A stretch of DNA of 64,000 nucleotides from Actinomadura terrae (GTDB lineage Bacteria > Actinomycetota > Actinomycetes > Streptosporangiales > Streptosporangiaceae), in the NCBI RefSeq assembly GCF_022751215.1, contig NZ_JAICDG010000008.1, forward strand, positions 1-64,000, read 5' to 3'. The translations under genes and the position numbers were made by a program. Below are positions 1-64,000 of the stretch, piece after piece. Each line of letters opens with the position of its first letter. The first letter of the stretch is position 1. Under the pieces are notes generated by a model, which made no database searches, was not told the DNA's origin, and saw only the letters and a program-made list of their open reading frames with translations.

Positions 1-240
1 TGCCTGGTCCTGGTTCTGCTCCTCGGGCTCGTCCTCGGCCAGCAGTAGGCCGAAGATCGTCCCGATGCGGTTCCACTTGTCCTCAGTCCAGCGCGGCGAT
101 TGGCTGGCCTGACGCTTGCCCCATGCGACAGCTTCCGGGCTGGGCTTCAACCCTGTAATCCTCTCCCTGGCCACAGCGAAGAGAGCGCGCACGATCCCCG
201 AGACGAACACACCACGACTCACGGGTAGGCTGACGCCCAC
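1..240 (-). CDS. Hypothetical protein of the integrated element, cut by the left edge
   Basis: The minus strand is open from a GTG at 240 to the left edge; the nearest upstream in-frame stop is at about 268-270. The product is at least 80 residues and starts VGVSLPVSRGVFVSGIVRAL, followed by a WGKRQ...SPRWTEDKWNRIGTIFGLL segment and an acidic Glu/Gln-rich tail. No family is recognised. It lies on the same strand as the recombinase, downstream of it, and probably belongs to the same prophage or integrative element. No strong ribosome site was seen, so the exact start is uncertain. Confidence 0.4.
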   Translation of the reverse strand, partial: MGVSLPVSRGVFVSGIVRALFAVARERITGLKPSPEAVAWGKRQASQSPRWTEDKWNRIGTIFGLLLAEDEPEEQNQDQA

Positions 241-660
241 CTGATCGAAGTGCTTCGCGACGAGTGGCTATCTGTGTGCTGTGTTGGCCAGGGCTCTTTG
301 AGTTAGTGAGCTGTTCCCGCAGGACAAGCCTGCCCGGTAGCGACCCCGGTCTTACGTGCCGAGAGCCCACCCCGGCGAATGTGTATGTGTGTGATGTGTA
401 ACGGCTGTCGCGTTGTACGGAGGACACCTCACGGGCCTCCCGGCGGGAGCCGACCCCGCCACCACTCGCCCATCTCGAAGTCGCTGGATGCGGCTCCGAT
501 CTTCACTGTGCCACGCGCACGCGGAGATCAAACCCCCGAAACCGCCCATCGCGTAGGGCTTCGGGGTGTGTGTGGTTGTCCGTTGGTGACCGCTGGCGTC
601 CGGTGGCGTCCGCTGACGACTGGCCGCACACGGCTAGAAGTGATGCAGATCACAAAGCAA
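241..660. other. Gene-poor stretch between the partial ORF and the recombinase terminator
   Basis: Only short, mutually overlapping reading frames with no recognisable protein are present. It has a TGTG-rich patch around 378-395 and short direct repeats of the type GGCGTCCG around 590-620. No tRNA or att core was recognised. Confidence 0.4.
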
Positions 661-693
661 GAGACCCCGGTCGGCCTTCACCTCCGGGGCCTC
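661..693 (-). terminator. Probable terminator of the serine recombinase
   Basis: GAGACCCCGG (661-670) pairs with CCGGGGCCTC (684-693) with one mismatch and a 13-nt loop. On the minus strand the stem is followed by a T-rich stretch. It sits 15 bp beyond the recombinase stop codon. Confidence 0.55.
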
Positions 694-707
694 GACGCTG
701 GCTGAGC

Positions 708-2222
708 TTAGTCTTCGCGCCAGATGGGTTCGAGTAGGTCAGGGTCGAAGCGCTTGCCGTGCCCCTTACCGGCGGGGTGCACGATCACGGCGTGCAGCGC
801 TTCCCGGATGTAGGCACGTTTCTGGGAGAGGTCCAAGCGGTCATCGTCGGTCTCGGAGTACCAACGGCGGCGGATTTCGGTGAGGTCTCGCTTTGCGCGT
901 GCACTTTCGAGTTCGTACTTCTCGGCTTCTGCTCTCAGCTTGGCAATGTCCGGTTCCAGCCGTTCAATCTCCTCGAAGAACAGCGAATTGGTGATCTTCC
1001 GCTTGGCGAAGCGCGCTCGAAGCTCGTTAAACTGCTCAACCTTCTCCGCCAGTTCGCGTTTCTTAGGCCATGGACCCACTTCTTTGATCTCCACGGTGCT
1101 GCGCTGTTCCAGTTTCGCTAGGACTGCCTCGGAAACGAATTCGTCAATCAGGTCCCCCCGGCGAGCGAGCTTGCCGCATCCCCCGTTGCTTGGCGCCTGA
1201 CAGAAGTAGCGATGACGGCCCATCTTCTTCTGAAACCCGGCACGTAGTTTGTGGTTGCACATGGCGCCGTCCGGGAGGATCACGCCGCATCGCAGCGTCG
1301 CGGTTAGTAGGTACTGGTGTTCGCGGTGGTCGCGTTGCAGGTTGCCGAGTAGCACCCCATCTGGGCCGATCTGCTTGCCGCTGCGTTCGGCGAAGATCGC
1401 TTGTATCGCTTGCCACTGCTCCGGGGTGATGATCGAATCCCAAGCACCCACGATGGGATTACCATCGTCGTCCCTCACGATTTCACCGTTCAGGATTCGC
1501 CATCCGCACAGGCGAGGTTTCTTTAGTGCAACCGTAAGTGTACGGCTGGTCCATTCGTTCCCCCGGGAGGTCTTAACTCCCTTCTTGAGCCAGTCCCGGC
1601 AGATGGAATTGATCGAACCGCCAGCGATGAACCGTTCGGCTGCCTGCCGCAGCAGAGCCGACTCGGCAGGGTCCAACGTGACGCCGTCCTTCTGCCATCC
1701 AAACGGCCGGGGCCCCTGAAGTGGCTTGCCCTCACGAGCGTTGTCGCTGTGATGCTGACGCATTCGCCTACGCATCTTCTTGATCTCGATGCGTGAGGCC
1801 ACAGCCCCCATAAGTCCCATGTTCTCCACGTTTTCGCTGTAGAGATCCATGAACCCGCGCTGGTCGGCGTACACCCGGCCTTCCCTGTAGGTCAGTGCAT
1901 CGACGAACCGCTCGTAGTCGCCTGCCTTGCGGATCAGCCGGTCATCGTGAACCACGATGCAGCCCGAAACCGGGGTGCCGTCCTCTAGATGGCCTGTGCG
2001 CAGCACCCGAAGCATGGCCTCAAAGCCGTCCCGTACGAGGTCCTCCTTGGCTGCGGACTTGTCGTTGTCGGAGAACCGGGCGACGATGCGGCAGCCAAGC
2101 CGCTTGGCCGTCTGGGTGTTGGTGGTCTGCTGGTTCCGAACCGAGTGCTCGTCCTTCCTCTTGTCTACGCTCGCGCGTGCGTAGTCGACCACGGGAATGA
2201 GGTCACCGTCAGTAGCGTCCAT
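708..2222 (-). CDS. Large serine recombinase (phage/ICE-type integrase)
   Basis: The 504-residue protein has the architecture of large serine integrases: an N-terminal resolvase domain with the nucleophile in YARAS (Ser18), a central recombinase domain, a zinc-ribbon-like segment with four cysteines around residues 312-350 (RCG...CNH...FC...GGCG), and a long charged coiled coil (about 370-450). The start is supported by GAGGAG 6-12 nt upstream of the ATG. It catalyses attP x attB recombination through a Ser-DNA link. The gene abuts the broken alkyl-sulfatase gene, as expected for an integrase next to its own attachment site. The protein is full length and no key residue is seen missing. Confidence 0.93.
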   Translation of the reverse strand: MDATDGDLIPVVDYARASVDKRKDEHSVRNQQTTNTQTAKRLGCRIVARFSDNDKSAAKEDLVRDGFEAMLRVLRTGHLEDGTPVSGCIVVHDDRLIRKAGDYERFVDALTYREGRVYADQRGFMDLYSENVENMGLMGAVASRIEIKKMRRRMRQHHSDNAREGKPLQGPRPFGWQKDGVTLDPAESALLRQAAERFIAGGSINSICRDWLKKGVKTSRGNEWTSRTLTVALKKPRLCGWRILNGEIVRDDDGNPIVGAWDSIITPEQWQAIQAIFAERSGKQIGPDGVLLGNLQRDHREHQYLLTATLRCGVILPDGAMCNHKLRAGFQKKMGRHRYFCQAPSNGGCGKLARRGDLIDEFVSEAVLAKLEQRSTVEIKEVGPWPKKRELAEKVEQFNELRARFAKRKITNSLFFEEIERLEPDIAKLRAEAEKYELESARAKRDLTEIRRRWYSETDDDRLDLSQKRAYIREALHAVIVHPAGKGHGKRFDPDLLEPIWRED

Positions 2223-2258
2223 GAGGGGCTCCTCGTGTTACCTACAGGAACGTTCTAC
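2223..2258. other. Predicted attachment-site junction between integrated element and alkyl-sulfatase gene
   Basis: Alkyl-sulfatase homology starts abruptly at the codons for YQRYLGWFDG (from 2256), immediately upstream of the recombinase start on the other strand. The sequence left of about 2250 belongs to the element. The crossover must lie in this short interval; serine integrases cut around a 2-bp core, so it cannot be placed exactly by eye. Confidence 0.6.
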
Positions 2259-2942
2259 CAGCGGTACCTGGGCTGGTTCGACGGCAACCCCCCGCACCTG
2301 TGGGAGCATCCGCCGGTCGAGAACGCCACGCGGTACGTCGAGTGCATGGGCGGCGCGTCCAGGGTGATGGCGCTGGCCCGCGACTACGCGGACCAGGGCG
2401 ACCTGCGGTTCGCCGCGACCCTCTACGACCACGTGGTCTTCGCCGACCCCGGCAACACCGACGCCAGGACGGGCCTCGCCGAGGTCTACCGGCGGCTCGG
2501 CGAGGGCGCCGAGTGCGGGACCTGGCGCAACTTCTACCTCACCGGCGCGCTGGAGCTGCGCGAGGGCGTGCGGCCGGTCCCGCTCGGCATCGCGGCGGGC
2601 ATGACCGCCGGGCTGTCTGTCGAGCAGGTCTTCGACTCGATGGCGATCAGGGTGAACGGGCCCAAGGCGTGGGACGAGCACCTGACCATCGACTGGGCGT
2701 TCGGCGACACGGCCGAGCGCCACCGGATGACGCTGTCCAACGGCGTCCTCATCCACCGGCGCGTTTCGGACGGGATCGGCGGCGCGGATCTGACGCTCAC
2801 TCTCAACCGTCCGCAGCTGTTCGGGCTGGTCACGGGCAAGAGCGCCGAGGGAATCACCAGCACCGGGGACGCGGGGGCGCTGCGGCGGCTGCTCGCCGTC
2901 CTGGACGGCGCCGAGCCCGACTTCCCCATCGTCACCCCGTGA
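2235..2942 (+). pseudogene. 3' fragment of an MBL-fold alkyl sulfatase interrupted by integration
   Basis: The reading frame encodes the C-terminal half of a linear alkyl/aryl-sulfatase (SdsA1/BDS1 type). It retains the YQRYLGWFDGNPPHLW motif, the dimerisation domain (DYADQGDLRFAATLYDHVVF, then SGTWRNFYLTGA-like GTWRNFYLTGA) and the C-terminal SCP2-like domain. The N-terminal zinc-binding metallo-beta-lactamase domain, with the catalytic histidines, is absent and is expected beyond the other end of the integrated element, left of the window. A GTG at 2235 preceded by GAGGGG could allow translation of the fragment, but it cannot be an active sulfatase. Confidence 0.88.
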
Positions 2943-2978
2943 CCCCGCCTTCATCGCGGGACGTCGCGCGGCCGATCG

Positions 2979-3779
2979 TCACTCCGTGACCTGGGCCGCC
3001 TCCTCGCGGAGCCTGTCCTGGAGGATCTGGAGGCCGCCGATCCCGTCCACCGACAGCGCGGCGAGCTCGTCCAGCGGCATGGCGGAACCGTCGGTGCGCA
3101 GCGGCGGCTGCCAGCCGTTGTCCCCGTCGTGGCTGCGGAGGATCTTCGCGGGCACGCCGCCGACGACCGCGTGGTCGGGGAACTCGCCCCGGACGACCGC
3201 GCCGCCCGCGACCGCGACGTTCCGGCCGAGCCGGGTGCCGGGCAGGATGATCGCGCCGGTGCCGATCCAGCAGCCGTCCCCGATCACGACCGGGTTGTTC
3301 TCGGGCCACTGCCGTCCGATCGGGGTGTCCAGGTCCCCGTAGGTGTGGTTCTGGTCGGTGATGTACACGTTCGGCCCGGTAAAGACGTCGTTGCCGATCT
3401 CGATCGACTGGTGCCCGACGATGTGCGTGCCCCGTCCGATCGAGCAGCTCCCACCGATCCGCACGATGACGTCCGGGCCGAGATCGAGGCCGGGGACGAA
3501 CCCGGCGGAGATCGTCACATGCGTCCCGACCAGCGTGTGGTCGCCGATCGAGATCCACGGCTCGCCGTAGATCGCCCCGACCGGGAAGCCGATGCACGCG
3601 CCCTCGCCCAGGTAGGCGAACCTGTGGCGGCCCGGCGTCTGCGGCGTGATCTCGCCGTGCCGCCGCACCCATTCCCACGCGCTGTGGACGGCCGCGTGCG
3701 CACCCTGGCGCGCCCGCCGCCGCACACGCTCCGCCAGCGCCCGCCGCGCCACGCCGGGATTCGGTGACATGGCGCTCAC
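2979..3779 (-). CDS. Hexapeptide-repeat (LbH) acyltransferase
   Basis: The 266-residue protein has a left-handed beta-helix made of hexapeptide repeats (I-G-x-x-x-x-I type; for example WISIGDHTLVGTHVTISAG, SCSIGRGTHIVG, NPVVIGDGCWIGTGAIILPG) from about residue 60 to 200. The conserved NHTYGD segment carries a probable catalytic His, and the GGVPAKIL motif closes the helix as in WcaF/NodL-like acetyltransferases. It probably transfers an acetyl or other acyl group to a sugar or cell-envelope acceptor; the substrate is unknown. Translation may start at GTG 3779 or ATG 3770; neither has a clear ribosome site. It converges on the sulfatase fragment. Confidence 0.8.
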   Translation of the reverse strand: MSAMSPNPGVARRALAERVRRRARQGAHAAVHSAWEWVRRHGEITPQTPGRHRFAYLGEGACIGFPVGAIYGEPWISIGDHTLVGTHVTISAGFVPGLDLGPDVIVRIGGSCSIGRGTHIVGHQSIEIGNDVFTGPNVYITDQNHTYGDLDTPIGRQWPENNPVVIGDGCWIGTGAIILPGTRLGRNVAVAGGAVVRGEFPDHAVVGGVPAKILRSHDGDNGWQPPLRTDGSAMPLDELAALSVDGIGGLQILQDRLREEAAQVTE

Positions 3780-3832
3780 CGTACCGGTTGGTAGAAACCA
3801 CGTCGCCGGAAACCACCCCGAAGGCGTAGGAC

Positions 3833-3868
3833 GAGAAGGGCCCGGCCTCGTGAGGCCGGGCCCTTCTC
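3833..3868. terminator. Strong bidirectional stem-loop terminator
   Basis: A perfect 17-bp stem (GAGAAGGGCCCGGCCTC and its complement) with a 2-nt loop. It lies just beyond the stop of the 3882-4352 gene on the minus strand and upstream of the acyltransferase, separating the two transcripts. Confidence 0.85.
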
Positions 3869-3881
3869 GTTCACGGGCGGG

Positions 3882-4352
3882 TCAGTGCGGTGAGTGCACC
3901 TGGCCGTCGACGTCCGCGCCGGAGACGGTCATGGAGTCGGCCGAGGTGGCCTCCTCCGAGGCGTCGTCCGAACCGCCGGTGACGCTGCGGCGCGTGAGCA
4001 CCGCACCCGCCACGCCGACGGCGGCGACGGCTCCCACCATCGCCACGACCGCGCCGCGCCGGGGCCGGTCACGACCCGGCGGCTCGACCCGGTGGGCGAC
4101 GCCGCTCAGGAACGAGCTCACCTTCGGGGCGAGGCCCGTCTCCACGTACTGGGCCGCCCGCCTGATCCGGGGCGCGCCCCAGCCGCGGGCGACGAGGACG
4201 CGGTCTGCGGCGACCGGTTTGATCCGCTCGGCTGACGCGCCGACCCGCCGCCGGGCGATCTCCGCGCCATGCCGGGCAGCCTCCTGCGTCCGGGTGAACC
4301 GCGTGCGAACTTGCTCCCGCGGCTTCCGGCGAGTACTGATCATCAGGGACAC
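3882..4352 (-). CDS. Conserved hypothetical single-pass membrane protein
   Basis: The 156-residue protein has a basic N-terminal two thirds (many Arg/Lys, predicted cytoplasmic), one hydrophobic helix (GAVVAMVGAVAAVGVAGAVL, about residues 99-118) and an acidic Ser/Asp/Glu-rich C-terminal tail. No catalytic motif is visible. Its location next to ppiA and crgA in the conserved division locus suggests an envelope-related role, but no function can be assigned. A strong terminator follows the gene. The upstream region is shared with the divergent ppiA. Confidence 0.7.
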   Translation of the reverse strand: MSLMISTRRKPREQVRTRFTRTQEAARHGAEIARRRVGASAERIKPVAADRVLVARGWGAPRIRRAAQYVETGLAPKVSSFLSGVAHRVEPPGRDRPRRGAVVAMVGAVAAVGVAGAVLTRRSVTGGSDDASEEATSADSMTVSGADVDGQVHSPH

Positions 4353-4502
4353 GCTAACCTCCCTTTCTGCGAGGTCCTGTTCAGCACCTTCCCGTTATCG
4401 GGGAGGTAAACCGCGCGAGGGTGATTGTCTGATTACTCCGCGTGAGCGATTCATGCGTGTCCGGGATCGACGAACACCCAACTTCACTAGGAGGCGGCCA
4501 GC

Positions 4503-5027
4503 GTGGCCAACGAGATCTTCGCGACGCTCGACACGACGCTCGGCAAGATCGTGATCCAGCTCTACCCGGAGCAGGCGCCCGAGACCGTGGCGAACTTCAC
4601 CGAGTTGGCGGAGGGCACCCGTGTGTGGACCGACCCGCGCACCGGTCGCAAGACCGAGGCGCCGCTCTACAACGGGACGATCTTCCACCGCGTCATCGAC
4701 GGGTTCATGATCCAAGGCGGGGACCCGCTCGGCACCGGGACCGGCGGCCCCGGCTACGAGTTCAAGGACGAGTTCCACCCCGACCTGAAGTTCAACAAGC
4801 CCTACCTGCTGGCGATGGCGAACGCCGGGCCCGGCACCAACGGCTCGCAGTTCTTCATCACCACCAACGTCGCCGCGACCCAGCACCTCACCGGACGGCA
4901 CACGATCTTCGGCAAGGTGATCGAGGGCACCGACGTCGTCGACCGGATCGGGCAGGTCCCGACCGGCGGCGGCAACCGTCCGAAGGACGACGTCGCCATC
5001 AAGACGGTGACGATCGAGCGGCGTTAA
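4503..5027 (+). CDS. ppiA: Peptidyl-prolyl cis-trans isomerase, cyclophilin type
   Basis: The 174-residue protein is a single cyclophilin domain. Visible family motifs are FHRVIDGFMIQGGDP (catalytic Arg and Phe/Met pocket residues), GPGTNGSQFFITT and a C-terminal GKVIEGTDVVDRI. It lacks a signal peptide, so it acts in the cytoplasm as a folding catalyst. The GTG start is preceded by AGGAGG 7 nt upstream. It is the first gene of the conserved ppiA-rhomboid-crgA block found near the replication origin of actinomycetes. Confidence 0.95.
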   Translation: MANEIFATLDTTLGKIVIQLYPEQAPETVANFTELAEGTRVWTDPRTGRKTEAPLYNGTIFHRVIDGFMIQGGDPLGTGTGGPGYEFKDEFHPDLKFNKPYLLAMANAGPGTNGSQFFITTNVAATQHLTGRHTIFGKVIEGTDVVDRIGQVPTGGGNRPKDDVAIKTVTIERR

Positions 5028-5073
5028 TCGTCCTACAGGGTAGGACCCTGCCCCGGCCCCACGGAGCCCCCTC

Positions 5074-5961
5074 ATGAGCACAGAACCCAAGCCCGAGACC
5101 TCGGTGCCGACCTGCTACCGGCATCCGGGACGGGAGACCTACGTCCGCTGCACCCGGTGCGACCGCTACATCTGCCCCGAGTGCATGCGGGACGCCGCGG
5201 TCGGGCACCAGTGCGTGGAGTGCGTCGCGGAGGGGAACCGCGGGGCGCGGCGAGCCCGTCCGGTGACGCCGCTGGGCGTGCCGGGGGCGGCGTCGGCGGT
5301 GCCGGTCGTCACGTACTCGCTGATCGGCCTGTGCGTGCTCGCCTACCTGATCGAGCTGTCGTCCTGGCGGTTCATCGCCGACTACATGATGATCGGCCAG
5401 GCGACGCTGATCAACGGGGACGTCATCGGCGTGTCCGAGGGCGAGTGGTACCGGCTGGTCACGTCGATGTTCCTGCACCAGCGCGGCGGGTCGTTCGGCA
5501 TCGCGCACATCGTGTTCAACATGTGGGCGCTGTGGGCGATCGGCCCGGCGTTGGAGCAGGTGCTCGGACGCTGGCGCTACCTGGCGCTGTACATGCTGTC
5601 GGGGCTCGGCGGTTCGGTGCTGCTGTACCTGGTCGATCCGGGGAACTCGGCGGTCGGCGCGTCCGGCGCGATCTTCGGGCTGTTCGGGGCCTACTTCGTG
5701 ATCGGACGCCGGCTCGGCGGGCAGGTCGGGCCGATCGTGTTCCTGCTGGTCATCAATCTGGTGATCACTTTCTCGGTGCCCGACATCTCCTGGGAGGGGC
5801 ACATCGGCGGCCTGGTCGTCGGCGGCGCGCTGGCGGCGGCGATGGCCTACGCGCCCGCCGCCCGGCGGGGCCTCGTGCACATCGCGGCGCCGCTGGTCAC
5901 GCTGGCGCTGCTCACCGTGCTCGTGCTGGCCAAGACCGCGGAGTTGAGCTCGGCCCTGTAG
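5074..5961 (+). CDS. Rhomboid-family intramembrane serine protease with N-terminal zinc finger
   Basis: The 295-residue protein starts with a B-box-like Cys/His cluster (CYRHPGRETYVRCTRCDRY, then CPEC and HQCVEC; about residues 14-52), followed by six or more membrane helices. The catalytic serine lies in GASGAIFG and the catalytic histidine in WEGHIGG of a later helix, which is the Ser-His dyad of rhomboids; HIVFNMWALW is the family's conserved helix-2 motif. It cleaves transmembrane segments of unknown substrates. It follows ppiA by 46 bp and is probably co-transcribed with it. Confidence 0.93.
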   Translation: MSTEPKPETSVPTCYRHPGRETYVRCTRCDRYICPECMRDAAVGHQCVECVAEGNRGARRARPVTPLGVPGAASAVPVVTYSLIGLCVLAYLIELSSWRFIADYMMIGQATLINGDVIGVSEGEWYRLVTSMFLHQRGGSFGIAHIVFNMWALWAIGPALEQVLGRWRYLALYMLSGLGGSVLLYLVDPGNSAVGASGAIFGLFGAYFVIGRRLGGQVGPIVFLLVINLVITFSVPDISWEGHIGGLVVGGALAAAMAYAPAARRGLVHIAAPLVTLALLTVLVLAKTAELSSAL

Positions 5962-6028
5962 CCGGGTCGGGCTCGGCCTCGCCGGGTCGCGTCGTCCCGG
6001 CCGTTCGGGCCGAGCTCGGCTCCGCGCC

Positions 6029-6079
6029 TGTGGAAAACCTGGGGATAGCCGGGGTGGGAGATCCCCAGGCTGTGGATAA
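6029..6079. promoter_or_regulatory. Two DnaA-box-like nonamers flanking a 9-bp inverted repeat
   Basis: On the minus strand TTTTCCACA (6029-6037) and TTATCCACA (6071-6079) match the DnaA-box consensus, the second perfectly. Between them CCTGGGGAT (6038-6046) and ATCCCCAGG (6061-6069) form a 9-bp stem. The stretch lies in the convergent gap between the rhomboid gene and crgA. It may be a DnaA-binding site and/or a rhomboid-gene terminator; binding is inferred from sequence only. Confidence 0.5.
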
Positions 6080-6182
6080 CTTTCGTGGATTGGCTCGACG
6101 TCAATGTGGGTACCGCGGACCGGTGGCCATCGGGAGCGAGGTGGCAACCGGCGCGGTCACCCTGGCGGGACGGCGCGGGCGG

Positions 6183-6440
6183 TCAGCGCCAGCGGGTCGA
6201 GAGCACCACGCCGAGGATGATGGCGGAGAAGCCGATCCCCAGGTTCCAGTTGTGCAGATCGGACATGAACGGGACGTCGGTGTTCGTGCTCGCCGTCACG
6301 TAGAAGACCGCGATCCAGGCGAGGCCGATCAGCCAGAGGCCGACCATCGTGGGGACCAGCCAGCGGGGGCTGACCTCGGGCGCCTTGGACTTCTGCGGGG
6401 GCGTGTAAACAGCCTTCTTGCGCACTTTGGACTTGGCCAC
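6183..6440 (-). CDS. crgA: Cell division protein CrgA
   Basis: The 85-residue protein matches CrgA in length and layout: a Lys-rich cytoplasmic N-terminus with KSKVRKKAVYTPP, two membrane helices (about 28-48 and 66-82) and a short external loop. CrgA binds FtsZ, FtsI and other divisome parts and controls septum formation in actinomycetes. Its position between the rhomboid gene and DUF881, on the opposite strand, is the standard order. The ATG lies downstream of a GAGGAGATC-type ribosome site. Confidence 0.95.
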   Translation of the reverse strand: MAKSKVRKKAVYTPPQKSKAPEVSPRWLVPTMVGLWLIGLAWIAVFYVTASTNTDVPFMSDLHNWNLGIGFSAIILGVVLSTRWR

Positions 6441-6521
6441 GGTGGATTCGATCTCCTCGGGCGTCCGGCGGCCGGAGCGCCGGACCGCGCATGGGTGTTT
6501 TGTCGGTTAGCGTAGTCGCTG

Positions 6522-7274
6522 GTGAGCAGCGTACGGCGTTCGGCTTGGGGAAGCATCATCCCAGCTATCACGCTTGTGGCGGGAACCTTGTTCGCGGCGA
6601 GCGCGAGCACGGCCCGCGGCACGAGCCTGCGCGACGAGGGCCGCACCCGCATCACCGACCTCATCTCCGCTGATCAGCGCCGGGCGCGCCGGGAGCGCGA
6701 GGAGTACCGCCGGCTGCGCCGCGACGTCGACGCCATCTCCCGCGAGGCAGGACGGCACGACGCGCGGGTGAAGCAGGCGCAGGGCGAGGCCGACCGGCTC
6801 GCCCTCCGGTCGGGATTCACGGCGGTCACCGGGCCCGCCGTCCGCGTGTCGCTGGACGACGCTCCACTGCCCAAATCGGGGGATCTGCCGCACGGTGTCC
6901 GTCCCGACGACCTCGTCGTCCACCAGAGCGACGTCCAGGCCGTCGTGAACGCGCTCTGGGCGGGCGGGGCGCGCGCGATGCAGATCATGGACCAGCGGGT
7001 GATCTCGACGAGCGCGGTGCGGTGCGTGGGCAATACGCTGATCCTCCAGGGCGTCGTGTACTCGCCGCCGTTCCGGATCACCGCCGTCGGCGACCCGGAC
7101 CGGCTGCGCGCCGCGCTCGACGCCTCCCCCGTGATCGGGACGTACCGCAAGTACGTCCACGCGTACGGGCTCGGGTACGCGGTGCAGGCCCTCGACCGCG
7201 CCGCGCTGCCCGCCTACACCGCGAACGTCACCATGAGCCACGCCACGGTGCCCGAGGACGGCGGCGGCCCCTGA
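6522..7274 (+). CDS. DUF881 family protein
   Basis: The 250-residue protein has an N-terminal membrane anchor (about residues 11-30), a charged coiled coil (about 50-85) and the DUF881 domain with the signatures TGPAVRVSLDDAP, VHQSDVQAVVNALW.GGA and SAVRCVGNTLILQGVVYSPPF. This family is found in actinomycete division loci and in Firmicutes, and its biochemical role is not established. The GTG start is divergent from crgA with about 80 bp between them. The sortase gene follows after about 90 bp. Confidence 0.9.
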   Translation: MSSVRRSAWGSIIPAITLVAGTLFAASASTARGTSLRDEGRTRITDLISADQRRARREREEYRRLRRDVDAISREAGRHDARVKQAQGEADRLALRSGFTAVTGPAVRVSLDDAPLPKSGDLPHGVRPDDLVVHQSDVQAVVNALWAGGARAMQIMDQRVISTSAVRCVGNTLILQGVVYSPPFRITAVGDPDRLRAALDASPVIGTYRKYVHAYGLGYAVQALDRAALPAYTANVTMSHATVPEDGGGP

Positions 7275-7366
7275 CGCGGCCGGGCGCAGCGGGGCCGGGG
7301 TAGCGGGGCCGCGGTAGGGGGACGAGGGGTAGCGAGACGGAATCGTCGACAGAGGGGGGACGCGCG

Positions 7367-7999
7367 GTGCGGATGGTCATCCGCGGCCTGGGCGAGCTGT
7401 GCATCACCGCCGGGCTGATCCTGATGCTGTTCGTGACCTACGAGCTGTGGGGGACGGGCCAGTACACCCGCGCCCAGCAGGACCGGCTCGGCCGCGAGCT
7501 GATGGACACCTGGAAGGCGCCCAAGGTCACCACCGAGAAGGTGCGGCTCGGCAAGGGCCTCGCCATGATCCGCATCCCCCGGTTCGGGGACGGCTACCAC
7601 TACGTGATCATCGAGGGCGTCGACCGCGCCGACCTGCGCAAGGGCCCCGGCCACTACCCGGGCAGCGCCATGCCGGGCGAGATCGGCAACTTCGTCGTCT
7701 CCGGCCACCGGACGACCTACTCCGCCCCCTTCAACCGGCTCGGCGAGCTGCGCGCCGGCGACAAGATCCTCATCGACACCCGCGACCGGCAGTTCGTGTA
7801 CCAGGTCACCGGGCGCGAGATCGTCAAGCCGACGGCCGTCGAGGTGACCGCGCCGGTACCGAACCACCCGAATAAGCGACCGACCGAAAAGCGGATCACG
7901 CTGACCACGTGTCACCCGAAGTACTCCGCCGCCGAGCGGATGATCATCTTCGGCACGATGGTCTCCGAGTTGCCCCGCGCCGCCACAACCGGAAAGTAG
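7367..7999 (+). CDS. Class E sortase
   Basis: The 210-residue protein has one N-terminal membrane helix (about 10-27) and a sortase beta-barrel. The catalytic triad is visible: His in VVSGHRTTYSAPF, Cys in ITLTTCHPKYSAAERMI and Arg in AERMI. The TLTTCHP context is typical of class E housekeeping sortases of high-GC actinobacteria, which anchor LAxTG-type surface proteins to peptidoglycan. No substrate is encoded nearby. It is followed by a tiny membrane-protein gene and an amidotransferase gene with almost no spacing, so the three are probably one transcript. Confidence 0.93.
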   Translation: MRMVIRGLGELCITAGLILMLFVTYELWGTGQYTRAQQDRLGRELMDTWKAPKVTTEKVRLGKGLAMIRIPRFGDGYHYVIIEGVDRADLRKGPGHYPGSAMPGEIGNFVVSGHRTTYSAPFNRLGELRAGDKILIDTRDRQFVYQVTGREIVKPTAVEVTAPVPNHPNKRPTEKRITLTTCHPKYSAAERMIIFGTMVSELPRAATTGK

Positions 8000-8007
8000 A
8001 GGACGCC

Positions 8008-8208
8008 GTGTACGCCTGGATCTGGCGCCACCTGCCGGGGACCTGGCAGGCCAAGAGCGGGATCGCGATCGCGGTCGCGATCGCCGTCGCCCTCATACTC
8101 TGGTACGTCGTCTTCCCCTGGATGGAGCCGAAGGTCCACTTCGACCATGGCGTCGTGAACGGCGAGCCGACCGGGACGTCCAGCCCGTCGGTGCCCGGGC
8201 CCGGGTGA
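8008..8208 (+). CDS. Small conserved membrane protein
   Basis: The 66-residue protein begins VYAWIWRHLPGTWQAK and has one hydrophobic helix (about 20-40) followed by a short Pro/Ser/Gly-rich tail. The GTG at 8008 was chosen because AGAGGA lies 5-10 nt upstream; starts further 5' would overlap the sortase in an implausible frame. Small proteins of this kind sit between sortase and trpG/pabA in related genomes. The function is unknown. Confidence 0.7.
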   Translation: MYAWIWRHLPGTWQAKSGIAIAVAIAVALILWYVVFPWMEPKVHFDHGVVNGEPTGTSSPSVPGPG

Positions 8209-8212
8209 GCGC

Positions 8213-8794
8213 GTGCGGGTCCTCGTCGTGGACAACCACGACAGCTTCGTGTTCAACATCGTCCAGTACCTGAGGGAGCTGGGCGCCGACTGCGTGGTCA
8301 AGGACCGCGCGGACGTCGCCGTCCGGGACGCCGCGTCCGCCGGCGGCGTGCTGCTGAGCCCCGGCCCCGGGCACCCGTCCGGCTCCGAGGTGTGCCTCGA
8401 CCTCGTCGCCGACGCCGAGCGCCGCGCGATGCCGCTGCTCGGCGTCTGCCTCGGCCACCAGGTGATCGCCCACGTGCACGGCGCCGCCGTCCGGAGGGCG
8501 CCGCAGGTCGTCCACGGCTACACGAGCCCGATCGAGCACGATGGCGCCGGGGTGTTCCGCGGCCTGCCGGTCCCGTTCCCCGCGACCCGCTACCACTCGC
8601 TCGCCGTCGAGCCGGGAACGGTCCCGCGCGACGTCCTGGAGGTCACCGCCACGACCCCGGACGGCGTCGTCATGGGCCTGCGACACCGCGACCTCCCGAT
8701 CGAGGGCGTCCAGTTCCATCCCGAGTCGGTGCTGTCGGCACATGGGCATCATCTGCTGGCCAACTGGCTGGAGATGTGCATGTCCACCGTCTGA
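8213..8794 (+). CDS. Class I glutamine amidotransferase, anthranilate/aminodeoxychorismate synthase component II
   Basis: The 193-residue protein is a complete class I GATase: N-terminal VLVVDNHDSFVFNIVQYL, oxyanion motif SPGPGHP, the catalytic Cys in GVCLGHQ and the His-Glu pair in VQFHPES. It releases ammonia from glutamine for anthranilate (TrpG) or 4-amino-4-deoxychorismate (PabA) synthesis. Sequence alone does not separate the two, and no component I gene is adjacent. The GTG start follows the preceding stop by 4 bp. Its position upstream of convergent pknB matches the conserved actinomycete order (trpG/pabA then pknB). Confidence 0.92.
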   Translation: MRVLVVDNHDSFVFNIVQYLRELGADCVVKDRADVAVRDAASAGGVLLSPGPGHPSGSEVCLDLVADAERRAMPLLGVCLGHQVIAHVHGAAVRRAPQVVHGYTSPIEHDGAGVFRGLPVPFPATRYHSLAVEPGTVPRDVLEVTATTPDGVVMGLRHRDLPIEGVQFHPESVLSAHGHHLLANWLEMCMSTV

Positions 8795-8904
8795 CCTGCG
8801 CGTTCGCCGCCACGAGCCGACTGCGGCGGGCCGGCTGCCACCATGTTCGGAAAAATTCCGTTAAAACTCGTAACGTCCAGGCAAGTCCGTCCGAAGACCA
8901 TATT

Positions 8905-8943
8905 GAGGGCTTCCGCCATTGCCCCCGAGTGGCGGAAGCCCTC
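8905..8943 (+). terminator. Terminator downstream of the amidotransferase
   Basis: GAGGGCTTCCGCCA (8905-8918) pairs perfectly with TGGCGGAAGCCCTC (8930-8943) over an 11-nt loop; a pyrimidine-rich stretch (TCTC) follows. Confidence 0.8.
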
Positions 8944-9014
8944 TCTCATGCCCGGCTCCGGCCCCATAGCGGCTACGGCGACCGCGTGGCGCCGACGACG
9001 GGACGCCGACGACG

Positions 9015-9050
9015 AAGGGCCCCAACCCCCTGCCGGGGATCGGGGCCCTT
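9015..9050 (-). terminator. Terminator of the pknB operon
   Basis: AAGGGCCCC (9015-9023) pairs with GGGGCCCTT (9042-9050), with an inner CCCC/GGGG stem. It lies 15 bp after the pknB stop and closes the long minus-strand operon. Confidence 0.8.
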
Positions 9051-9065
9051 ACCGTCACGTGGGGC

Positions 9066-10880
9066 TCAGCCTCCGTCGCCGTCCGGGAAGGTCGGGAAGC
9101 CCGGACCGGACGGGCCGATCGTCGGCGTCGGCGAGGGCTTCTGCGCCACGTAGATCGTGACGGTGTCGCCCGGCGCGACCGTCGCGTCCGGCCCCGGCGA
9201 CTGGTCGTAGACGAAGCCCGGCGCCACCGGCTTCTCGGGTGGCGCGAAGCCCTTCTCGACCTTGCACCGCAACCCGAGGCTCTCCAGCTTCCCGCAGGCC
9301 GCCCGCTGACTGCTGTTGGTCAGCGTCGGCACCTTCAGGTTGTTGGGCCCGTTCGACACGAACACGGTGACGCTGGAGTTCTTCGGCGCCTTGCCGCCGC
9401 CGCTCGGGTCGGTGCGGATCACGTCGAGCCGCGGGACGGAGTCGCTGTTCTCCACCCGCTTCTCGACCTCGAAGCCGCGTTCCTCCAGCATGTTCTTCGC
9501 CACCGAGTACGGCTTGCCGGCCACGTCCGGCACATCGACCTCGGCGGGCGGCTTCCTGCCCTTGGAGATCGTCAGCGTCACCGTCGAGCCCTCGGCCACG
9601 TCGCTGCCGGGCTTGGGGTCGGCGGTGATGACGTTGCCCTTGCGGATGTCGTTGTTGTAGTCGGTCGTCGGGTCGCCGAGCTTCAGGCCGAGCTTGGTCA
9701 ACTCCGCCTCCGCCTGCTTGCGCGGGACGTCCACGATGCTCTGCGGCACCGCGACCTTCTTCTCGCCCTTGTCGTTGCCGCCCGACATCAGGAACCCGAT
9801 CGCGGCGGCGCCGCCGATGAACACGACCGCGAGCGCGATCCAGATCGCGGCCTTCTTCCCGGCGCCGCCCCGCTCGGGGCCGTTCTCGTCGTAGTGGACG
9901 GGCGGCAGGTCGTACCCGTCGCCGACCGGCCGCTGCACCTGCGTGTGCGGCGGCGGGCCGCCCTGGTAGCCGCCCATCACCTGCGTGCCGCCCGGCTGCG
10001 CGCCCATCAGCATCGTGGACGCGGCGGTCGAGGACACCGGCTGCCCCTGGAGGACGCGCTGGATCTCCTGCCGGAACTCCGTCGCGTTCTGGTAGCGGTG
10101 CGCCGCGTCCTTCGCCATCGCCTTCAGCACGATCGCGTCGGCCCACTGCGGGATGTCCGGGTCCACCTGGGACGGCGGCACCGGCTCCTCGCGGACGTGC
10201 TGGTAGGCGATCGCGACCGGGGAGTCGCCGGTGAACGGCGGCTTGCCGGTGAGCAGTTCGTACAGGACGCAGCCGGTGGAGTAGATGTCGCTGCGGGCGT
10301 CGACCCGCTCGCCGCGCGCCTGCTCGGGCGACAGGTACTGCGCGGTGCCGATCACCTGCGCGGTCTGCGTCATCGTCGCCGCCGAGTCGGCCATCGCGCG
10401 GGCGATGCCGAAGTCCATGACCTTGACCTCGTGGGCCCGGGTCATCATCACGTTCGCCGGCTTGATGTCGCGGTGCACGATCCCGCCGCGGTGGCTGTAG
10501 TCCAGCGCCCGCAGGATCCCGTCGGTGATCTCCAGAGCCTTGTCGGGCAGCAGCGCGCGGTTCTCCCGCAGCAGGTCGCGCAGCGTGCTCCCGTCCACGT
10601 ACTCCATGACGATGTAGGGGATGGAGGTGTCGCCGATCATGTCCTCGCCGGTGTCGTACACGGCGATGACCGAGGGGTGGTTCAGCGACGCGGCCGACTG
10701 GGCCTCGCGGCGGAACCGGGCCTGGAATGTGGGGTCACGGGCCAGGTCTGAGCGCAGGGTCTTGACCGCGACCACGCGATCGAGACGCAGATCTCGGGCA
10801 CGGTAGACCTCGGCCATGCCGCCACGCCCGATCACCGTGTCGAGCTCGTAGCGGCCGCCGAGCAGCCGAGGTTGACTCAT
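9066..10880 (-). CDS. pknB: Ser/Thr protein kinase PknB with three PASTA domains
   Basis: The 604-residue membrane kinase has an N-terminal kinase domain (about 10-275) with the glycine loop IGRGGMAEVY, AVK lysine, HRDIKPANVM catalytic loop, DFGIAR and GTAQYLSPEQARG. A linker and one membrane helix (about 345-367) follow. The outside part has three PASTA repeats (about 375-575), then a Pro/Gly-rich tail. PASTA domains sense muropeptides or lipid II, and the kinase phosphorylates division and wall-synthesis targets. It is the last gene of the fhaA-to-pknB operon. Mycobacterial PknB has four PASTA repeats, so this one is shorter by one. Confidence 0.96.
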   Translation of the reverse strand: MSQPRLLGGRYELDTVIGRGGMAEVYRARDLRLDRVVAVKTLRSDLARDPTFQARFRREAQSAASLNHPSVIAVYDTGEDMIGDTSIPYIVMEYVDGSTLRDLLRENRALLPDKALEITDGILRALDYSHRGGIVHRDIKPANVMMTRAHEVKVMDFGIARAMADSAATMTQTAQVIGTAQYLSPEQARGERVDARSDIYSTGCVLYELLTGKPPFTGDSPVAIAYQHVREEPVPPSQVDPDIPQWADAIVLKAMAKDAAHRYQNATEFRQEIQRVLQGQPVSSTAASTMLMGAQPGGTQVMGGYQGGPPPHTQVQRPVGDGYDLPPVHYDENGPERGGAGKKAAIWIALAVVFIGGAAAIGFLMSGGNDKGEKKVAVPQSIVDVPRKQAEAELTKLGLKLGDPTTDYNNDIRKGNVITADPKPGSDVAEGSTVTLTISKGRKPPAEVDVPDVAGKPYSVAKNMLEERGFEVEKRVENSDSVPRLDVIRTDPSGGGKAPKNSSVTVFVSNGPNNLKVPTLTNSSQRAACGKLESLGLRCKVEKGFAPPEKPVAPGFVYDQSPGPDATVAPGDTVTIYVAQKPSPTPTIGPSGPGFPTFPDGDGG

Positions 10881-10902
10881 ATGTGCACTTTCCCTCGTAC
10901 GT

Positions 10903-12354
10903 CTACACCTTGTCCTCCGAACCTAGCTCCCCGCCCGGCGTGGGCGAGGGATCCGGGCTCGGAGTTGACGGAGTCGTGGTGCTGCCCGTCGGTGTCGGTG
11001 TCGGGTCTGGGGCGCTGGGAGTCGCCCGGGGCGGTTTCCTCGTTGGCTTGTGTGTAGGGGACCCACTGCCCGTCCCCGGCGTTGACGGACGGATCCTACG
11101 CGTACCGTGCCGTCTCGTGACAGTCGGTGCGGGGCCACCATCCCTATGCGCGGACGGCCCACCGGGCTTCCCGACCGGGTCCCCCTGGCCCTCCCCGCCC
11201 GCCGGGCCGGTGGCCGGTTGCTGTGGCGCGTCCCGCTCGTCGCCCGATCCGGCGAAGGCGAGCCCCTTCCAGAGCGAGCCGATGACCAGGCAGCCGATGA
11301 GCAGCAGCCCGGCCGCGACCGAAGCGTAGGTCAGGCGCCGTCGCCCGTCCCCGGTCCTTGCCTTTTCGCCTGGGTTATCTATCCCCCCGGTGAGGTTATC
11401 CGGCCCTGACCCTGCGTCAAATCCCGACATATCGGACGTCTGGCCGGTACCGTCCGGCCGGGCCGCGGTGGTCACCCCCACCGACGGCGCCACCGAGACC
11501 ACCCCGGGCTTCTCCCCGGGACGCGCGGACCGCCCCGTGCTCAGCGACGCCCGGACCCGCAAAGCCCAGTCGGCCACCGCGTTCGCGTCCGCCGGACGGT
11601 CCTGCGGCGCCTTCGCCAGCAGCGCCGCGATCAGCGCCCGCGCCTCCGCCGGCACGTGCGCGGGCAGTTCCGGCGGCTCGTCCTTGACGTGCTTCAGCGC
11701 GATCTCCACCGGCGTGCGCCCGTCGAACGGCGGCATCCCGGTCAGGCACTCGTAGGCCACCACGCCCAGCGAGTACAGGTCGGCGGCCGGGCTGATCGGC
11801 TGCCCCGACGCCTGCTCCGGCGAGATGTAGTGCGCCGTCCCCATCACCATGCCGGTCGCCGTCTGCGACGCCGCCTCCAGCCGCCGCGCGATACCGAAGT
11901 CGGTGATCTTCAGGGTGCCGTCCGGCGAGATCATCAGGTTCGCCGGCTTGACGTCGCGGTGCACGATGCCCGCCTCATGCGCCACCGTCAGCGCCCGCCC
12001 CGCCTGCACCAGCAGATCGAGGACGGCCTCCAGCGGCAGCCCGCCGTCGCGCACGAGGATCTCGTCCAGCGGCTCGCCCGGTACCAGCTCCATCACCAGG
12101 TACATCCGGCCGTCCTGCTCGCCGAAGTCGAACACCCGTGCGATGCCGCGGTGTCGCAGCCCGGCGGCGAACTCCGCCTCCGACTCGAACCGGCGCAGCG
12201 CCGACGCGTCCGACACCAGTTCCAGCCGCAGCAGCTTCACCGCCACCTGCCGCCCGAGCGAGGCGTCCGAGGCACGCCAGACCTCGCCCATCCCCCCGAT
12301 CGCCAGCCGCTCCAGCAGCCGGTACCGGTGGTTCAGGACGAGGTCCGCGCTCAC
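10903..12354 (-). CDS. pknA: Ser/Thr protein kinase PknA-like
   Basis: The 483-residue kinase has the domain at about 9-270 with AIGGMGEVW, the AVK lysine, HRDVKPANLM, DFGIAR and GTAHYISPEQASG. A membrane helix (about 345-365) follows, and the C-terminal external part is a Pro/Thr/Ser-rich low-complexity tail with no PASTA domain. In actinomycetes PknA works with PknB on cell shape and division targets. The GTG start overlaps the pbpA stop by 4 bp, indicating translational coupling. Confidence 0.93.
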   Translation of the reverse strand: MSADLVLNHRYRLLERLAIGGMGEVWRASDASLGRQVAVKLLRLELVSDASALRRFESEAEFAAGLRHRGIARVFDFGEQDGRMYLVMELVPGEPLDEILVRDGGLPLEAVLDLLVQAGRALTVAHEAGIVHRDVKPANLMISPDGTLKITDFGIARRLEAASQTATGMVMGTAHYISPEQASGQPISPAADLYSLGVVAYECLTGMPPFDGRTPVEIALKHVKDEPPELPAHVPAEARALIAALLAKAPQDRPADANAVADWALRVRASLSTGRSARPGEKPGVVSVAPSVGVTTAARPDGTGQTSDMSGFDAGSGPDNLTGGIDNPGEKARTGDGRRRLTYASVAAGLLLIGCLVIGSLWKGLAFAGSGDERDAPQQPATGPAGGEGQGDPVGKPGGPSAHRDGGPAPTVTRRHGTRRIRPSTPGTGSGSPTHKPTRKPPRATPSAPDPTPTPTGSTTTPSTPSPDPSPTPGGELGSEDKV

Positions 12355-13832
12355 TTCTTCAGCACCTGGGCCATGATCGCGGCGGCGACCGGCCCGGCGT
12401 TGGTGGCACCGTCGCCGGAACCCTCGGTGACCACCGCGAACGCGTACCGCGGGTTGTCGAACGGGCCGAACCCGACGAACCAGCGCGAGTTCGGGATGCC
12501 CGCCCCCTGCTCGGCGGTACCGGTCTTACCTGCGATGTTGGCGCTCTGGAGGTTCTTCGCGGTGCCCTCGGAGACCACCGCGCGCATCATGTCCTCCAGC
12601 TGCGACGCCTGGTCACCGGTCATGGCCTGGCCGTACGGCTTCGGCGAGGCACTGTAGACCTCGCTCTGGTCCTTCGCGCGCGCCCGCTGCACCACGTACG
12701 GGTTCATGATCTTGCCCTTGTTGGCGATCGCCGCCGCGACCATCGCCATCTGCAACGGCGTCGCGCGCACGTTCTCCTGGCCGATGCCCGAGCGCGCCGT
12801 CCCGTCCTTGCCGGTCGGGATCGTCTTGCCGCTCGCGTCCTGCACCGACACCGGCACCTCGCTCTTGGCGGCGGGCATGTCGGGCTCCAGGTTCACCCGC
12901 TCGCCGAACCCGAACTTCTTGGCGCCGTCGTGGAGCTGCTGGATGCCGAGGTCCAGGGCCATCTTCCCGAACGAGGTGTTGCACGACTCGGCGAACGCGC
13001 CCTTCAGCGGCGCCGACCCCGCGCAGCTCCCGCTGTCGTGCGAGTTCGGCAGCGGACGCCCCGACTCCGGCAGGATGAGCTGGCCGGTGTTCACCGTCGT
13101 CGAGCTGTTGATGTTGAGGTCCTGCATGCCGACCGCCGTCGTCACGGACTTGAACGAGGAGCCCGGCGGGAACGTCTGGCTCAGCGCGTTGTCGACCAGC
13201 GGCTTGAGGACCCCGGTCGCGCCGTCGAGCTCCGCCAGCCGCTTGACGCCCTTGTCGCCCGTCTGCGGTGCCACCTCGTTCGGGTCGAAGGACGGCCAGG
13301 ACGCCGCCACCTGGACCGCGCCCGTCCTGACGTCGATCACCACGGCGCCGCCGCGGCGGCCCTCCGCCGTCTGCCCCTTGAGCCGCTCGTAGGCCACCCG
13401 CTGCGCCTTCGGGTTGATCGTCAGTTCGAGGTTCGCCCCCACGGGCTTCTTCCCGATGAAGGTGTCGAACCAGCGCTGCTGCGTGATCCGCTTGTCCTTG
13501 CCGCCGAGCAGCGAGTTGTAGGCCCGCTCCACCTGCGTCGCGTTGCCGTTGAAGTACCCGGTGACCGGCGCGAAGACCGGGCCGTCCTTGTAGATCCGCC
13601 CGTACTTCGGGTTGTCCTTGTGCGTCTCCTCCGAGGACACCAGCACCTCGCCGCCCGCCGAGATGGTTCCGCGCGGCGAGTTGAACAGGTCGGAGTACTG
13701 GCGGTGGTTGTTCGAGTCGTTGCGCAGGTTGTCCGCCTGACTCCCCTGGACGTAGTTCACCTGCGCCATCAACCCGAAGAACAGCAGCAACCCGAAGATC
13801 GCCACCCGCCTGATCGGCTTGTCCATGTTCAT
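12351..13832 (-). CDS. pbpA: Class B penicillin-binding protein PbpA
   Basis: The 493-residue protein has an N-terminal membrane anchor, a dimerisation region and a transpeptidase domain. The three active-site motifs are visible: SSFK (nucleophile Ser, within FPPGSSFKSV), SCN (AESCNTSF) and KTG (IAGKTGTAEQ). It cross-links peptidoglycan during septation and elongation, partnered with the downstream-numbered SEDS polymerase RodA encoded 10 bp upstream. ATG 13832 or the in-frame ATG 13826 could be the start. Confidence 0.96.
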   Translation of the reverse strand: MNMDKPIRRVAIFGLLLFFGLMAQVNYVQGSQADNLRNDSNNHRQYSDLFNSPRGTISAGGEVLVSSEETHKDNPKYGRIYKDGPVFAPVTGYFNGNATQVERAYNSLLGGKDKRITQQRWFDTFIGKKPVGANLELTINPKAQRVAYERLKGQTAEGRRGGAVVIDVRTGAVQVAASWPSFDPNEVAPQTGDKGVKRLAELDGATGVLKPLVDNALSQTFPPGSSFKSVTTAVGMQDLNINSSTTVNTGQLILPESGRPLPNSHDSGSCAGSAPLKGAFAESCNTSFGKMALDLGIQQLHDGAKKFGFGERVNLEPDMPAAKSEVPVSVQDASGKTIPTGKDGTARSGIGQENVRATPLQMAMVAAAIANKGKIMNPYVVQRARAKDQSEVYSASPKPYGQAMTGDQASQLEDMMRAVVSEGTAKNLQSANIAGKTGTAEQGAGIPNSRWFVGFGPFDNPRYAFAVVTEGSGDGATNAGPVAAAIMAQVLKK

Positions 13833-13842
13833 AGGGGCGAGA

Positions 13843-15429
13843 TCACCTCGTGCTCACGATCTGGGTCATGCCCTCGTCCTGGATCGCCTGGGGGGCGGGC
13901 TTGCGCGCGTCATGGCTCATCCGGACCAGGATCGCGATCAGGATCCAGTTGGCCATCAGCGACGAACCGCCCTGGGACAGGAACGGCGTCGTCAGACCGG
14001 TGAGCGGGATCAACCGGGTGACACCGCCGACGATCACGAACACCTGGAGGCCGAGGACGAACGAGACACCTCCGGCGAACAGCTTCAGGAACGGATCTCG
14101 CGCGGCGACGGCGGTCTTCATGCCTCTCTGCACGATCAACGCGTACACCAGCAGCAGCACCATCAACCCCGTCAGGCCGAGCTCCTCGCCCAGCGAGTCG
14201 AAGATGAAGTCGCTGAACGACAGCGGCGTCCGCCACGGCTCGCCCTGGCCGAGGCCGGTGCCGAGCACCCCGCCCTGCCCGAGCGCGAACAGGCCCTTCA
14301 TCAGCTGCGCGCTGTCGGAGTACTCGCCGCCGAGCTCCGCGCACGCGCTGAAGCCCGGCGACAGGCTGCCCTTGGCCTTGAACTTCTTGTAGATGTCGGT
14401 GTCGGGGTTGACCGGGACGACCTTGCCGGTCTCCAGCAGGCAGCCGCCGTCGAAGTAGGGCTTCGGGTTCTGCCAGATGTCGATGCGCTGGTTGACGTGG
14501 CCCATGAACGGCAGCAGCGTCGCGACGAACACGCCCACCGCCAGCAGGCACATGCCGATCATCACCCACGACAGCCGCTGCGTCGCGATGTAGAGCATCG
14601 ACACGAACAGGCCGAAGAACAGCAGCGCGGTCCCGAGGTCCTTCTGCATGAACAGCACGCCCAGGCAGAAGAACCAGATCACCAGGATCGGGCCCAGGTC
14701 GCGGGCGCGCGGCAGGCTGAACGGGCCGATCTTCTTTCCGATCAGCGACATGGCCTGCCGCTTGTTGACCAGGTAGCCCGCGAAGAACACGACCAGCAGC
14801 AGCTTGGCGAACTCGCCCGGCTGCACCGAGAACGGGCCGAGGGCGATCCACACCCGCGCGCCGTTGATCTCCGCGCCGATGCCGGGGACGATCGGCAGCA
14901 GCAACAGGATGATCGCGCCGAGGCCGATCAGGTAGGTGTAGCGCTGCGCGGTCTTCGGCGTGAACGACAGCGGCGCGTCCGGCTTGTCGGTGTCGCGCAT
15001 GATCAGGATGGCGGCGACGAACAGCCCGATCCCGACGAACGTCCACATGAGCTGGCCGGGCGCGTCCGCCGCGTCCTTGAGCAGCTTCTTGCCCGCGGCG
15101 GCCGCGACCCTGTGGTCCTCACTGGTGTCGAGGTCGAGGCGGTAGATCATCGCCAGGCCGATGCCGTTCAGCGCGACCGACAGCGGCAGCAGCAGCGGGT
15201 CGGCGTACGGCGCGAACTTGGCCTGGACGAAGTAGGCGCCGAACGCCAGCACCACCAGCCCGCCGCCGTACAGGAACAGGCCCTTCGGGATGTAGCCGTC
15301 CCGGGCGAGCCCGACCTCCGCGAACGCCGACAGCGTCAGCACCATCGCGAAGATCAGCAACGCGAACGAGGCCGCGTTGCGTCGCTGGTACGGCAGATGC
15401 GCCCGGATCTGCGCCCCGATCGAACTCAT
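13843..15429 (-). CDS. rodA: SEDS-family peptidoglycan polymerase RodA/FtsW
   Basis: The 528-residue polytopic membrane protein has about 12 helices. It carries the SEDS signatures: GARVWIALGPFSVQPGEFAKL with the conserved Gln-Pro-Glu/Lys block, QKDLGTALLFFGLF, a large external loop (about 315-375) and TGLTTPFLSQGGSSL near the C-terminus. It polymerises glycan strands from lipid II and works with PbpA. It is packed directly after pstP and 10 bp before pbpA. Confidence 0.95.
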   Translation of the reverse strand: MSSIGAQIRAHLPYQRRNAASFALLIFAMVLTLSAFAEVGLARDGYIPKGLFLYGGGLVVLAFGAYFVQAKFAPYADPLLLPLSVALNGIGLAMIYRLDLDTSEDHRVAAAAGKKLLKDAADAPGQLMWTFVGIGLFVAAILIMRDTDKPDAPLSFTPKTAQRYTYLIGLGAIILLLLPIVPGIGAEINGARVWIALGPFSVQPGEFAKLLLVVFFAGYLVNKRQAMSLIGKKIGPFSLPRARDLGPILVIWFFCLGVLFMQKDLGTALLFFGLFVSMLYIATQRLSWVMIGMCLLAVGVFVATLLPFMGHVNQRIDIWQNPKPYFDGGCLLETGKVVPVNPDTDIYKKFKAKGSLSPGFSACAELGGEYSDSAQLMKGLFALGQGGVLGTGLGQGEPWRTPLSFSDFIFDSLGEELGLTGLMVLLLVYALIVQRGMKTAVAARDPFLKLFAGGVSFVLGLQVFVIVGGVTRLIPLTGLTTPFLSQGGSSLMANWILIAILVRMSHDARKPAPQAIQDEGMTQIVSTR

Positions 15430-16995
15430 CTAGGACTTCCCCCTGCCCGCGGGACAATCCTGAATGGTCGGGTTCGGCGTCTTGCACTCGTCCCGGCGGG
15501 CGCGCAGCTCGTTCAGCTTCGCGTCGGCGGCGGCCTGGCCGACGAACGCGAGCGTGCCCTTGGAGACCGCGGTCGCGTCCGAGCGCGGAAGCTCGGCGAC
15601 CGGGAGGTCACTGGCCTTCGGCGTGCCCTGCGGGCAGTCGCGCTGCCCCTTGCCCTTCGCGACCGCGACCTTGTCGCCCTCGGCGACGAGGACGTACTTG
15701 CAAACGCTGTTCTTCAAATCGTTCAGGGCCGCCGGCCCCTTCACCGAGTAGGTGGCCTTCACCTGCTGCTGCAAGTTCTGCGGCAGATCGGCGACGGGGA
15801 TCGGCGGGTTCGGCTGGTCCTTGGGTGCCGCCTTGCGGGACAGGTCGATCAGCGGGAACTCGTCCGTGGACCCCCGGTACAGGACGACCTGGCCGCCCTC
15901 TTCCCCTATGTAGTAGCCGTTCCGAACGGTCTGCACCAGATAGACACCACCCGCCGCCACCGCCACGACCACCACGCCCGCCGCGACCACCAGCCACGTC
16001 CACTTGCGCGCCCCGCCCCGCCTGGCCCGCCCCGGCGCGGCCTGCGCCATCGCCGGCTGCTGCGGGGGACCGGCCATCGGGTCGCCCATCGGCATCGGCG
16101 CGGGCGGGGGCATCTCGTCCACCGCGACGGGCGGCTGCGGCATCGTGTCGCGCAACTGCGCCGCGCGCCCCGCCGGGGTGTCGGCCGGGCCCGCGCCCGG
16201 GCCGCCGCCGCCCGGCGCCGCGTTCGCCGCCGCCCCCACCGCGTGCCCGGGGCCGCCCGTCGGCGGCTGCCGGCCGAGGTCGATCACGTCCGCGACCACG
16301 CAGGTGATGTTGTCGGGCCCGCCGCCCCGGTTCGCCAGGTCGATGAGCTGCCGGACGGCCTGCTCCGGGTCCGCGACGTCCGTCAGCACCTGGAAGATCG
16401 TCTCCGCCGTGACGACGCCGGACAGGCCGTCTGAGCACAGCAGGTACCGGTCGCCGACCTTCGCCTCGCGCAGCGACAGGTCGGGATCGACCTCGCCGCG
16501 GCCGTCCAGCGCCCGCAGCAGCAGGGAGCGCTGCGGGTGCGAGGCCGCCTCGTCGGGGCTGATGCGCCCCTCGTCCACGAGCGACTGCACCAGCGTGTGG
16601 TCGTGCGTGATCTGGAACAGGCTGCCGTCCCGCAGCAGGTACGCGCGGGAGTCCCCGATGTGCACCAGCGCGACCTGGTTGCCCGCCCATAGCATCGCCG
16701 TCAGCGTCGTACCCATGCCCTGGAGCGCGGGGTCGGACTCCACGATGCGGTGCAGGTTGTCGTTGGCCGTCTTGACCGTGTGCTCCAGCGCGGCCAGCAG
16801 CTCGGTCGCGGGGAGGTCCTTGTCCAGCCCCCGCAGCGCCTCGATCGCCGCCGCGCTCGCGATCTCCCCGCCGACGTGCCCGCCCATCCCGTCGGCCACC
16901 GCGAGCAGATGCGCGCCCGCGTACGCGGAGTCCTCGTTGCCCTCGCGCAGCATGCCGACGTCGGAGCGCGCGGCGTAGCGGATTCCCAGTGTCAT
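15430..16995 (-). CDS. pstP: PP2C-family Ser/Thr phosphatase PstP
   Basis: The 521-residue protein has an N-terminal PP2C domain (about 1-235) with the metal-binding motifs SDVGMLREGNEDSAY, VADGMGGHVGGEIAS, HIGDSRAYLLRDG, CSDGLSGVV and GGPDNITCVV. A Pro/Ala-rich linker, one membrane helix (about 335-355) and an extracytoplasmic domain follow. It dephosphorylates PknA/PknB and their targets. The ATG at 16995 (MTLGIRYAARSD) was chosen because it overlaps the fhaB stop by 4 bp and begins the PP2C fold; an extension upstream would overlap fhaB. Confidence 0.95.
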   Translation of the reverse strand: MTLGIRYAARSDVGMLREGNEDSAYAGAHLLAVADGMGGHVGGEIASAAAIEALRGLDKDLPATELLAALEHTVKTANDNLHRIVESDPALQGMGTTLTAMLWAGNQVALVHIGDSRAYLLRDGSLFQITHDHTLVQSLVDEGRISPDEAASHPQRSLLLRALDGRGEVDPDLSLREAKVGDRYLLCSDGLSGVVTAETIFQVLTDVADPEQAVRQLIDLANRGGGPDNITCVVADVIDLGRQPPTGGPGHAVGAAANAAPGGGGPGAGPADTPAGRAAQLRDTMPQPPVAVDEMPPPAPMPMGDPMAGPPQQPAMAQAAPGRARRGGARKWTWLVVAAGVVVVAVAAGGVYLVQTVRNGYYIGEEGGQVVLYRGSTDEFPLIDLSRKAAPKDQPNPPIPVADLPQNLQQQVKATYSVKGPAALNDLKNSVCKYVLVAEGDKVAVAKGKGQRDCPQGTPKASDLPVAELPRSDATAVSKGTLAFVGQAAADAKLNELRARRDECKTPNPTIQDCPAGRGKS

Positions 16996-17501
16996 TTGCG
17001 CAGCTCGATCACGGTCTTGCCGATACGGACCGGGACGCCGGGCGGCACCGGCATCGGCCGGCTCACCTTCGTGCGTCCGAGATATGTGCCATTGGTCGAG
17101 CCGAGATCTTCCACGATCCACTGACCGTCCTGCGCATAAAGTCGGGCATGCCGGCTCGAAGCGTAGTCGTCGGTCACCACGAGCGTGGCGTCATTGGCCC
17201 GGCCGATGGTAATGGGCACCCCCGTGAGGTCGATGACGGTGCCCGCCCGTTCGCCCTGGACGACCACCAGTTTCGTCGGGGCGCCATGCTGGGCGCTGCT
17301 GCGCTGCGGCGCGCGCTGCGCCTTGGACTGTTTCGCCGCCGCCTTCGCCGGACGGGGCGGCTGCGCGGCTCGCGAAGCCGCCTTGGCAGCCGCCTTCGAG
17401 CCGAACAGGTCGGCCCTGATCACGCCGACGGCCGCGATGACGAAGAGCCAGAGCACCGCGAGGAACGCCAGCTTGATCAGCGTGAGGGTGAATGGGGTCA
17501 T
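16992..17501 (-). CDS. fhaB: FHA-domain membrane protein FhaB (FipA-like)
   Basis: The 169-residue protein has one N-terminal membrane helix (about 8-28), an Ala/Lys-rich linker and a C-terminal FHA domain with the phosphothreonine-binding signatures ITIGRANDATLVV, DDYASSRHARL and EDLGSTNGTYLG. It docks phosphorylated PknA/PknB substrates at the membrane. It lies between fhaA and pstP with 11-bp and 4-bp junctions. Confidence 0.94.
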   Translation of the reverse strand: MTPFTLTLIKLAFLAVLWLFVIAAVGVIRADLFGSKAAAKAASRAAQPPRPAKAAAKQSKAQRAPQRSSAQHGAPTKLVVVQGERAGTVIDLTGVPITIGRANDATLVVTDDYASSRHARLYAQDGQWIVEDLGSTNGTYLGRTKVSRPMPVPPGVPVRIGKTVIELRK

Positions 17502-17512
17502 CGGAGTCGGGG

Positions 17513-18268
17513 TTACTCCCTGTCGCGGCGGAAAACAAGCGTGGTGCGACCCATCGTGACGCGGGAGCCGTCGACCAGCGTCACCCGCCGGATCGGCTGC
17601 CCGTTCACGAACGAGCCGTTGGTCGACCCTAGATCCACGAGCACGATCTCGGGACCCTCTACGCGGATCTCGGCATGGTGCCGGGACACGCCGGGATCAA
17701 CAAGACGCAGGTCACAGTCGGTACCGCGACCCAGAAGGGTGACCGGAGTGTTGATCTCATAAGTGCGCTGAGTGGTGTCGGAGCCCTCCACCGCCGTCGT
17801 CACCAGCAGCCGCGGATGCCCCCCGAAGGCACCCCCCCTGCCCCCCTGCGGCACGTCGCTCACCGGCTGGCGGATCTCCCCGCCCTCCACCGTCGAGCCC
17901 CTGATGACACCGGACCTGATGCGGAACATCCCCGTGGCGAGGTCGCCGGCGTTCTCGAACCGCACCCGCACCGGGCCCACGAAGGAGTACCCCTGCTCCT
18001 TCGCGTACTCGCGCGCGAGATTGGCCAGCTCCTGGCTCAGGCTGTCGGCGTAGACCTGCAACCGCTGCCCGTCCTGCTGAGAGATCTCGACGACGAAGTC
18101 GTTCGGAACCAGCGTGCGGCCCTGCGCCACGATCGCCGCCCGATCGTCCATCTCGCGCTGCACAGCACTGGCCACCTCGACCGGCTGGAGCTCCGACTTG
18201 AAGGCACGGGCGAAGGCCCCTTCGACCATGCCCTCGAGCCGTCGCTCGAAGCGCTGAATGACGCCCAC
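17513..18268 (-). CDS. fhaA: FHA-domain protein FhaA (DUF3662 + FHA)
   Basis: The 251-residue protein has an N-terminal DUF3662 domain (GVIQRFERRLEGMVEGAFARAFKSELQPVE-like region, read about residues 2-120) and a C-terminal FHA domain (about 170-250) with LLGRGTDCDLRL, GVSRHHAEIRV and DLGSTNGSFVNG. FhaA binds phosphorylated MviN/MurJ and kinases and links signalling to wall synthesis. The GTG at 18268 was chosen because GGGAGGT lies 6 nt upstream; the frame remains open further 5' but that part is unlike the family. It is the first gene of the operon. Confidence 0.94.
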   Translation of the reverse strand: MGVIQRFERRLEGMVEGAFARAFKSELQPVEVASAVQREMDDRAAIVAQGRTLVPNDFVVEISQQDGQRLQVYADSLSQELANLAREYAKEQGYSFVGPVRVRFENAGDLATGMFRIRSGVIRGSTVEGGEIRQPVSDVPQGGRGGAFGGHPRLLVTTAVEGSDTTQRTYEINTPVTLLGRGTDCDLRLVDPGVSRHHAEIRVEGPEIVLVDLGSTNGSFVNGQPIRRVTLVDGSRVTMGRTTLVFRRDRE

Positions 18269-18396
18269 GGGCACCTCCCTTCCCCACTGGTAGACGATCG
18301 TATCGGTGCGAAGGTTCGCTCGACGTATCTGGATACCTAACCACTGCTCAGCGCGTGCTAGCCTTTTCGAGCGCCCGGAGACGGGCACGCACCCAC

Positions 18397-18479
18397 GGGC
18401 GGGTGGCGGAACGGCAGACGCGCACGGTTCAGGTCCGTGTGTCCGAAAGGATGTGAGGGTTCAAATCCCTCCTCGCCCA
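18397..18479 (+). tRNA. tRNA-Leu (anticodon CAG)
   Basis: A complete class II cloverleaf: acceptor GGGCGGG (18397-18403) pairs with CTCGCCC (18472-18478); the anticodon stem-loop is CACGG-TTCAGGT-CCGTG; the variable arm TGTCCGAAAGGATG is extended as in tRNA-Leu; the T-arm is GAGGG-TTCAAAT-CCCTC. The discriminator is A and CCA is not encoded. tRNA 3' ends are frequent targets of tyrosine integrases, and the accessory island starts right after this gene. Confidence 0.95.
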
Positions 18480-18522
18480 CTCGGGGGCACAGACGAAAGT
18501 CGTAGCCCCACAGTGACGAAAC

Positions 18523-18550
18523 GACCCCGGAGCTGGCAAGCTTCGGGGTC
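18523..18550 (+). terminator. Terminator downstream of tRNA-Leu
   Basis: GACCCCGGAGCT (18523-18534) pairs with AGCTTCGGGGTC (18539-18550), 12 bp with one G-T pair and a 4-nt loop, followed by TTTGT. Confidence 0.75.
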
Positions 18551-18664
18551 TTTGTCGTTACGGAGGCTGTGATCGCCGAAACCGAGGGGACAGGCACGCA
18601 GGAGAGCGCCTCGGCCCTTGGGTCTGGTTTGTGGTGGTGTGGCGGTGTGGTGAGCGCGGGGGCT

Positions 18665-20632
18665 TCAGGCTGCGGGCGGGGTGATGTGCCCGGTGGGTGT
18701 CCAGGTGCCCAGCGGCTTGGGTGTCTTGTATCGGGCCCGGCGGTGCGGCCGTCCGTCCGGGCCGGGGAGCGTGGCGAGCCAGGCGTTGATCTTGCGTTCG
18801 TTGGCGTGGGCCAGTTGGAAGGCCAGCAGAAGGCTTTGCGCGGCTACGCCGCGGACGCGTCGGTTGCCGCCGTGCTCGATGCCCTCGTGGGCGTCGGCCT
18901 TGGCGTAGCCGTTCATGCCTTCGACTGTGTTGCGGAGCCGTCCGTAGATCTTTTGCCATTCCGGACTGCCGTAGGCCCGCGGTTGCCAGTGCTTGGCGCC
19001 GTCCTCGATGGCGACGCTGATGCTGGTCTGCTGGCAGATCTTGGGTGGCCCTACAGGGCTGGGGATGGGGTCGACCAGGGGCAGGTGGGGGCCGGCGCCG
19101 AGGCCGGTGGGTTTGAGGGCGCATTGCGCACGGCAGGCGGTCGCGGGGCACATGAACCGCTGCTGGCCGTTGTCGTTGGGCTTGCCCTTGGGAGCCAGGG
19201 CGAATCGAGCGCGTGCCTCGATGCGGGTGCGCCAGGTCTGCTGGTCGATCGCTTTGGGATCGACCGGATGACGGCGGTGACCGATGGTGGCGTTGACGAG
19301 GTTCTCAGGCATCGAGGGGCAGTACCAGGTTCCCTCGACCAGGATGGTGCCGTGGATGCTGTCGATCTTCCCGAGCTGGTCGACGCGGTAGTCGTAGGTG
19401 GGCCGGTAGCCGAGCTTGCGCAAAGGGATCTGCCAGTCGGCGGCGATGGAGTTGTTGTAGGCGGCGTCGGCGGCCAGCTCTCCGGCCGGATGGCCTCGGC
19501 GCCGGATGTCGTCGAGGACAGCGATGCCGTTGGCGCCGGGGCTGTGCCCAGGCTTGTCGAGCATGAATCCCACGGTGAGTGCGGGAAGAGCTTCAGGGTC
19601 ACCGCACCCGTTCGGCATGGGCTGCGGGTCGTGATGGGGGTTGCGGGCGACGGCCAGGGTGGCGTCGTACCCCCACAGCAGCTTGTTCGTGGTCCTGCGC
19701 CGACCGCGCGGTCGCGGCGCCGACGGTGTCAGGTCGGGGTCGCGGTGGTCGCCTTCACGGACGTAGTAGGCGGCATCGGGATCGGTGGAGGTGTAGTCCC
19801 TCTTGGCCGATACGCCTCTGGCGAAGGTTTCGACCGGGGTTGCATCGACGCCGACCGATCCGTCCCACAGTGTTGTCAGATGCTGCTCGACGGCGGCGAG
19901 CGAGGCCTCCAGGATGCGGTTGCTGATGCGGGTGAGGGTTTGACGATGCTGCTGCAGCAGCTGGGGGTCCGCGGCTGCGAAGTAGGCCTTGGCCTGCTCG
20001 ACGGTCAGGTGCTTGTTCTTGGGCAGTGAAGAGGGATCCAGAGCGGCGACGATGGTGCGAAACAGACGAAGGATCACCGCGTAGGCGGCTTCGAACCCGT
20101 CGAGGTTGTCCGGCCGCTCCAGCAGCTTGAACCGGCGCCGCCAGTCCTCCGGGATCGCCCAGTGCAAGATGTCGGCGACCTGGTTGAAGAACACAGCGCC
20201 GTTGGCGTTCCGGCGCGAGCACAAGGTCATCCCGACCAGCAGACCTTGGACGGTGCAGAGGCGAGGTCGCCCTGTCGTCTTAGCGATCATGGCTTGAAGT
20301 TCGTCGGCGATGCCGCTGGCGTCGACGAACTCGGCTGCGCGTCGGACCCTCAAGTCGCTGAACTCGACTCGACCCTCCCGGATGCGGTGCCACCCGTGGC
20401 CCTTCGCAGGGTGTGTGAAACCGCCGGGCTGCTGAGTCCCGCCGCCAGTTGCGCGGAGTGTGGCGTCGGACACCGCTACGGCTCCAGGCCTCGCAGTTGC
20501 CGCTCCGCCTCGGCTGCGTCGGTGCGGGCGATGAAGGGACCAAAAAGCCCGATAAAGGAAGGGTTGCATCTGCACCATATGAGCTGTAAGAACAGCCCTA
20601 CGCCGTCTCGGGCCTGCGGTTGTGACTGTCAT
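18665..20632 (-). CDS. DDE-type transposase (IS1182/IS5-like fold)
   Basis: The 655-residue protein has a probable DDE catalytic triad: first Asp in SVGVDATPVETF, second Asp in ELAADAAYNN and Glu in RNTVEGMNGYAK near the C-terminus. A Cys-rich insert (MCPATACRAQCALKP) lies between the second Asp and the Glu, as in IS1182-like transposases. The ATG overlaps the stop of the upstream integrase-like gene by 4 bp, so the two are translationally coupled. Upstream in-frame codons encode a low-complexity Arg-rich leader, so the true start may be internal. A decayed copy of its 3' end occurs at 43389-43546 in the same orientation. Confidence 0.75.
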   Translation of the reverse strand: MTVTTAGPRRRRAVLTAHMVQMQPFLYRAFWSLHRPHRRSRGGAATARPGAVAVSDATLRATGGGTQQPGGFTHPAKGHGWHRIREGRVEFSDLRVRRAAEFVDASGIADELQAMIAKTTGRPRLCTVQGLLVGMTLCSRRNANGAVFFNQVADILHWAIPEDWRRRFKLLERPDNLDGFEAAYAVILRLFRTIVAALDPSSLPKNKHLTVEQAKAYFAAADPQLLQQHRQTLTRISNRILEASLAAVEQHLTTLWDGSVGVDATPVETFARGVSAKRDYTSTDPDAAYYVREGDHRDPDLTPSAPRPRGRRRTTNKLLWGYDATLAVARNPHHDPQPMPNGCGDPEALPALTVGFMLDKPGHSPGANGIAVLDDIRRRGHPAGELAADAAYNNSIAADWQIPLRKLGYRPTYDYRVDQLGKIDSIHGTILVEGTWYCPSMPENLVNATIGHRRHPVDPKAIDQQTWRTRIEARARFALAPKGKPNDNGQQRFMCPATACRAQCALKPTGLGAGPHLPLVDPIPSPVGPPKICQQTSISVAIEDGAKHWQPRAYGSPEWQKIYGRLRNTVEGMNGYAKADAHEGIEHGGNRRVRGVAAQSLLLAFQLAHANERKINAWLATLPGPDGRPHRRARYKTPKPLGTWTPTGHITPPAA

Positions 20633-21576
20633 GGGCTGTCCCGCAGCAACCGCGCCGCCTGCGAGGCCTCCATACGGCCGATGTGCGGCATGAGGCGAGA
20701 CAAGCCGTGCAGCGCTCCCAGCCCGGCTGCGGCCACGATGACCGTCAGCGGTAGTCCGGCCTCGATCAGCTCCGCCAGCCAGGTGGCGCGTAGGCGACTC
20801 GTCTTGAGGGCCGGCGTTCCAGACACCGGATGGGAGCGGGACAGGAAGTTGGTGACGAGGTTGCCGCCGCGCCTACTGGCGCCAGGCCGGAAGAGGTGAG
20901 CATCTCGAACGTCTACACGGGCAGCCAGGTCGGTCAAGGTCGACTCCCACGGGCGACGGCACACCACCAGCCGCGAGCGCCTACCGCGCACCGCGACCAC
21001 AGTCGGCTGATCGCGCGCGCCTGATCCCCCCACGCTCACGTCACCCGCTCGCAACGGAATGATTTCGTGAGAGCTCAGACCACAGCCGAGCCCAAGGCTG
21101 ATCAGGACGGCCAAGTTGTCCCGCAGCTCATCCGTCGGCTGGCCGCAGGCCCACGTCCACAACGACACCTGCTCCGCCCGGGTGTAGGGGTAGGAAGTCG
21201 GAGAACTGGACAAGCGAGCAGGCGTGCCGGTGGCGCAATCGCCACCCAGCACTGCCTCGCGCAACCGCAGTAGCTTCGACCGGTAGTTGGCCCGGGAAGA
21301 TTCGCCCAAGTGCGCGCAGCCCACCAAGACGAACCGCTCGATGTACTCGCGGGTGAGCCACAAGTCAGCTCGTATTGGTTGCCCCTCGGCATCGGCAAAG
21401 AGCGCCAGCTGGGACAATACCCCCATGAGCTCGCCCGCCGAATACCGCATGAGCGGCAACGCAGTCCGGACGACCTTGCGCACCTCGCCGGCCACCCGCC
21501 GCCAGCCCGGCGGGTTGTCGGCGGGCGTGTAGGAGGCGACCACGTCCTCCTGTCCGCTGACCTGCTTCGACACCAT
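20629..21576 (-). CDS. Tyrosine-recombinase-fold protein with non-canonical active site
   Basis: The 315-residue protein has the layout of XerC/D-type integrases: a SAM-like N-terminal domain (about 30-130) and a catalytic-fold C-terminal domain. The canonical box I Arg (usually GLRxxE) is replaced in GLGCGLSSHEIIPL, the HxLRxT motif reads SRLRATWLAEL, and no tyrosine is visible near the C-terminal helix (LSRLMPHIGRMEASQAARLL). It therefore looks catalytically impaired, or acts only as a DNA-binding partner. It is coupled by an ATGA overlap to the DDE transposase. No obvious frameshift is present, so the altered residues look intrinsic. Confidence 0.6.
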   Translation of the reverse strand: MVSKQVSGQEDVVASYTPADNPPGWRRVAGEVRKVVRTALPLMRYSAGELMGVLSQLALFADAEGQPIRADLWLTREYIERFVLVGCAHLGESSRANYRSKLLRLREAVLGGDCATGTPARLSSSPTSYPYTRAEQVSLWTWACGQPTDELRDNLAVLISLGLGCGLSSHEIIPLRAGDVSVGGSGARDQPTVVAVRGRRSRLVVCRRPWESTLTDLAARVDVRDAHLFRPGASRRGGNLVTNFLSRSHPVSGTPALKTSRLRATWLAELIEAGLPLTVIVAAAGLGALHGLSRLMPHIGRMEASQAARLLRDSP

Positions 21577-21744
21577 CTGCCGCCTTGATCGAGCGCCATG
21601 AACTGACGTTGATCAGCGTTGCCCAGCCCCCCGCCTGCTAATCCAATTGCAGGAAGGGTATTACGGACTCTTGGTCAGGGCAATTGAAGACGATTTGCCC
21701 CCCATTGCGTCCTTTGGTGAGCGTTCGGTGGTTTTGATGATTAC

Positions 21745-22500
21745 CGGCAGAATGTGGAAGGAAAATTTCAAGGTCTCCGGGCGTATGAAGTCCGGCGTGA
21801 ACTCAACCGGCAACAGATCAAGTGGCACGCTGTACGGTCGAGCGGGCGATGCGCCAATCGTTCTGCCGAGTGCCAGCCATGGTGGCGGCAAGTGCCGCGT
21901 TATCCTCGCCAATCTCGCTGCGAGCCAGGCCTGGTGACCTGTCGACTGCGACTCCATCGCCGCCATGCCAAGCCATGCGAGTCACCGTCTTCACCTACGT
22001 CACCACCTGGGCGGGGACGGCACGTCGCGTCGCCGTTGACGCATACGCCGGGAGATCATTAGGTAGCGGGCCGCCCGGCAGATGCGCACTGAGCTGGGCT
22101 TGAACGCCTTGGCGATGGCGCTGTGGACTCGGGCCTGCAAAGGCCACGGCGACATGGATGGTCTGGTGGCACACTCAGACGCAGGATCGCAGTACATCGA
22201 TCCGCTACCTCTGCCGACTCGCCGACGCCAGAGCCGCACCATCGGTCGGGGTCGGTCGAAGACGCCTATGACAACGCTCTTGCCGAGACCATGACCGGGC
22301 AGTGCAGGACCGAACTGACTCACCAACACCGACCCTGTCGCACCCTGGACCATATCGAGCTCGCCACGCTAACTGGGTGGACTGGCACAACAACCGACGG
22401 CTTCACCATGCCTGCTCGACCGTCCGCCAGCCGAGTTCGAGGACTTGTACTACCGTGAGGTCACCTCAGCCGCCCCGGCTGGAGCCAACTAATCCAGCCT
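21745..22500 (+). pseudogene. Decayed IS3-family transposase (orfB, rve domain)
   Basis: Homology to IS3-type OrfB runs through several frames. It includes MWKENFKVSG and a VARCTVERAMRQ-like segment, FTYVTTWAGTA...VDAYAG (first catalytic Asp region), MRTELGLNALAMALW, LVAHSDAGSQY (second Asp), SVEDAYDNALAETMTGQCRTEL (catalytic Glu) and WVDWHNNRRLHHACS. At least three frameshifts break it. The tail after 22490 (CATCAAACTCGGGGCGG) resembles an IS3 terminal end. It is a dead remnant within the island. Confidence 0.75.
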
Positions 22501-22556
22501 CCATCAAACTCGGGGCGGTTCACCTGTCAAGGAGCGGATCAGTTGGAGGTGCGACG

Positions 22557-22841
22557 CTAAGAATTGTCGGGTCCTGAAAGATCATTACAGTAAGATTCGC
22601 TAACGAAGACATAGAGCTCGTCGAGCGACAACTCCAACTCGGTAGCCAGGGCAGCAACCGTGAAGAATTCCGGCGTGGACGTGCGGCCCTTCTCGATACT
22701 TCGTACTGTCTCGACGGAGATCCCCGCGCCGCGAGCAACGGCTTCCGCTGAGCGTCCGGAGGCGCGTCGGACCTGCGTCAGACGAGAGGCCAGCGCCTGT
22801 CCGCGGCGCTGTGCAGCGGGATCTAGCCTCCTGCGTGACAT
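22557..22841 (-). CDS. XRE-family HTH regulator (controller of the methyltransferase/NurA/HerA module)
   Basis: The 94-residue protein is one Cro/C1-type helix-turn-helix (AVARGAGISVETVRSIEKGRTSTPEFFTVAALA, read about residues 34-66) with a short C-terminal helix, the size of restriction-modification C proteins. It is divergent from the methyltransferase gene with a perfect 14-bp palindrome between them. The minus-strand -10 box lies about 8 nt before its ATG, so its mRNA is probably leaderless. Autorepression plus control of the methyltransferase operon is inferred from this layout. Confidence 0.8.
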   Translation of the reverse strand: MSRRRLDPAAQRRGQALASRLTQVRRASGRSAEAVARGAGISVETVRSIEKGRTSTPEFFTVAALATELELSLDELYVFVSESYCNDLSGPDNS

Positions 22842-22842
22842 G

Positions 22843-22856
22843 GGTATAATTATACC
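22843..22856. promoter_or_regulatory. Palindromic operator containing two divergent -10 boxes
   Basis: GGTATAATTATACC is a perfect 14-bp palindrome. It contains TATAAT on the plus strand (22845-22850) and TATAAT on the minus strand (22854-22849). A bound repressor would block both the XRE gene and the methyltransferase gene at once. Confidence 0.7.
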
Positions 22857-22870
22857 TGTATGATTACCTC

Positions 22871-24001
22871 ATGATGGCGACTGCAGCGACCTCTTCCCTC
22901 AACTGGCCCGAAGATGTGCTGCGCCTGAACGCCATCTGCCCCTACTACACCATGTTTCCGCTGGACTTCCCCCTTCAGCAGCTTGCTGCCCGCCCGGAAA
23001 CCACCCGGGTGCTAGACCCGTTCTGCGGGCGGGGCACAACCCTGTATGCCGCACGTCTGACCCGGTTGCCGTCCGTGGGCATCGACATCAATCCGGTGGC
23101 CGCAGCCATCGCTGAGGCCAAGCTCATACAGGTCACGCCCGGTTCCGTGGTCCGACTCGCTCGGCAGATCCTCAACAGTGGCTTAAGCGGCGAGATACCC
23201 GAGGGCGAGTTCTGGCGGTGGTGCTTCGAGCAGGAGACGCTGCGCGAGCTGGTGACCCTGCGCGCCGCACTGCTGGAGATGAACACTCCGACAGCAGCCA
23301 TGCTGCGAGCGGTCCTGTTGGGCATCTTGCATGGTCCGCGCAACAAGGGTGTCCCGTCTTACCTGTCGAACCAGATGCCGCGCACATACGCCTCCAAGCC
23401 CGGCTATGCAGTGAAGTTCTGGACCAAACGCGAGATGGAGCCAGCGCGCGTCCCCGCCTTGGCAGCTATTGAGCGACGGGTCCAACGTCTTCTGGGCGCG
23501 GCGCCGCTTGCCCACGGCGGGAAGGTCTACCTGGGTGACTCTGTCGAGACCCTCAACCGCCTGAGACAGAAGTTCGATCTAGTGGTCACCTCACCTCCCT
23601 ATTACGGCATGCGCACCTACGTGGCCGATCAGTGGCTGCGCTCATGGTTCCTCGGGAGTTCTCCCGAGGTCCCCTACGGCTCGCAAGGGCAGATCGCCCG
23701 CCAGCCGAATCAGAAGGCGTTCATCCAGGCTCTGGCCGAGGTATGGACCGCTACCGCCCGCCGCTGTCACCAGGGCGCCCGGCTAGCGATCCGGTTCGGC
23801 TCTCTACCCTCAGCCCGCACTGATCCAGAACAGATGCTCTTGGCCTCCGTGAAGGAGTCAAAGGCTGGGTGGGTGGTCAAGGAGGTCCGACAGGCTGGCA
23901 CGCCGGCCAAACGGAACAGGCAGGCCGAGCAGTTCGGCAAGGCCGGCTCCGCCATCGACGAGATCGACCTCGTTGCGGAGCTGGTCGATCTGCCCCGTTA
24001 G
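22871..24001 (+). CDS. DNA methyltransferase with TSPPY motif (N6-adenine or N4-cytosine)
   Basis: The 376-residue protein carries the SAM-binding motif I DPFCGRGTT (about 49-57) with GIDINPVA after it, and the catalytic motif IV TSPPYYG (about 240-246). Motif I precedes motif IV with some 180 residues between them, where a target-recognition region could lie. TSPPY is usual for N4C and some N6A enzymes; the base cannot be decided from sequence. It heads the plus-strand operon with the nuclease and ATPase genes and would mark self DNA if the module is restriction-like. ATG 22871 and 22874 are both possible starts. Confidence 0.88.
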   Translation: MMATAATSSLNWPEDVLRLNAICPYYTMFPLDFPLQQLAARPETTRVLDPFCGRGTTLYAARLTRLPSVGIDINPVAAAIAEAKLIQVTPGSVVRLARQILNSGLSGEIPEGEFWRWCFEQETLRELVTLRAALLEMNTPTAAMLRAVLLGILHGPRNKGVPSYLSNQMPRTYASKPGYAVKFWTKREMEPARVPALAAIERRVQRLLGAAPLAHGGKVYLGDSVETLNRLRQKFDLVVTSPPYYGMRTYVADQWLRSWFLGSSPEVPYGSQGQIARQPNQKAFIQALAEVWTATARRCHQGARLAIRFGSLPSARTDPEQMLLASVKESKAGWVVKEVRQAGTPAKRNRQAEQFGKAGSAIDEIDLVAELVDLPR

Positions 24002-24114
24002 GGCAGCAACCGGTCACTTTCCACAACTGCATAACACGCTGTCAGTGTCTCATGCAATCCTGTTAGGAGGCTGGACGAGTAACCGCTTGCCCATGGGGCA
24101 GTATGGGGAGAGGC

Positions 24115-25239
24115 ATGTTTGACGCGGACCAGATCAAGCAGCTCAAGCAACTGATCGGCGATCAGGTCGAAGCTGGCCGCGAGGTGCTGGACAGGCTGGT
24201 CGAGCAGACCCGTGCCATCCGTTCCGAGGTCAGAGTGATCAAACCGCGGGCAGCGACGTCTGTCGCGCTGATGGCCTCCGACGGTGGAAATAACAAAGTC
24301 GCCTTCAACCCCTTCTATCTCCAAGTTATCCGCGTCGTGGACTCTAGCGGTAAGGAACTGTGCATGGAGGTGGTCTCCCCGATCACTGACATCACGGCTC
24401 TGAGTCGCCGTCAGTTCCACGAGGACGGCAGTCCACAGACCGCGCTGGGCAGGATGATGCACGGGCTGGGCGTACGATGGCTCCAAGATTTGTCGCCGAT
24501 GATGTCCGGCAAGTCGCCCAGTTGGGTGCAGGTCTTCCGGGACCTGTGTGAGTGGGCCACGCTGTACGATCTGATCTGTCATCGCGATTACGCAGTTGAC
24601 ACCTTGATCGTCCGTGATGGACTGCTACGCAGCAAGATCTTCCACGGCGAGCTGTTCGTGAAGATGGGCGAGTTGATGTACGAGGCCATAGAACGAATCC
24701 GGTCTCGCGACCGGCGCAAGGTGTGGCTGGTCGGACTAGCAAAGAAGACTCAGGTCTTGGAGTACTATCGGCTGGCGATATCACTGTCCGGCGTTTTTGA
24801 CAACGGTGCGGCCTGTTTTGCCAAGGTTCCCACAGAAATGCTAGACGAAGTGTACCTCTGGGACGAGTATACTCGGGACATCGAGGACGATTCTACGGGC
24901 GAGAAGCCGAAGTTCAACTTTGGATCCATGTACTTCGTCCGCTTCGGACCGCATTCCGGCGATCCTATTTGGACCGTGGACGTCATGTCCCGTCAGGACA
25001 GGGAAGTTCAGGCGATCTTCGGATACCTGCAGGCGGATGCGGTGGCCGGCTTTCCCATCCCGCTCTACCCTAACTGTATCCAGCAAGCCGACAACTTCTC
25101 CCGCGTCGCCGACCTAGACATGGACATCGTCGAAGATCAACTCGTCGATGCTGTCCGCGACCAAGTTGGCGAGGACAAGGCGCCGGTTATCGACGCCTTG
25201 CGGCTCGCCTCCGACGTCGCTGCCCGCCGCTACGAGTAA
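24115..25239 (+). CDS. NurA-type 5'-3' nuclease domain protein
   Basis: The 374-residue protein shows the NurA pattern: a first acidic motif ASDGG (Asp56-Gly57) opening the RNase H-like core, a second IVRDGLL (Asp168-Gly169), a lysine motif WLVGLAKKTQVLEYY (about 204-218) and the C-terminal YPNCIQQADNFSRVADLD segment that normally contacts HerA. NurA resects DNA together with HerA. ATG 24115 is chosen because GGGGAGAGG lies just upstream. The HerA-like gene follows after 44 bp. The assignment rests on motif order, since overall identity to archaeal NurA looks low. Confidence 0.75.
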   Translation: MFDADQIKQLKQLIGDQVEAGREVLDRLVEQTRAIRSEVRVIKPRAATSVALMASDGGNNKVAFNPFYLQVIRVVDSSGKELCMEVVSPITDITALSRRQFHEDGSPQTALGRMMHGLGVRWLQDLSPMMSGKSPSWVQVFRDLCEWATLYDLICHRDYAVDTLIVRDGLLRSKIFHGELFVKMGELMYEAIERIRSRDRRKVWLVGLAKKTQVLEYYRLAISLSGVFDNGAACFAKVPTEMLDEVYLWDEYTRDIEDDSTGEKPKFNFGSMYFVRFGPHSGDPIWTVDVMSRQDREVQAIFGYLQADAVAGFPIPLYPNCIQQADNFSRVADLDMDIVEDQLVDAVRDQVGEDKAPVIDALRLASDVAARRYE

Positions 25240-25283
25240 CACCCCATCCTTCCCGGTCCGCATTCTGTGGAGCAAGAACCGAC

Positions 25284-27527
25284 ATGAGCCTGTTCGAGCG
25301 CGACAAAGTCGTCGGCACCTTCCGTGGCTTCTCCGAAAGTGGCATGGAGTTTCATGCGGACCTTGTGCTGCCGCACCACGACGACTTCCAGACCATGGCG
25401 ATGCACGGCCAGTTCGTCCTCGTCCAGCTCGAACACGAGCGTGAGGCCATTCTAGGGCGGATCACCACCATCTCCTCCCAAGGTCGCCTGGTGTCCCCTA
25501 TCGGCGAGGACTACGCCACCCGCGCGGTCCGCGACCAGCGGCCCATCCCCGACGAGCTGCGCGAGCGCTACCTGAAGTACAAGGTTGACATTCGTATTCT
25601 TGGCGTCCTTCGAATGGAGGGAGACAAGCACATCTTCGTCCCGAGTCACCGGCGTCTCCCCCATGTCGGCGCCCAAGTCGCGCTCCTGGGCGACGACCTG
25701 CTCGCCGAGGTCGTCAACGCCAAAGACACCACCGACGGCGCGGTTCCCATCGGCTACCTTGCCTTCGGTGAGTTCGTCTATGCTGGTAATGACAGCCGGG
25801 TAGGCGATACCTCATGGATGCAGATCCAACAGCCAGCGATCATGCCGACTTTTCAGATCGATAAGCTTGTAGCACGCCGCAGTTTTGTCTTTGCTCGCGC
25901 TGGCTTCGGCAAGTCGAACTTGGTCAAGTTGCTCTTCTCCGCTCTATATCAAGGCCAGCCCAGCGTCCCACGACGCTCTGGCAGCGCTCCTGTCGGCACG
26001 GTTATCTTCGACCCGGATGGAGAGTACTTTTGGCCCGACTTCAAGGGCCGTCCCGCCCTGTGTGACGTGCCGCACTTGCGCGACAAGCTCGTCGTCTTTA
26101 CCAACCGCCAGGGACCCAGTGACTTCTACCAGTCCTTCGTCGTCAACGGCGTCAAACTGAACATCAAGGAACTCCAGGCATCGCGAGTGCTAGGCATCGC
26201 CCTGCCGCCGGAAAAGCAGGACCAGCAGAACGTCGTCAAACTTAAGTCTCTCGAAGCACCCAGGTGGGGGCAGCTCGTCGATCTGATCCACCGCGAGAAG
26301 TACAGTGCGGACCGCTCCCAGGTCCAGCAGATCCTTAATCTCGAGCCCAGCCAAGAGGCCGAAACTAACGCGGCGATCGGCAACATGACCCGCGTTGTCA
26401 ACGCACTCCACGATCCCGACAGCCAACTCCTGAGTGCTCTGAAGAACTGCCTGTCGCAAGGCAAGCTCTGCGTGGTGGATATCTCTCAAATGCGTGGTTC
26501 CCAGGGACTCCAACTCGCTGGCGTGATTCTCGGTGACATCTTTGAACACAACCAAAACCAATTCACTGAGGCCGATCCGAAGTCGATTCCCACCATCGCC
26601 GTAATCGAAGAAGCCCAGTCCGTTCTCGGCGGCTCCAGCCAGAGCGAAGACGGGCCTTTCGTATCCTGGGTCAAGGAAGGTCGCAAGTACGATCTCGGCG
26701 CCCTGCTCATCACACAGCAGCCAGGCAGCCTGCCGCAGGAGCTTCTCAGCCAGGGGGATAACTTCTTCGTCTTCCACCTGCTCTCCCAGGGTGACCTGAT
26801 TTCCCTAAAGAAGGCCAACGCCCACTTCTCTGAGGATCTCCTGGCCACCCTGCTCAACGAACCACTCGTCGGCAATGGCATCTATTGGTCCAGCGCCCCT
26901 GGAACCGACCGCCATTCGCGCCCCTACCCCGTCCCCGTGCGCGTCCTCAGTTTCGAAGACTCGTACGCGATGGCCGACCCCGACTACTCGACCGAGGCCC
27001 CCGACAATTTTGCTACTCAGACCAAGGCCGCCGTTGAAGAACGCCGTTCCGAAGCGAGAGCCGCCACCGCAAGCCTCGCAGCCAGCCATCCCCCCGAAGA
27101 CGCCAGCAAGGCGACTGGAGAAAGTCACGCAGCAGACGACAGCGCCATCGCGATCGTTCATCTTCGAGACAAGCCTGAGTTTCATAAAATGATCAATAGT
27201 CCTCGCGGCATCAAGTGGGGACGTGTCGGCCATCTGCTGGCCGAGAAGGCGCCCGCGCATGCGAAGCGCGACGGATCCGCCGACCAATGGGGCATGAGGC
27301 TAGTCAAACAGGCACTGGACCAACTGTATCCAGGACAGTGGGACACTATAACTCGAGAAGACGAGAGGAGTCCAGGTAGGACCCCCAAGTTCATCATGCT
27401 CAAGAAGTACGTTCCGAAGGCAGAAGTGGAGGAGGAGCAAAAGACAGACGAGAAAAGGAGTGATGTGCAGTTCCAGAGTGATGTGCAGGTCGAGATCGCT
27501 CAGGTTGAGGACGTCCCTCCCTTCTAA
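25284..27527 (+). CDS. HerA-type hexameric ATPase (FtsK-HerA superfamily)
   Basis: The 747-residue protein has an N-terminal HAS-barrel-like domain (about 1-160) and a DUF87/HerA ATPase core. Walker A is FARAGFGKSN (about 203-212), the HerA hallmark FDPDGEY is at about 242-248, Walker B is PTIAVIEEAQ (about 436-445), and sensor/arginine regions include LITQQPGSLPQELLSQGDN. A C-terminal extension (about 560-747) contains an Ala-rich linker and a small folded domain (HLRDKPEFHKMINSP...WGRVGHLLAEKAP) of unknown role. It would pump DNA into the partner NurA nuclease. Codon use is less GC3-biased than in the core genes, which fits foreign origin. Confidence 0.88.
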   Translation: MSLFERDKVVGTFRGFSESGMEFHADLVLPHHDDFQTMAMHGQFVLVQLEHEREAILGRITTISSQGRLVSPIGEDYATRAVRDQRPIPDELRERYLKYKVDIRILGVLRMEGDKHIFVPSHRRLPHVGAQVALLGDDLLAEVVNAKDTTDGAVPIGYLAFGEFVYAGNDSRVGDTSWMQIQQPAIMPTFQIDKLVARRSFVFARAGFGKSNLVKLLFSALYQGQPSVPRRSGSAPVGTVIFDPDGEYFWPDFKGRPALCDVPHLRDKLVVFTNRQGPSDFYQSFVVNGVKLNIKELQASRVLGIALPPEKQDQQNVVKLKSLEAPRWGQLVDLIHREKYSADRSQVQQILNLEPSQEAETNAAIGNMTRVVNALHDPDSQLLSALKNCLSQGKLCVVDISQMRGSQGLQLAGVILGDIFEHNQNQFTEADPKSIPTIAVIEEAQSVLGGSSQSEDGPFVSWVKEGRKYDLGALLITQQPGSLPQELLSQGDNFFVFHLLSQGDLISLKKANAHFSEDLLATLLNEPLVGNGIYWSSAPGTDRHSRPYPVPVRVLSFEDSYAMADPDYSTEAPDNFATQTKAAVEERRSEARAATASLAASHPPEDASKATGESHAADDSAIAIVHLRDKPEFHKMINSPRGIKWGRVGHLLAEKAPAHAKRDGSADQWGMRLVKQALDQLYPGQWDTITREDERSPGRTPKFIMLKKYVPKAEVEEEQKTDEKRSDVQFQSDVQVEIAQVEDVPPF

Positions 27528-27542
27528 AGTTGTACCCACAGA

Positions 27543-27932
27543 GGAGAAGGGAGATGGCTATCAGTAACCGCAGCACCGCTATCTCCGTCCGAGGACGGTC
27601 TCCTGCAGGCGTTTTCACACATCCTGCTTGCCCCTCACGTCTCCGATGGCCTGGGGCGATTCAGCGCGCTCCAGGGAACCGTCCAGCAGTGGGTAGCGAC
27701 TGCGGTGACCTGCGACCCTCCCGCCACGCGTGGGAGGGGTGCCCGCCCCGGTGGGCCGCCACCGATGTCCGGTCTTGCAGCCGATGCCGACCTGGCGGTT
27801 CCCCTCACCTGTATCGACTTCGGGCAGGGCACGTGGACGCTTAGATCCGACCTCGTCGCGTTCCTGAGTGCGGCAGTCCAGCAGCGATATTCGATCGCCG
27901 AGTTACGGTACTGCCATTCGGTGATCGTCTAA
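27543..27932 (+). pseudogene. Possible gene remnant downstream of the HerA gene
   Basis: One frame stays open to a stop at 27930-27932 and reads like protein (SEDGLLQAFSHILLAPHVSD, then LGRFSALQGTVQQWV and a C-terminal DLVAFLSAAVQQRYSIAELR). It has no ATG or GTG before 27705. A good ribosome site and ATG (GGAGAAGGGAG before ATG 27554) exist in a neighbouring frame, so a frameshift after the start codon is likely. No family is recognised. The rest of the 27528-28039 gap holds nothing I can support. Confidence 0.3.
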
Positions 27933-28039
27933 CTGTCAACACCCGGCAGGCCACCGCCGCCATCGACCCCGCCACTGCGATCTCGGGCCGATGCCACTGC
28001 CGCGATACCGTGGCGGGCCCGAGCAGGACACGTCAAGGT

Positions 28040-28564
28040 TCAATTGCCACGTCCCAACACCGAGCGCATGATCATGACACACTGGGCGACCTCTTCGTCG
28101 ATCTCTTCACGTGGGTAGGCCACGTGGAGGTTCATCTGGTGATCCTTGGTGCGGACGCGTTTAGTCCATGCCTCGCTCATCTGCGTGCCAGCCTGGTGTT
28201 TCACCGCCCTGACTAGCCGCGTGTAGGCCATGGCGGCCTGGGGTTCTTCGATGCGCATCCAGGCTTGGTAGAAGGCGATACGGGACTGGATTTTGCTGAT
28301 GTCCTCGGTGAGTTGGACTCGGGCCTCAGGGCTGCCGGAGCGACGCCGGACGCGGTACGGCAGCTCGGCGTAATCCTCAACCGCCGACAGGGCTTCCGCG
28401 AATGTCTTGGCCAGCCGTTCGCGTCGGGCGGTCCGTTGGGTGAGCCCGTACCCGACGACGGCAACGATCACGGCACCGACGATCGCGATGGTGGCGGCCA
28501 GGAGTGCCGCCGTCTGGGCCCATGTCCATCCCGCCTGCACCGCAGTACCCGCCATGGAATGCAT
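28040..28564 (-). CDS. One-TM membrane protein, putative CBASS effector
   Basis: The 174-residue protein has a single strong membrane helix near the N-terminus (QTAALLAATIAIVGAVIVAV, about 18-37) followed by a helical cytoplasmic domain rich in Arg/Glu (TQRTARRERLAKTFAEALSAV) and a C-terminal region with SEAWTKRVRTKDHQMNLHV. No enzyme motif is seen. It is the third gene of the CD-NTase/E2 operon, the position where CBASS loci carry the cell-killing effector; many such effectors are small TM proteins. The assignment is by context. Its start overlaps the E2-like gene by about 90 nt; ATG 28564 and 28555 are both possible. Confidence 0.6.
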   Translation of the reverse strand: MHSMAGTAVQAGWTWAQTAALLAATIAIVGAVIVAVVGYGLTQRTARRERLAKTFAEALSAVEDYAELPYRVRRRSGSPEARVQLTEDISKIQSRIAFYQAWMRIEEPQAAMAYTRLVRAVKHQAGTQMSEAWTKRVRTKDHQMNLHVAYPREEIDEEVAQCVMIMRSVLGRGN

Positions 28565-29040
28565 GGTGACCGATGATCCTCATCGGTACCACTTTTGCGG
28601 GAGTGGTCCGGTAGATGCGGCGCCTCGGCTCCGGGCCACTCGCCCGTCAGACGCCACCATTCCTCGCGCATCAGGTGGGCGACGATATGTCCGAGCAGCA
28701 CGGCCGGTCCGTCGGGCCGGGTCCACTGTTGGTCGGTCGGGTCGTACGGAAACCACATGCAGAGCGCACCGTCGTCGTAGCGGTGGGGAGACTCTGCCGG
28801 CCCGTCGGAGTAGACGTAGGGCAGATCGGACATCGCGCGCCCGAAGGCGATCACGATGTTCTGCTTGGGGATGTCCTCGAGGTCGAGGCGAAGGATCAGG
28901 GCGTAACCCCCGCGGTGCCGCTGTGGTGGACGGGTAGTTCGAACTGGGAAACCACAGGCGGCAAGTCGATGTTGAAAGAGGATGCGTGGGGCTGGCCTGG
29001 CATACCAGGCCAGTCTTCCTTGACCGCAGCCCCTGCTCAC
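28468..29040 (-). CDS. E2-like (ubiquitin-conjugating fold) protein of a CBASS operon
   Basis: The 190-residue product resembles stand-alone E2-like proteins of short type II CBASS. It has an N-terminal region with FPVRTTRPPQRHRGGYALIL, the beta-strand LRLDLEDIPKQNIVIAFG, a Tyr-rich SDLPYVYSDGPAESPHRY segment, and the probable catalytic Cys in DDGALCMWFPYDP, followed by WTRPDGPAVLLGHIVAHL and TGEWPGAEAPH. E2 proteins of this kind prime the CD-NTase by conjugating or cleaving its C-terminus. GTG 29040 overlaps the CD-NTase stop by 4 bp. The last about 30 residues overlap the effector gene and are low complexity. Confidence 0.72.
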   Translation of the reverse strand: MSRGCGQGRLAWYARPAPRILFQHRLAACGFPVRTTRPPQRHRGGYALILRLDLEDIPKQNIVIAFGRAMSDLPYVYSDGPAESPHRYDDGALCMWFPYDPTDQQWTRPDGPAVLLGHIVAHLMREEWWRLTGEWPGAEAPHLPDHSRKSGTDEDHRSPCIPWRVLRCRRDGHGPRRRHSWPPPSRSSVP

Positions 29041-30062
29041 TTGTGGATTCCCTGGGCGCCGTATGCCCGAGTCGGGCGCACCAGCCTGTCGGGACCACCC
29101 AGGCCCAGCGCAGTGGTGGTCACGGGTAGACCCCGCCGCAAGGAGGCGACTTTGTTCGCCAGCCCGGTGGGTGCGGGGTCGTCCAGGTACTTGAAGAACA
29201 TGCGTGAGAGCGCGGACAGCGCCGCCTGCCGATCGTCGTCATGTTCCAGAGCCTCGGTGACTGCTGTGGACGCCGTCCGAAGGCGCCGGGCGGCGGTGGC
29301 GGGCGGGATCAGCAGTTGCACGTCCTTCGATACTCCTGCCGGGTCCTTGGTCGCCCGTCCCGATGCGACTCGCGCGGTGGCCTCGGACAGCACGATGCTC
29401 AGTGCAGTGGCCACTCCCATGCCCGGCTCGACGAACTCCCAAGCCCAGACGCTGAGGTTGTGCGAGGAGAACCCGGGCTGGCCGTACTGCTTGTTCCACG
29501 CCTTGAGGAGGCGGATCACGCGTCGACGGGTCCGACGCAGCGACTGACTGCCTGAGGTGAACAGCTCGACGTGGCGCTCTGGGTGGGAGGCCTCCCAGGA
29601 GTCGTTCTCCAGGTTGGGGATCCATAGGCCTTCGCCGTCGCGACGCGTGAGCGCGACGACCAAGTCCACGGTCGGGTCCTGGCCATCCACCGGCTGACCG
29701 AAGAACATCTTGGGACCGCGCTTGGAGGTGCCGCAGTGTGCCTTGGGATAGACCTCGCGGACGGCCGGGCCGAGGAGAGAGCAAAGATCCCCAGTGATCT
29801 CCTTCGGTGTTTCGCCGCCACCGTCAGGTCCGAGTTTCGGGTAGGCGCGACGGTCCAGAACGAGCCCGCCATCACCGTCGCCGATCGGATGGATGAAGGT
29901 GTTCTGCGGCATCGAGCCGCTTGCGTACGTCCGCAGCGCGCCTGAAAAGCCGATCGCTTTGGAGCGGACCAGCTTCAGCCGGTTCCGCACCTCGGCCAGC
30001 GGTTCGCGGTGGGCGTCTACCCGACTGCGAACGTCGTTGAGGATGTCTTCGGTGTGTCCCAT
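29037..30062 (-). CDS. CD-NTase (cGAS/DncV-like nucleotidyltransferase)
   Basis: The 341-residue protein has the nucleotidyltransferase active site: the GS motif in YASGSMPQNTF, the metal-binding pair in IGDGDGGLVLD (Asp-x-Asp) and a third acid in DPTVDLVVAL. A helical C-terminal half includes RRVIRLLKAWNK. These features fit CBASS CD-NTases (SMODS type), which make cyclic oligonucleotides after phage sensing. ATG 30062 is chosen because GGAGGA lies just upstream. The gene leads the CD-NTase/E2/TM operon and is divergent from an XRE-ImmA pair. The nucleotide product cannot be predicted. The C-terminus ends GIHK; E2-type systems act on such tails. Confidence 0.82.
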   Translation of the reverse strand: MGHTEDILNDVRSRVDAHREPLAEVRNRLKLVRSKAIGFSGALRTYASGSMPQNTFIHPIGDGDGGLVLDRRAYPKLGPDGGGETPKEITGDLCSLLGPAVREVYPKAHCGTSKRGPKMFFGQPVDGQDPTVDLVVALTRRDGEGLWIPNLENDSWEASHPERHVELFTSGSQSLRRTRRRVIRLLKAWNKQYGQPGFSSHNLSVWAWEFVEPGMGVATALSIVLSEATARVASGRATKDPAGVSKDVQLLIPPATAARRLRTASTAVTEALEHDDDRQAALSALSRMFFKYLDDPAPTGLANKVASLRRGLPVTTTALGLGGPDRLVRPTRAYGAQGIHK

Positions 30063-30082
30063 GGTTCCTCCAGTGGGTTGGT

Positions 30083-30156
30083 GTTGCATGAAAGGTGCAA
30101 CGTGACTTCAGTGGTGGCTAGCATGACAGGTGATGGGTGTTGCACGCAAGTTGCAC
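30083..30156. promoter_or_regulatory. GTTGCAC repeats in the divergent promoter of CBASS and its regulator
   Basis: Site 1 is an inverted repeat GTTGCA (30083-30088) / TGCAAC (30096-30101). Site 2 has two direct GTTGCAC copies (30139-30145 and 30150-30156), 11 bp apart, about one helical turn. TAAGAT (30167-30172) is a likely -10 box for the plus-strand regulator, whose start codon at 30179 suggests a leaderless mRNA. These are the probable operators of the XRE protein. Confidence 0.65.
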
Positions 30157-30178
30157 CGCGAAGACGTAAGATGGCGGC

Positions 30179-30703
30179 ATGACCTCCGCGCCCGATCCTG
30201 AGTTCCGTCAGGAGGAGATCCCGGTCGAAGCCGAACGGCTGGCCATCGATGAGCTCGGCAGGATGCTGAAGGAACGCAGGGGTGCCCTGTCGATCCGCAA
30301 GGCAGCCGCTGAGGCAGGTGTGAGTTTCAGTACCTGGTCCAGAGTGGAGTCAGGCTCTCAGCCCGATTTGGCCACCTTCACGCGGCTGTGTACCTGGCTG
30401 GGCGTCTCGCCGTCGCGGTTCTTCAACCCCATCAGCGAGCGGACCACCTCACCGCTTGATCAGGCGATCAGTCACCTGCGAACCGACCCGCGCCTTACAC
30501 CGGATGCGTCGGAGAAGATCAGCGCCATGCTGCGCGGGATGTACGACGCACTCGCCCAGGATGTCACCCCGCGCCGCTCCCCTGTTGCGTGTCATCTTCG
30601 AGCCAGTTCGGTGCTGCGGCCCGGCGTACCAGAGCGGCTGGCAACAGTCCTGAACGACATGCATGACGAACTCGTCCGTAAGATCGAGATCGGGGAGCTG
30701 TGA
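30179..30703 (+). CDS. XRE-family repressor, CapH-like
   Basis: The 174-residue protein has an N-terminal helix-turn-helix (about 36-85: IRKAAAEAGVSFSTWSRVESG, then LGVSPSRFF) and a C-terminal helical region of unknown fold. It is coupled by a 4-bp overlap to an ImmA/IrrE peptidase and is divergent from the CD-NTase operon. CBASS systems with a CapH repressor and CapP protease have this arrangement; the protease inactivates the repressor after DNA damage or infection. CapH-like is an inference from context. Confidence 0.75.
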   Translation: MTSAPDPEFRQEEIPVEAERLAIDELGRMLKERRGALSIRKAAAEAGVSFSTWSRVESGSQPDLATFTRLCTWLGVSPSRFFNPISERTTSPLDQAISHLRTDPRLTPDASEKISAMLRGMYDALAQDVTPRRSPVACHLRASSVLRPGVPERLATVLNDMHDELVRKIEIGEL

Positions 30704-31254
30704 CCCTTCCTCGTGGCTTCAAGGCGAACGCCGAACGCGAAGCCGTCCGACTCCGCAATGAGATGGGCCTTCCCCCCAACGCCCCGATCAGCATTCACGT
30801 CCTCGCGGAACATCTAGGCATCGCTGTGGTAAGTGGCGAGCAACTAGGCGCCCTGGAGGCGCTGGAAGAGTTGGAACGGATGCAGGCCTACGCCTTCTCC
30901 GCGGCAACCTTCCACGTAAAGGGCAAGAACTACGTCGTCACCAACCCGCTGCGCACAGCGGGTCGTCTGGCCAGCGACGTCGCTCACGAGGTCGCCCACC
31001 TTCTGCTCCGCCACGAACTCACCGAGATCCGCGAGGTGGGCGGCATCCCCTTCCGCACCTGCATGCCCGAGCAAGAAGAACAGGCCACCGCGATGGGCGG
31101 CACCCTCCTCCTCCCACGACCACTCCTGATGACGGCAGTATCCCGCGGCATGAACCCGAGCCAGATCGCCGACGCCTACGGCGTGACCAACGAAATGGCA
31201 CGGTTCCGGTACAACACCACCGGAGTCGTGAAACAACTTAGCCGCCGGGGCTGA
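30700..31254 (+). CDS. ImmA/IrrE-family zinc peptidase, CapP-like
   Basis: The 184-residue protein has the HExxH zinc site in DVAHEVAHLLLRHE (about 98-111) and the COG2856 layout, with an N-terminal helical part ending ISIHVLAEHLGIAV and a C-terminal winged-helix-like region (IADAYGVTNEMARFRYN). Such peptidases cleave XRE repressors. The GTG start overlaps the XRE stop by 4 bp. Its target is probably the adjacent XRE protein, which would release CBASS expression. A 13-bp stem-loop follows. Confidence 0.82.
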   Translation: MTLPRGFKANAEREAVRLRNEMGLPPNAPISIHVLAEHLGIAVVSGEQLGALEALEELERMQAYAFSAATFHVKGKNYVVTNPLRTAGRLASDVAHEVAHLLLRHELTEIREVGGIPFRTCMPEQEEQATAMGGTLLLPRPLLMTAVSRGMNPSQIADAYGVTNEMARFRYNTTGVVKQLSRRG

Positions 31255-31357
31255 GCACTGCTCTGGAGGATCGACCGCGCTCGCTCCACACCATAAAAAA
31301 TGATCTCTCTAGCGTGGAATCTGGGACTGGCGAAGGCGGTGTTGTTGCTGGTCAAAA

Positions 31358-31401
31358 GGGGCGGGATGAGGATCAGACGGTGGAATTGCTCATCCCGCCC
31401 C
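31358..31401. terminator. Stem-loop between the ImmA gene and the convergent membrane-protein gene
   Basis: GGGGCGGGATGAG (31358-31370) pairs perfectly with CTCATCCCGCCCC (31389-31401) across an 18-nt loop. AAAA precedes it, giving TTTT on the minus-strand side, so it may terminate both convergent transcripts. Confidence 0.65.
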
Positions 31402-31420
31402 TGCGCGCTACCAGAGGTGT

Positions 31421-32332
31421 TCAGCGGCCTTTGCGGGTCTGACGGGTGATGGCTCGGCCTTCGTCCAGAGTGAGCGGGCCGGAGCTTTCCGGCGGCGACG
31501 TCCCGAGGGACGTCGCCAGTGTGCGTCCGTGCAGGTCGAGGGCCGCTTCGGTGAGGTCTGTGAGTTCGGCCAAGGTAGACCGGGCGCGCGTCCAGCCGGT
31601 GAGGGCCACGGCGAGCGCGATGATCGCGCCCGGCCACCACCACACCGTCAGCACCGCGTAGGGAATCGCCCAGGCGAAGGTGACGACGGTAGCGGCGAAC
31701 TGGCCGTGCGCGGCGGACAGGTCGGCGCGCACTGGTTCGGGCAGGACCAGCCACAGCCGCGGCCACGCGAACGCCAGGTCCAGGGAGTAGCGGTTCAGCG
31801 CGACCTGCTCGACGGCCGCGACCCGGTCGCCCATCCAGGTGGGACGCGCGGGTGGGGCGAGGGCAATCCGGTTGGCCCGGTCGGCGGCGGCGTCGATCGC
31901 GGCCTGCTGCGCGGGCGTCCGGCCAGCGGCGGGGTGGTCGCGTTGCAGGGCCTGACGCGTTTCGACGTGCGCGTTCCAGCGGCGGGTCCGGGCCGTGGAG
32001 AGCCGGTCGCGCAGCCCGTGTAGGCCGCGCGGCCACAGTCCGAGCCAGATCGCGCGGATGGGCGGGGTGAGTGCCTGGACGACGATCCCGATCCCGCACG
32101 AGGCGAGCAGCAGCCCGACGGCGAAGAGTATCTGCGCCGGGAGGGCTAACCTGCCCTGGCTTGTGCCGAGTGCGATGACCTCCTTGCGGAGTAGCGCCAA
32201 GTCGAGCGCGTGGGCCCAGCCGAGTCGCACCCCGGCCCACGCGACGGCGACGAACAGCAGGCCGGGTACGGCGAGCAGCGCCACCCAGCGTTCGGCGAGC
32301 TTCTTGGCCAGTTCGCCGAAGAAGGCGTTCAC
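31421..32332 (-). CDS. Polytopic membrane protein of the CHAT/WD40 cluster
   Basis: The 303-residue protein has two N-terminal membrane helices (about 17-38 and 63-86), a long soluble middle (about 100-210, Arg-rich and containing an Ala-rich helix), and two or three further helices (about 212-245). No catalytic motif is recognised. It follows a small gene by 4 bp on the same strand, and both are divergent from WD40 and CHAT genes. Membrane proteins often accompany caspase-like conflict systems and may be the target of the protease. The function is inferred from context only. Confidence 0.6.
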   Translation of the reverse strand: MNAFFGELAKKLAERWVALLAVPGLLFVAVAWAGVRLGWAHALDLALLRKEVIALGTSQGRLALPAQILFAVGLLLASCGIGIVVQALTPPIRAIWLGLWPRGLHGLRDRLSTARTRRWNAHVETRQALQRDHPAAGRTPAQQAAIDAAADRANRIALAPPARPTWMGDRVAAVEQVALNRYSLDLAFAWPRLWLVLPEPVRADLSAAHGQFAATVVTFAWAIPYAVLTVWWWPGAIIALAVALTGWTRARSTLAELTDLTEAALDLHGRTLATSLGTSPPESSGPLTLDEGRAITRQTRKGR

Positions 32333-32336
32333 ATCG

Positions 32337-32726
32337 TCATCTCGGGGCCATCAGCAGGCCGGTGATGCCGCAGCGCGGGAACGGACCTGCGGGGACGCCG
32401 GGGGCGGTGCGGTCACAGGCCCCGTCGGGACAGCCGAAGACCTCCTCGTCGGCTCGTCCGGGTCCGCCGCCGGGAAGGCCGGACCCGGGTCCGCGCGTCG
32501 TCCCGGACGGGTCACCGCCGATGAGGTCGGCGAGGAGCGCGCGGATGGGACGCCGGGCGCGGGCCTCGGCCTCGATGCGGGACAGCAGCCGCTGTTCCGG
32601 CTCGTCCGTGCAATGATCGCGAAGCGCGGGCAGATCGTCGCAGAGGGCGCCGAGCGCCCACCGTTCGCCGGATTCGTCGGCTTCTTCGTCCACGACCGAG
32701 AACGCTATCTGACGCATGGTTGCCAA
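32337..32726 (-). CDS. Small hypothetical protein of the CHAT/WD40 cluster
   Basis: The 129-residue protein has an acidic helical N-terminal half (EEADESGERWALGALCDDLPALRD, then RLLSRIEAEARARRPIRALL, read about residues 14-65) and a Gly/Pro-rich C-terminal half with three cysteines. No family is recognised. It is 4 bp upstream of the membrane-protein gene and divergent from the WD40 gene, with only about 50 bp between starts (ATG 32726 or 32717). Small adaptor-like proteins of this size occur in caspase/TPR conflict loci; that role is a guess here. Confidence 0.5.
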   Translation of the reverse strand: MATMRQIAFSVVDEEADESGERWALGALCDDLPALRDHCTDEPEQRLLSRIEAEARARRPIRALLADLIGGDPSGTTRGPGSGLPGGGPGRADEEVFGCPDGACDRTAPGVPAGPFPRCGITGLLMAPR

Positions 32727-32763
32727 GTAGCCGTTTTTCCCCGATATGGGTGCCGGTCGTGGT

Positions 32764-32769
32764 TAGGAT
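32764..32769 (+). promoter_or_regulatory. Probable -10 box of the WD40-CHAT operon (leaderless)
   Basis: TAGGAT ends 6 nt before the GTG start at 32776, the spacing expected for a leaderless actinobacterial mRNA. No clear -35 box was seen. Confidence 0.45.
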
Positions 32770-32775
32770 CGCGGC

Positions 32776-34620
32776 GTGAGCGGCGAAAAGTTCTGGGACT
32801 TCGTCCTGGGTGAAGATCACTTCCCGGCCATGCAGTGGGTTCTGCGCGATCATGGCTCGTTCGACGGCCCCGTCCATATCCAGGTCGGCGAACTCGAATC
32901 CGGCGGCTGGTATGTGCGGCATCAGGGCTTCGGCGTCCGCAGGTTCCCCGACCGGCGCGCTGCGCGGCGCGCGGTTCAGGCGCAGATGCGGCGGCACGAA
33001 GGGCGGTGGGAGGAAGTGCCCGCTGACCCCGAGCCGTTTCGCCTGCTCTGCGGCGCGGACGGCTCCCGGATTCTTTATGACACGGGCGATCCCTGCCTCT
33101 ACGAATGCTGGGGCGAACTTAAGGACGCCATCTGGGACGAGCTCTGGGCCGCGATCAGCTCCGGGAAGACATTACGCCGGACGGAGGCGCACGCCCTTCT
33201 CGGAGGCGAGATAGAAGTGACGCGATATGTCGACCCGAAGGACGGCGTCCCGAGGTTCGCCGTCGTCGTGGCCCTCGACGCGGGCGGCGACTACCGGGTC
33301 GTCGACTTTCCCGACGAGGACGCGGCCGTTCACCTGTATGAGGAGGTCGTCCGCTCCAAGGAGGACCGTGAACTACCCTATCGCGCCACAGACCTCGACG
33401 AAGTCCCCTATCAGGCGCCGATCACGGGACGTCCGGAGGTGCCCGAGGGTCTCACCGCCCTTCCCGACGGGTCGATCATTTCCAGTGACGAGGCCGAAGA
33501 ATGGCGTTACCTGTATGGACAGCCCCGCTTCGACTGGCCGCTGACGCCGGACGCGCCGAACCCGCCGAGCCCAGTGCGCGCCATTACCGGAGAGCCGCGG
33601 GACTGGCTGCCCACCGAAGCGGAAGTGCGCGACGTCACCCCGTCCGCGTGGACGGAGGGCGCAGGGGACGGCGAGCCGGCGTTGAGAGCGCTGTCCCTCG
33701 CCGTCCTGCCTGATGGCCGGACCGTCCTCGCCTCCGGCCACGACGACGGCGCCCACCTGTGGAACCTGCGGGACGGCGGGATCGCCCGCTCCTTCTCCGG
33801 CCACGCCGAGTGGGTGCTGGACGTCGCGCTGGCCGTGATCGGCGACGGGTCGGTGGTGCTTGCGACCGCGGGCAAGGAAGGCCAGGTCCGAGCCTGGTCG
33901 ACCGGGGACGGCACGGTCCTCCAGGAGATCGACGACCATCGGCGGGCGGTCAACGCGGTGGCCTGGGTGTGCCCGCCGCGCGATGTCCCGTGGCTGATCT
34001 CCGGCAGCGACGACGGGACGGTCCGGGTGTGGTCGGTGGAGTACGCCAGGGAGCGTGCGCGATTCGAGGTGGGGCCGCCGGGCGTCGATGTGGTCTGGTC
34101 GGTCGCCGGGACGGTGCTGGCTGACGGGCAGGTCTGCGTCGCCGCCGCCTCGGACGACTCGACGCGTTCGGCCGTCCACGTCTGGGACGTCGAGACCGAG
34201 ACGAAGACGCACGAGTTCGTCATGGAGCACACACCGACGTTGATGGTGCCGAAGGTGGCGCTGGCCACGTTGTCCGACGGCTCGTTCCGGGTCGCGGCGG
34301 CCGCCGGACCTACGGTGCGCGTCTGGGACGGGCTCACCGGCGACGTCATCCGGACCTTCCCCATCGAGGAGACCGGCTCCGCCGCCGTCGCGCTCGCCGT
34401 CCTGCCGGACCTGCGCGTCGCCGTCGCCGCCGCGAACGGACCGGCCACCCTGGTCTGGGACACCGAGTCGGGCGCCGAGCTCGCCCGCGTCGACCACGGG
34501 AGGCACGGCCTGCACCATGCCGTCGAACTGGCGGCGCGGCCCGGCGGGGGGCTGGTGCTGGCGGCGGCGCACGCCGACGACCGCCCCGCGCGCGTTCTGC
34601 GGCTGAATCCGCGCTGGTAA
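32776..34620 (+). CDS. WD40-repeat beta-propeller protein
   Basis: The 614-residue protein has an N-terminal non-repeat region (about 1-290) that contains several Trp/Asp-rich segments, followed by a seven-bladed-type WD40 propeller (about 295-612). Blades end in motifs such as DGAHLWNLRDG, EGQVRAWSTGDG, DGTVRVWSVEYA, RSAVHVWDVETE, GPTVRVWDGLTG and PATLVWDTESG. It is probably a sensor or scaffold. The CHAT protease gene follows 12 bp later, indicating co-transcription. Pairing of WD40 and caspase-like proteins is common in predicted bacterial conflict systems. Confidence 0.82.
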   Translation: MSGEKFWDFVLGEDHFPAMQWVLRDHGSFDGPVHIQVGELESGGWYVRHQGFGVRRFPDRRAARRAVQAQMRRHEGRWEEVPADPEPFRLLCGADGSRILYDTGDPCLYECWGELKDAIWDELWAAISSGKTLRRTEAHALLGGEIEVTRYVDPKDGVPRFAVVVALDAGGDYRVVDFPDEDAAVHLYEEVVRSKEDRELPYRATDLDEVPYQAPITGRPEVPEGLTALPDGSIISSDEAEEWRYLYGQPRFDWPLTPDAPNPPSPVRAITGEPRDWLPTEAEVRDVTPSAWTEGAGDGEPALRALSLAVLPDGRTVLASGHDDGAHLWNLRDGGIARSFSGHAEWVLDVALAVIGDGSVVLATAGKEGQVRAWSTGDGTVLQEIDDHRRAVNAVAWVCPPRDVPWLISGSDDGTVRVWSVEYARERARFEVGPPGVDVVWSVAGTVLADGQVCVAAASDDSTRSAVHVWDVETETKTHEFVMEHTPTLMVPKVALATLSDGSFRVAAAAGPTVRVWDGLTGDVIRTFPIEETGSAAVALAVLPDLRVAVAAANGPATLVWDTESGAELARVDHGRHGLHHAVELAARPGGGLVLAAAHADDRPARVLRLNPRW

Positions 34621-34632
34621 CGGGCCGACCGG

Positions 34633-37600
34633 ATGCCTTTGGACGATGTGTCCGCCAAGCTCGCGGACCTGCTGGGAGAGTACTCAGCGACCGGGGACGA
34701 GCCGCTGCTCCTCGGCGCCGAGGCCGACGGATACGCGTCGGCGCTGTGGCGAACCGTCCGGGCCGTCGACACGGCGACCGCGTCCTCCACGCTGATCGAG
34801 TCGTTCGTCACGGCGAGCGTCACGCTGGCGGTGCTGTATTGCCAGCGGTACCTGTGCCGCGCCCCCGGGAGCCCGGCGGGAACCGCCGACCTGGCGCGCG
34901 CCGTGGTGGCCGCCGCACCCCTCGCGGCCGACCGCCGCCGCGTCCCGCCGCCGCTGCGTCCGCTGCTCGGCCCTGAGTCCGACGACGGCGCGCAGGCCGA
35001 CACTGCGCGGGCCCTACTGCGCTCGCCGGGGCGGGAACCGGCGCTGCTCGACGCCGCGATCGTCCTCTTAGCCACGGCCGTGAACCGCAGGCCCGCGGAC
35101 GTCTCCCGGCAGGCGGCGCTCTGCCTCGCGCTCCGGCGCCGCCACGAGCGGGACGGCTCCCGCGCCGACCTGGAGCGGGCCGTCGCCGCTGGTGAGAGCG
35201 CCGCTGCGGGGCGGGCCACCGCAGGGCCCGAATCCGACGCGTGGACGTCGCTCGCGTCCGCCTACCTGTGCCGGTTCCGGCTGCGCGGGGAGCTCGACGA
35301 CCTCCGGCGGAGCATCCGGCTGTTCGAACGGGTTCCAGACCCGGACGCAGAACCGCCCGTCCTCGCCGATCTCGGCGCCGCCTACCGGCTCCTGTTCGAA
35401 CACAGTGGCGACCCTGAGCACCTCGACGCCGCCGTCCGCCGGAGCGAACGCGCCCTCGCCGCCGCCGGGGACCACGCCCGCCCGGCGTGGCGGTCCGAGC
35501 TGAGCACGGCGCTGTTACGCCGGCACGAGCGGACCGGTTCGCGCGCCGACCTCGATCGCGCCGCCGACCTCGCCGAGCAGGTCGTCGCGACGGCGCCCTC
35601 GGACGATCCCGATCGGGGCGTGTACCTGGCCTCCGCCGCAGATGCCGTGCTGCTCCGGCACCGCCGCGGCGGCGACCCGCGGCATCTCGATCGGGCAGTC
35701 GCGCTCGCCGACGAGGCCCTCGAAACGCTCCCGGAGGACGACCCGCGCCGCACGGACGTCCTGCGCGGCTTTGCCGACGCCCTGCACCGGCGCTCGATCG
35801 CCACCGGCTCCCTGGACGACCTGGACCGCGCCGCCACGTCGGCCGCCTGGGCGCGGGCCGCGCTCCCCGACGGGCATCCAGCGCGAGGCGCGACGACCGC
35901 CCGGCTCGCCGCCGTCCACTTGACGCGCTACACGCGCACGGGCGTGCTCGCCGACCTCGACCGGGCCGTCGAGCTGGGGGAGGAGAGCCTGACAGCGCCC
36001 GGGAACGCGCCGGAGCGGCGGTCGATGCTCGGCGAGGCGTACCGGCTGCGGTACGGCGTCGGCGCCTCGGACGCCGACCTCCAGTGGGCGATCCACCATG
36101 GCCAACAGGCCGTCGACGCCACCGCGCAGGACGACTTCGCACTGCCCGGGCGCCTCGCCAGGCTCGCCGCCGCGCACTGGACCCGGCACCGGAGCACCGG
36201 CGACCCGACCGACCTCGACCGGGCGATCGCCCTCGGCGGCGAGGCCGTCGACCTGACGCCCGCCGACGACGCCGACCTGCCCGGACGGCTCGCCGACCTC
36301 GCCGCCGCGCACCTGGCCCGGCTCCGCGCCACCGGCTCCCCGGCCGACCTCGCCGCGGCCGTCGACCGCGCCGAACGGGCCTGGCTCGGCCTCCCTCCGG
36401 GCCATCCGGACCGGCCGCGAGCGGCCGCCGGGCTGTGCCGCGCGTACCAGGCGCGGGTGGACGGCGGCGGCGCGTCCCCGTCCGCGGCGCGGCTCCGCGA
36501 CTTGGCGGGGATGGGCGACGATCAGGAGACCGCCTCGCCCGCCGACCGCGTGGCGGCCCGGCACGCCGCTGGCCTGCTCGCTCAGGCTGGCGGAGCCGAC
36601 CGCCTCGCGGTGGAACTCCTGGACGCGGCCGCCGCGCTGTTGCCGTCGGTGGCACCGCGCGAAGCGGGCTGGTCCGACCAGCAACACCGGATCGGCGAAC
36701 ACGCGGGGCTGGTCGCCGCTGGTGTCGCCACGCACTGCGCCTGCGGCGACCCGGCGGGCGCCATCGAGTTCGCCGAACTCGGCCGGGGCGTGCTCCTCGC
36801 CGCGCAGGCCGGCACCCGCGTCGGCGTGGCCGACCTCCGCGACCGCGACCCCCGGCTCGCCGACCGGTTCCAATGGGTGTGCGAACGGCTCGGCACTCCC
36901 GGGTTCGGCGCCGCCGAACGCCGCCGCTGGTGGGACGACCACGACTCGCTGCTACGCCGGATCCGCGCCCTTCCCGGCCTGGCGCGTTTCCTGGCGGCGC
37001 CGCGGCTGGACGACCTGCGCGCGGCCCCTGCCGGCGGCACCGCGGTCCTGCTCAACGCGGGCCGGGATCGCGGCGACGCCGTCCTCGTCCGGCCCGAGGG
37101 GCCGCCCGTCCACGTGCCTCTGCCCGAGCTCCGGGAGGGAGTCGTGGCCGATCAGGTCACGGCGCTTCTCGCGGCGCTCTCCAGCAGACGGTCCCTGAGC
37201 GGCGTGATGATCCTGCGACGGACCGTCCGGGACGTCCTGGCCTGGCTGTGGCGCACCGCCGTCGGCCCCGTCGCGGACGTGCTCGGCCCACCCGGGCTGG
37301 AACCGCATCGGGTCTGGTGGCTGCCGACTGGCGCGCTGGGCCTGCTACCGCTGCACGCCGCCGAGGAACCCGGGAGCCCAGGGGCCCTGGACGTCATGGT
37401 CTCCTCGTTCGTGCCATCCCTGCGGGCACTGCGGGACGCCCGGCAGCGCCCGTCCACCGCCCGTCGGGAAACGCTGACCGTCGTGCTCGCGCAGACTCCC
37501 GGCCACGCCGACCTGCGCGAGACGGACGCGGAGGCGCGCCTCCTCGACGGGCCGTCGCTGACGGACGCGCAGGCCACGGCAAATAACGTTCTCAACGCCC

Positions 37601-38031
37601 TCGGCGATGCCACATGGGCGCACTTCGCCTGCCACGCCGTCGCGGACCCCGTGTCACCGGCCGCCGGCGGCCTCCTACTCCACGACCGGATGCTGACTCT
37701 CCCTGAGCTCGGGGGCCTGCGGCTGCCCGAAGCGGAGCTGGCGTACCTGTCGGCGTGCTCGACCGCCGGGCACGGTGTCCGCTACGCCGACGAGGTTCTG
37801 CATCTGGCGTCGGCGTTCCAACTCGCCGGGTTCCGACACGTCGTGGCCAGCCTCTGGCCCCTCGTCGACACCGCCGCCGCCGAGGCCGCGACCGCCTTCT
37901 ACGCGGCGCTACCCGGAACTCCGGTTGCCGATGCGGCGGCGTCCGTTCTTCGGGAGGTCACCCTCGGCCTGCGCGCCCGGCATCGGACGCAGCCGGAACT
38001 CTGGGCGCCTCTCGTCCACAGCGGCCCCTGA
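34633..38031 (+). CDS. TPR-repeat protein with C-terminal CHAT caspase-like protease
   Basis: The 1132-residue protein has a long alpha-helical TPR-like array (about 90-640; units such as RHERTGSRADLDRAADLAEQ and TGDPTDLDRAIALGGEA), a helical linker and a C-terminal CHAT domain (about 780-1130). The catalytic dyad is His1001 in HFACHA and Cys1042 in YLSACSTAG, both intact, with LWPLVDT and the FQLAGFRHV strand following. CHAT proteases cleave specific partners and trigger cell death or immunity. The WD40 gene lies immediately upstream. It may be activated through the TPR or WD40 part; the substrate is unknown. Confidence 0.88.
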   Translation: MPLDDVSAKLADLLGEYSATGDEPLLLGAEADGYASALWRTVRAVDTATASSTLIESFVTASVTLAVLYCQRYLCRAPGSPAGTADLARAVVAAAPLAADRRRVPPPLRPLLGPESDDGAQADTARALLRSPGREPALLDAAIVLLATAVNRRPADVSRQAALCLALRRRHERDGSRADLERAVAAGESAAAGRATAGPESDAWTSLASAYLCRFRLRGELDDLRRSIRLFERVPDPDAEPPVLADLGAAYRLLFEHSGDPEHLDAAVRRSERALAAAGDHARPAWRSELSTALLRRHERTGSRADLDRAADLAEQVVATAPSDDPDRGVYLASAADAVLLRHRRGGDPRHLDRAVALADEALETLPEDDPRRTDVLRGFADALHRRSIATGSLDDLDRAATSAAWARAALPDGHPARGATTARLAAVHLTRYTRTGVLADLDRAVELGEESLTAPGNAPERRSMLGEAYRLRYGVGASDADLQWAIHHGQQAVDATAQDDFALPGRLARLAAAHWTRHRSTGDPTDLDRAIALGGEAVDLTPADDADLPGRLADLAAAHLARLRATGSPADLAAAVDRAERAWLGLPPGHPDRPRAAAGLCRAYQARVDGGGASPSAARLRDLAGMGDDQETASPADRVAARHAAGLLAQAGGADRLAVELLDAAAALLPSVAPREAGWSDQQHRIGEHAGLVAAGVATHCACGDPAGAIEFAELGRGVLLAAQAGTRVGVADLRDRDPRLADRFQWVCERLGTPGFGAAERRRWWDDHDSLLRRIRALPGLARFLAAPRLDDLRAAPAGGTAVLLNAGRDRGDAVLVRPEGPPVHVPLPELREGVVADQVTALLAALSSRRSLSGVMILRRTVRDVLAWLWRTAVGPVADVLGPPGLEPHRVWWLPTGALGLLPLHAAEEPGSPGALDVMVSSFVPSLRALRDARQRPSTARRETLTVVLAQTPGHADLRETDAEARLLDGPSLTDAQATANNVLNALGDATWAHFACHAVADPVSPAAGGLLLHDRMLTLPELGGLRLPEAELAYLSACSTAGHGVRYADEVLHLASAFQLAGFRHVVASLWPLVDTAAAEAATAFYAALPGTPVADAAASVLREVTLGLRARHRTQPELWAPLVHSGP

Positions 38032-38591
38032 GTCTCTCGGCCTAGCCGGGGAAGTTGAGACTCGGGGGCGCTTGACGGGGGACCGCCGCGGAAGGTCGTC
38101 GGCCAGGGCGGGCACGATCACGGCGAGCCGCCGTCGAACCCGGCGAGCGCCGCACCGGCGGCGACCGGGTCGGCACGGCCGTCACGGGACTGCTCTTCAG
38201 GGTGTTGCTGCGGTCGTTGAAATGTTGCCGTCGGCGAGGGGCACCTCGGGGCCGGGCGTGCCGGTGGATAGACGGTCGCCGCGCAAGGTCGTAGCCGCGT
38301 CCGATGTCGCTGATGTTCTTCAGCACCTAGATGGTAAGGGCGGGGGGTGTCCAGCAAGTCGACCATCGCTGATCGCAACGCGGCGGTGGACGGGTTGGGA
38401 CGTCCCAGCATGGATCAGGCACGGCTCCGAGCCTGCACTCACGTGCCGACCGGCGGATGTAGAGTGGAAGATGATCTTGTTTGACGTGGAATTCGCGCTG
38501 GGAGACCCCAGGACCCTGCTGGTCAGCGGGTTTCGTCGGTGGCCCACTCGGAGTTGGGAGTGGTGTGTCCACGGAGGGCGTGGACCTGCCA
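38032..38591. other. Gene-poor stretch after the CHAT gene
   Basis: Frames on both strands are short and lack recognisable domains or good ribosome sites. It is probably decayed island DNA. No repeats beyond simple GC-rich patches were seen before 38592. Confidence 0.4.
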
Positions 38592-38701
38592 CTCCTTCGT
38601 CATGTTTACCCGGGGGACGACCCCCGGACCCCCGATGTGGGGGGCTTCGCCCCCGAGTCAACCTGTCGCGCCAGAGGGGCGCGTGAGGTCTGACGAAGGG
38701 G
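38592..38701. other. Cloverleaf-like structured element of three hairpins inside an inverted repeat
   Basis: CCTTCGTCA (38594-38602) pairs with TGACGAAGG (38691-38699), extendable with a G-T pair. Enclosed are three hairpins: CCGGGGG/CCCCCGG (38610-38627), GGGGGC/GCCCCC (38640-38654) and CGCGCC/GGCGCG (38667-38683). No gene is present. It could be a structured RNA, a replication or transfer origin relic, or a recombination site. Confidence 0.5.
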
Positions 38702-38741
38702 CTCCTGAGCAGGGTCCACTTCGTAGGGTCACCTCTAGGGA

Positions 38742-39206
38742 TCAGGATTCGTCGGACGGAGTCTCCGGGGGGTGGCTCCCCGCTGTGGCTCCCCCCGACG
38801 GGGCGGGGGCCCCTGGTGAGCGTCCGGGCTCGCTGCCAAGGCTCCTCTTGGCGTCTGCCAAGGTCTTAGCCGCCGAGTCGTGCAAGAGCCGCTCCGCTGA
38901 GCGCCGAGTGACCTGACATCCCCGGCGACAGGGAACTAATTCCCATATAACGAGCTTCCCTGAAAGGGTCCAGTAGTTAAACTGTGAACTTTCGGGGATG
39001 TTAGGCATAGTCGTAAGAACGTCTTTGATGCAAGCAAGCCGCTTCGCGTCTGGATAATGCTTGACGACGTCGTCTACCAGGGCACGGGTAGCGTCCTCTG
39101 GATCGGGAAATTTGTTTATAGCGAAAAACTGGTGGACGTCCAAGATTAGGCCATCCGTGCCGTTGATCAAGGCGCAAGTTACCCGGATGAAATGCCAGTG
39201 CCTCAT
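38742..39206 (-). CDS. Hypothetical protein of the regulator cluster
   Basis: The 154-residue protein has an N-terminal folded half (HWHFIRVTCALINGTDGLIL, then ATRALVDDVVKHYPDAKRL) and a Pro/Ser/Gly-rich C-terminal tail from about residue 100. No family is recognised. It is on the same strand as, and about 100 bp downstream of, the DUF397-like and ATPase genes. The A+T content is higher than in the core genes. Confidence 0.5.
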   Translation of the reverse strand: MRHWHFIRVTCALINGTDGLILDVHQFFAINKFPDPEDATRALVDDVVKHYPDAKRLACIKDVLTTMPNIPESSQFNYWTLSGKLVIWELVPCRRGCQVTRRSAERLLHDSAAKTLADAKRSLGSEPGRSPGAPAPSGGATAGSHPPETPSDES

Positions 39207-39306
39207 TTACGAACGCTCCTGGAACGGTGTGCGCCGGTTCCGCTCCAAGCGTGTACGAGCTGGCTGGAGCGGAACCGTCGATGTGCCTAGGATGGGCTTC
39301 GGTCGG

Positions 39307-39765
39307 TCACCTGACTCGCTGAAGCCTCCAAGAAACGCCGCGCCATTGCTGATGGGTCAGGTAGAGAATCTGTCCGGTCGGGTCGGACGAATCCCGCAAG
39401 GCCACGAAGTCCGGGCCTCCTGCCATCTCGATGCATCCTGGCTGGCGCATCCCATCGCAGTGTGACGATCTCTGGAACATCATTTCTTCCTTCCTGTTGA
39501 TTTCCTCTTTGGGGAGCAGCGGACACGCGCAAGCGAAGGCCACGTAGGATCTCGCGCCAACCCGACATGAGCTGTATCCACGATCAAGCACGGCCATCGC
39601 CGCAGCGTAGCCAGGGTTCCTGGTGGCCTGACCATCGGAGGTGAGCAGGTTTCGCAGTCGCCGCATTGCGGTTGCCCGGTCATGTCGCTCTGGGAAGATC
39701 TCCCAGTTGCCAAGTCGCGACGTGCCCACGTGCCAATGGTCGCCGTTCTCCGGAAGAGTGACCAT
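39307..39765 (-). CDS. Protein with C-terminal DUF397-like domain (possible two-gene fusion)
   Basis: The 152-residue frame starts at ATG 39765, which overlaps the stop of the ATPase gene (TGATG), so translation from there is likely. The N-terminal 94 residues are unrecognised. The last 58 residues match DUF397: CIEMAGGPDFVALRDSSDP, then LYLTHQQWRGV. A strong internal ribosome site (AGGAAGGA before ATGATG at 39483) could also start a separate 59-residue DUF397 protein. In actinomycetes DUF397 proteins are usually 60-90 residues and pair with XRE regulators, so loss of a stop codon between two small genes is possible. Confidence 0.6.
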   Translation of the reverse strand: MVTLPENGDHWHVGTSRLGNWEIFPERHDRATAMRRLRNLLTSDGQATRNPGYAAAMAVLDRGYSSCRVGARSYVAFACACPLLPKEEINRKEEMMFQRSSHCDGMRQPGCIEMAGGPDFVALRDSSDPTGQILYLTHQQWRGVSWRLQRVR

Positions 39766-40172
39766 CAGAACTTCAATTCAAACCAAACATTGCAGCCCGA
39801 GTGATCAAGGTGAAATCCCCAATCATCCGACAGTTGGGCGACAATGACGAGTCCGCGCCCGGTTTCGTCGTCGGGGTCCTCGATAACGGTGGGCCTGTTG
39901 CTCTCTGAGCCGTCATCGATGACTTCGACTCGAATTCGGTCATCCAGTTCAATCAGGACGAGTGAAACGAGCCCACTTGTGGCCTGAGATGCAGAATGCG
40001 TGATCGCATTAGCGATCGTTTCCGAGACGCAGTGCTCGGCACGCTCGATTAGTTCTTGAGATTTGCCTCGAAGACGGCGACGGGTTGCCGCGCGTGCCCG
40101 ACTTACCTCTTCCGCGTCGCAGCGAAATTGGATCTCTGTCAACTTCGGCGTGCCGGTAGACATTTCAGTCAC
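39765..40172 (-). CDS. Histidine-kinase-like ATPase (RsbW-type anti-sigma/ATP-binding protein)
   Basis: The 135-residue protein is a single GHKL ATP-binding domain: N-box CVSETIANAITHS, G1 box EVIDDGSES, and GRGLVIVAQLSDDWG. No phosphoacceptor domain is present. It probably regulates a partner through kinase or binding activity. It is divergent from the XRE-TPR regulator and coupled to the DUF397-like gene. This ATPase/DUF397/XRE set is a frequent regulatory cluster in Streptomyces-type genomes. Confidence 0.85.
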   Translation of the reverse strand: MTEMSTGTPKLTEIQFRCDAEEVSRARAATRRRLRGKSQELIERAEHCVSETIANAITHSASQATSGLVSLVLIELDDRIRVEVIDDGSESNRPTVIEDPDDETGRGLVIVAQLSDDWGFHLDHSGCNVWFELKF

Positions 40173-40293
40173 CCCTTGGCTTAACGCTCGATGCGCTCCC
40201 GACGGTCCTTGCGGCTTGGTTCGAGGTGTCCAGGGTCACGGGTTCAGTGGAGACCGGCTAGTAAGTGACAACGCTCTGACGTACTCTCAGGTC

Positions 40294-41487
40294 ATGGAGA
40301 CAACGGACCCAGGACGGGCCCTAAACCTGATCATGGAATCAGAGGGCTGGAGCCAGCGAAATCTTGGTTCTGAGCTGGGATTAACCCAAGGTTGGGTGTC
40401 GAGTGTGGTTACGGGACGCCGAGACCCCGGGATCAAACGATTCGCTAGCATCGTGGGGCAAGTAGGCTGGGAAGTGGTCATACGGCCCAAAAGGAGGATT
40501 CCCGTGAAGCGTCGCGAATTTCACGAGAAGGTCATCAAGACTGCCAGTGGCGCAATCGCCGGCAAAGCCGCCGGAATGCTCGGCGTTTCTTCTGAGGCTG
40601 GCGGTCCATACGCCGAACCCGATTACGTTCTCTCGCTGGCGCAGCGGGCGGCCGACTTGCGGGACGAACTTGGCGGGGTCCCCATCGCGACAAAGGTGAT
40701 TAGTCAGTCACGGAGCATTAGTGCAGCGCTTCCCAAGGGCGGGAAGGAACTTCGGGTTTCGGCTTCGGAGTTCTCGCGGCAAGCCGCTTGGACGGTTTAT
40801 GATGCCGGGCGGCCTGACGTGGCGCTAAGCCTCGCCGGAGACGCTCTCAATCTCGCCACTTACGGCCCGGACACTGAGCGGCAGGCGGCGGCACACGCGC
40901 TACTGAGCGACCTGTACCTACAGGAGGGCAAGCCAGAACGCGCGGCTTACCACGCGCAGGAGGGGCTGAAGCTTCCGGATGTCAGTGAAGGAATTCGCGC
41001 CGCTCTGAAGGCATACCTTGGTTGGGCTTTTGGTCAAAGTACGTGGGCTGGATCATCCAAGTCGCGATCTCAGAAATTTATTGACCAGGCTCGTAGTCAG
41101 GAGCAGCTTTCTCCACTGGATCAGGCGTGGGTGCATGGTGTTTCGGGTCTCGTGCTCCACAAGGTAGGCGAGAACCGCGAAGCCTTCATGTCGTTCGAGG
41201 ATGCAGTGCGTATTACTGAGCCACTACCAGCGGCGCAATATCAGGCCAATGATCTCGCGAACGCTGCGAGCGTTGCCCTTGCTTGCCGCGACCTTGATAG
41301 AGCCGCCGAGCTAATGGGCATGCTGGCATACGTGGCGCCACTGATCACCTCGCGGTGGGTTGATCGAAAAGTGTCTTCGGTGCTGAGTGAGTCTGCCCGA
41401 TGGGTAAAAGTTCCAGATATCAACCTCGCGCGCGAGCGGTTGATGCTTGCAATGCCGAGCGTAATCGAGAAGCGCGGCCAGCGATAA
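40294..41487 (+). CDS. XRE regulator with C-terminal TPR-like helices
   Basis: The 397-residue protein has an N-terminal helix-turn-helix (about 10-60: SQRNLGSELGLTQGWVSSVVTGRRDPG) and a long helical repeat domain (about 115-390) similar to the TPR-like sensor of Streptomyces BldD-like/XRE regulators that pair with DUF397 proteins. ATG 40294 is used because the HTH begins right after it; TACTCT (40282-40287) could be a -10 box, giving a leaderless mRNA. The target is unknown and probably includes the divergent ATPase operon. Confidence 0.78.
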   Translation: METTDPGRALNLIMESEGWSQRNLGSELGLTQGWVSSVVTGRRDPGIKRFASIVGQVGWEVVIRPKRRIPVKRREFHEKVIKTASGAIAGKAAGMLGVSSEAGGPYAEPDYVLSLAQRAADLRDELGGVPIATKVISQSRSISAALPKGGKELRVSASEFSRQAAWTVYDAGRPDVALSLAGDALNLATYGPDTERQAAAHALLSDLYLQEGKPERAAYHAQEGLKLPDVSEGIRAALKAYLGWAFGQSTWAGSSKSRSQKFIDQARSQEQLSPLDQAWVHGVSGLVLHKVGENREAFMSFEDAVRITEPLPAAQYQANDLANAASVALACRDLDRAAELMGMLAYVAPLITSRWVDRKVSSVLSESARWVKVPDINLARERLMLAMPSVIEKRGQR

Positions 41488-41913
41488 AGGTTGGTGCTTC
41501 GAGGCGTCACGAGCATTCGACGGCTCCTTTCACTTCCTTATTATTCTATTTATCCGGGTACCTTTCGGCGTACCCCTTGGCGAGTCCTTCGGCGTGGCCT
41601 TCCGTGTCCCTTTCGGGGTGCGTCGAAGGCACTGCGCTGGTCCTGGTCGTCCCGAGCGTGCCGCCTACACCGGTTCGGGGATCACTGCGTTCGCGGGCCA
41701 TCGGGGTAGTGTTGTTCGGCTAATTCGGCTCGGTGTGAGGTCGCTAGCCCGTAAATGGTTGCGAGATGGCAACTGTGCGGCGCGCGTTCTGGAGTGGGGG
41801 AGTCCTGCTCGCTCCGGGCCTGCACGACGCATCCATGGGCGCTAGAGAGCCTTCAGGGCCCCACTGGCGGCCTCCGGGCCGACCCTGGCGCTTCGGGGAA
41901 GCCTCGACAAGAC
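41488..41913. other. Gene-poor stretch between XRE regulator and integrase terminator
   Basis: No convincing gene is present. There are short imperfect repeats of CTTTCGGCGTACCCC/CCTTCGGCGTGGCC type around 41568-41625. I looked for a copy of the tRNA-Leu 3' end here as an attachment site and did not find one. Confidence 0.4.
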
Positions 41914-41944
41914 GAACGCCCCTGACGGGCTGTCAGGGGCGTTC
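41914..41944 (-). terminator. Terminator of the integrase gene
   Basis: GAACGCCCCTGAC (41914-41926) pairs perfectly with GTCAGGGGCGTTC (41932-41944) with a 5-nt loop, 36 bp beyond the integrase stop. Confidence 0.8.
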
Positions 41945-41979
41945 TGGCCGCTACGAGCGGCTCACCAGCGGTTCGGCGG

Positions 41980-43134
41980 CTACGCGGCAGCGCCGAACAC
42001 GCTATTGATCACGTTTGCGGACTGCCGCAAGCGCGGTTTTAGCTGCTTTCGGTAATAGCGGAACAACGTTTTCACGTCGTGCCCGCACATGTCCGCGATG
42101 TCCTCTGCCCGCACTCCTGCATCGCTCATGATGGAAACGAAGGTCGTGCGAGTTTCGCGGGTAGTCCAATCTTCCGGGTTGGATATCTTTGCTTTGCGCA
42201 ACACGTGGCGAAAGTCGCGGCGCGCTGCCTTTGTTCGGTACGGGCTCCCATCCTCTTGCGTAAAGACTCGCGTCTCTCTGGACACGACCATTCCTCGCGT
42301 CGCGAATTCTTTGCGCTGTCGCTTCTGGTGGGCGAGCAGCGTAGTTACCGCGATATCGGCCAGTTGCAGAGCCCGCTTCGATTCGGCTGTCTTCGTATCC
42401 CCTGAATGCCTGTCTGCGCGTACCACGCTGACGGTGCCGACTGCTCCCTCTTCGAGGTCTAGGTCATTCCACGTGAGCGCGTTCAGTTCGTCCACGCGCA
42501 AGCCAGAGGTGATGGCGAGCACTACATACGGCGCGAACCGGTGAATGAGCGCGATGGCGAATATTGCCTGAACCTGCGCAGGAGAAAGGCTCTTGCTTTC
42601 CCTGCCGGTGGGCTTGCCCTTGATCTGCGTCGCCATTCGGGACACGTTTCGCGTGACTTTATCGCGGCGCATAGCGTGGTCGATCGCTCGTGACAGCAGA
42701 TTGTGTGCCTGCCGAAGCGTGCCGGTGGCCAGCGACTCGGCGACTTCGGCTAGCCAGTCTTCGACGTGCTGAACAGTCAGGTCGCCTAGTTTGATATGGC
42801 CGATCTTAACTAGGTGGTTGCGTAGATTCTTCCTGTGGTTGCGGATAGTGGACGGTGCTCGCCCTTGCCGCTCCAGTAGATCCACGAAATCAGTAGCCAC
42901 CTTGATAACGGTGTCGGCCTCTTCGACTTTGATCCCGCTCTTGATTTCGTCGGCTAGTTTGGTGAGCTTTTCGCGTACCGCTTCTTTGGTGGCGGCCTTT
43001 CGCTTGGGCCGGTTTCGTTTGCCGTTGGGGTGGTGTCCCAGATCGAGTACGCCGACGTAATGGAGGAACTTTTTCGTCTCGGGATGGCGCTCGGGGTAGA
43101 TACTGGCCTTGAACCCGTTGATACGCTCGGACAT
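41980..43134 (-). CDS. Tyrosine recombinase/integrase
   Basis: The 384-residue protein has an AP2-like/arm-binding N-terminal part (GFKASIYPERHP), a SAM-like core-binding domain (about 85-165) and a catalytic domain. The catalytic residues visible are Arg in SGLRVDELNALTW, the TRETRTTFVS segment replacing HxLRHT, the CGH box and Tyr in LFRYYRKQLKP. It resembles integrases of actinomycete ICEs and phages. ATG 43134 is chosen because GAGGAG lies 9 nt upstream; the longer open frame has a low-complexity leader. It is at the right end of the island. No excisionase gene is visible. Confidence 0.9.
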   Translation of the reverse strand: MSERINGFKASIYPERHPETKKFLHYVGVLDLGHHPNGKRNRPKRKAATKEAVREKLTKLADEIKSGIKVEEADTVIKVATDFVDLLERQGRAPSTIRNHRKNLRNHLVKIGHIKLGDLTVQHVEDWLAEVAESLATGTLRQAHNLLSRAIDHAMRRDKVTRNVSRMATQIKGKPTGRESKSLSPAQVQAIFAIALIHRFAPYVVLAITSGLRVDELNALTWNDLDLEEGAVGTVSVVRADRHSGDTKTAESKRALQLADIAVTTLLAHQKRQRKEFATRGMVVSRETRVFTQEDGSPYRTKAARRDFRHVLRKAKISNPEDWTTRETRTTFVSIMSDAGVRAEDIADMCGHDVKTLFRYYRKQLKPRLRQSANVINSVFGAAA

Positions 43135-43388
43135 GGACGTCGGCTCCTCTGGCTGAAGACGGTTGTCGGTGTCCGGGGGACCGGTATTGCGAGTACCGGT
43201 CCCCACCCTTTGACGATCTCTCAATAGATCGAACGCCTGTTCGAGCGGCCATGTTCCCGGGAACCGGTGGCCATGGCTCCCGTGATGGCTCCTTGAAGAT
43301 CATCTCCGGTGACACCCCCCTGCTCATCAGGGGAGACGCCAGAGTAGGGGGGTTTCGCCCCCCACGCCTCCTGCCGGTCTCGTTGGTG
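43135..43388. repeat. Repeat-rich gap with palindrome and REP-like hairpin
   Basis: It contains the perfect palindrome GTTCCCGGGAAC (43253-43264) and a hairpin GGGGGG/CCCCCC around TTTCG (43347-43363). The latter resembles the GGGGGC-TTC-GCCCCC hairpin at 38640-38654. No gene is supported. An attachment site could lie here, next to the integrase. Confidence 0.4.
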
Positions 43389-43546
43389 GTGGGTGTCCAA
43401 TGGCCTAGTGGCTTGGGTGTCCTGTGTGCGGGGAGCCGTTGATCTTGCGTTCGTTGGTGTGGGCCAGTTGGAAGGCCAGCAGGAGGCTCTGCGCGGCGAC
43501 GCCGCGGACGCGCTGGTTGCCGCCGTGCTCGATGCCTTCGAGGGCG
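43389..43546 (-). pseudogene. Remnant of a second copy of the DDE transposase (3' end)
   Basis: The stretch from GGTGGGTGTCCA through CGTTGATCTTGCGTTCGTTGG to GATGCCTTCGAGGGCGTCAG aligns with 18688-18896, the 3' end of the transposase gene, at clearly high identity but with an internal deletion of about 50 bp. It has the same orientation as the left copy. It ends exactly at the stop codon of the next gene. Confidence 0.8.
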
Positions 43547-44863
43547 TCAGCGGGGGCGGGTTAGGCGTAGGCGCATGGCTGTGTAGTCGAAGGTCACCGC
43601 GTAGGGCTTGTAGAAGTCGTGCGTGAAATTAGCGATCGCGTCGAAGCCGAACGTGGCGGAAAGGCCGGGGCCGGGCAGGCCGGGGAACACCTTCTCGGCG
43701 GCGAAGCCGAGGATGTCGCGCCCGACCGCGCGGCCGAGGCTGATGCGGTCCGGTCGGATCGGGTAGATGTTGATGCCGTTGATCGACCCGACCGGGTGCG
43801 CGCGGTCGACGGGGATGCCGAGAGACTCGGCGATCTCCACCGTCGTGTCCAGGCCGTGGCCGATGCCGCCGGTGTCGACGGTCACCACGCGGGGGGCGTC
43901 GTCGCGCAGGCTGCCCAGCGAGCATGGAAAGTGGTCCCCGGCGAGCCACAGCGGCAGGCCGTCCGACCTGCGGGCGGGTCGGCGCCGTTGCAGGGCGAGG
44001 GCACGGCGCGCGTAATCCATCGTGGCCAGGAAGTGGTAGAGGACGGTCGTGCCGAACGCGCCGGCCGCGGTGGAACCGTCCGGCAGCGTCGGCCTCTGGC
44101 CGCCCTCCGACCATTGGATCGGCAGGTTCCGGACCTCGATGTCGCCGATCCGGAAGGAGCCCAGGACGCCGAGGTAGATGATCACCGGCGTGTTACTGGC
44201 CACGCCTGAGGTGGTGGCCACCGCCCGCAGCCCCAGCTCCTTCGCGGTCTCCGGTGCGAGGTCGAGCGTCGCGTAGGTGTCGACCATGAACGTCAGCGGC
44301 CGGGAACCGTTCACCGACGCCTCGACCACGGGGACGGGGTCGATGAACCGGAACGGCACGCGAGTGCCGGCCGGTCCGGAGATCCGGTAGGGCGAGGCGT
44401 CGAGGTGGCTGAACTGCGTTGCGGACGCCTTGGTGTGCGGCGTGCCGATCTCGTTGAGCAGCGGGACCGCCCGGGCGTGCTGGTCCTGGCGGACGAAGCA
44501 GTCGGCGAGCCTGCGCATGGAGCCGGTGTCGGCCGGGTTCAGGTCGATGGCGGCGGACAGATAACGTTCGGCCATCCGGAACCGGTTGGACAGTAGCGCG
44601 ATGTAGCCGAGCTGCGCGTTCGCGTGGGCGTTGCGCGGATCGGTGCGCAGCAGCCGCCGGTAGGCGCGCTCGGCCTCGGCGAACCGGCCGGACCTGAAGA
44701 GCTGGTCCGGGTCCTTGGCGAAGCCCGCCGCCGCCGCTCGGGTCGACGGAGCGTCCAGGAAGGGAACGGACGCGGCGGCCGTGACAGCGGCCGCGGTCAG
44801 ACCGGCGCGGCGCAGGACCGCACGGCGGCCGAGGTCGTGGGACGGCGTTTCGGGCAGGGACAT
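43547..44863 (-). CDS. Tat-exported TPR protein with retropepsin-like domain
   Basis: The 438-residue protein begins with a probable Tat signal (GRRAVLRRAGLTAAAVTAAASVPF), then two or three TPR units (about 45-135) and an aspartic-protease-like domain (about 150-435). It has two Asp-Thr motifs: FMVDTYATLDL and VVTVDTGGIGHG. The first lacks the usual Gly/Ser after DT, so proteolysis is uncertain. GAGGAG lies 7 nt before ATG 44863. The stop codon abuts the transposase remnant, so the natural C-terminus may have been altered. The function is unknown. Confidence 0.7.
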   Translation of the reverse strand: MSLPETPSHDLGRRAVLRRAGLTAAAVTAAASVPFLDAPSTRAAAAGFAKDPDQLFRSGRFAEAERAYRRLLRTDPRNAHANAQLGYIALLSNRFRMAERYLSAAIDLNPADTGSMRRLADCFVRQDQHARAVPLLNEIGTPHTKASATQFSHLDASPYRISGPAGTRVPFRFIDPVPVVEASVNGSRPLTFMVDTYATLDLAPETAKELGLRAVATTSGVASNTPVIIYLGVLGSFRIGDIEVRNLPIQWSEGGQRPTLPDGSTAAGAFGTTVLYHFLATMDYARRALALQRRRPARRSDGLPLWLAGDHFPCSLGSLRDDAPRVVTVDTGGIGHGLDTTVEIAESLGIPVDRAHPVGSINGINIYPIRPDRISLGRAVGRDILGFAAEKVFPGLPGPGLSATFGFDAIANFTHDFYKPYAVTFDYTAMRLRLTRPR

Positions 44864-45194
44864 GGCAGGCTCCTCAAGGGGCGCAAGGCGTCTTTCCTCG
44901 CCGGGGGCGACGCCATTCAACCCGCGGCACCGTTGCCTCACCGTTACCAGTGTTGGCATTCCTTGCCACCAGGGCGGCGCCCCCCGGCCCCGATGTGGGC
45001 CCCCGCCCCGGAGGTTCGGTTGTTGGGCTGGTGGGGGTTGTTGCGGTGAGGATGCGGTGGGACGTCATCGCGCCGAGCGTCGGCCAGGAAGGTGTTGTCC
45101 GCGTCTGCTGATCGGGCGAGGGTGTCGGGTGGGCTGGGGCCCTGCGCGTTGCTGGGGTGGCACGGGCGGTCGGCATTTTGGGTACCTGTCGGCT
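44864..45194. other. Divergent intergenic region
   Basis: It holds the upstream regions of the retropepsin-like and oxidoreductase genes. It is G/T-rich on the plus strand (GTTGTTGCGG-type runs) with no clear hairpin or recognised operator. Confidence 0.4.
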
Positions 45195-46805
45195 ATGAAT
45201 GAGACACCCATGGCGTCGAGCGGTGGCGAGGCTTTCGACGCCGTTGTTATCGGTAGCGGCATTAACGCCCTCGTCGCCGCCGCGCAGCTCGCGCGCGGTG
45301 GTTGGCGGGTCGCGGTGTGCGAGCGTGAGGATCGGCCCGGCGGTGCCATCCACACCAGTCGGGAGGTCTTCCCCGGCTACACCGTGGAATTGCTGTCGAG
45401 CTGGCACCCCCTGTTCGTCGGAGGTCCCGCCTACGCCGCTCTTGGCGATGAACTGGCCCGTCGTGGCGTTGTCTACCGCAACACTTCGCGACCCACCGGC
45501 GTCGCATGCCGCGATGGGGCGGCCGTCCTGTCGACCGATCCCGAGGCACTCACCGCGACCCTGGCCTCCCTCGGCGACGCCGAGAACTGGTCGGCGATGA
45601 TGACCGAGTTCGGTGGCAAGATCGATTTGGCGTTCGGCCTGCTCGGCGCCGATTTCTGGCGTCCCGGTGCGCTGCGGCTCGGCTGGCGGGCGCTGCGGCG
45701 GCTGGGCCGCCGGGGCCTGGTCGCGTCCGGCGCGGAGGTCCTTGAGCCCGCACGGCCGTGGCTGGAGCGGACGTTCTCCTCGCCCGTCACCCGCGCGATA
45801 CTGGCCCCCTGGGCCCTGCACGGCGGCCTCGGTCCCGACGACGCCGGCTCGGCCTTCATCACCAAGGTCATCGCCGCGGCCGTGGTCAGTGGCGGGATGC
45901 CCGTCCCCGAAGGCGGCGGTGTCCGCCTTGTCGAGGCGCTGGCCGGGATCGTCGCCGATGCCGGCGGTGAGCTTCTCACCGGTGCCGATGTCACCCAGGT
46001 TCTCCTGGAACAAGGCCGCGCCACCGGTGTACGGCTCGCGGACGGACGCCGACTGCGCGCCCGCCGCGCCGTCCTCGCCTCCGTCACCCCCCGCGTCCTT
46101 TATGAAGAGCTTCTGAGTGGTGCTCCCGCGGATCGTGTTCGGGTGGCCCGGGCCTTCCGGCACGGCCGTGCCGCCATGCAGATCCATCTGGCCCTCGACG
46201 AACCGCCCCGATGGAGTGACCCGGCTCTGGACGACGTCGCCATCGTGCACGTCCTGGACGACCTGGACTCCCTGTCGGCATCGGTGAACGCCGCCTGGCG
46301 CGGCCTGCTGCCCGAACGGCCGACCGTCGCCGTCGGCCAGCCCGCCACCGTCGACCCCGGACGCGTCCCCGAGGGCAAGGGCCTGCTGTGGCTCCAGCTC
46401 CAGGAACTGCCCCGGCAGGTCCGCGGCGACGCGGCCGGTGTCATCGACCCCGGCGACGGGACCTGGACACCACGGGTCCGCGACGCCTACGCCGACAGGA
46501 TTCTCGGCGTTCTCCGTCCCCACATCACCAACCTGGACGCCGCCGTCACCGACCGGCTGGTGCTGGGCCCTGTCGAACTGGAGGAGATGAACGTCAACCT
46601 GGTCGGCGGCGACCCCTACGGCGGCGATTGCCGGATCGACCAGTACACCCTGTGGCGGCCCCTGTCCTCGGGCACCGGCCACGCGACCGGCGTACCGGGC
46701 CTGTGGCACATCGGCGCCTCCACGCACCCCGGCCCCGGTCTCGGCGGCGGCTCGGGCTTCCTCGTCGCCGAAAGGCTCCTGCACACCCGACGCGGTCGCC
46801 GCTGA
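45195..46805 (+). CDS. FAD-dependent phytoene-desaturase-like oxidoreductase
   Basis: The 536-residue protein has the N-terminal dinucleotide-binding motif VIGSGINALVAAAQLARGGW (Gly-x-Gly-x-x-x-Ala) with an acidic end (ERED), and the C-terminal FAD motif HIGASTHPGPGLGGGSGFL typical of CrtI/CrtN, carotenoid isomerases and PYROXD2-like enzymes. It probably oxidises, reduces or isomerises an isoprenoid or lipid; no carotenoid genes are nearby. The ATG at 45195 has no strong ribosome site; ATG 45210 is an alternative. Confidence 0.85.
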   Translation: MNETPMASSGGEAFDAVVIGSGINALVAAAQLARGGWRVAVCEREDRPGGAIHTSREVFPGYTVELLSSWHPLFVGGPAYAALGDELARRGVVYRNTSRPTGVACRDGAAVLSTDPEALTATLASLGDAENWSAMMTEFGGKIDLAFGLLGADFWRPGALRLGWRALRRLGRRGLVASGAEVLEPARPWLERTFSSPVTRAILAPWALHGGLGPDDAGSAFITKVIAAAVVSGGMPVPEGGGVRLVEALAGIVADAGGELLTGADVTQVLLEQGRATGVRLADGRRLRARRAVLASVTPRVLYEELLSGAPADRVRVARAFRHGRAAMQIHLALDEPPRWSDPALDDVAIVHVLDDLDSLSASVNAAWRGLLPERPTVAVGQPATVDPGRVPEGKGLLWLQLQELPRQVRGDAAGVIDPGDGTWTPRVRDAYADRILGVLRPHITNLDAAVTDRLVLGPVELEEMNVNLVGGDPYGGDCRIDQYTLWRPLSSGTGHATGVPGLWHIGASTHPGPGLGGGSGFLVAERLLHTRRGRR

Positions 46806-48128
46806 TTCCTCGCCGGAGGCGATCTCGGTGAGGAGGGCCTCTTGTAGGGCTGCGGGGTGATGTACCTGGCCTGGTGGTTGTGGGACGTTGCGGTGGGACG
46901 CTGGGGCGCCGGGGTGATCGTCCGGCGAAGGTTGTTGCGAGGGGTGGGTGCGGGTTGCGCGACGGGTGGGACGGGCCGCCAGAAGTGGTGGGCAGGGGGC
47001 AGGACGCGGTGGACTCCCTCTGCCGGTGGTGGCGGCGGGCCGGGGGCGAGGATCTCGACGCGCTAAGGGAGTGCGGACGCGTGCTGGCGGAGTTGCTGCA
47101 CGCGGAAGACGGCCTGGACGTCGATCTGCGTGGCGCCGTGCTGGTGGACGGACGGTTCGCGGGCTGCGCATTCGGCACGGTGGATTTCTCTGACGTGCGG
47201 TTCATCGGAGATGCGGACTTCACGGGGGCGCGCTTTGACGGGCAAGCGGTGTTCCAGCGCATCCTGTGCGAGGGGGACGCGGAGTTCGGCGAGGCGGCTT
47301 TCGCGGGGGCGGCGGTGTTCGGGCGGGCCCGGTTCCGGGGCGCGGCCGGGTTCGCGAGGGCGCGGTTCGGGGATCTGGCATGGTTCGGGCGCGGCGAGGA
47401 CGGACTGGCGGAGGACGATCCCGCCTGGGAAGAGATCGAGGACGCGGTCACGCCCGCCTGGCAGGAGCCCAACGAGGACGATCCGCACTGGCCGCTGGCC
47501 GTGCTCGACTTCGACTACCAGGAGTGGATCGAGGGCGGTGACGGTGCCCGCTTCACCGGGCCGGTCACCTTCCGGGGCGCCGAGTTCGCCGCGGACGCCT
47601 GGTTCGGCAAGGCCCGGTTCGGTGACTCCGCGGACTTCACCGGCGCGGCGTTCGGCGGTCCCGTCCACCTGGTGGTCCCGACCGCCGACCTGACCGGGGC
47701 GCGCGCCGAGGCCGCCGAGCACGAGTGGCCCTTCGGCTGGCACCTCCACGATGGCGAGCTGGCCGCCACCCCAGGTCACCGTGGACTGGCCGGCCCGGAC
47801 CCTTCCGCGCGCCTGGCGGCGATCGAACTGCTCGCCTCGCTCGGCGATGCCGATCCCGCGGCCCGCGCGGCGGTGGTTCGCGCACTGTGCGAGTACCTGC
47901 GCGTGCCGCTGCCCTTCGCCGTCACCGGACCCTTGACGTCACCGCAGGCCGCCGAACTGCGAGCGCGCCGTGCCGCACAGGAGACGCTCGCCTCCCGCGG
48001 CCGTCCCGGCGGCTGGCCGGCCCTGTCCCTGCACCTGTCCGGCGCGACGCTCGTCGACCTGGACCTCAGCGGCGTCTCGGTCGCCTACGGCGACTTCTGC
48101 GGCGCCCAGTTCCACGGCAGGAGCGACT

Positions 48129-49484
<1,356 letters not shown>

Positions 49485-49491
49485 GTGGCAA

Positions 49492-49513
49492 GACAGTACA
49501 GTTCTGTACTGTC
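49492..49513. promoter_or_regulatory. Perfect palindromic TetR operator
   Basis: GACAGTACAG (49492-49501) and CTGTACTGTC (49504-49513) form a 22-bp palindrome with a 2-bp centre. It lies 7 bp from the MFS start and 26 bp from the TetR start, with a further half-site ACAGTAC at 49514-49520. Confidence 0.85.
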
Positions 49514-49539
49514 ACAGTACAAGCCGGTATCATGCGCCC

Positions 49540-50112
49540 ATGGCCGAGACGTTGCCGGCGGGACAGGCCGCCACCCGCGCGAAGATCCTGGGCGTGGCAG
49601 CCGAACTGTTCTACGAGCGCGGCGTCCACGCCGTCGGCGTCAACGAGATCGCCGCGCGGGCGAGCGCGTCCAAGCTCAGCCTGTACCGGTACTTCCCGTC
49701 CAAGGAAGCGCTCGTGCGGGCCATGCTCGCCGACTACAGCGACCGCATCCACGCCTGGCTCGACCGCGAGACGGCGTCCGCGCCGCCCGGGCCCGAGCGG
49801 GTGCTGTCGGTCTTCGACCTGCTCATCGACTGGTTCGCGCAGCCCGCCTACCACGGGTGCGCCGTCGTCAACACCTTCACCGACACCCGCGCGGACGTCG
49901 AGGTCGCCGCGATCGCGCGCCGGCACCTCGTCCGGTACCGCACGCTGCTGGAGGACCGGCTGGACGGCCTGGGCCTCGCCGACCCGGCGACGACCGCGCG
50001 GCAACTGCTGCTGCTGATCGAGGGCGCCAGCGTCGTCACCGCCATCGACGGGGCCCCGGCCGCGGGCCAGGACGCGCGCGACGCCGCCCGCCGCCTCCTC
50101 GCCGGGGCCTGA
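49540..50112 (+). CDS. TetR/AcrR-family repressor of the MFS gene
   Basis: The 190-residue protein has the TetR HTH near the N-terminus (ATRAKILGVAAELFYERG, then VGVNEIAARASASKLSLYRYFPSKEALVRA) and a helical ligand-binding domain. ATG 49540 is taken as the start because the HTH begins about 10 residues later. It is divergent from the MFS gene across a 22-bp palindrome, so it should repress both genes until the transporter substrate binds. Confidence 0.92.
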   Translation: MAETLPAGQAATRAKILGVAAELFYERGVHAVGVNEIAARASASKLSLYRYFPSKEALVRAMLADYSDRIHAWLDRETASAPPGPERVLSVFDLLIDWFAQPAYHGCAVVNTFTDTRADVEVAAIARRHLVRYRTLLEDRLDGLGLADPATTARQLLLLIEGASVVTAIDGAPAAGQDARDAARRLLAGA

Positions 50113-50146
50113 CCCCCGCCGGTTCTGACGCGTACGCGGCGGCTGA

Positions 50147-50755
50147 TCAGGTTCGGCGGGTGATGACCATGATGTATTCGCAGGCGGCGTTCGTCCGGTT
50201 GGCGAAGCCGTGGTCCGCGTCGGCCTGAAAGAACAGGGAGTCGCCCTTGTGCAGGGTCTCGCTGATCCCGCCGATCGCGGCGGTGAGCGTGCCTTCGAGC
50301 ACCACGACCTGCTTCTCCGTGCCCGGCGGGTAGGCGGGCAGCAGTCCGGTCGAGACCTGCGCGGGCAGGTGGTGGACGATCATCTCCGCTCCTCCCGCGC
50401 CCGGGGCCGCCGACACCATGTGCCGCTCGAAGCCGGTCTCCGGGTCGCGGAAGACGGGGCGATCGCTCTTGCGCATGACGACGGCCACACCGGACGCGGC
50501 GGCGGCGGGCGCGCCGATCAGGTCCGAGAGCGACGCGTCGAGCGCGTGGGCGATCCTGGACGCGACGCCGATCGTCGGGCTCTTCTCGCCGCGTTCGACC
50601 TTGGACAGCATCGCCCGGCTGACCGACGACCGGGTGGACAGCTGCTCCAGCGTCAGCCCCGCCTCCTCGCGGCGCCGCCGCACGTTGGCGCCGAACGCGC
50701 CGGCCAGGTCGTCGCCGTGCTCCGGTCCGGCCGCGGTTCCGTCTTGCTCGACCAC
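50147..50755 (-). CDS. XRE-cupin transcriptional regulator
   Basis: The 202-residue protein has an N-terminal Cro/C1 HTH (about 24-78: LTLEQLSTRSSVSRAMLSKVERGEKSPTI) and a C-terminal cupin (about 120-198) ending with VVVLEGTLTAAIGG, LHKGDSLFFQADADHGFAN. XRE-cupin proteins respond to small ligands such as amines or sulfur compounds. It is divergent from an MBL-hydrolase gene, with two similar 14-bp operators in between, so it probably controls both. Confidence 0.9.
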   Translation of the reverse strand: MVEQDGTAAGPEHGDDLAGAFGANVRRRREEAGLTLEQLSTRSSVSRAMLSKVERGEKSPTIGVASRIAHALDASLSDLIGAPAAAASGVAVVMRKSDRPVFRDPETGFERHMVSAAPGAGGAEMIVHHLPAQVSTGLLPAYPPGTEKQVVVLEGTLTAAIGGISETLHKGDSLFFQADADHGFANRTNAACEYIMVITRRT

Positions 50756-50801
50756 CGTGCTCCTCGATCGATGGGTATCTCGCGGCCCACAGTGTAGAGT
50801 T

Positions 50802-50834
50802 TCTCCTAAAGGAGACTGAGTCTTCTATTGGAGA
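50802..50834. promoter_or_regulatory. Two tandem operators for the XRE-cupin regulator
   Basis: TCTCCTAAAGGAGA (50802-50815) has 6-bp perfect arms, and TCTTCTATTGGAGA (50821-50834) is a second, imperfect copy 19 bp downstream. They lie between the divergent XRE-cupin and MBL-hydrolase genes. Confidence 0.7.
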
Positions 50835-50850
50835 TATCACGGAGGTTCCC

Positions 50851-51669
50851 ATGCGGTTGGTCTCTAGCGGCCGGCACCATGCCACGTTCGAGTTCGGCGA
50901 CCTACAGGTTGTCTCGTTGCGGGACGGCTACATCGACATGCCGCCGACCCGGCTCCGCGACGAGGACGGGCGCGCGCTCGCCGAGCTGCCGCCCGCCGTC
51001 CCGCTGGCCGGCGACGACCTGCGGCTGTCGGTCAACGCCTTCTACGTCACCGACGGCACGCGGTCGGTCCTCATCGACACCGGCGCGTCCGACGTCTGGC
51101 ACGACCCCACGATGGGATTGATCTACGACGCGCTCGACGAGGCGGGGGTCGACCGGACGCGGGTGACCGACGTGGCCATCACCCACCGGCACGAGGACCA
51201 CGTGAGCGGCCTGATCGCGCCGGACGGTTCGGAGGCGTTCACCGGCCTGGAGCGCGTGTGGATCGGCGCGGGCGACACCTCGGTCTTCACGGGACGGCTC
51301 GCACCGATCCGCGACCGGGTCGTGCCCGTGTCGGAGAGGACCGCGATCAACGAGTGGGCCACCGCGATCCCCACCCCGGGCCACACGCCCGGCCACACCG
51401 TCTACGAGATCGCGAGCGGCGCCGGTCGTCTGCTGGCCTGGGGCGACACCGTCCACGTCCCGACGCTCCAGTTCGAGCAGCCGAACGTGTCCTGGGAGCT
51501 CGACGGCGACCAGTCCCAGGCCCGCGCGGCGCGAGCGGGACTCCTCGAACAACTGACCCGGCCGCACCACTTCGTGGCGGGCGCCCACCTCGATTCGCCC
51601 GGCATCGCCCGCGTGACCCCCTCAGGCGATGGCTACGCGCTGGAGTACCTCGCGCCGCCGATCGGCTGA
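50851..51669 (+). CDS. MBL-fold metallo-hydrolase
   Basis: The 272-residue protein has the metallo-beta-lactamase signature THRHEDHVSGL, further zinc ligands in PTPGHTPGH and AWGDTVH, and HFVAGAHLDSPG near the end. It resembles lactonase-like or glyoxalase-II-like hydrolases (quorum-quenching AHL lactonase relatives). GGAGG lies 5 nt before the ATG. It is controlled by the divergent XRE-cupin protein by inference. The 3' end overlaps the convergent TetR gene by 37 bp. Confidence 0.85.
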   Translation: MRLVSSGRHHATFEFGDLQVVSLRDGYIDMPPTRLRDEDGRALAELPPAVPLAGDDLRLSVNAFYVTDGTRSVLIDTGASDVWHDPTMGLIYDALDEAGVDRTRVTDVAITHRHEDHVSGLIAPDGSEAFTGLERVWIGAGDTSVFTGRLAPIRDRVVPVSERTAINEWATAIPTPGHTPGHTVYEIASGAGRLLAWGDTVHVPTLQFEQPNVSWELDGDQSQARAARAGLLEQLTRPHHFVAGAHLDSPGIARVTPSGDGYALEYLAPPIG

Positions 51670-52358
51670 TCGGGCCCATCGCCTGGGGACTTCGGGCGGA
51701 GGGCGCGGGTCAGGTCGTCCAGGGCGGCGGGGTCCACGGACGCCGTGCCCGTGAGGGTGCCGACGAGTGCCTGCGCGAGGACCGCCGCGACGCCGATCCG
51801 CGCGTCCTCCCCCTCGTCGCCGGTGACCTTCGCGATCAGGGCGTCGCGCACCGACTGCGAGATGTCGAGTTCGCCGAAGGAGTCGGGGAAGGACAGCGCC
51901 ATCAGGCACACGCCCACGTTGGCGGACAGCACCGAGCGGGCGGCGAGTTCGGGTGCCGCGCGGAGCCGTCCGGCGGCACGGCAGCGCTCCATGGCCGCCA
52001 GCAGCAGCGCGTGCGCCTCCTTGATCCCGCGCGGCCTGGCGTCCCCGGTCGGGGTGAACATGAGCCGGTAGAGGTGGGGGTTGCGGATCGCGAACGCGAC
52101 ATGGCTGTCCCAGGCCGAGCGCAGGTCCGCCACCGGATCGGCGGTGGCCGGGTTCTGCCGCTTGTTCGCGAGGAAGCGTTCGAAGCCGACGTCGGCGACC
52201 GCGGTGAGCAGCCCCTGCTTGTCGCCGAACTGGCGGTAGATCTCCGGCATGCCGACCTCGGCCCGCTCGCAGATGGCACGGGTCGAGATCGCCAGCGCGT
52301 CCTTGGTGGCGAGGAGCTCAGCGGTGGCGTCCAGGATGCGCGTCCGTGCCGTGGCCAT
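51633..52358 (-). CDS. TetR/AcrR-family regulator
   Basis: The 241-residue protein has an N-terminal HTH (TRILDATAELLATKD, then ISTRAICERAEVGMPEIYRQFGDKQGLLTAV) and a helical C-terminal domain of the kind that includes WHG-type ligand pockets. It is divergent from a UlaG-like MBL gene, with an interrupted palindrome between them. The ligand is unknown. Confidence 0.88.
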   Translation of the reverse strand: MATARTRILDATAELLATKDALAISTRAICERAEVGMPEIYRQFGDKQGLLTAVADVGFERFLANKRQNPATADPVADLRSAWDSHVAFAIRNPHLYRLMFTPTGDARPRGIKEAHALLLAAMERCRAAGRLRAAPELAARSVLSANVGVCLMALSFPDSFGELDISQSVRDALIAKVTGDEGEDARIGVAAVLAQALVGTLTGTASVDPAALDDLTRALRPKSPGDGPDQPIGGARYSSA

Positions 52359-52435
52359 GGATCAATGATAGCGGCGCTAACGCGCCGGAACCGAGTAGAA
52401 GGGAGATCTGGGGCTGGCAGAGCAGGGGTTCGTTA

Positions 52436-52464
52436 TCAACGCTTACATAATGTGTTAGCGTTGA
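52436..52464. promoter_or_regulatory. Interrupted palindrome, probable TetR operator
   Basis: TCAACGCT (52436-52443) and AGCGTTGA (52457-52464) are perfect 8-bp arms around a 13-bp spacer containing ACATAATGT. It lies between the TetR gene and the divergent MBL gene. Confidence 0.75.
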
Positions 52465-52516
52465 AAGCACGGTCGGAGCGTCCGACCGCCTGCTCCGAGA
52501 GAGGGAGATCCGCCTC

Positions 52517-53356
52517 ATGAAGCGTTCCGCATCCGTCCCGGCCGAGGTCGTCGGCGGCGACCGGCCGTCCGGCACCGACGCGTTCACCGTCACGCACGTC
52601 GGCGGCCCGACGACGATCCTGGAGATCGCGGGCGCCCGCATCCTGATCGACCCGACCTTCGACCGGCCGCGGACGTACCCGAGCGGCCTGGAGAAGACGC
52701 GGCCCCCGGCGTTCGGCGTCGACCGGGTCGGCGCGATCGACGCGGTGCTGCTCTCCCATGACCAGCACGACGACAACCTCGACGACTCGGGCCGTGACCT
52801 GCTCCGGAAAGTCCCCGTCGTGTTCTCCACGCCCGGTGCGCGGCGGCGCCTCGGCGACCATGTCACCGGTATGGAGAGTTGGACGTCCAGGACGCTGAAG
52901 ACCTCCCGCGGCGAGATCGAGGTCACGGCGGTGCCCGCCCTGCACGGCCCCGACGGCGTGGACCGTGGCGAGGACGGCGAGGTCACCGGCTTCGTGCTCA
53001 GCGGCACGGGCGTCCCGACCACCTATGTCTCCGGCGACAACGCCTCCGTGAAGGTCGCCAAGGCGGTCGGCGACCGCGTCCGGGAGGAGTACGGCCGCAT
53101 CGACACGGCCGTACTGTTCGCGGGCGCGGCCCGCACCCCGGCGATCCTCGACAACGCGCCGCTGACCCTCACCTCCGACCGGGCGGCCGAGGTCGCGACG
53201 TACCTCGACCCTCGCAAGGTGGTCGCGGTGCACACCGACAGCTGGAACATCTACTCCGAGGACATGGAGTCGCTGGTGGCGGCGTTCGAAAGGCACGGCA
53301 TCGGCGCCAGGCTCGTCGACCTCCGACCGGCCGGGAAGACCCAGAGCCTGCGCTGA
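52517..53356 (+). CDS. MBL-fold hydrolase, UlaG-like
   Basis: The 279-residue protein resembles the UlaG/beta-lactamase-like family: ILIDPTFDRP, zinc motif LSHDQHDDNLD, TAVPALHGPDG, YVSGDNAS and the C-terminal VVAVHTDSW. The usual HxHxDH is HDQHDD, typical of this branch. GAGAGGGAGATC lies upstream of the ATG. TetR control is inferred from the operator. The substrate is unknown. Confidence 0.85.
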   Translation: MKRSASVPAEVVGGDRPSGTDAFTVTHVGGPTTILEIAGARILIDPTFDRPRTYPSGLEKTRPPAFGVDRVGAIDAVLLSHDQHDDNLDDSGRDLLRKVPVVFSTPGARRRLGDHVTGMESWTSRTLKTSRGEIEVTAVPALHGPDGVDRGEDGEVTGFVLSGTGVPTTYVSGDNASVKVAKAVGDRVREEYGRIDTAVLFAGAARTPAILDNAPLTLTSDRAAEVATYLDPRKVVAVHTDSWNIYSEDMESLVAAFERHGIGARLVDLRPAGKTQSLR

Positions 53357-53466
53357 GACGGGGGGCGGCGGCGCGTCCAGATGCACCTGTGCGGTGCGGC
53401 CTCGCCGGTACGCGGCGCTGGCGTACTGTGCGAGGACGGGAGGACGCGCGATCGGAGGTTCGGGTG

Positions 53467-54237
53467 ATGGCTCGGCGTTCGCGGCTTTCGCCGTGCGGCG
53501 ACGTCCGGCCCGCGGACTGGGTGGTCGCGGGTGTCGGGGCGTTCGGGTCCGGGGTGGGCGGTCTGGTGCCGCATGGTTTCGAGGCGTACGCGCGCATCCT
53601 GCACCCGGCCTACGCGGCCGACGAGAGCCCGGTGACGTGGGCGCGGGTGGCCGAGTGGTCGGGCGGGATGGTGCATCCGCGGGTGCAGTTCCAGACGCTG
53701 GCCGGGCCCGTTCCGCGCACGGGTGCCGAACGGCCGTGGGTGGAGGAGCCCGATCCGGGGTCGCTGGCTCCGTATCTCCTGGCGGCGCTGTGCGACGTCC
53801 TGGCCGGGCACACCACGACGGCCGGACGCTGCTGGTTCTGCGTCTGGGACGGGTACGGACTGGCCCCGGACGAGTCGACCGCCACGTTCACAGCCGATGA
53901 CGGCGAGGCGTGGGAGCCCGACATGCTCCCGCCGGAATTCCCGCCGGAGATCGCGGAGGGCCCCCGAGTGGAGTTGCCGGAACGCGCATATCTCCTACTC
54001 GAAGGCCCCCTCGACGCCGCCGGGGAACTCGCGATGCCGCTGCTCTCGCAGTCGCCCAACCTGTTCTGGCCCGACGACCGGGCGTGGTGCGTCACGTCCG
54101 AGACGGATCTGGACTCCACCTACCTCGGGGGGACCGGGGCGCTCGTCTCCGACATATTGGCGGACGAGCGGTTGGAGGCCGTTCCGGTCGAGGTGACCGA
54201 CCCGGTGTGGGCGGACAGCGACGACATCAACCGGTAA
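53467..54237 (+). CDS. Conserved hypothetical protein
   Basis: The 256-residue protein is an intact cytoplasmic protein with conserved-looking segments HGFEAYARILHPAYAADE, VTWARVAEWSGGMVHP, WFCVWDGYG and RAYLLLEGPLDAAGEL. It looks like a known actinobacterial family without an assigned function. GGAGG lies 8 nt upstream of ATG 53467. It converges on a secreted-protein gene. Confidence 0.75.
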   Translation: MARRSRLSPCGDVRPADWVVAGVGAFGSGVGGLVPHGFEAYARILHPAYAADESPVTWARVAEWSGGMVHPRVQFQTLAGPVPRTGAERPWVEEPDPGSLAPYLLAALCDVLAGHTTTAGRCWFCVWDGYGLAPDESTATFTADDGEAWEPDMLPPEFPPEIAEGPRVELPERAYLLLEGPLDAAGELAMPLLSQSPNLFWPDDRAWCVTSETDLDSTYLGGTGALVSDILADERLEAVPVEVTDPVWADSDDINR

Positions 54238-54243
54238 TCCGGG

Positions 54244-54762
54244 TCAGCAGTGGATGGAGACCGTCGGGGTCTTCTTCGCGACGGTCGCGACCCGCGGGGT
54301 ATATCCGGGGGGTGCGTAAAGGGTGGCGACCACTTCACCGTGGTACTTACCGGTCCGGCAGACGAGTGCCGCGTTGCCCTTGGCCGTGCGCCTTCCGGTG
54401 CTGCCGAACGCCTTGATCTTGGTGCCGCGGTTGCTGAACAGGCCGACCTTGCCGCGGATCATCCGGAGCGGCTGGCTACAGGTCACACCCGTGCGGACGT
54501 TGATGGTGCCGTGCACGTGGCCGGACTTGTGCGGGATGCCGCCGTGGGCGCCGATGAACCGGACCTCGCAGTGGATGACCCTGGCGCCGCGCGCCGTGGC
54601 ACCGGTCGAGAAGTCGACCTGGTACTTGGCCGGGACGGTGGGGGCGGCGGGCGTCGCCTCCGCCGTCGTCACGGTGCCGGCGACCACCAGCACGGCCGCG
54701 GACCCGACCACGGCGAGCCTTCGCTTCAGACCCGGCGCCGAGCCCCATCGTTGCTGTTCCAT
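54244..54762 (-). CDS. Secreted hypothetical protein
   Basis: The 172-residue protein has a Sec signal peptide (LKRRLAVVGSAAVLVVAGTV, cleavage probably after AEA at about residue 36) and a small beta-rich mature domain with three or four cysteines (VIHCEVRF, TGVTCSQP, ALVCRTG, SIHC) that may form disulfides. ATG 54762 is chosen because AGGAGG lies 6 nt upstream. No family is recognised. Confidence 0.7.
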   Translation of the reverse strand: MEQQRWGSAPGLKRRLAVVGSAAVLVVAGTVTTAEATPAAPTVPAKYQVDFSTGATARGARVIHCEVRFIGAHGGIPHKSGHVHGTINVRTGVTCSQPLRMIRGKVGLFSNRGTKIKAFGSTGRRTAKGNAALVCRTGKYHGEVVATLYAPPGYTPRVATVAKKTPTVSIHC

Positions 54763-55008
54763 GTGTGCCTCCTGATGCAATTGGCGAATCGTGATTCGCG
54801 ACGGGGTATGGCGAGTTTGCGTGACGGGTGAATTGCTGTCAACGACATTTCACCGCATAGCAGGCGGCCACGATCGGCCATATCGCATTGAATGCCCCCG
54901 CGTCCCTGAAACGGGTGTGCGGCATAGCGGCATTTAGTGTGAAATCAGACTCGGGAAGCGTATGGAGAGGCTGCTCTTCGGTTCGTAGTGCCGTGGTTCG
55001 GCGGGGAC

Positions 55009-55440
55009 TCAGTGCGCGGCCACGAGTGCTGTCGCGGCGACCATGAGCAGGCAGAGCGGCGTGTACAGGACGAGGTTGAGCCGGTAGAAGGTCGAGTCCC
55101 TCTCGGCGCCGATGCCGAGGGCCCACGCGACACCGGCCAGGGCGCGCACCCCCACTCCGGCGGCGACGACGAGCGTCCCGGTCAGGGGGAGCCAGCCCGG
55201 GAGACCCGGGAGGATCACATCGGCCTGGGCCAGGACGGTGGCCCCGGCACCCGACAGGGCCAGGACGAGCGGAGCCAGGACGCGCGGGGTGAAGGGGACG
55301 TCCGCGTTCAGCAGCCCCTGGGACAGGGCCGAGACGTCGCGGGCGGGCCAGGTGCGCCCGGTCATCCAGTACACGTGCAGGAGCGCGTCGAGGACGAGGA
55401 CGGCGGCCACCAGGAGGGCCGCGATTTCGTAAGTTCGCAT
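55009..55440 (-). CDS. DUF3995-like small membrane protein
   Basis: The 143-residue protein has four membrane helices and the features of DUF3995: LLVAAVLVLDALLHVYWM with the HxYW motif, and GVAWALGIGAERDSTFYRLNLVLYTPLC (residues about 110-137). ATG 55440 begins the first helix; the longer frame upstream is low complexity. It follows the SRPBCC gene by 46 bp and is probably in the sigma-factor operon. Confidence 0.75.
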   Translation of the reverse strand: MRTYEIAALLVAAVLVLDALLHVYWMTGRTWPARDVSALSQGLLNADVPFTPRVLAPLVLALSGAGATVLAQADVILPGLPGWLPLTGTLVVAAGVGVRALAGVAWALGIGAERDSTFYRLNLVLYTPLCLLMVAATALVAAH

Positions 55441-55486
55441 GCTAGGGAGAGGACGCGAAGAGCCCGCACCACTCCCGTGATCCGCG

Positions 55487-55945
55487 TCACTCCTCCGGGG
55501 TGAAGCGCCGGACGAAGCGCCGCAGCACCACCGGGCCCAGCACACGCCGGATCACCGGCCCCAGAAAACGCGCACCCGGCACCCGAAGCGCCGCCATGTA
55601 CGCGAAACGCGTGCCTTCCCCTTCGGCGACAACACCCATCCCGAACACCAGAAAACGGCTCTGCATCAGGCACCAGCCGGGACGAAGCACCATGTCGAAC
55701 CGTGCTCGCAGGCCGGAGCGGCCGTGCACGGTCGCGCGCATCCGTTCGCCATCGCGTTCGGTGATGCGGAGCGAGCGGACGTCCGGGACCAGCCCGGGAA
55801 AGCCCCGCTCCGGGTCGCCCAGCACCGCCCACACGTCGTCGAAGGCGGACGGCAGGACGGCCTCCTCCAGCATGGCGCCCGGGAACGCCGCCGCGATGGC
55901 GCGGAGCCGTCGCGGATCGTCCAGGTCGTCGTTCGGCCAGGTCAT
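55487..55945 (-). CDS. SRPBCC/polyketide-cyclase-like protein
   Basis: The 152-residue protein looks like a START-like ligand-binding fold: AVLPSAFDDVWAVLGDPE, a central GERMRATVHGRSG strand and a C-terminal helix GPVIRRVLGPVVLRRFVRRF. No catalytic residue is visible. It overlaps the sigma-factor stop by 4 bp, so the two are co-translated, and it may sense a ligand or modulate the sigma factor. Confidence 0.6.
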   Translation of the reverse strand: MTWPNDDLDDPRRLRAIAAAFPGAMLEEAVLPSAFDDVWAVLGDPERGFPGLVPDVRSLRITERDGERMRATVHGRSGLRARFDMVLRPGWCLMQSRFLVFGMGVVAEGEGTRFAYMAALRVPGARFLGPVIRRVLGPVVLRRFVRRFTPEE

Positions 55946-56454
55946 CGCCCCGCCCCTTCGCCTCGCCAGTTCCGCCGGAAGCTCGCCCGGGCCCGGAACA
56001 GCCGCGACCGGACGGTCCCGGCGGGCACCCGCAGCATCCGTGCAGCCGTCCCCTCGTCCAGGCCCTCCAGGTCGCGCAGCACGAGGACGGCGCGGTGCTC
56101 GGGCGACAGCCGGTCCAGCACGTCACGGACATCGGTGGCGAGCGCCGGATCTCCGGGCGCGGGCACCTCGGCCAGCGGTGCGGGGACGGCCCGCGCCGAC
56201 TGCTTCGCCACCCGTACCGCCTCCCGCACGGCGATGACCCGGACCCAGCCGAGCAGGGCGCCGGGTTCGCGCAGGTCCTTCAGGTTGCGCATGACCACGA
56301 TCAGCGCCTCCTGGGCGGCGTCGGGGGCGTCCTGGAGCGCGATCGGCCCGCAGAGCCGGCGCACGTACGGGGTGAGCACGTCCAGGACCTCGTGCAATGC
56401 CATCAGATCGCCGCGCTGCGCCCGCCGCACGACCTCAGGGTCGACCCCGCTCAC
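55942..56454 (-). CDS. ECF-type RNA polymerase sigma factor
   Basis: The 170-residue protein has sigma region 2 (about 8-75: QDAPDAAQEALIVVMRNLKDLREPGALLGWV) and region 4 (about 110-160: LSPEHRAVLVLRDLEGLDEGTAARMLRVPAGTVRSRLFRAR). No anti-sigma factor is nearby; instead SRPBCC and DUF3995 genes follow it. It probably directs its own operon. Confidence 0.9.
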   Translation of the reverse strand: MSGVDPEVVRRAQRGDLMALHEVLDVLTPYVRRLCGPIALQDAPDAAQEALIVVMRNLKDLREPGALLGWVRVIAVREAVRVAKQSARAVPAPLAEVPAPGDPALATDVRDVLDRLSPEHRAVLVLRDLEGLDEGTAARMLRVPAGTVRSRLFRARASFRRNWRGEGAGR

Positions 56455-56490
56455 CGGCCCACCCTAGCGAGACCCGGCCGATTGCTAAGT

Positions 56491-56531
56491 GGACTATGGT
56501 CCGTTAAGCTCAGTCATATGGACCACAGTCC
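56491..56531. promoter_or_regulatory. Two GGAC-N4-GTCC palindromes upstream of the azoreductase gene
   Basis: GGACTATGGTCC (56491-56502) and GGACCACAGTCC (56520-56531) are similar dyads, both followed by GTT, 29 bp apart. They overlap the promoter and 5' region of the azoreductase gene and resemble HxlR/MarR-type operators. No matching regulator is adjacent. Confidence 0.7.
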
Positions 56532-56553
56532 GTTTAATGAAGGGATCACGCCC

Positions 56554-57180
56554 ATGAGCCGGTTGCTGCACGTCTCCGCCTCGCCGCGCGGGACGTCCTC
56601 GGAGTCGCTGTCGCTCGCCGCGACGTTCCTCGACGCCTACCGCGAGACCCACCCCGGCGACACAGTCGACCACCACGACCTCTGGGACGGCACGCTCCCG
56701 GAGTTCGGCCCCGCCGGAGCCGGAGCCAAGATGGCGGTCTTCGGGGGCGAGGACCCCTCCGGCGCGCAGGAACGCGCGTGGGCGGCGGCCCGCGCCGTCT
56801 TCGAGCGGTTCGACTCCTACGACCGCTACCTGTTCAGCGTCCCCATGTGGAACTCGGGCGTGCCGTACATCCTCAAGCAGTTCGTCGACGTGATCTCCCA
56901 GCCGGGTTGGGTTTTCGGGTTCGACCCCGAGAACGGCTACACCGGTCTCCTGAAGGAGAAGAAGGCGGCCGTCGTCTACACGAGCGCCGTCTACGGCGAC
57001 GGCCGCGGACCGGCCTTCGGCGCCGACTTCCAGAGCGCGTTCTTCGAGGGCTGGCTGCGCTGGGCCGGGATCACGGACATCGCCACCGTCCAGTTCCGTC
57101 CCAACCTCGCCACCGCCGACGCCGAGACCGGACGCCGCGAAGCCCACGCCCGCGCCCGCGAGGAGGGCAAGCGCTTCTGA
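56554..57180 (+). CDS. azoR: FMN-dependent NADH:azoreductase/quinone reductase
   Basis: The 208-residue protein is a flavodoxin-like AzoR: phosphate-binding loop SASPRGTSSESLSLA, FMN contact FSVPMWNSGVPYILKQF, and VVYTSAVYGDGRGPAFG. It reduces quinones and azo compounds with NAD(P)H. ATG 56554 is used because AAGGGA is upstream and the fold starts at once; an upstream ATG at 56518 lies inside the second operator. Confidence 0.9.
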   Translation: MSRLLHVSASPRGTSSESLSLAATFLDAYRETHPGDTVDHHDLWDGTLPEFGPAGAGAKMAVFGGEDPSGAQERAWAAARAVFERFDSYDRYLFSVPMWNSGVPYILKQFVDVISQPGWVFGFDPENGYTGLLKEKKAAVVYTSAVYGDGRGPAFGADFQSAFFEGWLRWAGITDIATVQFRPNLATADAETGRREAHARAREEGKRF

Positions 57181-57189
57181 CCACGGAAC

Positions 57190-57957
57190 TCACGCCCTTT
57201 CGGGACGGCGACGCCGCGCCAGCAGCATGCCGCCCACGGCGAGCAGCCCGGTCAGGACGCCCAGCAGCGAGGAGTCGTGCTCCTTCCCGATGGCGATCGC
57301 CGCTCCACCCAGCCCGAGGCCGGACGCGGTGGCGCTCATGCCCCGCGACTCCTGGAGGCCGAGCGGAAGGAACGCCTCGGTGCCGAAGTAGGCCCCGCAC
57401 AGCAGGGCGCGGACGGCGACCCCGGCGCCGAGGCCGCGCCGCGCGCTCAGCGTGCCCGGGGGTGCCACCCAGCGCAGCGCGGGAACCGTGACGAGAACGC
57501 CGACGGCGACCAGGGCGGCCGCGTTGGTCAGCAGCACGGAACTCCCCAGTGGACGCTTCCACCAGAGCAGCCCGGCAGGAGCGGTCTCGGTGCCACCGGC
57601 CCGTCCCAGCCCGCGCAACGGGGGCAGGCTGAGGACGGCGGCCACGGCGATGAGCAACAGGATGAGCAGGAACACCGACCGCCACGTGGTCCGCTCCGCG
57701 AGGATGCCGGTGGTGGCCGGGCCGACCAGCGACGGGAACGTCCAGACCGACGACGCCTCGCGTAGGCCATGGCCATCACCGCGCCCCTGGAGGAAGCGGC
57801 CGGCGAGGAACAGCAGCCATGTAGGCGCGGTCCCGGCCCCCCCGCCCCCGGCCGCCAGCACCAGCATGCCCCAGGTCATCGGACGCAGCGGGCCGCACCG
57901 GTCGGCGGCCTCTTCCTGGACGGCGGGGGTTCCGGTCTCGTCGGCGCCGTGGACCAT
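57190..57957 (-). pseudogene. Degenerate MFS transporter
   Basis: The frame keeps recognisable MFS pieces (TWLLFLAGRFLQGRG, SLVGPATTGILAERTTWRSVFLLIL, GLLWWKRPLGSSVLL, LGLQESRGMSATASGLGL), but the segment between GRFLQGRG and SVWTFPSLVGP lacks several helices that intact relatives have there. The N-terminal helices and the C-terminal half are also incomplete. At about 255 residues it is much shorter than the usual 400-450. It is probably inactive. Confidence 0.65.
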
Positions 57958-57963
57958 GGCAGC

Positions 57964-58117
57964 CTTTGAGGTCGGCTACAGGGGCCTGACGAGGGAGGCG
58001 GCGGCGCGCGCCGGAACCACGAGGCCCGCCATCCGCGGCCGCTGGCGGCCGAGGCAGCACCTCGTCATGGACGCCCTGGCCACCACCATCGGCACCGCGC
58101 CCACACCCGACACCGGC
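57964..58117 (+). pseudogene. Remnant of a TetR regulator (HTH part)
   Basis: One frame reads VGYRGLTREAAARAGTTRPA then IRGRWRPRQHLVMDALATTI and GTAPTPDTG, matching the HTH and following helix of TetR proteins (intact form YRRWPSKEHLV). It lacks a proper start and ends after about 50 residues. It is divergent from the degenerate MFS gene, so both are relics of a regulator/efflux pair. Confidence 0.65.
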
Positions 58118-58154
58118 TGGCCGTACTTGCAGGGGAGGGAACCCGCGAGTTATG

Positions 58155-58174
58155 GTTGGTTGAGTCAAACCAAC
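58155..58174. promoter_or_regulatory. Palindromic operator upstream of the MarR gene
   Basis: GTTGGTT (58155-58161) and AACCAAC (58168-58174) are perfect arms with a 6-bp centre, 23 bp before the MarR start. MarR proteins usually autoregulate through such sites. Confidence 0.75.
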
Positions 58175-58197
58175 TAATACGGAGGATGGGACGGGAG

Positions 58198-58677
58198 ATG
58201 GAGGATGCCCCCGGCGCGGGAGGCGGGCCCGGTCAGCGGGAGGCGGCCGACCGCGTGGCGGCCGCGCTGGCCACGGTCGGCAACTGGATGTTCGCCCCGG
58301 CCACCCGGCGGCGGATCATGGCGTCCTCCGGGCTGGAGATGTCGTTGGGCGACTACACGCTGCTCGCCCAGGTCTCGCTGCACGGGCCGGTGCGGCTGTC
58401 GGCGCTGGCCGGGCTGATGGAGGTGGACAAGTCCACGCTGTCACCACCCGCCAAGCGCCTGGAGGGGCGCGGCTTCATCGAGCGGCGGCCCGACCCGGCG
58501 GACGCCAGGGCGCAGCTGGTGAGCGTCACGAAGGAGGGCAGGCTCGCCATCCGCGAGCTGTGGAAGGCGCGGGCGGACGCCGTCGCCGCGCTCCTGGCCG
58601 ACTGGGAGTCCTCCGACGTCGAACATTTGGCGGAAGGGCTCGGCGCCTTCGCCGAGGCCATCAAAAAGAATTCGTAG
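58198..58677 (+). CDS. MarR-family regulator
   Basis: The 159-residue protein has the winged helix of MarR: GDYTLLAQVSLHGPVRLSALAGLMEVDKSTLSPPAKRLEGRGFIERRPDPADARAQLVSVT (read as about residues 44-105). The conserved Asp-x-Arg of the wing (DPADARAQ) is present. ATG 58198 (GGGAG upstream) or ATG 58186 may be used. It probably controls itself and the NmrA-like gene downstream. Confidence 0.9.
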   Translation: MEDAPGAGGGPGQREAADRVAAALATVGNWMFAPATRRRIMASSGLEMSLGDYTLLAQVSLHGPVRLSALAGLMEVDKSTLSPPAKRLEGRGFIERRPDPADARAQLVSVTKEGRLAIRELWKARADAVAALLADWESSDVEHLAEGLGAFAEAIKKNS

Positions 58678-58891
58678 AAGTCTTCTGATCGTGCGCTGAC
58701 CGTCGTCGCCACGACCCGCATATCCACGTTCCCGTGCCGTCCGCGCGGCGCTCTGCCCTGCCTTCCATGGCGCTTCAGAGGTCACGTGCGTTCTGTTGTG
58801 CTGCCCGAATTCGGGCCACCGGGCCGGGAGCGCAATACAGAGACGCCTGGAAACAGGTTCCGACCGAATCACTACACGCAGGAGAAACAGC

Positions 58892-59785
58892 ATGTCATCG
58901 AAGGTTTTTGTGGCCGGGGCGACCGGCCTGCTCGGCGGACGGATCGTCGGCTCGCTGCTCGACCAGGGCGCGTCCGTCCGGGCGCTGGTGCGGCCGGGCG
59001 AGGACGTCGGGAAGAGGGCGGCGATCGAGGCCCTCCAGGCGCGTGGCCTGGAGGTGGTCGTGGGCGACATCACCGACCCCACGGCGAAGCTGGCCGAAGC
59101 GGTCGGTGATGCCACGACGGTGATCTCGGCCGTCCAGGGCGGCCCCGACGTGATCGTGGACGGGCAGGTCAACCTCGTGCGCGCCGCCGAGAAGGCCGGT
59201 GCCGCCCGCTTCATCCCGTCCGACTTCGCCGTGGATCTGACCAAGCTGGACGACGACGACAACTTCATGATCGGTTGGCGCCGCCGGGCCGCCGCCATTT
59301 TCCGGGACGCCGACCTGGACGTGGTCTCCGTGCTCAATGGCGCCTTCTACGAGGTCATGGTCGGTTTCATGGGGATCGTGGACTGGGAGAAGGGGACGCT
59401 GTCGCACTGGGGCGACCCCGACCAGCCGCTCGACCTGACCTCCGTGTCCGACACGGCCGCCTACACCGCCGCCGTCGCGCTCGATCCGGGCGCCACCGGC
59501 ACACTCCGGTTCGCCGGTGAGGTCGTCTCGTTCCGCCGGTTCCACGAGGCCGTCCAGCGCGGTTCGGGCCGGACGCTGGAACTGCGCAACCTCGGCACGG
59601 CCGACGAACTGCGCGCCGAGATCGCGCGCCAGGCCGGGCTCACCGAGAACCCGTTCGACTACGTCGCGCTTCAGTACCAGTGGTGCATGGTGAGCGGGAA
59701 GGGCAAGTTCGACACCCTGGACAACGCCAGGTACCCGCAGGTCAAGCCCGTTTCGGTGGCCGACTTCGTGCGCGCCTCGTCCTGA
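58892..59785 (+). CDS. NmrA-like NAD(P)-binding protein
   Basis: The 297-residue protein has the atypical SDR/NmrA Rossmann motif VFVAGATGLLGGRIVGSLL, an early GDITDP, and a VISAVQGG strand. The position where SDRs have YxxxK is replaced (SDFAVDL), as in isoflavone-reductase/NmrA types. AGGAGA lies 7 nt before the ATG. It may be an oxidoreductase or redox sensor; the substrate is unknown. It follows the MarR gene by about 215 bp. Confidence 0.85.
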   Translation: MSSKVFVAGATGLLGGRIVGSLLDQGASVRALVRPGEDVGKRAAIEALQARGLEVVVGDITDPTAKLAEAVGDATTVISAVQGGPDVIVDGQVNLVRAAEKAGAARFIPSDFAVDLTKLDDDDNFMIGWRRRAAAIFRDADLDVVSVLNGAFYEVMVGFMGIVDWEKGTLSHWGDPDQPLDLTSVSDTAAYTAAVALDPGATGTLRFAGEVVSFRRFHEAVQRGSGRTLELRNLGTADELRAEIARQAGLTENPFDYVALQYQWCMVSGKGKFDTLDNARYPQVKPVSVADFVRASS

Positions 59786-59847
59786 TCGGGCGCCCGCGCC
59801 GGCGGCCCCGGCGGCCGTCGGCACGGGCACGTCTCGCAGGCGGCGCG

Positions 59848-60594
59848 TCAGTAATCGCTCGGGAGCCTGGCCGCGCCCGCCGGTCGGCGCACGGTGATCT
59901 CGATGAGCTTGCGGATCTCCGCCGCCGCGACGGGGACGCCTGGGGTCCGGAACGTCCAGCGCAGGAAGTCCTCGACGCTCATCGCGGGCACCTCGCCGAG
60001 GTAGGGACGGACGTAGGCGGGCGTGTCCGGTTCGCTGCGCCAGCTCTCGGCGAGCGGGCCGATGTCGACCGCGGCGTAACCGAGCAGGTCCAGCAGCTGG
60101 ACGGCCTCCGCCTTGGCCGCGTCGTCGTCGCCCGCGATGGGCAGCGCGCTCCGGTCCCCGGCGCCCGCGGGCCGGGCGAGGGAGACGAGCTGGTGCGGGG
60201 TGATGGTGTTGAACGCCTTGATCACGTGGGAGCCCGCGAGGTGGCGTTGCAGGAGCGCGCTGGAGGTCAGCTCGCCGGAGTCGACTTCGGGCAGGTGGCC
60301 GTCCCGCTCCGGGTAGTAGTTCGCGGTGTCCAGCACCGTCCTGCCCGCGAGGGCCTCGGCGGGGAGCCGGTCGTAGGCCCTGAGGGGGATCGCGGCGACG
60401 ACCAGGTCAGCGACGCGCGCCGCCTCCGCCGGGGTGGCGGCGCGGGCGCCCTCGCCCAGTTCGGTGACGAGGTCGGCAAGGGTCTCGGGGCCGCGCGAGT
60501 TGCTGAGCACGACCTCCAGGCCCGCCGCGAGCGCCAGCCGGGCCACGGCGGATCCGATCATTCCGCTGCCGATGAGTCCGAGTGTCCGAGGCAT
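59848..60594 (-). CDS. NADPH-dependent F420 reductase-like/NAD-binding protein
   Basis: The 248-residue protein has the Rossmann motif TLGLIGSGMIGSAVARLALAAG, then LSNSRGPETL (phosphate-binding Arg for NADPH) and a C-terminal domain with VIKAFNTITPHQL. It matches the NADP oxidoreductase, coenzyme F420-dependent (Npd/Fno-like) family. ATG 60594 is chosen where the Rossmann fold begins. It is divergent from an XRE/MmyB regulator (128 bp), which may control it. Confidence 0.85.
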   Translation of the reverse strand: MPRTLGLIGSGMIGSAVARLALAAGLEVVLSNSRGPETLADLVTELGEGARAATPAEAARVADLVVAAIPLRAYDRLPAEALAGRTVLDTANYYPERDGHLPEVDSGELTSSALLQRHLAGSHVIKAFNTITPHQLVSLARPAGAGDRSALPIAGDDDAAKAEAVQLLDLLGYAAVDIGPLAESWRSEPDTPAYVRPYLGEVPAMSVEDFLRWTFRTPGVPVAAAEIRKLIEITVRRPAGAARLPSDY

Positions 60595-60721
60595 GGTCCG
60601 TTTCCGTTCGTCGATGATCGCTCGCCCGCCAGCCTGGAGCGGCGGCCGCCGTCCGGCCAGGTCCGTGGCGTGCCTACGCACGGGCTGATCACCCGCCGCG
60701 CGTCCTGCGTAGGGTGATGAC

Positions 60722-61552
60722 GTGGACGACCGTGCGGAGCTGGGCGGATTCCTCAGATCGCGCCGGGCCCGGCTGCGTCCCGAGGACGTCGGGCTGCCCG
60801 ACTACGGGACGGTGCGCCGCGTCGCGGGCCTGCGGCGCGAGGAGCTGGCGCGGCTGGCGGGCGTGAGCGTCGCCCACTACACCCGGCTCGAACAGGGCCG
60901 GGGCGACGCCGTCTCGGACGAGATCATCGACGCCGTGGCCGCCGCGCTGCGCCTGGACGCCGACGAGCTGGCCTACCTGCGCGCCATCGCGCGGCGCCCG
61001 CGGCCGTGCACCGTGGCCGAGGACGGCCCGGAGCTGCCCCAGAGCCTGCGCTACCTGCTGCGGTCGTTCGAGATGGCGCCCGCGCTCGCGGTCGGGCGGC
61101 ACACCCAGATCGTCGGATGGAACCCGCTCGCCGTGGCGGTGTTCGGCGACTTCGCCGCGCTGCCGGAGCACCGCCGCACCCTCACCCACCTGCTGTTCGT
61201 CGAGCCCCACCTGCGGGAGCTGCACCACGCCGACTGGGAGCGGACGGCGCGCGAGCACGTCGCGCACCTGCGCGTCCTGCTCGGACGGTTTCGCGGCGAC
61301 GCCGCCCTCACCTCGCACATCGACGCCATGCGCGAGCTGAGCCGCGACTTCGCCCGGCTCTGGGCGGAGCATTCGGTGGCCCGGGTCCGATCCCGCTCGT
61401 ACCGGCTGCACCACCCGGTCGTCGGACACCTCACCCTGCACGGCGAACGCCTCACGCTCCCGGACGCGCCGTCCTGCGTCGGCCTGGACCTGTTCGCCGC
61501 CGAGCCGGGCTCCCCGTCCGAGAAGGCCCTGCGCGAACTCGCGAACCTGTAG
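60722..61552 (+). CDS. XRE regulator with MmyB-like ligand-binding domain
   Basis: The 276-residue protein has an N-terminal HTH (about 10-75: GLRREELARLAGVSVAHYTRLEQGRG) and the MmyB-like PAS-type domain (LLRSFEMAPALAVGRHTQIVGWNPLAVAVFGDF, residues about 111-143; then HLTLHGERLTLPD). Members bind fatty-acid-like ligands. GTG 60722 starts the protein. It is divergent from the F420-reductase-like gene, a common arrangement for this family. Confidence 0.9.
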   Translation: MDDRAELGGFLRSRRARLRPEDVGLPDYGTVRRVAGLRREELARLAGVSVAHYTRLEQGRGDAVSDEIIDAVAAALRLDADELAYLRAIARRPRPCTVAEDGPELPQSLRYLLRSFEMAPALAVGRHTQIVGWNPLAVAVFGDFAALPEHRRTLTHLLFVEPHLRELHHADWERTAREHVAHLRVLLGRFRGDAALTSHIDAMRELSRDFARLWAEHSVARVRSRSYRLHHPVVGHLTLHGERLTLPDAPSCVGLDLFAAEPGSPSEKALRELANL

Positions 61553-61665
61553 CCCGGTCGGCAGGTCTGGTGCGCGGGCCAGGGGCGACCTGGTGCTGGG
61601 TACAGGGTCGAATCGGGTGTGCGACTCATGGTTCCGGCGGGGGTCCAGAATCTACCGTCGAGGTC

Positions 61666-62403
61666 ATGAACACCGACGTCATGGTGCGGATCAGCCGGGT
61701 CAGCAAGACCTACGGCCGCCGCGACAACAGGGTGGCCGCGCTGGACGGCGTCTCGGTCACCTTCCCGGCCGGACGCTTCACCGCCGTCATGGGTCCCTCG
61801 GGATCGGGAAAGTCCACCCTGCTCCAGTGCGCCGCCGGAATCGACCGTGTCGACGACGGTGAAGTGGAGCTCGCCGGGACCGCGCTGAGCGGGCTGAGCG
61901 AGCGCGCGCTGACCAGACTGCGCCGCGACCGCGTCGGGTTCGTGTTCCAGGCGTTCAACCTCGTCCCCTCGCTCACGGCCCGGCAGAACGTCGCGCTGCC
62001 GCTGATGCTGGCGGGCAGGCGGCCGAAGCGCCAGGACGTGGACGCCGCGCTTGACCGGCTGGGCCTGGCGGAGCGGCGGCGGCACCGTCCCGGCGAGATG
62101 TCGGGCGGCCAGCAGCAGCGGGTGGCGATCGCCCGCGCGCTGGTGACGCGGCCCCAGGTGCTGTTCGCCGACGAGCCCACCGGCGCCTTGGACTCCCACT
62201 CCTCTCGGGAAGTCATGAAGCTGCTCCGCGAGCTCGTGGACCGGGAGCGGCAGACGATCGTGATGGTCACCCACGACCCCGTCGCGGCCTCGTCCGCCGA
62301 CGAGGTGCTGTTCCTCGCCGACGGACGGATCGCCGGGAGCCTGGAGGCCCCGACCCCGGAACTGGTCGCCGCCCGGATCACCAAGCTTGAGGACGCGACA
62401 TGA
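61666..62403 (+). CDS. ABC transporter ATP-binding protein (MacB/LolD-type)
   Basis: The 245-residue protein is a complete ABC ATPase: Walker A GPSGSGKST, Q-loop VFQAFNLVPSLT, signature MSGGQQQRVAIARAL, Walker B VLFADEPTGALD and H-loop VTHDP. The NLVPSLTARQNVALPL and EPTGALD contexts are typical of the MacB/FtsE/LolD branch. It overlaps the permease start by 4 bp and powers it; such pairs export peptides or lipoproteins or act as mechanotransmitters. Confidence 0.94.
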   Translation: MNTDVMVRISRVSKTYGRRDNRVAALDGVSVTFPAGRFTAVMGPSGSGKSTLLQCAAGIDRVDDGEVELAGTALSGLSERALTRLRRDRVGFVFQAFNLVPSLTARQNVALPLMLAGRRPKRQDVDAALDRLGLAERRRHRPGEMSGGQQQRVAIARALVTRPQVLFADEPTGALDSHSSREVMKLLRELVDRERQTIVMVTHDPVAASSADEVLFLADGRIAGSLEAPTPELVAARITKLEDAT

Positions 62404-64000
62404 TCCGGATCGCGCTGGCCACGCTGCGCAGCCGCGCGGCGAGCTACGCCGGGGCGTTCCTGGCGCTGACGCTCGGCACCGCCATCATCGCCATGACGGC
62501 CCTGACTTTGCGGGCGGTGACCTCCACCGAGTTCCACGGCCCGCAGCGGTACGCGCAGGCCCCGGCCGTGGTCACCGCGCCGGTCACGGTCACGCTGAAG
62601 GACGGCGACGGCGACCCGCGCGAGTTCCCGGTGGGCCGCCCGAGCCCGCTGCCGGAGCGGACCGTCCAGGCGCTGCCGAGTACGGGCAAGACCGTGCAGG
62701 ACCGGACGTTTCCGGCGCAGCTCCCAGGCGGCCCGGACGAGCAGGTCGGCCACCCCTGGAGCACCGCCGCGTTCACCCCCTACCGGCTGGTGAAGGGGCA
62801 TGCGCCCGGTTCGGCGAAGGAGATCGTCGTCGGCGGGGGTGACCCGTCGCTGGTCGGCGGGACCGTCCGGGTCGCCACCGGCGCCGGATTCGGCGACTAC
62901 CGGGTCGCGGGCGTCACCGCCCCCGTGTGGTTCGAGCACGCCGTGTTCTTCGCGGACGCGGAGGCGGCACGGCTGTCGCCCGAGGTCAGCGCCGTGATCG
63001 CCTACGGCCCGGCGGCCTCGGTGCGCGCGGCGGCCCAGGGGACCGGCGCGCGGGTGCTCACCGGCGCCGACCGGCTGCTGGCCGAACGCGACCAGAACGG
63101 CGGCCGCGACCAGCTCCGCGACGCCGAGGGGATGGCCGGGACGTCGATGATGCTGGTCGCCTTCGTCGTGGTGTTCGTGGTCATCGCGACCTTCGCCTTC
63201 GTGGTCGAGCAGCGCCGCCGCGAGGTCGCGCTGCTGCGGACCGTGGGCGCGACGCCGGGGCAGGTGCGCCGGATGGTGATCGCCGAGGCGTTCCTGCTGG
63301 CCGTGCTGGCGTCGGCCCTCGGATGCGCGATCGGCGTCCCGCTGACCGGGGTGCTGCGCGGCTGGATGGTGGACCACGGCGTCGCGCCGTCCTGGCTCGC
63401 GGTGGACGCGCGTCCCGTCCCGCTGGTGATCTCGTTCTGCATGGGCCTGCTGTCGGCGGTGCTCGGCACGGCGGTGGTGTCGTGGCGGGCCGGGCGCGTC
63501 CGTCCGGCGGAGGCGCTGCGCGAGGCGGGCGGCCGGCGGCGGGCGGTCACGCCGGTGCGGCTGGTGCTCGGCGGCGTGCTGCTCGCGCTCGGCGTCCGCA
63601 CGAGCGCCGGTGTCGTCGGCGGCGGCCAGGCCTCGGCGCTCAGCTTGCAGAACTACCTGTTCGTCCCGATCCTGCTGGTGGGCGGCTGCGCGCTGCTGAC
63701 CCCGCTGCTGGTCCGTCCCGTGCTGGCCGTGCTGGCCTGGCCGCTGCGCCGGCTCGGCGCGGGCGCGATGGTGGTCCGCGAGGGCGTGTTGTTCGCCGGG
63801 CGCCGCACCGCCGCGATCGCCACCCCCGTGGTGCTGGCCGTCGGCCTCGGCGCCGCGCTGTTCACCGCGCAGGACGCCGCGAACGCCGCGAACGTCGCCG
63901 GTGCGCGCGCCGAGAGCAGCGCCGACTACGTCCTGGCGGCGCAGGGCGACGGCGAGATCGGCGCGGGCGTCATCGAGCAGGTGCGCGCCGTCCCGGGCGC
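62400..64000 (+). CDS. FtsX/MacB-like ABC permease, cut by the right edge
   Basis: At least 533 residues are visible. It has an N-terminal membrane helix (about 15-38), an extracytoplasmic domain (about 45-230), three FtsX-domain helices (about 245-275, 290-325, 335-365) with EQRRREVALLRTVGATPGQVRRM, a further helix and the start of a second external domain (from about 490). The layout is that of long actinobacterial permeases with two FtsX domains. The ATG at 62400 overlaps the ATPase stop. The C-terminus is outside the window. Confidence 0.93.
   Translation, partial: MIRIALATLRSRAASYAGAFLALTLGTAIIAMTALTLRAVTSTEFHGPQRYAQAPAVVTAPVTVTLKDGDGDPREFPVGRPSPLPERTVQALPSTGKTVQDRTFPAQLPGGPDEQVGHPWSTAAFTPYRLVKGHAPGSAKEIVVGGGDPSLVGGTVRVATGAGFGDYRVAGVTAPVWFEHAVFFADAEAARLSPEVSAVIAYGPAASVRAAAQGTGARVLTGADRLLAERDQNGGRDQLRDAEGMAGTSMMLVAFVVVFVVIATFAFVVEQRRREVALLRTVGATPGQVRRMVIAEAFLLAVLASALGCAIGVPLTGVLRGWMVDHGVAPSWLAVDARPVPLVISFCMGLLSAVLGTAVVSWRAGRVRPAEALREAGGRRRAVTPVRLVLGGVLLALGVRTSAGVVGGGQASALSLQNYLFVPILLVGGCALLTPLLVRPVLAVLAWPLRRLGAGAMVVREGVLFAGRRTAAIATPVVLAVGLGAALFTAQDAANAANVAGARAESSADYVLAAQGDGEIGAGVIEQVRAVPG

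Follow-up and report, generated by a model that had tools for sequence, protein, structure and literature searches.

How does a cell that carries a translocating nuclease of the HerA-NurA type spare its own DNA, and what is such a pair doing behind a methyltransferase gene? We addressed this question at a locus of Actinomadura terrae, within a 64,000-nucleotide stretch (contig NZ_JAICDG010000008.1, positions 1 to 64,000; referred to here as the window). The first-pass annotation described an XRE controller gene diverging from a tight operon of a DNA methyltransferase (MT), a NurA-like protein, and a HerA-type ATPase, located in a defense-rich island, and proposed that the MT protects host DNA while HerA-NurA degrades unmodified invading DNA.

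RESULTS

Organization of the locus

All four open reading frames are present and open, and the motifs reported for them are found in the translations (Table 1), so what the first-pass annotation saw in the sequence was confirmed, with two corrections: its NurA start at 24115 is the second in-frame ATG, and XRE is not part of the conserved gene set. The XRE protein matches Pfam HTH_31 (1.4e-10), the MT matches N6_N4_Mtase (8.9e-9), and the ATPase matches DUF87/HerA (1.3e-15; 58.5 bits against a cutoff of 23.2), whereas the NurA-like protein has no Pfam hit by sequence.

Table 1. Features of the locus, with coordinates in the window
Feature	Coordinates	Strand	Length	Assignment	Motifs (residue)
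XRE	22557-22841	-	94 aa	XRE/HTH_31 protein; clade-specific, probable regulator of the operon	
Palindrome	22843-22856		14 bp	Candidate XRE operator (binding inferred), GGTATAATTATACC; 1 bp from the XRE start and 14 bp from the MT start	
Promoter-like match	22835-22864		18-bp spacer	Best promoter-like match for MT	GTGACA-18-TATGAT
MT	22871-24001	+	376 aa	SAM-dependent methyltransferase; predicted DNA base methyltransferase	DPFCGRGT (motif I, 49); TSPPYYG (motif IV, 240)
NurA	24103-25239	+	378 aa	Predicted NurA-fold nuclease (TdpB-like)	ASDGGNN (58); IVRDGLL (169); GLAKK (211)
HerA	25284-27527	+	747 aa	HerA-type ATPase/translocase (TdpA-like) with a C-terminal extension of unknown role	AGFGKSN (206); DPDGEY (243); IEEAQ (441)

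At E 1e-3, an XRE relative was detected in only 3 of the 80 related loci described below (L032, L033, and L034) and in none of the other 77; a further one was found at locus L027. In this clade, the 29-bp gap between the divergent start codons supports the proposed controller role, as it holds a perfect palindrome that is the only match in the window with up to 2 mismatches (0 in 100 shuffles), lies inside the spacer of the promoter-like match, and is kept as a near-palindrome in L027, L032, L033, and L034.

Predicted structures of the three core proteins

The NurA-like protein was modeled with a pLDDT of 86.9, and structural comparison (VIA) showed that the model adopts the NurA (RNase H-like) fold, with the best match to TdpB (Z 24.3, about 17% identity), followed by Sulfolobus NurA (2ygk, Z 14.5) and NurA 3tai (Z 14.0). 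TdpB is also the only PDB hit of the nuclease profile (1.8e-9). D60, R146, E150, D172, K214, and D293 are invariant in 84 of 84 aligned sequences; D60, E150, D172, K214, and D293 are putative catalytic residues by motif alone, as a PDB search with the most divergent NurA returned no NurA on which they could be mapped. The Pfam NurA family PF09376 gave no hit for the window protein and no match in the window's genome, and it matched 1 of 10 relatives at E 0.032.

For the ATPase, a profile search against the PDB gave TdpA as the best hit (3.8e-26), ahead of Sulfolobus HerA (4d2i, 8.6e-15) and of the DUF4297- and SIR2-type HerA chains. The Walker motifs are intact, with K210, S211, E442-Q445, and E465-Y469 invariant in 71 aligned sequences.

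The MT (model pLDDT 87.6) carries a helical insert between motifs I and IV, and m4C appears more likely than m6A as its product by motif rules. Sequence families point to DNA N4/N6 methylases: the Pfam N6_N4_Mtase hit outranks UPF0020 (0.0016), PADLOC assigns MTase_II (4.7e-17), and the first PDB profile hits are m4C/m6A enzymes. Foldseek ranked Escherichia coli Dam best (7.5e-8); however, the best VIA matches are the tRNA methyltransferases Trm14/Trm11 (Z 19 to 20 over about 180 of 376 residues), so that a DNA substrate rests on sequence families.

Recurrence of the three genes

A genome scan gave 149 NurA relatives, of which the best 80 were read (20 named phyla, 5 archaeal loci; NurA identity of 41 to 93%); the scan rested on short peptide patterns, and relatives without them are missed. 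All 80 have HerA beside NurA, and in 73 pairs with both ORFs called, 24 overlap by 4 bp and 21 have an 11- or 12-bp gap. The same MT family, at a required identity of 38%, lies in the locus in 61 of the 80, and 4 of the other 19 have it elsewhere in the genome. No fourth protein family recurred in the 80 loci apart from overlapping frames and few-locus groups. Recurrence as a set across many bacterial phyla and some archaea is more than expected by chance.

The three trees agree. Over 57 rows (56 full trios, from 54 of the 80 loci or fewer plus L027 and L028, and the window; loci with a missing or truncated gene were dropped), the distances correlate at 0.93 for NurA-HerA, 0.81 for NurA-MT, and 0.83 for HerA-MT, values reached in 0 of 999 Mantel permutations, and they also correlate inside each gene-order clade. 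In samples of the order, 5 genomes have both NurA and MT, 4 have NurA only, 1 has a close MT only, and about 332 have neither (Fisher 2e-8); the two samples (345 and 342 genomes) are not identical, and the table leaves out one spurious NurA hit (genome G247) and two distant MT hits (genomes G141 and G046). Neither the permutations nor the Fisher test corrects for shared descent. NurA is present in 9 of 345 genomes of the order, yet at 93% identity in a genome outside it, indicating spread between lineages.

However, 8 of the 80 loci (L037, L038, L039, L063, L075, L105, L108, and L111), with at least 2.4 kb on both sides and no close MT found in the genome, keep full-length NurA and HerA, although five of the eight records are MAGs, which may be incomplete. 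The complete genome G134 also lacks a close MT, and its NurA has a frameshift near the C terminus. The nuclease therefore seems tolerated without this mark. Conversely, MT is present without NurA in genomes G431 and G334.

Neighbor families and other partners of the MT

Among the listed neighbor families are BREX, Dpd, DISARM, and type I/II MTase models. The comparison of 108 test and 104 control proteins counted model families at E 1e-10 (159 against 42), not proteins; the control hits are mostly PD-T4-6 kinase models but also include the defense models mad2, mad3, mad6, MzaA, and MkoA. Test proteins came from 20 chosen MT-bearing loci of the 80 (nearest three genes a side plus genes between, at least 150 aa, none over 1,400 aa), and controls were the starts of contig C3 in the same 20 genomes, two of which gave no gene; genes were called by our own greedy ORF choice.

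The same MT family also occurs with two other effector modules, a GmrSD-HEPN pair and a helicase protein of about 1,415 residues (nine helicase-type contigs), which fits a self-mark. In a sample of 198 genomes of the phylum, no close relative of the GmrSD partner was found, a result that says little about how common that module is. Scans of IMG/VR, plasmids, and phages with the window NurA alone gave no relative, whereas short peptide patterns, which again miss relatives lacking them, located MT copies in 15 IMG/VR contigs and the whole trio in 1.

DISCUSSION

Relationship to characterized systems

The closest characterized machine is TdpAB (PDB 8wet, 8wfd, 8y1k) of the phosphorothioate defense system TdpABC, in which a DNA modification gene likewise lies in the operon. 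Both a TdpA-like and a TdpB-like protein are present here, but a base methyltransferase stands in place of TdpC, the phosphorothioation enzyme: there is no such gene among the operon genes, and a Pfam scan of 20 window ORFs between 18665 and 43224 (one an overlapping frame) gave no PAPS-reductase-type hit. The ATPase is 161 aa longer than the 586-aa TdpA chain. Without a TdpC gene in the operon, the locus was rejected as a TdpABC member. The archaeal and Deinococcus HerA-NurA complex shares the two folds and the gene pairing, but Z falls from 24 to 10 to 14.5, the operon here includes an MT and is patchy and transferred, and the NCBIfam NurA and HerA cutoffs are not reached, while that of Pfam's general HerA domain is.

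DUF4297-HerA and SIR2-HerA systems also combine HerA with an effector partner in bacterial defense (PMC11291478, PMC11514479), but the partner here has a predicted NurA fold, without a Pfam or PADLOC hit, and an MT is present. Classical type II restriction-modification shares an MT beside a nuclease, and the divergent XRE gene resembles a controller gene; however, no REase_II model is among the PADLOC hits listed for XRE, NurA, and HerA, and the nuclease is paired with a ring ATPase. The methylation-associated defense system MADS, which has eight models (mad1 to mad8), was matched only weakly (MT to mad2, 1e-6; HerA to mad8, 1.6e-9; XRE to mad1, 0.013), with better matches to other models and three core genes here rather than eight.

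A proposed restriction-modification-like mechanism

We favor, with moderate confidence, a restriction-modification-like defense system of three core genes, in which the MT would methylate a short, widely shared sequence in host DNA. HerA would form a hexameric ring carrying a NurA dimer, as in TdpAB and HerA-NurA complexes, and thread duplex DNA into the nuclease. By analogy with TdpAB, the complex would degrade unmarked invading DNA, while methylated host DNA is not loaded or stalls the motor, so that a processive nuclease stands in for a site-specific endonuclease. In the window's clade, an XRE protein probably limits both divergent promoters through the palindrome; MT is the first gene of this one operon, so it is not separately controlled and would be made first.

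Our analysis establishes the genes, the invariant residues, and the co-occurrence of the trio; the motor-nuclease assembly is supported by predicted fold, whereas host DNA methylation at a motif that blocks the nuclease, nuclease action on unmarked DNA, defense against phage, and XRE binding are inferred. The interpretation in the first-pass annotation is therefore partly supported: two findings that it had named as able to refute it, no structural match to NurA and no co-occurrence in distant genomes, were both looked for and did not refute it, and its mechanism has a precedent in TdpABC, but the mechanism is not shown, the loci without a close MT weigh against it, and the XRE controller belongs to one clade only.

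If correct, this would be a widespread restriction class, not named in the libraries searched, in which a ring motor feeding a nuclease replaces the site-specific endonuclease and a base methyl mark replaces phosphorothioation, giving bacterial HerA-NurA pairs a role outside repair. It raises the question of how a motor without an evident sequence reader senses a methyl group. The conserved insert of the MT suggests one motif in all hosts.

Alternative explanations

An anti-phage system in which HerA-NurA is triggered by a phage factor and degrades DNA without regard to methylation, with the MT as a separate or regulatory partner, appears unlikely but is the strongest alternative. DUF4297-HerA behaves in this way, degrading host and phage DNA and showing abortive infection (PMC11291478), and the HerA here resembles anti-phage HerA models, although below their NCBIfam cutoffs; the eight well-flanked loci without a close MT would also fit. 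On the other hand, the frequency of the MT in the loci and the matching trees are hard to explain without a role in self-recognition, and TdpA is the closest PDB relative. A repair function, in which HerA-NurA resects host DNA ends as reported in archaea and methylation directs or limits it, is less likely still. The fold is that of archaeal NurA, and some MT-less copies sit among housekeeping genes (for example, L037 lies beside a gene that reads as alaS), but the patchy presence, the near-identical copy outside the order, the defense-type neighbors, and the copies in IMG/VR contigs argue against repair alone. That the MT modifies RNA or another target, with the three genes forming a defense linked to that, is suggested by the Trm14/Trm11 matches but appears very unlikely given the sequence families and the Foldseek match to Dam.

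A broader possibility, which we regard as tentative and less likely than not, is that one MT family writes a single self-password shared across bacteria and archaea, read by at least three unrelated effectors: the HerA-NurA translocating nuclease, the GmrSD-HEPN pair, and the SF1-helicase protein of about 1,415 residues. In this view, the effectors are swapped or stacked around the same mark (loci L090, L103, and L104 hold two of them), and viral contigs carry the MT with such effectors, which would also give those viruses passage through hosts armed with HerA-NurA.

Surroundings in the window

No repeat of 16 bp or more of the tRNA-Leu region was found elsewhere in the window. The defense context is real, as a CBASS locus lies 0.5 to 2.6 kb downstream.

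Gene organization and genomic context

The first-pass annotation had described an XRE gene divergent from genes for a methyltransferase (MT), a NurA-like protein, and a HerA-type ATPase, and this observation holds: the four open reading frames (ORFs) are present, separated by gaps of 29, 101, and 44 bp. The GC content falls to about 0.60 to 0.63 in this region, compared with 0.70 or more in much of the window. The contig belongs to a 9.0-Mb genome, and it has one NurA match and one MT match at an E value of 1e-20. The genes lie in a stretch between a tRNA-Leu and a phage-type tyrosine integrase; no repeat of the tRNA region of 16 bp or more was found elsewhere in the window. A compact CBASS locus follows on the other strand; farther on, an XRE gene overlaps a gene for an M78 (ImmA/IrrE-like) peptidase, and a WD40-repeat protein is followed by a CHAT-domain protein with a weak TPR-S match, a possible caspase-type conflict pair.

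Coordinates of the features in the window and in three related loci (numbers beginning with L denote loci collected in the searches)
Feature	Sequence	Coordinates	Strand	Detail
tRNA-Leu	window	18397		start of the stretch 18397-43224
XRE	window	22557-22841	-	
Promoter-like match for MT	window	22835-22864		GTGACA-18-TATGAT
MT	window	22871-24001	+	
NurA-like	window	24103-25239	+	378 aa
HerA-like	window	25284-27527	+	747 aa
CBASS locus	window	28040-30089	-	
CBASS 1TM effector	window	28040-28564	-	PADLOC 4.5e-60
CBASS E2-like	window	28468-29040	-	PADLOC 7.2e-67
CBASS cyclase	window	29037-30089	-	PADLOC 1e-165
XRE gene overlapping M78 (ImmA/IrrE-like) peptidase gene	window	30179-31254	+	PADLOC RmrA- and capP-like
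WD40-repeat protein followed by CHAT-domain protein	window	32776-38031	+	CHAT-domain protein of 1132 aa
Tyrosine integrase, phage type	window	41980-43224		end of the stretch 18397-43224
Sacsin/NOV_C protein	L144	5170-8541		1123 aa; PADLOC TmtA 7.8e-66
Protein with a similar start	L145	494-3748		1084 aa
Split HerA	L052	9152-13944		interrupted by about 2.6 kb

In the 29-bp gap between the divergent start codons we found GGTATAATTATACC, 1 bp from the XRE start and 14 bp from the MT start, with TATAAT on both strands, and it is kept as a near-palindrome in the four other XRE-bearing loci. The best promoter-like match for MT carries the palindrome in its spacer (four promoter-like sites were found against a shuffle mean of 1.4), and a bound repressor would cover it; this putative regulation is inferred from sequence alone. 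An XRE relative was not detected in the other 77 of the 80 loci compared below.

Predicted structures and conserved residues of the three proteins

The NurA-like protein has no Pfam, PADLOC, or PHROGs hit at the limits used and only an NCBIfam hit to Sulfolobus NurA at an E value of 0.1, whereas a profile of 10 rows finds one PDB relative, TdpB, at 1.8e-9. The AlphaFold model (pLDDT 86.9) matches TdpB (Foldseek 8.3e-11; VIA Z 24.3 over 325 residues at 3.6 Å), followed by Sulfolobus NurA (Z 14.5), NurA 3tai (Z 14.0), and the HerA-NurA complexes of Thermococcus (Z 13.8) and Deinococcus (Z 10.0), the last only a little ahead of Argonautes at Z values up to 9.9. In 84 aligned sequences D60, R146, E150, D172, K214, and D293 never vary; position 330 is H in 67, D in 16, and a gap in one, and the window has D, together with 15 others, most of them actinobacterial.

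The ATPase contains a DUF87/HerA domain (1.3e-15), and a profile of 22 rows hits TdpA at 3.8e-26, then Sulfolobus HerA at 8.6e-15 and seven other HerA-type chains. The Walker A and EEAQ residues are invariant in 71 sequences. The protein is longer than TdpA (747 compared with 586 aa), and its C-terminal part, to which no role could be given, keeps a few conserved residues (G642, W645, and W686).

In the MT, motif I precedes motif IV, with a helical insert between them, and the best families are DNA N4/N6 methylases. The model (pLDDT 87.6) has Dam as its best Foldseek hit but tRNA methyltransferases as its best VIA matches, over about 180 residues, indicating that a DNA substrate is likely, not certain; the TSPPY motif favors m4C. 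In 62 sequences, residues 144 to 190 have 12 of 47 invariant positions (mean top-residue frequency of 0.73), near the values of motifs I to III (13 of 39, 0.81) and motif IV (10 of 32, 0.78) and unlike those of the flanking helices and the C-terminal part (0.50 to 0.51). No column with at least 85% agreement on each side separates the two gene-order clades. If this region reads the target, as a Dam-type layout would suggest, the motif is probably the same everywhere, although this is an inference.

Conservation and spread of the gene set

A pattern scan of GTDB species genomes gave 149 relatives, of which the best 80 were kept, covering 20 named phyla and including five archaeal loci. HerA is beside NurA in 80 of 80 loci, and the MT family is in the locus in 61 of 80, in 19 named phyla. 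In 54 of these the MT lies within 300 bp (27 upstream, 24 downstream on the same strand, and 3 downstream on the other strand; one of the 54, L062, is a fragment at a contig end), and in 7 it is farther off. Of the remaining 19 loci, 4 have a close MT elsewhere in the genome (L072, L077, L081, and L084), 7 are cut by a contig end within 1 kb on one side, and 8 have at least 2.4 kb on both sides and no close MT in the genome, apart from a 32% partial match for L039 and short weak ones for L037, L105, and L108. Five of these eight are metagenome-assembled genomes (MAGs) (L038, L039, L075, L105, and L108), and three are isolate drafts (L037, L063, and L111). Their NurA and HerA ORFs are full length; all motif strings searched for are present in L063, L075, L105, and L108, whereas one differs in L037, L038, and L039 and three differ in L111. 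Apart from overlapping frames, the other families recurring around the 80 loci were in at most five loci. The protein distances agree over 57 rows and inside each gene-order clade, and gene order changes once on the MT tree and twice on the NurA and HerA trees.

In the order to which the window belongs, the NurA occurs in 9 of 345 genomes, its own included, after one spurious partial hit (genome G247) is dropped, and across the phylum it occurs in 6 of 396 genomes, again with its own included. A copy outside the order (genome G678) is 93% identical, whereas inside the order the best are 87 to 92% identical in two pieces (genome G115) and 78% identical (genome G214). Searches of the plasmid and phage collections gave no match at 1e-5, but one IMG/VR contig carries all three genes (L177 and L192 are the same contig).

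The neighbors of 20 loci carrying the three genes include BrxC, BrxL, PglX, PglZ, DpdF, DrmD, Mza, and type I and II MTase models; control regions of the same genomes gave mainly kinase-type PD-T4-6 models and some mad, MzaA, and MkoA hits.

Taken together, the gene set is real, open, and widely conserved, and it is probably a methyl-guarded HerA-NurA restriction system of the TdpABC and restriction-modification kind, in which a methyltransferase accompanies the TdpB-like and TdpA-like proteins. The proposal in the first-pass annotation, that the methyltransferase protects host DNA while HerA-NurA degrades unmodified invading DNA, is well aimed and partly supported, its last step remaining an inference. 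Our analysis establishes the folds of the models, the conservation, the co-inheritance, and the genomic context, whereas complex formation, DNA methylation and its protective effect, and the threading and degradation of DNA are inferred, with the TdpABC mechanism serving only as background. In the literature searched, which lacked most subscription papers, we found no title or beginning of an abstract that describes an MT-NurA-HerA system and no paper on TdpABC; the system is therefore unnamed only with respect to these searches and to the copies of PADLOC 2.0, NCBIfam, and Pfam used. The works consulted describe HerA/FtsK capture systems, without occurrence of the word NurA (PMC10853773, PMC12839542), or suggest a possible antiviral role for an archaeal HerA-NurA (PMC12977600); the others were PMC11514479, PMC12904381, PMC12707154, PMC12458937, PMC10855626, PMC7251087, and PMC11291478.

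Other gene neighborhoods of the MT family and decayed loci

Fifteen IMG/VR contigs carry a nearly full-length MT at 41 to 48% identity (L178 to L192). Nine of them (L179 and L184 to L191; L188 and L189 gave identical scores) have beside it a protein related to one of about 1,415 residues with an SF1 helicase region (Pfam AAA_11/AAA_12; PADLOC DpdJ 1.3e-39). Two (L180 and L181) have MT, GmrSD, and HEPN in a row, L182 has a diverged GmrSD and a HerA remnant, L192 has NurA-HerA, and L178 and L183 have none of these in the stretch examined. The helicase protein also flanks the MT in loci L143, L144, and L145 from cellular genomes; across these and the viral loci it has about 1,415 to 1,457 residues, with the SF1 helicase part at the C terminus and DpdJ/Mko-like matches in PADLOC, and it is cut short by the contig end in L184. 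Several of the viral contigs read as phage tail and lysis regions. In L144 and L145, a Sacsin/NOV_C protein (PADLOC match tested for L144) and one with a similar start are found beside NurA in Noviherbaspirillum and Bordetella genomosp. 2.

Genome G334 of the window's order (locus L142) has an MT 75% identical to that of the window, followed by GmrSD_N (9.9e-26) and HEPN (2.4e-12) genes, and no NurA match. In L090, L103, and L104, GmrSD and HEPN genes lie between NurA-HerA and the MT, although L104 is fragmented. The MT family is found with GmrSD and HEPN genes alone, in viral contigs, or stacked with NurA-HerA.

A repeated decay pattern was seen in two genomes, G431 (locus L153) and G355 (locus L156), in which NurA was not found and the HerA gene starts at about residue 178. 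In G431, NurA and the first 177 residues of HerA are missing, a gene that reads as a glycerol dehydrogenase stands beside the stump, and the MT is open; in G355, a gene with the same first 100 residues stands beside a HerA stump, and the MT is truncated as well. Loss of the nuclease before the MT is what a dangerous nuclease with a protective MT predicts; however, two cases are few, and the eight MT-less pairs point the other way. In Nocardiopsis sp. CNR-923 (loci L036 and L013), MT, NurA, and HerA each fall into two pieces by tblastn, reflecting decay or sequencing error, and in L052, from a planctomycete MAG, HerA is split by about 2.6 kb of other sequence near query residue 320.
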